Virus record (IMG/VR): IMGVR_UViG_3300025889_012403
Coordinates: 1-21,966 of that record
Strand: one strand, 5' to 3'
Length of the DNA stretch: 21,966 bases
DNA from: a virus
Position 1 is the stretch's first letter; each line of letters starts with the position of its first letter. Shown piece by piece: positions 1 to 21,966 of this stretch. The notes under the pieces are model-generated. The model saw only the letters and a list, made by a program, of their open reading frames with translations, was not told the origin of the DNA and made no database searches. Position numbers and translations under genes: made by a program.

Positions 1-215
1 AACTCAGCCTCCTTCATCTCCAGCTCGCGCACAAGCCGGTCCTCCTGCCGGTCCTCTAGCGTGCGTTCCGCTTCGAACTCCGCTGCCGCGCGGTCTTCAC
101 GAGCTTGGTTCAACGCAAGGCTCTGCTCTGCCTCGCGCACGCCGTACATGCCAGCCGCGAACTCTGCTGCGCCTGCGCCTTGGATGCTTGCTCCTACGCC
201 TCTGATGCTTGCCAT
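1..215 (-). CDS. Putative internal virion protein, N-terminal part (runs off window)
   Basis: The minus-strand frame opens with ATG at 215-213, two bases after the TGA of the preceding gene, and stays open to the window edge (71 codons). It begins MASIRGVGASIQGAGAAEF, a Gly/Ala-rich stretch. From about residue 27 it becomes a strongly charged helix rich in Glu, Arg and Ala with repeated ED/DR pairs, likely a coiled coil. Its place after the tail fibre and the preceding 286-residue gene fits an internal or ejected virion protein of the T7 gp14-gp16 type, but this is inferred from position and composition only. The reading frame is well supported by tight spacing and lack of stops; the function is not. 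The C-terminal part lies outside the window. Confidence 0.7.
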   Translation of the reverse strand, partial: MASIRGVGASIQGAGAAEFAAGMYGVREAEQSLALNQAREDRAAAEFEAERTLEDRQEDRLVRELEMKEAE

Positions 216-217
216 GA

Positions 218-1078
218 TCAGCCGGGGAAGACGTTGCTGTTGACGGGCCTGCTCTGCATAGCCACGGGGTCACTATAGTAGGTTTGCCCACCATAGCCGG
301 TGTAGTAGTTGCCACTGAAGATGTTCGAGAACATGCTCTTAAAGCCGCTACCAATACGGTCAAACAACCCGTACCCGCTTAGCGACGAGAACGGTCCGCC
401 TAGGAACGCCTTGGCCTCGGTCAGCGTCAAATTAGCACCTCTCGTCAGCGCGTCTGAGAAACTCATGCGCTGCGGAGCGGGGCTGCTGGGGCCTCGGGGC
501 TGCTCACCTACAGGCGGCGGACCTATTAGCCTGTCTTCCCCAACTCCAGGCTTCGGGCCCTCATACCCACGGTATCGGCCTTCACTTGACGGCGGCGGGC
601 CAGGTTCAGTCGAGCGGCCCATTCCCTCAAACACCTTGATCCCCTGCTTGATCAGGTTGCTGCGCATTTCTGCAAGCGCGCCCTCGCCTGCAGCCAGCCC
701 AGCGAAGTCGTTGGCCTCTAGCGTCGAACGGCCCTCGATGTCGGCAAGCGCCTTAGCTTCTTCGCGGCGCGCTTGCCGCTGCTGGATGCCGTACTGCCGG
801 AACATGCCGCGCGCAAAATTAGCTGTAGTGGTGCCGCCTACGGTCTTGTACAGAGCTGTCTCGCCAGACTTAAGCGCCTCCTTCATGGCGCGTGACGAGT
901 CTTCGTCAGCCTCGCGATAGGCCTTCTTGATAGCCTTTAGCGCGGCCTTCTTGGCTGCACGGCGCTCACGCTGCACAGCCTCTCTGAGGCGGCGTTCGCG
1001 CCTCTGTGCTTTGTCTGCTTTGCTGAGGCCAAAAACCTGCAGGCCGAAACTAAGTGCGTCGAGCGGATCTACTGCCAT
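218..1078 (-). CDS. Putative internal virion protein (286 aa)
   Basis: ATG at 1078 lies two bases after the TAA of the tail fibre gene. The N-terminus contains a short hydrophobic patch (LSFGLQVFGL), followed by a very basic Arg/Lys/Ala helix (about residues 20-60) and a further helix with QQRQARREEAKA (about 98-110). The middle (about 155-200) is Pro/Gly-rich and probably disordered. The C-terminus (about 225-286) is Gly/Ser/Phe/Tyr-rich, with repeated small aromatic motifs such as GYGG. Helical N-terminus plus low-complexity tail, at the distal end of the structural operon, resembles ejected core proteins of podoviruses (T7 gp14-like), but no diagnostic motif is visible. The gene is near certain; the role is inferred from position. 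Confidence 0.75.
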   Translation of the reverse strand: MAVDPLDALSFGLQVFGLSKADKAQRRERRLREAVQRERRAAKKAALKAIKKAYREADEDSSRAMKEALKSGETALYKTVGGTTTANFARGMFRQYGIQQRQARREEAKALADIEGRSTLEANDFAGLAAGEGALAEMRSNLIKQGIKVFEGMGRSTEPGPPPSSEGRYRGYEGPKPGVGEDRLIGPPPVGEQPRGPSSPAPQRMSFSDALTRGANLTLTEAKAFLGGPFSSLSGYGLFDRIGSGFKSMFSNIFSGNYYTGYGGQTYYSDPVAMQSRPVNSNVFPG

Positions 1079-1080
1079 GA

Positions 1081-3843
1081 TTAGACGGGGGTTTTGGGTG
1101 TGATGGTCGTGACCTCGGAGCCCCAGAGGGTCACATCGTAGTCCGTACCAGACGGAGAGAAGTCGCGGCTGTAATGGACACAGATGATCTCTACGGCGGT
1201 GCTGCTGTAATCAGTCAAGCTGAACTCGACGCGCACCCAATCGTTGCTGATCGGGGTGATGATGACATCTCCCGACACATAGCCAGGCCCACCCGTCGTA
1301 CTGGCGACGAAAGCCGTGATAGCATTGTTGCCAGAGTATGAGATATCTACCTTGATGCTCTCAATCTGGACACCGCCTGAATCTTGATAGCGAACCCACA
1401 CCTGCTCAGATGCGGATGTGGGCAGGCTGGCGTCGGTCTTGAAGTAGTAGCTGTAGGTCGTGGTGATCCCAGCGGTGACTGGCTTGACTTTCGCCCGGTA
1501 ATCCCAGCCCGCCACGCCAGTCGTGTGCGTCAGGGTATCAGCCTCCAATCGACCGTTAGGCGCGACGGCTGTATTCGCCGTGATCGGCACATCCCGAGGC
1601 GATGTACCAGTGAGCCAATGACTGTAGTCCGACCCATCCCCGAGCAAGTTCTGCGGCCCGGAGACAAAGTAGTCCAGCATGTCGGCGGGGTTGCCGACGG
1701 TGATTCTCGGACCCCAGAACACGCCGCGAGTTGCTCCTGCGCTATTCGCCGCCCTGAGGTAGTTCCATGTGGTCAAGGCCGTACCACCGTAGTCCGTAAT
1801 CGTCAGGCGATAACGCCACCAGCCGTTAGTACCAATCTGCGTAGCTTCGGCGTGTTCGGCAGTCGTGTATCCCGGACCACTGGTTGCCAGAGTCGCGAGA
1901 CTAGCAGCAAATCCTCCTGCGGGGTCGATGTCGATATATACCATCTCCGGGAAGGCTGACGACGAGCGCAGGTAGTGATAGATCCGACCACTGTCCCAGT
2001 CGCCATCACTATGGTTGATGTACGCTTCAAGCGTCACGCTTGCGTATGCCGGAACTGCGGCAGCTATAGCGTTGGTCGCGGAAATATCGCAGTTCCCCCC
2101 AGCAGGTAGCGAGGTTTGGACAGCCGAGAGCGTTCCGTCTGGAGCAGCGGTTGCGCTATATGCCTTAGATGCGCCAGCCGTAATAGCCCAGTCAATGAGC
2201 GGTGTGCCTTGCCAGTTCTTCTCCCGCGACACCCAGTCGCCGTAGCGAAGGGTGGGGTTCCAGACCGTCGCCGTTCCAACCGCTGACGGTACTTGGATTG
2301 CAAGATATGCCCGGTCAGCGGTGCCACTGTGATCGTTTAGATGGATGCTCCACCGCAGCCAGCCGGTGTTGCCAATGCGCTCAATATAGACATCACGCTC
2401 GGATGTGTATGGGCGCGATGAAGTGGCAACGGAAGTGAAGGCCGTGATGTCTCCGCTATTATCAAATCGGATCTGGATGCTGTCGGTAATGGTCCCACTA
2501 GACTGATTGCGAAGATAAAACAGGACTCGCACAGTATCGCCAGAGATAGGCGAGTAGTAGATGTATCCGGTATGAGTAAACTCGTGCCAGGGAGCGATAG
2601 TGTGGATATGCCGCTTTTCTTGCGTAGATCCGCTTGCGTTTACAATGTCCTCCGCTGTCAGCGTACCATCAGGGCTGGCGATGCTTGCGGTTGAGAAGGT
2701 GAGTGAGGGATTTGCAACGCTGTAATCCTCAAACGCAAATACACCGACGCTGTGCAGCAAGTTCTGCGTCTCAACGACATCCTGCACCACGACGTCAACC
2801 GTAGCCGTGTCGCTGCCGCTAGGCCCAGACGCGGTCAGCTGCACCGTGTGCGTGCCGCCGTCCATGAACCGGTGCGAGATCGCCGCTCCGTATGCGCCGC
2901 TGTAGGTCAGATACGTCGGGCCCCACTCATCAAACGTCCACGTGAACGTGTCGGAGTCGGGCAGGCCGTTGCCCCACAGCGATAGATCGTCTGTCCATGC
3001 CACCGCCGTCAGCTCGTTATAGCTAATCGCTGCAAATCCATCAGGCAGCGGCGGCAGCGGTAGCGGGCCGTTGTCCTCGTCGTACGGCACTACGCGCTGT
3101 GCGCTTAGCAGCGGAAACGCAAGACGGAACGACCCGGTGATCAGCCACTCGTACAGCAGCACGGCTTCAACATCCTCTGTTGCTGTGTACACCGCCTCGA
3201 CTGTCCAATGTGTGCGGTTGTCATCGCTAGTACGCACGGTACGCCACAGCAGGATCGTCAGAACGCCACTGGTCACATTTTTGACTGCAGCTACCAACCG
3301 ACCCTGGTGGTAGTTGTTATTGCCAGATATAGCCGACAACCCACCGCGAATGATGTAGCTGTGCCCACCCTTCAACAATATGCCGTCAGACCCAGCAGCA
3401 AGCAGGTTGCCAAGGTCTAGCTCGCTTGTGACCGCTGTTGTCCCAGGGCCAGCTACAACTGGCACAGTAATGAAACCCGTTGGGCTTGCGTACAGCTGAT
3501 CGAACGCTAGATCGGTTTGTACGCGATACGCTGTGCCCAACTGCGCAATCTGGGCGTCTACGTACGCCTTGTTAGCCGCCTGCGTGTCCTGTGTCGGCGT
3601 ATCAAACTTGTTGCGCACACCCAGCTGCTGCCTCTGGTCGACGCGCAACGTCGCGTCCGTGTGCACCTCTAGCGAGCCGTCATCCTGCACGCGGAGACCC
3701 TGCCGGTAGCGCAAACCAGCAGCCTGCTCACCGGCTGCAGCTCTGCGCGCGCGCGCACCAGCGGCAGGGTCGACTCGACCAGTCGACGCCATGCCAGGGT
3801 TCTGCTGTCGCAGTGCGCGCGATTTGCGGCTCTCGTTCGCCAT
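1081..3843 (-). CDS. Tail fibre / receptor-binding protein with PKD-like and three repeated beta-sandwich domains
   Basis: This 920-residue protein starts at ATG 3843, overlapping the nozzle stop (TGATG). The first 75 residues are Arg/Ala/Gln-rich and likely attach to the tail. Residues 83-97 carry the AANKAYVD motif common in phage tail-fibre shafts. Residues 110-250 are beta-rich. Residues about 285-355 look like a PKD/Ig-like domain (TWTFDEWG then HRFMDGGTHTVQLTASG). Three tandem related modules follow at about 360-536, 548-718 and 731-912; each has an (S/A)P(D/N)G element near its start, a late G-x-x-W segment (TGWLRWSI, NGWWRYRL, NDWVRVEF) and a final tryptophan strand. These look like carbohydrate-binding jelly rolls. 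No lyase or hydrolase motif was recognised, so it is more likely a binding fibre than a depolymerase. Confidence 0.88.
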   Translation of the reverse strand: MANESRKSRALRQQNPGMASTGRVDPAAGARARRAAAGEQAAGLRYRQGLRVQDDGSLEVHTDATLRVDQRQQLGVRNKFDTPTQDTQAANKAYVDAQIAQLGTAYRVQTDLAFDQLYASPTGFITVPVVAGPGTTAVTSELDLGNLLAAGSDGILLKGGHSYIIRGGLSAISGNNNYHQGRLVAAVKNVTSGVLTILLWRTVRTSDDNRTHWTVEAVYTATEDVEAVLLYEWLITGSFRLAFPLLSAQRVVPYDEDNGPLPLPPLPDGFAAISYNELTAVAWTDDLSLWGNGLPDSDTFTWTFDEWGPTYLTYSGAYGAAISHRFMDGGTHTVQLTASGPSGSDTATVDVVVQDVVETQNLLHSVGVFAFEDYSVANPSLTFSTASIASPDGTLTAEDIVNASGSTQEKRHIHTIAPWHEFTHTGYIYYSPISGDTVRVLFYLRNQSSGTITDSIQIRFDNSGDITAFTSVATSSRPYTSERDVYIERIGNTGWLRWSIHLNDHSGTADRAYLAIQVPSAVGTATVWNPTLRYGDWVSREKNWQGTPLIDWAITAGASKAYSATAAPDGTLSAVQTSLPAGGNCDISATNAIAAAVPAYASVTLEAYINHSDGDWDSGRIYHYLRSSSAFPEMVYIDIDPAGGFAASLATLATSGPGYTTAEHAEATQIGTNGWWRYRLTITDYGGTALTTWNYLRAANSAGATRGVFWGPRITVGNPADMLDYFVSGPQNLLGDGSDYSHWLTGTSPRDVPITANTAVAPNGRLEADTLTHTTGVAGWDYRAKVKPVTAGITTTYSYYFKTDASLPTSASEQVWVRYQDSGGVQIESIKVDISYSGNNAITAFVASTTGGPGYVSGDVIITPISNDWVRVEFSLTDYSSTAVEIICVHYSRDFSPSGTDYDVTLWGSEVTTITPKTPV
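1108..2766 (-). repeat. Three diverged tandem protein modules in the tail-fibre C-terminus
   Basis: The DNA at about 2766-2236, 2202-1690 and 1653-1108 encodes three modules of roughly 170-180 residues. They align by eye at three points. The first is SPDGTL, APDGTL and APNGRL. The second is SRPYTSERD...TGWLRWSI, GPGYTTAEH...NGWWRYRL and GPGYVSGDV...NDWVRVEF, each followed by ND, TD or TD. The third is the closing strands TVWNPTL, VFWGPRI and TLWGSEV. The nucleotide sequences have diverged, so this is an old duplication rather than a recent one. Boundaries are approximate. Confidence 0.75.
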
Positions 3844-6833
3844 CAGTTACGCCTAATCAAGCCTGCGTAGGTTGCCTGGATGCTGGCCTTCTCGTAGGCC
3901 CAGTGATCGCCAACGCTGGCGTTGCGAAGCCGAAGGAACACGCTGTCACCCACCACGCGGACTAGGGCGGTGCCATTGCGGCCAGCGCTTAGCGAGCCCT
4001 GCGCCACTGACCGCCCGAGGTGTTCGGGGTCGTCACTAGCGAAGAATTCGTAGTTGCACCCAGCAAAGCGGCTGCTCAGCACGGCTGTGAACTCCCCGAA
4101 CGCTGCCTCAGAAACGTCCCTGACAGGAGCTAGAGGGCCCATCAACACGTAGCTGTCGATAGCGACGTTGGGCGACAGAGCTGCCACGCCATCATGCTTC
4201 TCGTCGCTGTACGGCACCTGCCCATCACTGTTCAACCCCCAACGACGTAGGCGACCGTCCTCGCATCCGAAGTGGATCGCTCGATCGTCAGGCGCGTCAC
4301 CGTCGACAACCTGCACGGCAGTAGGCTGCAGCGCCGTATCGCTGGTCCCAAACCGGTCCACGTGCCAGCTACTGCTGCGCTTGCAGTAGAAGTAGTGGTC
4401 GACCGCGATCTGCGGGTTGTCGTACGGGAACAGCAGCACGTGAATGCCGTCCTCGACGTAGTTGTACGCCAGCTGCACGTAGTAGTCGTTAAGGTCGATG
4501 CTGCGCAGTCTGCGGCGAACGCTTTGCGACGCCACATCCTCCATCTGGCCACCAGGGGCAAGCGTGTACAGCCCGCCCTTGCTGCCAAAGAACCACAAGC
4601 GACCTTTGTCGTCACGACACCACGGCTTGCCAAAGGCCATCCCGATCTCGTCGCTGACGTTGTCAAACACATGCTGCGAGCCAGGGTCGCCGCTAAGCTG
4701 CCAGATGCTGTTGTCGCAGCCAAACCACAGCACGTCGTCGCTGTAGGGCACGATAGCGTTGATCGCGTCAGGGCAGATACCCGCACGGCTGGTCTGGCTT
4801 GACACCGCTGCCGCAGAGTCCGCAGTGATCGGGAACTCGTCCCAGTCGTCCCACTCGCCTGCGCGCGACATGCGCCACACGCCGGGGCGGTCCTCTGTGC
4901 GTGCTGCCACCATGCGACCACGCCAGTGCTGGATCAGCTGGCTACGTCGCGGCACCTCGCCGTTCGACGTGGCTACGTGGCGCGTGACCGTGTCCTCTTT
5001 GGCGTCGTACTTCCAGATGCTCGTGCCATCGGCAACGTAGATGCAGCCGTCGTACGTCGTCGTGTGCACGTACCGGTTTGTGCGGTCGTAGGTGGCACCA
5101 GCGATCTGCGTAACGCTCGTCGAGTCGTACTTGTACCAGTTGCCGCCAGACAGCGCGATAGTGCGCAGCTCGCGTCGAGGCTGAAGCCCTGCAATGCTTG
5201 GGTTGACCAAGCGCACCTGCACCGCGCCGTTCACGTCATCGCCACTCGAAGCGTGCTGCCCGCCCACAATCAAGGTGTCGACCGTTGTGGGCGTCGGGCT
5301 GCTGTCGTTGTAGTCAGGCGTGGCAAACGGCACGGCAGTCACGAGGTCAATCGAGCCACCACGGCCCAGCTGCGCCTGGGTGTACGAGTGCAGCACGCTG
5401 GAAGCGTCCGCCGCAACGACCAACACGCTCTTGCCGCTGTACGCGGAGTACGAGCCGGTCACGCCATAGGGCACATACAAACGACCGGCGTCGTCGCATG
5501 ACGCGCTGATGTTGTGACGGCCCGGAGCGCCGCTCGAATACCAGTGCGAAGTCGCGGCAAACGGCAACTGGTCGAGACTAATGTTGGTGCTGTTAGCCCA
5601 GTCAAGTGCATCGCCGTCATCTGCGACAAGCCGAATGTGCGGCTGCAGCTCATTCGGAACCGTCTGCACATGACCGCCAATGGTCCAGATTTGATAGCGA
5701 CCGTTGCTCTTCTCTGGGTGCACCAACACATCGAGGCCGTAGCCTTGATGATCCACGGCCTCGGTCACATTAGCCGGAGCCGTGCCATCTCCATAATGAT
5801 CCTCATTGGCCGGACCTGTGTGCTCACCCTGATACCCGTACTCGAACGCCTCTGCGCTTGCGTTTGGCGACAGGGGGTTCAAACGCAGCAGGTGCGCGGA
5901 GTGCAGATTTTGCGACCCGTCGACAATGGTCATCGTGCAGTAGACGACGCCGTCAAACCGCACCGCCATGCGTCCCCACGCTGCGTGGTTGGCGTAAGAA
6001 CCGCCATCATGCACAGAACCAGTCAGCGAGCTGTACTGCTTCGTGTAAGAGCTGTTCGCCTCCGCTTCCGGCTCCTCATCCATGCGGTACTCGGCATACC
6101 GCTCAAAGCGCACCTTGCACTGGCTGTCTGTCGTCGAGTGCTCGTAGCCCCACACGTACAGGTCGAGCCCGTAGATCGCGATGTCTAGCGGGAAGAACCC
6201 CGGCTTGATCGTGTACGCAACCGCGTAGGTGCCGTCGTTGCGCAGCTCCAACGCGATGATCTGCGCCTCGTCGTTGCTGACGTTGCTCGCGTTGTGACCC
6301 GTCGCTACGAAGATGTTGCCGTAGTCATCGACGGTCAGGCTTTTTAGCAGGAACGTCGTGCTGTCTGTACCGGTCTTCGTGTACGGCACACCTACGCTGA
6401 TGACCTGCTGGCCGTCCTCGTTAACCGCGATCACCTCGCCGTTGTTGTTTAGCAGCCACGTCGTGCCAAAGCTGTCGACGTGCTTGTCGACAACGTACAG
6501 GCCAAACGACAGGTCAAACTCGATCTCGCTTTCACGCACCGGGTCCTGCTGTGTCCACGTCAGAGGGTTGACGCTGCGCTGCACCTGACCAAGCGCGTCT
6601 ACCTTGTAGTAGCCGTTGATCGCCTGTTTGTCGGCGTACAGGCCTAGTCCAGGCCGTTGTGATCCGCGCCGACGCCCAGTCACGATGTCGAACGAACGCA
6701 TGTTGCGCTCGTCGCGACTCGTCTGCGGAATCTGGTCGGTATAGCTATATGTCTCGGACAGCCCGGAGTACGGATACGTCAGGTCGACCATCTGGCGACG
6801 GTCTGACATCAGGGGCTGCTCGGGTGCTTCCAT
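3843..6833 (-). CDS. Tail nozzle protein, T7 gp12-like (tail tubular protein B)
   Basis: This 996-residue protein starts at ATG 6833, overlapping the adaptor stop (TGATG); an internal Met at residue 9 is an alternative start. Near the N-terminus, residues 39-64 read SRDERNMRSFDIVTGRRRG then SQRPG, which matches the nozzle-family pattern of an Arg-rich GRRRG..RPG segment. The rest is a long array of beta strands with repeated short W/Y-G-D motifs, consistent with the beta-propeller of podovirus nozzles. T7 gp12 is about 794 residues, so this one is somewhat longer. Position immediately downstream of the adaptor and upstream of the fibre is the canonical order. It should form the distal hexameric tube through which DNA leaves and onto which fibres dock. 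Assignment rests on length, N-terminal motif and order. Confidence 0.82.
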   Translation of the reverse strand: MEAPEQPLMSDRRQMVDLTYPYSGLSETYSYTDQIPQTSRDERNMRSFDIVTGRRRGSQRPGLGLYADKQAINGYYKVDALGQVQRSVNPLTWTQQDPVRESEIEFDLSFGLYVVDKHVDSFGTTWLLNNNGEVIAVNEDGQQVISVGVPYTKTGTDSTTFLLKSLTVDDYGNIFVATGHNASNVSNDEAQIIALELRNDGTYAVAYTIKPGFFPLDIAIYGLDLYVWGYEHSTTDSQCKVRFERYAEYRMDEEPEAEANSSYTKQYSSLTGSVHDGGSYANHAAWGRMAVRFDGVVYCTMTIVDGSQNLHSAHLLRLNPLSPNASAEAFEYGYQGEHTGPANEDHYGDGTAPANVTEAVDHQGYGLDVLVHPEKSNGRYQIWTIGGHVQTVPNELQPHIRLVADDGDALDWANSTNISLDQLPFAATSHWYSSGAPGRHNISASCDDAGRLYVPYGVTGSYSAYSGKSVLVVAADASSVLHSYTQAQLGRGGSIDLVTAVPFATPDYNDSSPTPTTVDTLIVGGQHASSGDDVNGAVQVRLVNPSIAGLQPRRELRTIALSGGNWYKYDSTSVTQIAGATYDRTNRYVHTTTYDGCIYVADGTSIWKYDAKEDTVTRHVATSNGEVPRRSQLIQHWRGRMVAARTEDRPGVWRMSRAGEWDDWDEFPITADSAAAVSSQTSRAGICPDAINAIVPYSDDVLWFGCDNSIWQLSGDPGSQHVFDNVSDEIGMAFGKPWCRDDKGRLWFFGSKGGLYTLAPGGQMEDVASQSVRRRLRSIDLNDYYVQLAYNYVEDGIHVLLFPYDNPQIAVDHYFYCKRSSSWHVDRFGTSDTALQPTAVQVVDGDAPDDRAIHFGCEDGRLRRWGLNSDGQVPYSDEKHDGVAALSPNVAIDSYVLMGPLAPVRDVSEAAFGEFTAVLSSRFAGCNYEFFASDDPEHLGRSVAQGSLSAGRNGTALVRVVGDSVFLRLRNASVGDHWAYEKASIQATYAGLIRRN

Positions 6834-7918
6834 CAGCTAGGGCCGCTCACGCTGTTGTAGTTCCACATCATCGAGTTGACGCCGTGCTGGTACTCTGCAG
6901 CACCGTTCGCCATCGGACCCAGCACCGGCTGAGTCATCATGTCTCTCTGGCGGGCCATCGTGAACAGCGGGCCGCTGCGGATGCTGAACAGGCGCTGATT
7001 GACGTCCATCTCGCTATCGCGCTCATACCCTAGGGCGACGGCGCGCACGACTGCTAGGTACAGGCCCTCTAGCCACGTCGGCACACTGATGACGTCGTTG
7101 TCGCTGCGGATCTCCTGCCAGCCGCCGCGATAGTGGACGAGGAACACGTCGTCGCGGCTTGTCGCAGGAGTGGGCCACATCTCCAGTCGCGGGACCGGCG
7201 ACCCTCCAGCGCGACCGGGCACGGTCGATTGCGTGTCGAGCCAAGTCGTGTCATCCGTCGCAGACAAATAATCTGCGTCAGGCTCCCCGGTATGCTTGGC
7301 GTAGATATTAAACCTACCCGCCACTGACGTGTCTAGCTTCGCGTAGAACGTCAGTTCACCAATGCTGTTGATCAGCTCGACTAGCTCTGCAGCGTTTGCA
7401 ACCTGATCAGCCGCATGAGATTTGAACGCCCATGTGTTGCCCTGGAAGAACGTCGTAGCGGCCCCGCCCACAAACTTGTAGTCGGTGCTGCCGTCTGAGA
7501 CGGTCAAACCCTCGGTGTAGGTTGTCGATACGGTGTTCCCGTTGAACCGGAACTGGATCCGCGTCGGCGTAGCGCGCGGCACCCAAGCCAGCGCTGCCCA
7601 GTACTCCAGGCTGCTGCTGATGGTAGTGCCGCGCTTCTGAGCGACCTCTTGCAGCGTAGTCAGGTGAATGCCTGCGTTGATGGCATCAGTGGCCACCAGA
7701 GCGACGATCTCGCGAAGGTCCTCTGGCAGCCACATATAGTCCTGACCAGCTGTCAGGCTCAGAGTGCTCTGAGCCTGCTCAAGCCACCGCCAGGGGTGCA
7801 TAGACACCACGAAGTTGCCCGCGTCGTTCAGGATGCGCAGCCCACCAACGGTAGGCATTTGATCCGTACTGAGCGCGTGCCGGACGTGGTCCAGCGCTTC
7901 CCTGGCGGTGACAGTCAT
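6833..7918 (-). CDS. Head-tail adaptor, T7 gp11 / P22 gp4-like, with inserted domain
   Basis: The 361-residue protein starts at ATG 7918 overlapping the previous stop (TGATG). Residues 1-110 form the helical adaptor start (HPWRWLEQAQ at 41-50, LPEDLREIVAL at 64-74). Residues 245-300 contain LEMWPTP, FLVHYRGGW and a helix VPTWLEGLYLAVVRAVALGYER, the pattern seen at the end of tail tubular protein A and related adaptors. Typical members (T7 gp11, P22 gp4) are about 165-200 residues. The excess is a beta-rich block at about 121-240 that looks like an inserted domain. The protein should form the dodecameric ring between portal and nozzle; the next gene encodes the nozzle, which agrees. Confidence 0.8.
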   Translation of the reverse strand: MTVTAREALDHVRHALSTDQMPTVGGLRILNDAGNFVVSMHPWRWLEQAQSTLSLTAGQDYMWLPEDLREIVALVATDAINAGIHLTTLQEVAQKRGTTISSSLEYWAALAWVPRATPTRIQFRFNGNTVSTTYTEGLTVSDGSTDYKFVGGAATTFFQGNTWAFKSHAADQVANAAELVELINSIGELTFYAKLDTSVAGRFNIYAKHTGEPDADYLSATDDTTWLDTQSTVPGRAGGSPVPRLEMWPTPATSRDDVFLVHYRGGWQEIRSDNDVISVPTWLEGLYLAVVRAVALGYERDSEMDVNQRLFSIRSGPLFTMARQRDMMTQPVLGPMANGAAEYQHGVNSMMWNYNSVSGPS

Positions 7919-8388
7919 CAGATCTTAGTGTTGCTAAGCCCGTCGAACATGACCCATTGCGCAACTACATCACCGTTGCCCACGTCTTGCGTAGCTACGG
8001 CTAGCAGCTTGTCGTTAGTGGATGTGTTCATCTCAAGCTGAACTGCATTAGCCGTCGCGACTTCTCGGATAGACACAGAAGTGCCTGCCGTCAAGGTCCC
8101 GGCACTGCCGTTGCGCACGTTGACGTACACCACGCCTTGCACGACGACTTCGATAACGTCTCCGGCCTCTGCAGAGCCGCTGCAGACGCCGTAGTAGACG
8201 TCCCGTAACGGTGCGCTAGTTGCAGTCGTAGCGACGTGAGTGAAGTTACCGTTAGCTGCAATCTTCAGACTAATGACATTGTTTGCCGTCGCGCTGCCAA
8301 TGAGCTTCACACGCGCCTTCACCTGACCAAGGCCAGTGGGCAAATCCGTGTCTGTGTACGCCCCGGTTACTGCTGTGTTGTAAACCAC
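7918..8388 (-). CDS. Small beta-rich head protein, possible capsid decoration protein (156 aa)
   Basis: The best start is GTG at 8388-8386, because AAGGAG sits six bases upstream; the same ten bases AAGGAGAACC precede the capsid gene. The protein is rich in Thr, Val, Ala and Gly and predicted to be all beta. It contains GDVIEVVVQGVVYVNVRNG (about 88-106), followed by a Gly/Thr-rich turn, similar in feel to small phage head proteins with DUF2190-like beta folds. It ends in a TGATG overlap with the adaptor. It lies with the 151-residue gene between capsid and adaptor, the usual place for decoration or head-completion proteins. Role is inferred from composition and position. Confidence 0.7.
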   Translation of the reverse strand: MVYNTAVTGAYTDTDLPTGLGQVKARVKLIGSATANNVISLKIAANGNFTHVATTATSAPLRDVYYGVCSGSAEAGDVIEVVVQGVVYVNVRNGSAGTLTAGTSVSIREVATANAVQLEMNTSTNDKLLAVATQDVGNGDVVAQWVMFDGLSNTKI

Positions 8389-8413
8389 TCGGTTCTCCTT
8401 GTCAGGTAATGTA

Positions 8414-8438
8414 GGGGGGGCGGATTAGCCGCCCCCCC
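8414..8438 (-). terminator. Strong GC hairpin between two head genes, possible attenuator
   Basis: A perfect 10-bp stem (GGGGGGGCGG pairing with CCGCCCCCCC) encloses the five-base loop ATTAG in the 57-base gap between the 151- and 156-residue genes. No T tract follows it on either strand, so it is not a textbook intrinsic terminator. In the minus-strand transcript it could reduce read-through from the capsid segment into the tail genes or protect the 3' end of a capsid mRNA. Function is inferred; the fold is directly visible. Confidence 0.6.
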
Positions 8439-8445
8439 CCTATTG

Positions 8446-8901
8446 TCACACGGCGGGACCGCCGAACCCGTTGATGCCATCGAACCAGACAAGTCCAGTC
8501 CCGTCGGCGGCAACAGTCTCAAGCGCGTACGCCACGATCTTCTCAGTTCCAGCTGTAGTCAGATCGCCATTAGCGTTAACGGCTAGAGCGTCACCAAGGG
8601 TCCAACCGGATGCATCGGCAAGCGCCTTCGTGATGCCTTTGAAGCGGAAGCGGCCAGACTTGCCAGCCGCAATCCCCTCTTGAGCAATCGCAAACACGCC
8701 AGTGTCAACAGAGTCAAGGTTATCAAGCGGCGTGGTCGGCTGATCCATCGCGCCAATGTCGACAGACGTACCGCTCACGGAGATCGTACTCATGTCGACA
8801 GCCATGCACTCGAACTTCGCGCACACGGTCGTCGCAATGACTTTTGCGTCCTGAACGGCAACCTCAAGCTGCCCAGGGCCCTGAATAAATGCAAGAGACA
8901 T
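8446..8901 (-). CDS. Small beta-rich head protein, possible capsid decoration protein (151 aa)
   Basis: ATG at 8901 is preceded by AGGAGGT seven bases upstream, the strongest Shine-Dalgarno site in the window, indicating high expression. The protein has an early segment LEVAVQDAKVIATTV, then a Gly/Ala/Thr-rich region with RFRFKGITKALADASGW (about 83-99), GDALAVNANGDLTT (about 103-116) and GFGG near the C-terminus. The short strands and the phrases about value carry-over resemble DUF2190-type decoration proteins of phage heads. It sits 18 bases downstream of the capsid gene and is followed by a strong hairpin, which suggests the two are made together in large amounts. Specific family assignment is tentative. 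Confidence 0.72.
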   Translation of the reverse strand: MSLAFIQGPGQLEVAVQDAKVIATTVCAKFECMAVDMSTISVSGTSVDIGAMDQPTTPLDNLDSVDTGVFAIAQEGIAAGKSGRFRFKGITKALADASGWTLGDALAVNANGDLTTAGTEKIVAYALETVAADGTGLVWFDGINGFGGPAV

Positions 8902-8919
8902 AGTAAGTACCTCCTAATG

Positions 8920-10101
8920 TCAGGCAGGGATAACGGCGGTGCTAAGAATGCCGTCAGGAGCGATGATGCCCTGGCGCTGACGGCTGCGGCAGATGAAGTT
9001 GTGCCAGCAGTCCACGGGCATGACCGTGGTGAACGGCTGGTTCGGGTGCTTCATCGTCGGGTGCTGGTAGAAGTAGCGCGTCGTGTGGAACACGAACTTC
9101 AGGTAGTTAGCGTTGATGAAGTAGTAGCGCGGACCGGCGTCGGTCGCACCGCCAGATTCAGTCTTCGTGCCAGTCGTCTCCCAGGTGTCGCCGTAGATAC
9201 CAGCGGTATCTAGAGATGCGACATACTCCATGTCGACACCAGCGTACTGGGGCTTCATGTAGCTCGGGTCCTGACGGCTGCCGGTCACGAAGGTGTCCTG
9301 CGAAGCCCGCAGCGCAGCCACATACGCACGCTGACCACGACGCGAGGTCGCAACGAACATAGCGTTCAGGCTGGGGTTCTCGAAGTACTCCTGATGAGAC
9401 GGGGGCGGCTGGAACTGCACATCCATGTACATCGCGTCGAACGCACCGAACAGCTGCTCAGCAAGGTCGTTGAGGTCAGCAATCGTGGCTCCAGCAGTGT
9501 AGTTCTTGACTTGGTTACGCCACTTAGCCTCGGTAGCCGGGTCAATGTTCTGAATCGCGCTACCGCCAAGCGAAGCACCGTTAGTGGCGCTGGTGATGAA
9601 CGTAGGCAGGCTGTACGGCTTAGTGCCACCAGTGCCTTCCATGTCCGCCGCGGAGGGAACAGCAAACAGGCTGTCCTCCATGCCGTTGAACAACGAGGTC
9701 CAGAGACGCTGCTCCTTGGACCGCTTGATCGTCTTGTACGTCTGGTGACGGGCGTTGCGGCCCTGGCCACCGACGTTCAGCTCGATCTCGTGATCGGTCC
9801 AGCTCATGTGGTCGACGCTGAAGCGCCAGTCGATCTCCCACTGGTCCAGCACCTGAGGGTTCGTCCAAGTGAACGTCTCGTTGGGCTGGTAGTACTGGAA
9901 GGTCGACTTCTCGTCGAACAGGATCGAGTCCTTGATCGTCGAGCCACCTTGCAGGGTCTCGGAGGGTCCCTTGCCGCGCATAAAGCGGCGCAGGAGGTAG
10001 TTGTTCTTCACCGCCTCGTTGACGATGTCGTCAGCGCCGGTCAGGAATGCCGGACCGGTGCTGTCCATGAAGTCGTTGAAAGTGTCAAGTGCAGAGCCCA
10101 T
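8920..10101 (-). CDS. Major capsid protein
   Basis: The 393-residue protein starts at ATG 10101 with AAGGAG eight bases upstream. Size, location just after a scaffold-like gene, strong ribosome site and heavy use of C-ending codons (AAC, TAC, TTC) all mark the major coat protein. The C-terminal region contains YYFINANYLKFVFHTTRYF (about 327-345), then NQPFTTVMPVDCWHNFICRSRQRQG, the late strand arrangement found in many podovirus HK97-fold coat proteins, where an aromatic-rich strand is followed by a basic tail. The middle has the helix LNDLAEQLFGAFDAMYMDV. No N-terminal delta domain is recognisable, which agrees with a separate scaffold gene. It assembles the icosahedral shell around the scaffold and portal. 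Confidence 0.88.
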   Translation of the reverse strand: MGSALDTFNDFMDSTGPAFLTGADDIVNEAVKNNYLLRRFMRGKGPSETLQGGSTIKDSILFDEKSTFQYYQPNETFTWTNPQVLDQWEIDWRFSVDHMSWTDHEIELNVGGQGRNARHQTYKTIKRSKEQRLWTSLFNGMEDSLFAVPSAADMEGTGGTKPYSLPTFITSATNGASLGGSAIQNIDPATEAKWRNQVKNYTAGATIADLNDLAEQLFGAFDAMYMDVQFQPPPSHQEYFENPSLNAMFVATSRRGQRAYVAALRASQDTFVTGSRQDPSYMKPQYAGVDMEYVASLDTAGIYGDTWETTGTKTESGGATDAGPRYYFINANYLKFVFHTTRYFYQHPTMKHPNQPFTTVMPVDCWHNFICRSRQRQGIIAPDGILSTAVIPA

Positions 10102-10113
10102 CTCTGGTTCTCC

Positions 10114-11091
10114 TTATCGTCGGCCAATAGCGCGAGCCCGTTGAAATCTGTCGGGATCGTCGCTCTCAAGAATTTTAAGAACTGCGTCCTCTCGCTCCGA
10201 GGGAGACGAGTATTGCTGCTGAGGGGTCGTAGGTCGCGGTCGCACCTCGGGTTGCCCCTTGGAGCGATATCCGTTCAGGCTGCGCTTAGCCTCCTGCGTG
10301 GACTCCTTGATCTCCCCTCGGAACTCAAGAAGCACGGCCTCTTCCATAAGGTCACGCACAGACTTGTCCGGCTCTTCCTGAGCCAGCTTGTCCATGCGAT
10401 CCAAAACCCGGCTGAACTCCTCACTGCGGACGTCTTGCACCTGGGGGTACTCAGATTGCAGCTCAGACCGGGCGCGATCGACCTCCTGGCGAACCAGGGC
10501 GGCTTGCACGCTTTGAAGCGCTTGCTGCTGCTGCTGCACCAGCTTGCGCATCGGCTCGACGCTAGACTGCTGGAATTGACGCAGCAGGTCTTTGCCTGCA
10601 TCGTCCAGACCGAGGTAGTCGCTCAGAGAGTCAAGGTGTTGCGTATCAGCTTCGGGTAGGTCCGAGGTGGGCTCTGCTTGCTGGCCTTCCTCAGAGTCCT
10701 CAGCTTCCGTGTCACCTTGAGGCTCTTCGCTCTCCTCACGCAGCTTGCGGTCGATGTCTGCCTGCATCTTCTTGCGATGCTCAGCCATCGCAATCAGACG
10801 TTCTTCAGGCAGTGCTTCAAAGTCTTCGTCTGTCCAGCCGTCGCGACGCAGCACGTCGTAGGCATCCGACAGATCGGGAGAGGTGGGCGCAGGCGACTCG
10901 TCAGCGCTCTCTCCAACGCTCACTTCCCCCCCTACACTGGGCTCATCACCTGCGCCCAGAGGTACAAGATCATCTTCGTCAGGGGTGCCGTCAAGCTCCA
11001 TGAGCACGCGATCCTGTTCGGCATCGCGCGACTCTGTCTGCTGTTGCGGCTCGGCAGCCTGCGGCTCCGGGGTTTCTGCTTCGTCAGTCAT
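10114..11091 (-). CDS. Scaffold-like protein (325 aa)
   Basis: The ATG at 11091 overlaps the preceding stop (TGATG); one codon upstream there is only a TTG. The protein is very acidic in its first 150 residues (runs such as DGTPDEDDL, REESEEP and DTEAEDSEEGQQ), with Gln-rich stretches. The middle is a long amphipathic helix with QQQQQALQSVQAALVRQEVDRA, probably coiled coil. The C-terminus is short and basic (DPDRFQRARAIGRR). Acidic start, coiled-coil middle and basic C-terminal helix directly before the major capsid gene are the hallmarks of podovirus scaffolding proteins, whose basic C-terminus contacts the coat. No protease motif is seen. Assignment is from architecture and position, not from a sequence signature. 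Confidence 0.8.
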   Translation of the reverse strand: MTDEAETPEPQAAEPQQQTESRDAEQDRVLMELDGTPDEDDLVPLGAGDEPSVGGEVSVGESADESPAPTSPDLSDAYDVLRRDGWTDEDFEALPEERLIAMAEHRKKMQADIDRKLREESEEPQGDTEAEDSEEGQQAEPTSDLPEADTQHLDSLSDYLGLDDAGKDLLRQFQQSSVEPMRKLVQQQQQALQSVQAALVRQEVDRARSELQSEYPQVQDVRSEEFSRVLDRMDKLAQEEPDKSVRDLMEEAVLLEFRGEIKESTQEAKRSLNGYRSKGQPEVRPRPTTPQQQYSSPSEREDAVLKILESDDPDRFQRARAIGRR

Positions 11092-11291
11092 CAAAGTTCG
11101 TCGTAGTGTAGGTTGACGCCTTCCTCGCCACGTGCGCGGCGACTAGCCTCATGCGCCTCTTGCATGTTGCGGAAGACTGGACGCCCCTTTTTATCAAACT
11201 CGCCCTTGTGGTACTTCCAGTTCTTCGGAAGCTGGCTGGAGGCGAACGCGTCGTTTTTTCGCACAATAATGCGGCTGTTGGCTTTTGTCAT
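11091..11291 (-). CDS. Hypothetical small protein (66 aa)
   Basis: ATG at 11291 follows the previous TGA after five bases, and the gene ends in a TGATG overlap with the scaffold. A GTG six codons upstream is an alternative start but lacks a ribosome site. The sequence MTKANSRIIVRKND then LPKNWKYHKGEFDKKGRPVF is basic and polar with one aromatic cluster, ending in an acidic tail (HYDEL). It has no recognisable motif. Conserved tight spacing on both sides supports that it is real. It is co-transcribed with portal and scaffold, so a minor head or assembly role is possible but unproven. Confidence 0.65.
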   Translation of the reverse strand: MTKANSRIIVRKNDAFASSQLPKNWKYHKGEFDKKGRPVFRNMQEAHEASRRARGEEGVNLHYDEL

Positions 11292-11296
11292 AATAA

Positions 11297-11587
11297 TCAG
11301 CAGCGCCACCTGCGGCGCGCTTGGTTGATGCGACTGTTAGGGTCGTTGCGGGTCTTGGCGCTAGCCTGCCTTTTCTGCCCAGCGCTTCGGGCGCAGTACG
11401 ACTTGCGTCGAGCCGCGCGCTTGCCGGTAGGGCTCTTCTCGGTCACAGCCGTCTGCAGCTTGCTACCAGGGTTCGCGCGACGGTGGGCGGCTACACCCTT
11501 CTTGGTCATGCCCGCCCCTGAATTGGTCGAACGGTAGTTGCCGGACGCCTTGGACTTGCTGATTGCCTTTTCTCGTTTTCTAGGCAC
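11297..11587 (-). CDS. Small basic conserved phage protein with RRKSYCAR and RRWRC motifs
   Basis: The start is GTG at 11587-11585, with AGGAG six bases upstream inside the end of the portal gene, and an eight-base overlap with it. The 96-residue protein is very basic. It has the ordered elements GMTKKGVAAHRRANPGS (about 26-42), TEKSPTGKRAARRKSYCAR (about 49-67), DPNSRINQARRRW (about 82-94) and a final Cys. I recognise this pattern from a small uncharacterised protein found beside head genes in many marine and podovirus genomes, possibly the Pfam DUF6321 group, though I am not certain of that name. Two Cys residues and high charge suggest nucleic-acid or metal binding. No role is established here. 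Confidence 0.75.
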   Translation of the reverse strand: MPRKREKAISKSKASGNYRSTNSGAGMTKKGVAAHRRANPGSKLQTAVTEKSPTGKRAARRKSYCARSAGQKRQASAKTRNDPNSRINQARRRWRC

Positions 11588-13472
11588 TCGGGACTCCTGC
11601 AGGATTTGCCTGCGGTGCTTGCTGCTGCATCGAGCCTAGCATGCGCGACATCATCTGACCCGCGTTGGGCAGCTCAGCGCTCGGCTTAGCCTGCGTCGGC
11701 AGCTGCGTCGAGCCCGCCTGCGCCACGAACATCGGCGTAACCTGCTTGGGCGGAGGCATCGCCTGCGACTGCTGCATGCGCTGCAGGTCCATAGCAAACC
11801 GCTGCAGCAGCTCAGGCCGGACAAGCTCAGGCAGATCGGGAGCGTTCATCGCGTTGCCGATCTTCTGGAAGTGATCCTGCCACGGGTAGTCAGGATACAT
11901 CTGCATGGCCTGCAGGCTGTTGATCAGAAGCTGGTGCGTCTCAAGCGCGCGCTTCTGCGCCATGCCCTCGCTGGCCCTCTCCATGCTGTAGGGCTCAATC
12001 TCCAGCTCAAGATCCTCAAACTGATATCCAGAATCAGCCCCATGTCCACCGCCTTGAAAGTACGGCTGTGCTTGCGGCGACATTGCCAGTTCACGGATGA
12101 CCTCCTCGCCCAAAGGGAACACGATGCGGTCATCGTGGTACATATAGAAAGCCACCTTCTCAAGAACCGCCGTCACGCTGTCGCTGAAGGCCTGCTTGAT
12201 GTAGCTGATGCGCGCCTGAGCGGCTTCAGACGCGATTGTGTGCTCAGTAGCTGTGCCAGCGCCGGAAACCGCGCCGCGCAACGCTTCATCCATACCGAGT
12301 GCGCGATCCGCGCGTTCACGGCACGTTCTGATCCAGATCGCCTGCTGCTCTGTCTGTCCACCAAGCTCAAACTCCTGCACCTGCGCGCGCCCGTCCTCGA
12401 ACGGCACGACTGCAACATAGTCATGGCCGGTGTCCTTGACCAGCTGCGCCGTGCGCGGGTCGTTGACGCCGACGATCCGCTTGTGCTTAAGCATAGCGTT
12501 GCTTGCCGCTCGCACGTGACGGTTCAGCTCCGACATCTGCACCTCGACGGCGGTCAGAGGGCTCAGAGGGATAGGGCTATCCGGCACCTTGTACACGCCA
12601 AACATCGCGTACGGTCCAGTGCGCGGTCCGTAGTACGGACGCGGCTTGCGCAGGAACTTGCCCATAGGCTCTGCGCCCTCAGCGGTCACCGCGCTGCACA
12701 GCGTCACAATCGTGCCGTGGAACCCCTGCGCAGCGCCGGGGCTGTCAGGCAGCTCTAGCCCAGGCACCCAAACTTCGTAGAACACGATCTCGTCGCGCTC
12801 GGGCGTGTACTTCGCGTCTCTGCGCACCTTGACCGGGTCAGCCGCCACGGCCTCCTTCAGAGCCTTGACGTCCCAGCCCATGTCAGGCTCGGCGTTCGCG
12901 AGGTCAAGCATCTCCCTGCGTGCCCGGCGAACCTCATGTCCAAGGAAGAGCGCGTCGCTGATGCGCGTGCATCCAGGGTCGATCAGGAACTGCTTCTGGC
13001 TGATGCGCTCGACAACAGGCCACATCGGCTTGCTCGGCTCTTGGTTGTCCGCCTCTGGCGTCATGACAGCCTTGCCGCTGGTGTCGTAGTAGTCCTCGCG
13101 CACCACCGCAATGCCATAGCTAAACAGCATGTCCGTGCACAGCTCTACCAGCTTCTTGCGCAACACGCAGTCTCGGACCCACCGGTTGAGCCCGTAGCGC
13201 ATGGCCGTAGCCACGTCGTTCGCAGGCCCAGGCTTGCGGCTACGCACCTGCACACGAGGGTTGTCGAAGATGAGCTTAGGGATCATCAGCGACATGTACT
13301 CGTAGTACGTGTTCTCAGGCGCGTAGTCCTCTGCAGTGTTGTAGGAGTGCGGGTTCCACGCAGGGCCGCGGTAACGCTCGATCATCTCGTCGAGCTTCTT
13401 CAGGTGACGATTGCGGAACTCGACCGCAGCCTTCACCTCCTCCATAGCGTGATCAGCGTGATCGAACGACAT
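11580..13472 (-). CDS. Portal protein
   Basis: I chose ATG 13472 because AAGGAG lies nine bases upstream; it overlaps the terminase end by 20 bases. A GTG at 13511 would add 13 residues with no ribosome site. The 630-residue product is of podovirus portal size. Residues 1-35 are helical and charged. About 56-72 (YEYMSLMIPKLIFDNPRV) and 112-128 (MLFSYGIAVVREDYY) follow the portal wing pattern, and about 156-170 (RISQKQFLIDPGCTR) is the typical portal segment where a strand ends in DP. The C-terminus (about 565-630) is Gln/Met/Pro/Ala-rich, like a barrel or disordered end. It follows the large terminase directly and precedes scaffold and capsid. It forms the ring through which DNA is packaged. 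Confidence 0.88.
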   Translation of the reverse strand: MSFDHADHAMEEVKAAVEFRNRHLKKLDEMIERYRGPAWNPHSYNTAEDYAPENTYYEYMSLMIPKLIFDNPRVQVRSRKPGPANDVATAMRYGLNRWVRDCVLRKKLVELCTDMLFSYGIAVVREDYYDTSGKAVMTPEADNQEPSKPMWPVVERISQKQFLIDPGCTRISDALFLGHEVRRARREMLDLANAEPDMGWDVKALKEAVAADPVKVRRDAKYTPERDEIVFYEVWVPGLELPDSPGAAQGFHGTIVTLCSAVTAEGAEPMGKFLRKPRPYYGPRTGPYAMFGVYKVPDSPIPLSPLTAVEVQMSELNRHVRAASNAMLKHKRIVGVNDPRTAQLVKDTGHDYVAVVPFEDGRAQVQEFELGGQTEQQAIWIRTCRERADRALGMDEALRGAVSGAGTATEHTIASEAAQARISYIKQAFSDSVTAVLEKVAFYMYHDDRIVFPLGEEVIRELAMSPQAQPYFQGGGHGADSGYQFEDLELEIEPYSMERASEGMAQKRALETHQLLINSLQAMQMYPDYPWQDHFQKIGNAMNAPDLPELVRPELLQRFAMDLQRMQQSQAMPPPKQVTPMFVAQAGSTQLPTQAKPSAELPNAGQMMSRMLGSMQQQAPQANPAGVPSA

Positions 13473-14904
13473 CAGTCGGCACTCCTTCTTTGGTGTGGCC
13501 AAGCAGGCCACCGAACGTGTCCATAGGGAACGCTACGTCGTCCTCGTCTAGCGACATATCGCGGTTCCACATGAACATAGCAGCGTAGCGTAGGCAGTCG
13601 ATTGCGTGATCACTACATCCAGGGTCAGGGCGCTCCTTAGTGGGCTTGCCGTCCTTCGACCGCGTCCAGATGTAGCTCGGCAGCTCGTCCTCCAAGCACA
13701 CCGGACGCTTCTTCTCGACACGGTCGCGGTCCTTGCCCACTAGCGAGTCGCGCAGAATGAAGATGCGCGGGCCATGATCGGCGGGACTGAACCCCCATCG
13801 CACCATGTCAATGCCGGTGCGAATAGCGTTCCTAGCCTTCCTGGCGATACGGTTGCCGTTTCGCCCGCGCGCGTGACCCAGCCGGTCGTTAAACACCTTG
13901 ATGTACTCCGGCTCGCTGGGATCGCAGACTATGGCTTGCAGGTCGTACTTCTCGTTGTAGTAGATGACCTGCTCAGCCCACCAGTCCATCGTCTTGCCAG
14001 TGCGGTACAGCTCGGCAATACGGTACATGCGGTCATCGTTGACGCCCCATATCTGCAGGCATCCGGGGTGCCGCAGGCCCTTGTCGTAGCTGCCGAAGCA
14101 CCATTTGAACTCGGGCGCGTCTTCCTTGTCGATGATGTGGATCGCGGGGTCGTACTCCTCGAAGATGACCCCCTCTTCGCTCGCCCACTTGCCCTCATAC
14201 AGGTTCAGTCGGCGCGCACCGGGAGGCAGGTTGGCCAGCACTCCGTTGACGTAGGCGTCCCCACGCTTAGTCCACGCGCCAACCTCGTGATCCCAGTAGG
14301 TCGGGTTGTCTTGGTGGCGCGACAGCAGACGCAGCTTCTTGTCGGCCTTGTGCCGGTCCGGCACCTCGCGGAAGCCCTGCGGGAAGTACTGGTTCAGCCA
14401 ATGGAACTCGCCCGCAGGGTTGGTGTCCGCGATGCGCATCTGCCAATCCATCTTGAAGTTACGGTTGGCACGCGATAGGTACTCCCAGCTGTTCTGGTCG
14501 ATCTCTCTGGCCTCAAAGACCGAGATAACGTCGTACTGCGTCGAGAAGGTCTTTTCCGGCTTGTCCAAGCCACCCAGCACGATGTGACTTCCGTTGGGGT
14601 AGTGGTAGTTCTGCCGGTTGTTCCGGCCTGCAGAGCCGTGAATAGCGGGGTGCCCAGGCCACAACACTTCCTCTTCGAAAGTAACTAGCACCGACTCGGC
14701 CAGCGACTCTCTTGTTTGACGAAGCATGAGTACGCGGATGCCTGGATTGGACTCGCATAGGTAGTTGATCCACTCAAGAAGGGCACGAGTCTTACCGGTT
14801 CCAGCAGGGCCCTCAAGCAGCAGCTCGGCGGGGCGCAGAGTCCACAACTCTCGCGCAGCGCCGTACGGCGTGTACTCGTGGACGACCTGCTGCTGCTCGC
14901 TCAT
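13453..14904 (-). CDS. Terminase large subunit (packaging ATPase/nuclease)
   Basis: The 483-residue protein starts at ATG 14904 with an ATGA overlap. Residues 32-39 are GPAGTGKT, a Walker A loop. Residues 57-68 (RVLMLRQTRESL) form the usual second strand. Residues 124-134 (YDVISVFEARE) are the Walker B and catalytic Glu region, with Phe where Asp is more common. Residues 157-166 (RIADTNPAGE) are the coupling motif. The nuclease half shows LYEGKWASEEGVIFEEYDP (235-253), then likely metal-binding acids in FGSYDKG (Asp274) and VCDPSEPEY (Asp328). Length fits the family. It is unusual that about 4 kb separates it from the candidate small subunit. It should translocate DNA through the portal and cut concatemers. 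Confidence 0.95.
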   Translation of the reverse strand: MSEQQQVVHEYTPYGAARELWTLRPAELLLEGPAGTGKTRALLEWINYLCESNPGIRVLMLRQTRESLAESVLVTFEEEVLWPGHPAIHGSAGRNNRQNYHYPNGSHIVLGGLDKPEKTFSTQYDVISVFEAREIDQNSWEYLSRANRNFKMDWQMRIADTNPAGEFHWLNQYFPQGFREVPDRHKADKKLRLLSRHQDNPTYWDHEVGAWTKRGDAYVNGVLANLPPGARRLNLYEGKWASEEGVIFEEYDPAIHIIDKEDAPEFKWCFGSYDKGLRHPGCLQIWGVNDDRMYRIAELYRTGKTMDWWAEQVIYYNEKYDLQAIVCDPSEPEYIKVFNDRLGHARGRNGNRIARKARNAIRTGIDMVRWGFSPADHGPRIFILRDSLVGKDRDRVEKKRPVCLEDELPSYIWTRSKDGKPTKERPDPGCSDHAIDCLRYAAMFMWNRDMSLDEDDVAFPMDTFGGLLGHTKEGVPTDVVRSR

Positions 14905-15332
14905 ACTGCCTGCAGCCCCTTCAGGTAGAGGCGATTGACCCAGCGCACGGTGCCGTAGCTGGTGGTCTTCAGCGCAAACTCGATCGTGTAGATGTTGCCG
15001 CCCTCAAGGGTGTAGTTAGCTCCGCTGTACGGCAGGCGATACACGAAGTTGTGACCTGTGTCGTCCAGACCACCCCAGTAGTCGTGGCTGTAGGTGTCCG
15101 ACAGGTAGTCCCCGACAATGGCTGCAGGAGGAACCGCAGACCCGCTGATGTCCAGCAGGGTCACTTCACGCTTGCGGTTGCCGACTGTCGTCTGACGGTA
15201 CAGCGTAACCACCAGTGCGCTTGCGTCTGACGACACGTGACTGTTCATCAGCTGCGACCCGTTAGGCAGCTCAAGACGATGAGCAAACCAAACGTCGTTG
15301 CCCTCTGTGACCTCTGCGCTTACTTCGTACAT
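14901..15332 (-). CDS. Hypothetical beta-rich protein (143 aa) between Calx-beta protein and terminase
   Basis: ATG at 15332 overlaps the stop of the 821-residue gene (TGATG), and the end overlaps the terminase start (ATGA). A longer frame could begin at TTG 15416, but that would overlap the upstream gene by 85 bases, so I reject it. The protein is all beta by appearance, with LVVTLYRQTTVGNRKREVTLLDIS (about 40-63) and YTLEGGNIYTIEFAL followed by GTVRWVNRLYLKG near the end. The end resembles a small Ig-like or accessory tail or head sandwich. Its coupling with the 821-residue gene suggests that the two work together, perhaps as a virion accessory pair. No family is recognised. Confidence 0.7.
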   Translation of the reverse strand: MYEVSAEVTEGNDVWFAHRLELPNGSQLMNSHVSSDASALVVTLYRQTTVGNRKREVTLLDISGSAVPPAAIVGDYLSDTYSHDYWGGLDDTGHNFVYRLPYSGANYTLEGGNIYTIEFALKTTSYGTVRWVNRLYLKGLQAV

Positions 15333-17797
15333 CAGGTGGTTACCGTTGTCGTAGAGCGCGGATCGCTGGTGATAGCCAGCCCACGCGGTGTCCAGTAGTT
15401 GCCGAACGAGGGCCAAAACCGTGCCGGAGGTCCCATCGGGTGACCCGAGTTAAACTGGCTCTCCTGCGTCTCAAACCACCAGCTGTGCATCAGCGCGCCA
15501 CGCTCGTTGCTTCGGATGTCTTCTAGCGTGTTCGTGCCACTGCGCGAGCCATCCTGATAGCGACCGCCGCCAGCAGGGTACGGGTCTGGCTTGTTGGTTC
15601 GGCTGTCCACCCACACCGGATACTCGATCGGGTTGCCGATGTCGCCGCTGAACTCGTAGCCACGCAAGTCGTAGTAGGCGCTTGCGGTGTCCGTAATCTT
15701 GTTGCCGCTTGTCTCGCTGCTGACCTCGTCGTAGTTCCACAGGCCCTTGTCGCCGCTGTTGACTAGCGTGTCGCCGCTTAGGCCAGTCTGGTTCTCTGTG
15801 CCGTACCGGTACAGCTCGCCTGTCTGTACCTCATCGGGCATGTAGTGAATGAACCACAGGCACAGACCAGCCTCATCCCTAGTCACGCCATACCAGTCGT
15901 TCCAGCCGTCCGCGCTGCTAACCACTGAGCCTGCATACCCAGAGGGCCGCATCCACGTGTTGTACCGGTGCCAGAACCAAACCTCGACGCCGCTGACGCT
16001 GTCGTAGTAGTACTGCACGTTGGTGCCTCCGGCACTTGCCGGACCCATGTAACGGCCAGCCCCGTCGACGATTGTCTCGGTGCGGAAATTTGCAGGGAAC
16101 GAGCTAAGCCAGCCAGTGCTGCTGTAAGCGATAGCCCGCGCGCCATAGGCTGTAGCTGTGTTGATTTCTGGCCTAGCAGCGTCCATAGCCAGATTCACAG
16201 ACGCGCCGTCCTGCGTCGCATAGATGCGAAAGGCTGGGTTCAGCGCACTGATCTGCGCCGTGAGCTGCTGTGCCCAACCAGAAGCGTCGGTGCCACCACC
16301 GACAGGCAACGGAACCTCAATGTTGCCGCCGCCACCACCGGTACCGAAGTGGAACACATGGCTCGTGCCCGCGTAGTCCTCTAACGTAATCGTTTCACCG
16401 CTCGGATCGGTGCCGTTGAACGTTACTACAGCTGTTGCCGGGGTCGAGTCCCCGAACGCTCCAGCTCCGCACCGCCTGAACTTGAACGTCACACCAGGGT
16501 TGCGGTCGCGCACGCGGATGCGGAACCCGACGCGGCTGTACTCGACGTTCTTGCTTGCCTCGGAGCCAGTGAAGAACTCTCGGCGGTAGGCCACCCTCGT
16601 CCATCTGTTCAGCTCAAACGCGCTGATGGGTCCACCGCCGTACGCCGCCGGGAACTCCTGACGGATGTACGGTATGCCAGTGACGTTCTCGGACGGCACG
16701 ACGTAGCGCATCTCTCGCCCGGTGATGGGGTCCGTGACCGCGTTGTCGGGGATCGTAATGACTCCCTGCGACGCGTTAGGCTCGTTTAGGTTCAGCTCGC
16801 CAGCGCCATCCAGCAGGTGCAGCGTAGGGACGCCACTCATCTGTGGGCGGAACCCCTGGCTAGCGGAGTACGTGCGTACCACTAGACCGCTGGTGAACCC
16901 GTGTCGACCGATGTCGTTGCTACGGCGCACGAGGTTCTCGTCCACGTGCACGTCTCTGTCGACGCTATATGTGGCCGCATCAGGGTCGATCCATGTCTGC
17001 TGCTTGGACGGGACAACCGTGCTGCGCTCGTGGTCTACCGTGATAGTGCGCGAAGCGCCGCCGCCAGTGGTCTCGGTAAAGTTTACGACTTTACTGCTTT
17101 CGCCCGACGCAATCGTTAGTGAGCCGCTGTTGTTGGCACTGTCTGTCGCTACTACGTCCGTGTTGTCCCAGGTGTAGTAGACCGTGACCGGGTCGATGCA
17201 CGCGGCGTCCAGGCTAAACGTCAGATCGAAGGTGCCGCTGAAAGCGCCGCCTCCAGTGACAGTCAGAACGGGCGGAGTCAGCCTAGAGGCAATGCTGACC
17301 AGATTGCAGTTGGCGTAACCCAGCACGCTCGCGCCGTTGACGTTTTGCTGCTCTATGCGGACGTACAGCAGGCGCTCTACAAACCACTGCGTCCGCTTTA
17401 CCGGCGTTACGCGTATGTCGTGGTAGATTTCTCCCGGCTTGAAGCTGTAGCTGAACCCGCCGACCTGCGTAAAGTCTGTGCCCTCAACGGCTTCGTAGTA
17501 GCCCTCCGCGGTCAGGTCCACGCTAGCGTCCCATGCGGGCTGCGGCAGCCCCAGCGTCAGCGTAAACGACTCGTAGCCCTTGGCAGGCTGAGTCAGGTAC
17601 ACACGCAGCACGACCGCGTCGGAGTCGTCCAGCACATACCGGAACGGGTACGGGAAGTCCTTGCCGTACGTACCGCCCTCGTTGATCTGGGCGTTGTACT
17701 TCGACAGGTGGGCTAAGCCGATGAACTGCGTCGGCTCTGCATCCGCTCTGCTAGCGTAGGTACCCTTAGCACCAGCGGTTGCGTAGGTTCCGACCAT
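15332..17797 (-). CDS. Large Calx-beta-containing virion-associated protein (821 aa)
   Basis: ATG 17797 overlaps the previous stop (TGATG). Residues about 55-172 look like a Calx-beta domain (EGTDFTQVGGFSYSFKPGE, then ERLLYVRIEQQNVNGAS and CNLVSI). Residues about 176-257 are a second, shorter one (GTFDLTFSLD, GSLTIASGES). Residues about 455-560 form a beta-rich block (TFNGTDPSGETITLEDYAG) similar in pattern to the insert in the adaptor protein. The last 250 residues are rich in Trp, Tyr and Gly (VEVWFWHRYNTWMRPSGY), as in sugar-binding or lectin-like folds. Such proteins usually sit on virion surfaces and use Ca2+ or glycan contacts. It lies between the terminase genes, an unusual place for a fibre-like protein. 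No enzyme motif was recognised. Confidence 0.78.
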   Translation of the reverse strand: MVGTYATAGAKGTYASRADAEPTQFIGLAHLSKYNAQINEGGTYGKDFPYPFRYVLDDSDAVVLRVYLTQPAKGYESFTLTLGLPQPAWDASVDLTAEGYYEAVEGTDFTQVGGFSYSFKPGEIYHDIRVTPVKRTQWFVERLLYVRIEQQNVNGASVLGYANCNLVSIASRLTPPVLTVTGGGAFSGTFDLTFSLDAACIDPVTVYYTWDNTDVVATDSANNSGSLTIASGESSKVVNFTETTGGGASRTITVDHERSTVVPSKQQTWIDPDAATYSVDRDVHVDENLVRRSNDIGRHGFTSGLVVRTYSASQGFRPQMSGVPTLHLLDGAGELNLNEPNASQGVITIPDNAVTDPITGREMRYVVPSENVTGIPYIRQEFPAAYGGGPISAFELNRWTRVAYRREFFTGSEASKNVEYSRVGFRIRVRDRNPGVTFKFRRCGAGAFGDSTPATAVVTFNGTDPSGETITLEDYAGTSHVFHFGTGGGGGNIEVPLPVGGGTDASGWAQQLTAQISALNPAFRIYATQDGASVNLAMDAARPEINTATAYGARAIAYSSTGWLSSFPANFRTETIVDGAGRYMGPASAGGTNVQYYYDSVSGVEVWFWHRYNTWMRPSGYAGSVVSSADGWNDWYGVTRDEAGLCLWFIHYMPDEVQTGELYRYGTENQTGLSGDTLVNSGDKGLWNYDEVSSETSGNKITDTASAYYDLRGYEFSGDIGNPIEYPVWVDSRTNKPDPYPAGGGRYQDGSRSGTNTLEDIRSNERGALMHSWWFETQESQFNSGHPMGPPARFWPSFGNYWTPRGLAITSDPRSTTTVTT

Positions 17798-18477
17798 CAG
17801 AAGGGCACATTGTACATCTGGTCTGCGTACCGCTTCCGCGCGTAGTCACGCTTCTGCAGCTCGGTCTTGCGCGCTTGGCCACGCTGGCCCGCAGTCGTCT
17901 CGCCACGGTAGCTAGCGCTCTGGCCCTCGAACTGGTCCAGCCACGCAGCTTCGTAGTCCTCGTCCGGCGCTGCGCCTCTGCCATACAACCCAGCGGTATC
18001 CATGCTCGGCTTCTTCCCTGGATCGCCTAGCTCGCCTTGGAAGTCAGACATATCGTAGGGCGTCTCAGTGCCCTGCATTGTCTCCATAAGGCCCGTCAGC
18101 GTGTTCTTCTTCGAAGGGTTCAGGATGTTCCCATCGTCGTCGCGCTTCTGGTAGGCGAGACGAGTGAACTGCTTAGCAGCCTTGCCGTAGTCGCTGCTGC
18201 CCTTCATTTTGCCGCCGTCGTACTTCTTGTAGAACGCGCGGAACGAGTCCAGCTGGTCCTCGCCAAGGATGTACACGTCCTTCTGCATGGAGCCGTACTT
18301 GGACCCCTTGCTGCCGAGGATGCCGCTGCTGCCCGTCCTCAGGCGCGACCGGATGATGCCGTAGTAGTTGCCGGTCTTAGGGTCATAGAAGACACCGTCA
18401 CCCGTCTGGCCATCGCTGTAGCCAGGGTTGTAGTCGGGTGACGCCTGATCCCACGATCCGTACGACTGCTCAACCAT
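17797..18477 (-). CDS. Hypothetical protein, Gly/Tyr/Asp-rich (226 aa)
   Basis: ATG 18477 has a weak AAGAAGAG ribosome site and overlaps the preceding small gene by eight bases; the gene ends in TGATG with the 821-residue protein. The N-terminus is low complexity (YNPGYSDGQTGDGVFYDPK). A basic, helical middle (about 75-120) includes FRAFYKKYDGGKMKGSSDYG, and the C-terminus is charged and helical (RGQARKTELQKRDYARKRYAD). I do not recognise a family. The order suggests it belongs with the 821- and 143-residue proteins. A structural or adaptor role is possible, but the evidence is only position. Confidence 0.7.
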   Translation of the reverse strand: MVEQSYGSWDQASPDYNPGYSDGQTGDGVFYDPKTGNYYGIIRSRLRTGSSGILGSKGSKYGSMQKDVYILGEDQLDSFRAFYKKYDGGKMKGSSDYGKAAKQFTRLAYQKRDDDGNILNPSKKNTLTGLMETMQGTETPYDMSDFQGELGDPGKKPSMDTAGLYGRGAAPDEDYEAAWLDQFEGQSASYRGETTAGQRGQARKTELQKRDYARKRYADQMYNVPF

Positions 18478-18628
18478 CGCTCTTCTTCACGGCCTTCTTC
18501 TTGGACGCTTTCTTCGCCACGGGCTTCGGCGCGGGCTCCGGGGGATCGACCACCGGCTCCAGCATCTGAGCAACTGCCTCTCGCAACGCACGCCGCTTGG
18601 CGCGCTTAGCACGCATCGTTCGAGCCAT
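18470..18628 (-). CDS. Small Lys/Arg-rich protein (52 aa)
   Basis: I start this at ATG 18628, where GAGGT lies nine bases upstream; the longer frame extending to 18853 would read through another gene in a different frame and is not believable. The 52 residues begin MARTMRAKRAKRRALREAV and end with PAPKPVAKKASKKKAVKKSDG, so both ends are strongly basic around a Pro-rich acidic patch (EPVVDPPEPAP). This composition resembles histone-like or disordered DNA-binding tails. A DNA- or RNA-binding role is plausible but unproven. Tight packing with the neighbours supports that it is expressed. Confidence 0.6.
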   Translation of the reverse strand: MARTMRAKRAKRRALREAVAQMLEPVVDPPEPAPKPVAKKASKKKAVKKSDG

Positions 18629-18648
18629 AACTATGACCTCTTGTTCCC

Positions 18649-18813
18649 TCAGCTTTGCTTCATGCGCCCAGGCGTGCCCTTCTTGCCCTTCATGCCCTTC
18701 ATGCGGGCCTTCACGGCATCCTTGTGGGTCATCTTCTTCTTGCCCTTGCCTCCGCCCGCACTGACAGGCTTCCCAGGCTTGTTGTAGCGACTCGCTCCGC
18801 TTCCGTACTTCAT
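18649..18813 (-). CDS. Small very basic protein (54 aa)
   Basis: ATG at 18813-18811 overlaps the stop of the previous gene (TGATG), and AGGAG lies seven bases upstream, giving a strong start. The 54 residues are Gly- and Lys-rich: MKYGSGASRYNKPGKPVS, GGGKGKKKMTHKDAV, ARMKGMKGKKGTPGRM. The stop is TGA at 18651-18649. It is too short to appear in many gene predictions, yet the start signals are among the best in the region. The repeated GK/MKG units suggest nucleic-acid binding, perhaps as a minor DNA-condensing protein in the head. This is an inference from composition only. Confidence 0.65.
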   Translation of the reverse strand: MKYGSGASRYNKPGKPVSAGGGKGKKKMTHKDAVKARMKGMKGKKGTPGRMKQS

Positions 18814-19016
18814 CAGGGGACTCCTGGTCCAGGGTCAACAGGTGGGTTGTCATGGTCGTACACCTGATCCACGGCCTGCTTGATCTGCTCTAGCTCCGTG
18901 ATCACCTCTGCAGCGTCAGTCGCGAGGTCGATGCGAGCTTGGAGCGCTGGGCTGATCGCCCGGTGCACGTCGATGTTCTGAGTAAAGAACTGAAACGTAT
19001 ACGTCTGGCCACTCAT
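18813..19016 (-). CDS. Hypothetical small protein (67 aa)
   Basis: ATG at 19016 overlaps the candidate small terminase stop (ATGA), and the end overlaps the next gene (TGATG). The sequence starts MSGQTYTFQFFTQNIDVHR, and its middle is a helix (ATDAAEVITELEQIKQAVDQVY), followed by a Pro-rich tail (NPPVDPGPGVP). I see no motif that identifies it. Couplings at both ends support expression. It may be a partner of the terminase or of the following small basic proteins, but nothing in the sequence decides this. Confidence 0.65.
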   Translation of the reverse strand: MSGQTYTFQFFTQNIDVHRAISPALQARIDLATDAAEVITELEQIKQAVDQVYDHDNPPVDPGPGVP

Positions 19017-19393
19017 GCCACGTCCTCGTCAGCCACCTCGGCCTCAACCAGTCGCGGCGGCTCCGCGAAGCCGTACCGCTTCACGTGCACCTCCGACTCG
19101 ATGCTCTGCTTCTTCACCACCGCACCGTCAATCCGGTCCCACAGCATCTCCAGCACCTTGTGATCGCCCATGCGCGCACGGTGCACCATACCCATGACGA
19201 TCTGCTCCATGTACTCGGGGTTCTCCTCCAAGTACGTGTTCAGCGCCTTCTGCAGGCTCAGCTTCTTCTTCGGTCTGCTCCAGCCGTCCTTCGCCATAGG
19301 TGTCGCCAGCCCCTCTCGGACCATCATCGCGTGCGCCTGACCCGGCGTACGCACCGTCGACCAGTCTAGCTTGCGCGCACCCACAGCACCCAC
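19013..19393 (-). CDS. Candidate terminase small subunit (126 aa)
   Basis: The 126-residue frame may start at GTG 19393 (or GTG 19384); no clear ribosome site decides it, so the start is uncertain. The middle contains RPKKKLSLQKALNTYLEENPEYMEQIVMGMVHRARMGDHKVLEMLWDRIDG, a basic segment then two helices, the look of small terminase and DUF5681-like phage proteins that describe a DNA-binding helix followed by an oligomerisation helix. C-terminal residues are acidic (VEAEVADEDVA). It is first of the large late operon, the usual place for the small subunit, but about 4 kb lie between it and the large subunit. It should recognise packaging DNA. The assignment is moderate. Confidence 0.6.
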   Translation of the reverse strand: MGAVGARKLDWSTVRTPGQAHAMMVREGLATPMAKDGWSRPKKKLSLQKALNTYLEENPEYMEQIVMGMVHRARMGDHKVLEMLWDRIDGAVVKKQSIESEVHVKRYGFAEPPRLVEAEVADEDVA

Positions 19394-19467
19394 ACAAGCA
19401 CAATCGCGAAGATCACCACGTGACCCACGCGGATCACAACCTGCCGAGGCTCATCACGTTCGTCCAT
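19366..19467 (-). CDS. Very small predicted membrane peptide (33 aa)
   Basis: ATG 19467 opens a 33-codon frame that overlaps the start of the candidate small terminase by 28 bases. The peptide is MDERDEPRQVV, then a hydrophobic span IRVGHVVIFAIVLVWVLWV and a short RAS tail, a single predicted membrane segment with a charged N-terminus. A GTG at 19557 could extend it by 30 residues, but the extra part spans an inverted repeat and seems non-coding. Small one-span proteins next to terminase genes are sometimes holins or lysis regulators, but no lysin gene is present in this window. No ribosome site is visible, so this is a weak call. Confidence 0.45.
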   Translation of the reverse strand: MDERDEPRQVVIRVGHVVIFAIVLVWVLWVRAS

Positions 19468-19474
19468 AGCTAGC

Positions 19475-19553
19475 GCGGAGGGGGGGGTCTCGCATCCGCC
19501 ATAGCGCCAAGCGACCCCAAAGTCGGTTAGTGGTTGGTGGAACCCCCCTCCGC
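19475..19553. repeat. 11-bp perfect inverted repeat GCGGAGGGGGG / CCCCCCTCCGC
   Basis: The left arm lies at 19475-19485 and the right arm at 19543-19553, with a 57-base spacer. The arms would form a stable long-loop hairpin or mark a protein-binding pair. It sits just upstream of the 33-residue membrane peptide in the minus-strand direction, so it could act in the untranslated leader of the late operon. Its function is unknown. Confidence 0.55.
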
Positions 19554-19617
19554 ACACTCAGCCTAGCAGCAGGGTCTGAACGAAGTGAAGACCCCCTCTC
19601 TTATATTCTTATCTTAT

Positions 19618-19646
19618 GGCATAGCGACCGCAGTGCGGATGCACAA
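19618..19646 (-). promoter_or_regulatory. Candidate promoter for the late (minus) operon
   Basis: Reading the minus strand, TTGTGC (19646-19641) and TATGCC (19623-19618) are 17 bases apart, a sigma70-like spacing. The AT-rich segment continues downstream with repeated ATAAG-like units (19617-19602), including a TATAAGAGAGG stretch that loosely recalls single-subunit phage RNA polymerase promoters. Neither match is strong. The region is the only AT-rich patch at the strand switch, which supports a promoter in general but not this exact site. Confidence 0.3.
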
Positions 19647-19679
19647 GGGGTGCAAAAATAAACGGGGGCAGGAGGCACG

Positions 19680-19889
19680 ATGGGACCCAGACGACTCAGA
19701 AGACCTGGGGGGGGGCTAACGTCGCTCACAGAGCCGCTCCGTGTGGCTCAGAGTGCCGCTGTATCGTTCCATCTGACCGCCTCCGTCTCGACCGGTGGGG
19801 GGGGCGCAGAGCGCCCTAGGGGTAGGGGTGATGTGAGGTGTACTCACACACTCTCTACTTACTGTCACACCACGAGGTGTTTGTCATGA
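19680..19889 (+). CDS. Doubtful leader ORF (69 aa) coupled to the next gene
   Basis: ATG 19680 has AGGAGG four bases upstream, and the frame ends in TGA at 19887-19889, overlapping the next gene's ATG (ATGA), the junction type seen throughout this phage. Against it, the protein is low-quality in appearance (MGPRRLRRPGGGLTSL, STGGGGAERPRGRGD) and contains two long G runs read as Gly codons. It has no domain. It may be a translated leader that couples translation to the gene behind it, or a chance frame with a good ribosome site. I would not give it a function. Confidence 0.35.
   Translation: MGPRRLRRPGGGLTSLTEPLRVAQSAAVSFHLTASVSTGGGGAERPRGRGDVRCTHTLSTYCHTTRCLS
19832..19848. promoter_or_regulatory. 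17-bp palindrome TGTGAG-N5-CTCACA, candidate operator
   Basis: A perfect palindrome with 6-bp arms and a five-base centre (GTGTA) lies 37 bases before the ATG of the 110-residue gene. Size and symmetry fit a dimeric repressor site. It also resembles a CRP half-site pair, but the centre is one base too long. It could instead be a hairpin in the leader of the plus-strand message. Confidence 0.4.
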
Positions 19890-20218
19890 ACTTCCGTACC
19901 TGCACGTCGCTTACTCGCGGCATGTACCCTCAGTTCCCTCACTCGGGCCTGCAGGGTCACGCTCTCGTCCCGATGCTCGCTGCTCTCTGCATCGTCTTCC
20001 TCGACGGCAAGCCCAAGGACTTCCGCTCCGCTAAGCACCACGAGTCGCACGAGCGCACTCTCAAGGCTGCTATCAAGTCCGCCAAGAAGCTCGACAGCAT
20101 CGAGCAGTCCGAGGCTCTCCGTATGGTCGCTGACCACAACGGCTGCAGCGTCAAGAAGCTGATCAAGCAGCTCCGCAAGGGTGTCGCCGCCAAGGGCAGC
20201 ACCGGGGTCGCCAACTGA
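19886..20218 (+). CDS. Hypothetical small protein (110 aa), first solid gene of the right arm
   Basis: ATG 19886 has GAGGTG seven bases upstream. The 110 residues start MNFRTCTSLTRGMYPQFPHSG, then a hydrophobic helix (ALVPMLAALCIVFLDG, about 26-41), a His/Lys-rich segment (KHHESHERTLKAAIKSAKKLDS) and a C-terminal helix ending KLIKQLRKGVAAKG. It is basic overall and has two Cys that are not a clear metal pair. I do not recognise it. It stands alone with its own terminator seven bases after the stop, so it is regulated apart from the genes further right. An early, host-directed role is possible but unsupported. Confidence 0.75.
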   Translation: MNFRTCTSLTRGMYPQFPHSGLQGHALVPMLAALCIVFLDGKPKDFRSAKHHESHERTLKAAIKSAKKLDSIEQSEALRMVADHNGCSVKKLIKQLRKGVAAKGSTGVAN

Positions 20219-20224
20219 TCGTTC

Positions 20225-20261
20225 GCGGGGAGGTCCGCCTGGGCCTCCTCGCTATTTTTTT
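20225..20261 (+). terminator. Intrinsic terminator after the 110-aa gene
   Basis: A 12-bp stem with two G-U pairs (GCGGGGAGGTCC with GGGCCTCCTCGC) and the four-base loop GCCT is followed by TATTTTTTT. It lies seven bases after the stop of the 110-residue gene and is a textbook Rho-independent terminator on the plus strand. Confidence 0.9.
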
Positions 20262-20301
20262 GCCTGTTGCCCGTGCGGAGGCTGTGCATCTGCATCGCAT
20301 T
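20262..20301 (+). repeat. Post-terminator repeat, copy A
   Basis: Directly behind the T run, this segment shares GC, TGCCC, AGGCT, TG and CATCGCATT, in the same order and spacing (one-base indel), with the segment behind the next terminator. The remaining non-coding stretch to 20394 contains three further ATCGC repeats and no gene. It may carry a promoter or a translation start element. Confidence 0.5.
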
Positions 20302-20394
20302 CGCACATCGCAGACTCGGCAGCGACTGCATCGCGCAGCCAACGCCACTACCTAGACCCGGCACGTTGCAGTGCCTTTCACCCTGTTACCCATC

Positions 20395-20583
20395 ATGCAT
20401 CCCAACGACCCGTTCCTCACGCGTAACTACGCAATCCTCCGCATCAAACCGCTCAAGCCGCACGTCGTCAAGCCCTGCTACGGCTGCTCTGACCTCGCCA
20501 CCTACAAATGCGTCGTCATGACTACCGATCGCCTGCTCAACTGGCGCGTCTGCCAGTCCTGCTGTCCTGCCGTGCAGAACTGA
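20395..20583 (+). CDS. Hypothetical protein with two Cys pairs, possible zinc ribbon (62 aa)
   Basis: ATG 20395 opens 62 codons; a GTG eight codons upstream (20371) is an alternative and neither has a ribosome site. The sequence contains CYGC (about 28-31), a lone Cys at about 39 and CQSCC (about 53-57). Two CxxC knuckles about 22 residues apart form the usual outline of a small zinc ribbon. Positive residues at the N-terminus (RIKPLKPHVVKP) could contact nucleic acid or protein. I have no family name for it. A small zinc protein made early may act on host transcription, but that is speculation. It is followed one base later by a small membrane peptide. Confidence 0.6.
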   Translation: MHPNDPFLTRNYAILRIKPLKPHVVKPCYGCSDLATYKCVVMTTDRLLNWRVCQSCCPAVQN

Positions 20584-20584
20584 C

Positions 20585-20659
20585 ATGCGTGTCACACTCC
20601 GCGACGTACGCACGCTAGTCGTGCTGCTCACACTCCTCTGGCTCTTCTTCCAGATCTGA
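20585..20659 (+). CDS. 24-residue predicted membrane peptide
   Basis: ATG 20585 follows the previous stop by one base (TGACATG) and encodes MRVTLRDVRTLVV, then LLTLLWLFFQI, before TGA at 20659. It has a short basic N-terminus and one hydrophobic span. The frame ends seven bases before a strong terminator. There is no ribosome site, so translation would depend on coupling to the zinc-motif gene. It looks like a one-pass membrane peptide. Size makes this a tentative call, but the position directly inside a transcription unit is suggestive. Confidence 0.4.
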   Translation: MRVTLRDVRTLVVLLTLLWLFFQI

Positions 20660-20665
20660 CTCATC

Positions 20666-20697
20666 CGCACGGGCGTTCGCGTCCGTGCGTTTTTTTT
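20666..20697 (+). terminator. Intrinsic terminator with UUCG loop
   Basis: CGCACGGGCG and CGTCCGTGCG form a 10-bp stem with one G-U pair around a TTCG tetraloop, followed by eight T. It is a clear Rho-independent terminator on the plus strand, after the 24-residue peptide. Confidence 0.95.
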
Positions 20698-20738
20698 GCT
20701 TACTGCCCATTTCAGGCTCTGTCACCTGTCATCGCATT
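20698..20738 (+). repeat. Post-terminator repeat, copy B, leading to the next start codon
   Basis: This shares TGCCC, AGGCT, TG and CATCGCATT in order with copy A, and ends eight bases before the ATG of the next gene. Since the gene has no Shine-Dalgarno site, the repeat may carry a promoter or another start signal. TTGCTT followed 18 bases later by TGTCAC is a weak promoter-like pair. Confidence 0.5.
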
Positions 20739-20746
20739 ACCAACGC

Positions 20747-21019
20747 ATGTGTAACTCACTCGACAACCGCGCAGTTCTTCGCGCTCTCACTGCTCAGCTT
20801 TACCACAACCTTGCGTGCTTCGACAGCTTCAACGCTGCTGGCACTGTGCACCTGCAGTACTACCGCACTGCATGCGTGTACCACCGCATGATCTCTGACT
20901 ACTTCAACCGTCCCGACAACCATGACCGTGCCTGCGACGCCTGTGCCGCAGCTCACACCGCTTACGACCTCTTCCAGTCCGTCATCGACACCATCGACTC
21001 TGCCCCCACTCTCCTATGA
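20747..21019 (+). CDS. Hypothetical protein (90 aa), first gene of the coupled cluster
   Basis: ATG 20747 is chosen because it lies directly after the repeat; an upstream TTG at 20696 would start inside the terminator. The 90 residues are rich in His, Tyr, Ala and Cys: MCNSLDNRAVLRALTAQLYH, then ACFDSFNAAGTVHLQYYRTA, CVYHRMISDYF and DRACDACAAAH. There is one CDAC pair and several further Cys. It looks like a compact helical protein. I do not recognise it. The stop overlaps the next start (ATGA), so it leads a unit of at least four coupled genes. Confidence 0.65.
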   Translation: MCNSLDNRAVLRALTAQLYHNLACFDSFNAAGTVHLQYYRTACVYHRMISDYFNRPDNHDRACDACAAAHTAYDLFQSVIDTIDSAPTLL

Positions 21020-21282
21020 CCTTCCTCACCGCCAAGCAGTTCTGGGCTGTCACTGCGTCTGACCTCGCTGCCTCCAACGCCGAGATCACCATCACAGTCC
21101 ACGCTCAGGACATCAACACGTCCATCAACATCACTCCCTGCATGCCCGACAACGACACCTGCGACGTCTACGTCGCCAATCAGCACATGAACACCGTGCT
21201 TCACGAGATCCCCTACCAAGACGCGCTCAACATTGTGCGTGCCGCCATCACGTCCTCCGACAAGCCCCAGCCCCGCAAATGA
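21016..21282 (+). CDS. Hypothetical protein (88 aa)
   Basis: ATG 21016 overlaps the preceding stop (ATGA), and its own stop overlaps the next start in the same way. The first helix is MTFLTAKQFWAVTASDLAAS; then come strands ITITVHAQDINTSINITPC and CDVYVANQHMNTVLHE, and a helix DALNIVRAAITSS. An alpha-beta-alpha outline is visible, but no motif. Codons are markedly C-ending; counted lines have 25 C to 11 G and 25 C to 9 G. Function is unknown. Confidence 0.68.
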   Translation: MTFLTAKQFWAVTASDLAASNAEITITVHAQDINTSINITPCMPDNDTCDVYVANQHMNTVLHEIPYQDALNIVRAAITSSDKPQPRK

Positions 21283-21566
21283 CCGACTCACCCTTCTCCA
21301 ACGCACCTGACCCTGTCGTCTGCGACAACCAGCGTGCTTGCATCATCTGCCATGACCCCATCGTCGACTTCGGTCACAACCCACACCCCCTTGCCGACCC
21401 TCCGTTCCGCTGCTGCGGCACCTGCAACGAACTTGTAGTTTGGATGCGCATGCTCAATGTCACGCGCTCCGACGATCCATCAACCAAACGCACCCTCAAC
21501 ACCCTTCGCGACCACATCTACCACACCGCTAACGCCTGTAAGTGCAACTTCCACACCATCGACTGA
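21279..21566 (+). CDS. Hypothetical protein with CxxC motifs, possible zinc binding (95 aa)
   Basis: ATG 21279 overlaps the preceding stop (ATGA). Residues 21-24 are CIIC, followed by HDPIVDFGHNPHP, and residues 45-49 are CCGTC with a helix after it (NELVVWMRMLNV). A further C-K-C is near the end. CxxC-x20-CxxC is the typical pattern of a small zinc knuckle. The segment near His27 and His33 might add ligands. The family is not recognised. It is the second gene in this arm with paired Cys motifs. Next gene starts one base after its stop. Confidence 0.65.
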   Translation: MTDSPFSNAPDPVVCDNQRACIICHDPIVDFGHNPHPLADPPFRCCGTCNELVVWMRMLNVTRSDDPSTKRTLNTLRDHIYHTANACKCNFHTID

Positions 21567-21567
21567 C

Positions 21568-21927
21568 ATGACTCTGCGCAAAAAACTCACTGGCCGTCCC
21601 CCCAAGGCTCACGCTCACTTCCAGCAACACCTGCCCACGCTCCACAACGAGGTCGTGTGCAACTACCACAGCCGTCCCACCAAGCTGCACTTCAACGCGC
21701 CAGACGGCCCTGTCTTCAGCCTGACCATCCACTCTCGTCTCTCCTACACGCTGCACGCCAACCGCGAGCTGTACAGCATCGACCGTCTCATCGAGTACGG
21801 CGACAAGTTTTACGTCTGCGGTCGTGCAGCCACGCTCAACACCGACAACTTCGATCTCGCCGTCGACTACGCCGCCAACCCGCCCGTCCTTACCTGCGTC
21901 TCTTCACTACTGCAAGTCATCCAATGA
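21568..21927 (+). CDS. Hypothetical protein (119 aa)
   Basis: ATG 21568 follows the previous TGA after one base. The protein begins MTLRKKLTGRPPKAHAHFQQ, a basic start, and then has mainly beta strands: NEVVCNYHSRPTKLHFNA, GPVFSLTIHSRLSYTLHAN, SIDRLIEYGDKFYVCGRAAT and NFDLAVDYAANPPVLTC. This might be a small barrel or sandwich, but no family is recognised. Its end overlaps the next start (ATGA). Confidence 0.65.
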   Translation: MTLRKKLTGRPPKAHAHFQQHLPTLHNEVVCNYHSRPTKLHFNAPDGPVFSLTIHSRLSYTLHANRELYSIDRLIEYGDKFYVCGRAATLNTDNFDLAVDYAANPPVLTCVSSLLQVIQ

Positions 21928-21966
21928 CCGACGACGACCACATCTCCGCACTTCTTGCGCATCTTC
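21924..21966 (+). CDS. Start of another small gene (runs off window)
   Basis: ATG 21924 overlaps the previous stop (ATGA) and the frame is open to the window edge: MTDDDHISALLAHL. Only 14 residues are visible, so nothing can be said about its function. The identical junction type supports that it is real. Confidence 0.55.
   Translation, partial: MTDDDHISALLAHL

Follow-up and report, generated by a model that had tools for sequence, protein, structure and literature searches.

A modular protein with a predicted Calx-beta fold, encoded in a regular and exchangeable slot between phage terminase genes, is a candidate tail adhesin

The stretch of DNA examined here, referred to as the window, is a virus record of 21,966 bases, and its features are collected in Table 1. 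The large terminase (TerL) was identified with certainty from its profile matches. Profile matches to TerL, to a major capsid protein, to an adaptor of SU10 type and, weakly, to a portal of the same type mark the block as podovirus-like and structural. The small terminase (TerS) was assigned by position, as was the nozzle. A further 33 loci (some are duplicates of one contig) match the HMM of the TerS candidate upstream of TerL, and DUF5681 gave a weak match in relatives. The ORF coordinates agree with the original prediction, which had placed proteins of 821, 143 and 226 residues (here B821, b143 and g226) between the TerS candidate and TerL. Both B821 and b143 are judged to be real genes because homologues, 23–31% identical for B821 and 29–45% identical for b143, occur in many contigs.

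Table 1. Positions of genes and of B821 regions in the window.
Feature	Position	Strand	Description
g920	1081–3843	minus	Second fibre candidate, 920 aa; PKD domain and phage head-spike-fibre domain
SU10-type adaptor	6833–7918	minus	PF24175, 27.3 against a cut-off of 27
Major capsid protein	8920–10101	minus	phrog_9953, 7.7e-16
Portal, SU10-type (weak)	11580–13511	minus	Score 21 against a cut-off of 30
TerL (large terminase)	13453–14904	minus	phrog_2, 1.2e-28; Terminase_3 above cut-off
b143	14901–15332	minus	143-aa frame; Ig-like beta-sandwich by model
B821	15332–17797	minus	821-aa ORF, ATG start; proposed tail-associated adhesin or receptor-binding protein
B821 residues ~586–821	15335–16042	minus	Conserved Trp/Tyr/Gly-rich C-terminal core (alignment)
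B821 residues ~446–585	16043–16462	minus	Exchangeable inserted module, ~140 residues
B821 residues ~52–256	17030–17644	minus	Two Calx-beta-fold domains (AlphaFold2 and Foldseek)
g226	17797–18477	minus	226 aa, hydrophilic, variable family (alignment); coupled, upstream of B821
g127	18470–18853	minus	127-aa Lys/Arg-rich frame, overlaps the start of g226
TerS candidate	19013–19393	minus	126 aa; same-position HMM family in relatives

Gene overlaps of 1–8 bases run throughout from g127 to TerL, with TGATG junctions between g226 and B821 and between B821 and b143, and a four-base ATGA overlap between b143 and TerL. Because these genes overlap they were read as one late operon, which would run in the order TerS, g127, g226, B821, b143, TerL, portal, with translation probably coupled across the overlaps. 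The true start of g127 may be a later internal ATG.

The AlphaFold2 model of B821 was built from 16 rows and had a mean pLDDT of 43. Within residues ~52–256 the means of 10-residue blocks lay at about 39–85, most at 55–85, and residues ~258–821 gave a low-confidence, unreliable model. When the model was compared with the PDB using Foldseek, the best 11 matches were all tandem Calx-beta domains of NCX1/CALX, with E values of 3e-11 to 2e-9. The global TM score was low, at 0.36–0.40 of the target for the CBD12 crystal structures, and the match is local, at domain level only. The model supports a tandem Calx-beta fold for the N-terminus of B821, like that of NCX1/CALX CBD12, at the level of fold only. 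The two Calx-beta-like domains described in the original prediction were recovered by the structure prediction and fold search that it had proposed, but did not extend to family membership: Pfam gave no Calx-beta profile match for B821 or 15 relatives, and PHROGs and NCBIfam gave no convincing family match for B821. Neither these profile libraries nor sequence searches of the PDB yielded a convincing match to b143, and the PDB searches gave none for B821. Unlike in NCX1/CALX, no acidic Ca2+ motif was seen in B821 when the alignment was inspected by eye against the consensus; where DD..E would be expected, the aligned proteins have TPVKRTQWFVER and similar sequences. The T7 fibre N-terminal tail-binding domain PF03906 was absent from B821 in the profile search, and B821 has none of the known domains that would anchor it to a tail or capsid. 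No publication linking Calx-beta to phage tail proteins was found among titles and abstracts in a partial library. The Trp/Tyr/Gly-rich end, also described earlier, corresponds to a conserved core in the alignment.

With TerL as query, 52 IMG/VR loci were retrieved, among them L001, the population of the window itself (100%); most are fragments and several duplicate one population, and all counts given here are of loci rather than independent lineages. The TerL, portal and scaffold frames of L048 are fragmented, by sequencing errors or in a decayed copy. TerL matches among isolate phages were distant (33–34%, to Thermobifida P1312 and Streptomyces Dagobah), no capsid or portal match was found in isolate phages, and B821 had zero matches there. 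By sequence similarity the isolate-phage collection contains no member of the group, and only TerL has distant counterparts in it. The gene order obtained from the HMM map was TerS, middle protein, large beta protein, b143, TerL and portal, continuing with scaffold, capsid, g151, adaptor and a large protein behind the adaptor. The B821 family was present in 17 of 43 loci, with TerL identities of 85–100%, plus L026, L034 and L035 at 76–77%, and it lay between TerS and TerL in every TerL-retrieved B821 locus with TerS visible. More distant relatives fill this slot with an unrelated protein of ~300–620 aa, often with a 147–171 aa partner, and four loci (L019, L022, L038 and L039) have no large protein there. 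Profile comparison gave no relation between B821 and the B470/B566 replacement proteins.

The suggestion that an accessory cassette had been inserted into the packaging block was for the most part contradicted by these maps. Counted over the rows of the HMM map, each of the 43 TerL-retrieved loci with sequence upstream of TerL has the b143 family directly before that gene, and the B821 family, where present, occupies the same slot in every locus with TerS visible. An accessory insertion should be absent from close relatives, and the gene was found in all clade relatives with sequence there. The original prediction had itself named a regular place in the terminase blocks of relatives as an outcome that would speak against an inserted cassette, and within this clade that is the arrangement found; the wider group keeps the slot, with the large protein replaced or missing. 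The slot is best read, from gene order, as constitutive with exchangeable content rather than as an insertion into a normal block. It is improbable that B821 is an accessory ('moron') gene outside the virion structure, encoding a secreted or host-modifying surface protein, even though the slot content is variable and the TerS-TerL interval of Burkholderia phage CSP3 is known to vary as well (PMC10269572). The gene is present in every clade relative and lies between TerS and TerL inside the late structural block, where the overlaps from g127 to TerL, judged by themselves, leave no room for a promoter or terminator of its own.

The model of b143 had a pLDDT of 84.4 and resembled V-type Ig-like folds (TM 0.3–0.4), in keeping with its earlier description as a beta protein. 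It also matched small uncharacterised phage proteins in BFVD and, weakly and at rank 46 (E 8e-3), a capsid chain of phage N4. A role as dedicated partner of B821 was rejected, each protein being found without the other, and b143 would instead be a structural protein in its own right, Ig-like and linked to TerL. Its strict tie to TerL and the four-base overlap would suit a part played by B821, b143 and g226 in packaging or assembly, perhaps that of a terminase scaffold or chaperone, which would explain the fixed position. For the three proteins together this is very improbable, since unrelated proteins replace B821 in other relatives and B821 carries swapped modules, whereas the packaging proteins here are conserved; such a role is more plausible for b143 alone.

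Sequence divergence was concentrated in the slot. Among pairs of B821-encoding phages, with the near-identical L002/L003 left out, identities were 86–94% for TerL, 69–92% for TerS and 73–88% for the portal, compared with 28–42% for g226, 34–66% for B821 and 41–60% for b143. B821 and g226 thus vary far faster, in these alignments, than TerS, TerL and portal. Within B821 the divergence was partly modular. The homologues of L002 and L003 are 98–100% identical over residues 1–450 and 78–100% identical after ~593, but only 26–34% identical over residues 451–592. The L002 block is 78–94% identical to that of L014, while much of the remaining L002/L014 pair lies at 38–80%. The window and L082 share a TerL of 91% identity, and their B821 proteins are 16–26% identical within residues 446–559 and 40–86% outside (flanks mostly 50–86%). 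The alignment gave no counterpart of block ~446–585 in L026, L034, L060 or L062, which agrees with the insert-like character proposed for this region. These comparisons show, at the sequence level, a block of ~140 residues swapped between near-identical phages. The homologues of L060 and L062 hold another insert of ~200 residues at different positions, which may be a sugar-binding jelly roll; that of L062 is related to virion structural proteins of Vibrio jumbo phages (25–29%). Searching isolate phages with the module gave one weak match (E 0.2), a structural/tail protein of a Klebsiella phage. An exchangeable, fast-evolving module in a conserved background is a feature of the receptor-binding class, and B821 shows it in sequence, with binding putative.

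The L082 copy occupies 8160–12920 of CP070811.1, where a piece of phage is bounded exactly, on each side, by a run of 100 Ns within the chromosome of an Anaerolineales MAG. With those runs at its borders and chromosomal genes on either side, it was rejected as evidence for an Anaerolineales prophage; it is probably an artefact of scaffolding and gives a weak hint of the host only.

At the T7-type locus the gp17 tail fibre adjoins the gp18/gp19 terminase genes. Four further contigs, L059–L062, carry B821 homologues in T7-like genomes, where the homologues lie between a fibre gene and TerS/TerL; the arrangement was seen in two T7-like lineages. The order in L062 is an internal virion protein (phrog_6651), a T7 tail fibre (PF03906 and phrog tail-fibre families), the B821 homologue, TerS (PF11123, phrog_891) and TerL (phrog_38), with the B821 homologue beginning on the last base of the fibre gene. 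L059 has an internal virion protein, a T7 fibre, the B821 homologue one base later and, in the TerS position, a 189-aa gene (phrog_9869, function unknown); TerL of this lineage was scanned in the L060 copy. The L060 contig is cut off inside the gene preceding the B821 homologue, and also encodes a PAPS reductase-like protein. The expectation that fibre genes normally sit away from the terminases was too strict, as these relatives have fibre and B821 homologue directly before TerS/TerL. Linkage to tail-fibre genes, a second feature of the receptor-binding class, was found in the T7-like relatives only, and this gene order is the strongest argument that B821 may belong to the host-contact apparatus. 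The window differs from the T7-type arrangement in that its B821 gene stands between the two terminase genes, next to a head and tail set of SU10 type, and B821 itself, unlike gp17, has no T7 fibre N-terminal domain.

Taken with the predicted tandem Calx-beta fold and the exchanged modules, the fibre adjacency favours the surface or host-contact type originally assigned to B821. The preferred reading, given a probability of roughly 0.6, is that the virion carries B821 at its tail, where the protein would serve as a modular adhesin or in receptor binding, and that the gene occupies a regular but exchangeable terminase slot. Its two N-terminal Calx-beta-fold domains would form a stalk and the conserved C-terminal core a body, and exchange of the ~140-residue module inserted in the core would alter what the protein binds. 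The main rival is that B821, with b143, forms a capsid-surface decoration or head fibre with weak sugar or cell binding, its position reflecting head assembly. Packaging and head genes do adjoin B821, b143 is Ig-like with its weak match to the N4 capsid chain, and the L062 insert occurs in proteins annotated only as virion structural. We nevertheless consider decoration rather unlikely, given that the homologues in T7-like contigs come directly after a tail-fibre gene, and that b143 was not found in those contigs and therefore forms no obligate pair with B821.

The window resembles the Kuravirus/SU10-type podoviruses tentatively in its portal, which scored below the cut-off, and its adaptor, which scored just above it, and also in the order TerL, portal, scaffold, major capsid protein, adaptor and a large protein after the adaptor, the nozzle by position. 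Kuraviruses have adjacent TerS and TerL genes (gp3-4) and long fibres behind the capsid gene (gp10-11) (PMC9965538), whereas a large variable protein separates TerS from TerL in the window. Burkholderia phage CSP3 and its Bcep22-like relatives do carry variable genes between TerS and TerL, which the authors regarded as unusual (PMC10269572), but nearly all genes of the CSP3 interval are hypothetical and the fibres are elsewhere. Distantly related Alteromonas phages share a tail-fibre host-recognition module (PMC10579305); in that case the fibre moves together with its chaperone, and the likeness to B821 is one without shown homology.

B821 is a candidate host-recognition protein for a widespread group of uncultured phages to which no sequenced isolate is closely related. 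Genes of this kind could be overlooked by annotators who look for fibres behind capsid or tail genes. Host range is not necessarily determined mainly by B821, because the phage also has g920 as another fibre candidate. The head-spike-fibre domain of g920 (NF048003, residues 552–717) scored above the cut-off, and its relatives align mainly to the first 350–500 residues.

Conserved terminases around a variable adhesin provide a testable model of host-recognition gene exchange by recombination. More tentatively, and at somewhat less than even odds, the TerS-TerL interval of an uncultured podovirus group might be a docking slot reserved for host-recognition proteins. This would comprise exchange of whole adhesins (the 821 type, the 470/566 type or none), swaps of sub-domains, and conserved TerS and TerL acting as recombination anchors. 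A strict choice, with a large protein encoded either between the terminase genes or, in spike-like form, behind the capsid gene, is suggested by L019, L022 and L039 when set against the B821 phages, but was rejected as L029 has both. Repetitive proteins are encoded between the capsid and adaptor genes of these four loci (L019 16621–19038, L022 17127–20155, L039 12770–14191 and L029 11300–12124); they are mutually related at 29–56% identity, and that of L019 gave a weak beta-helix match.
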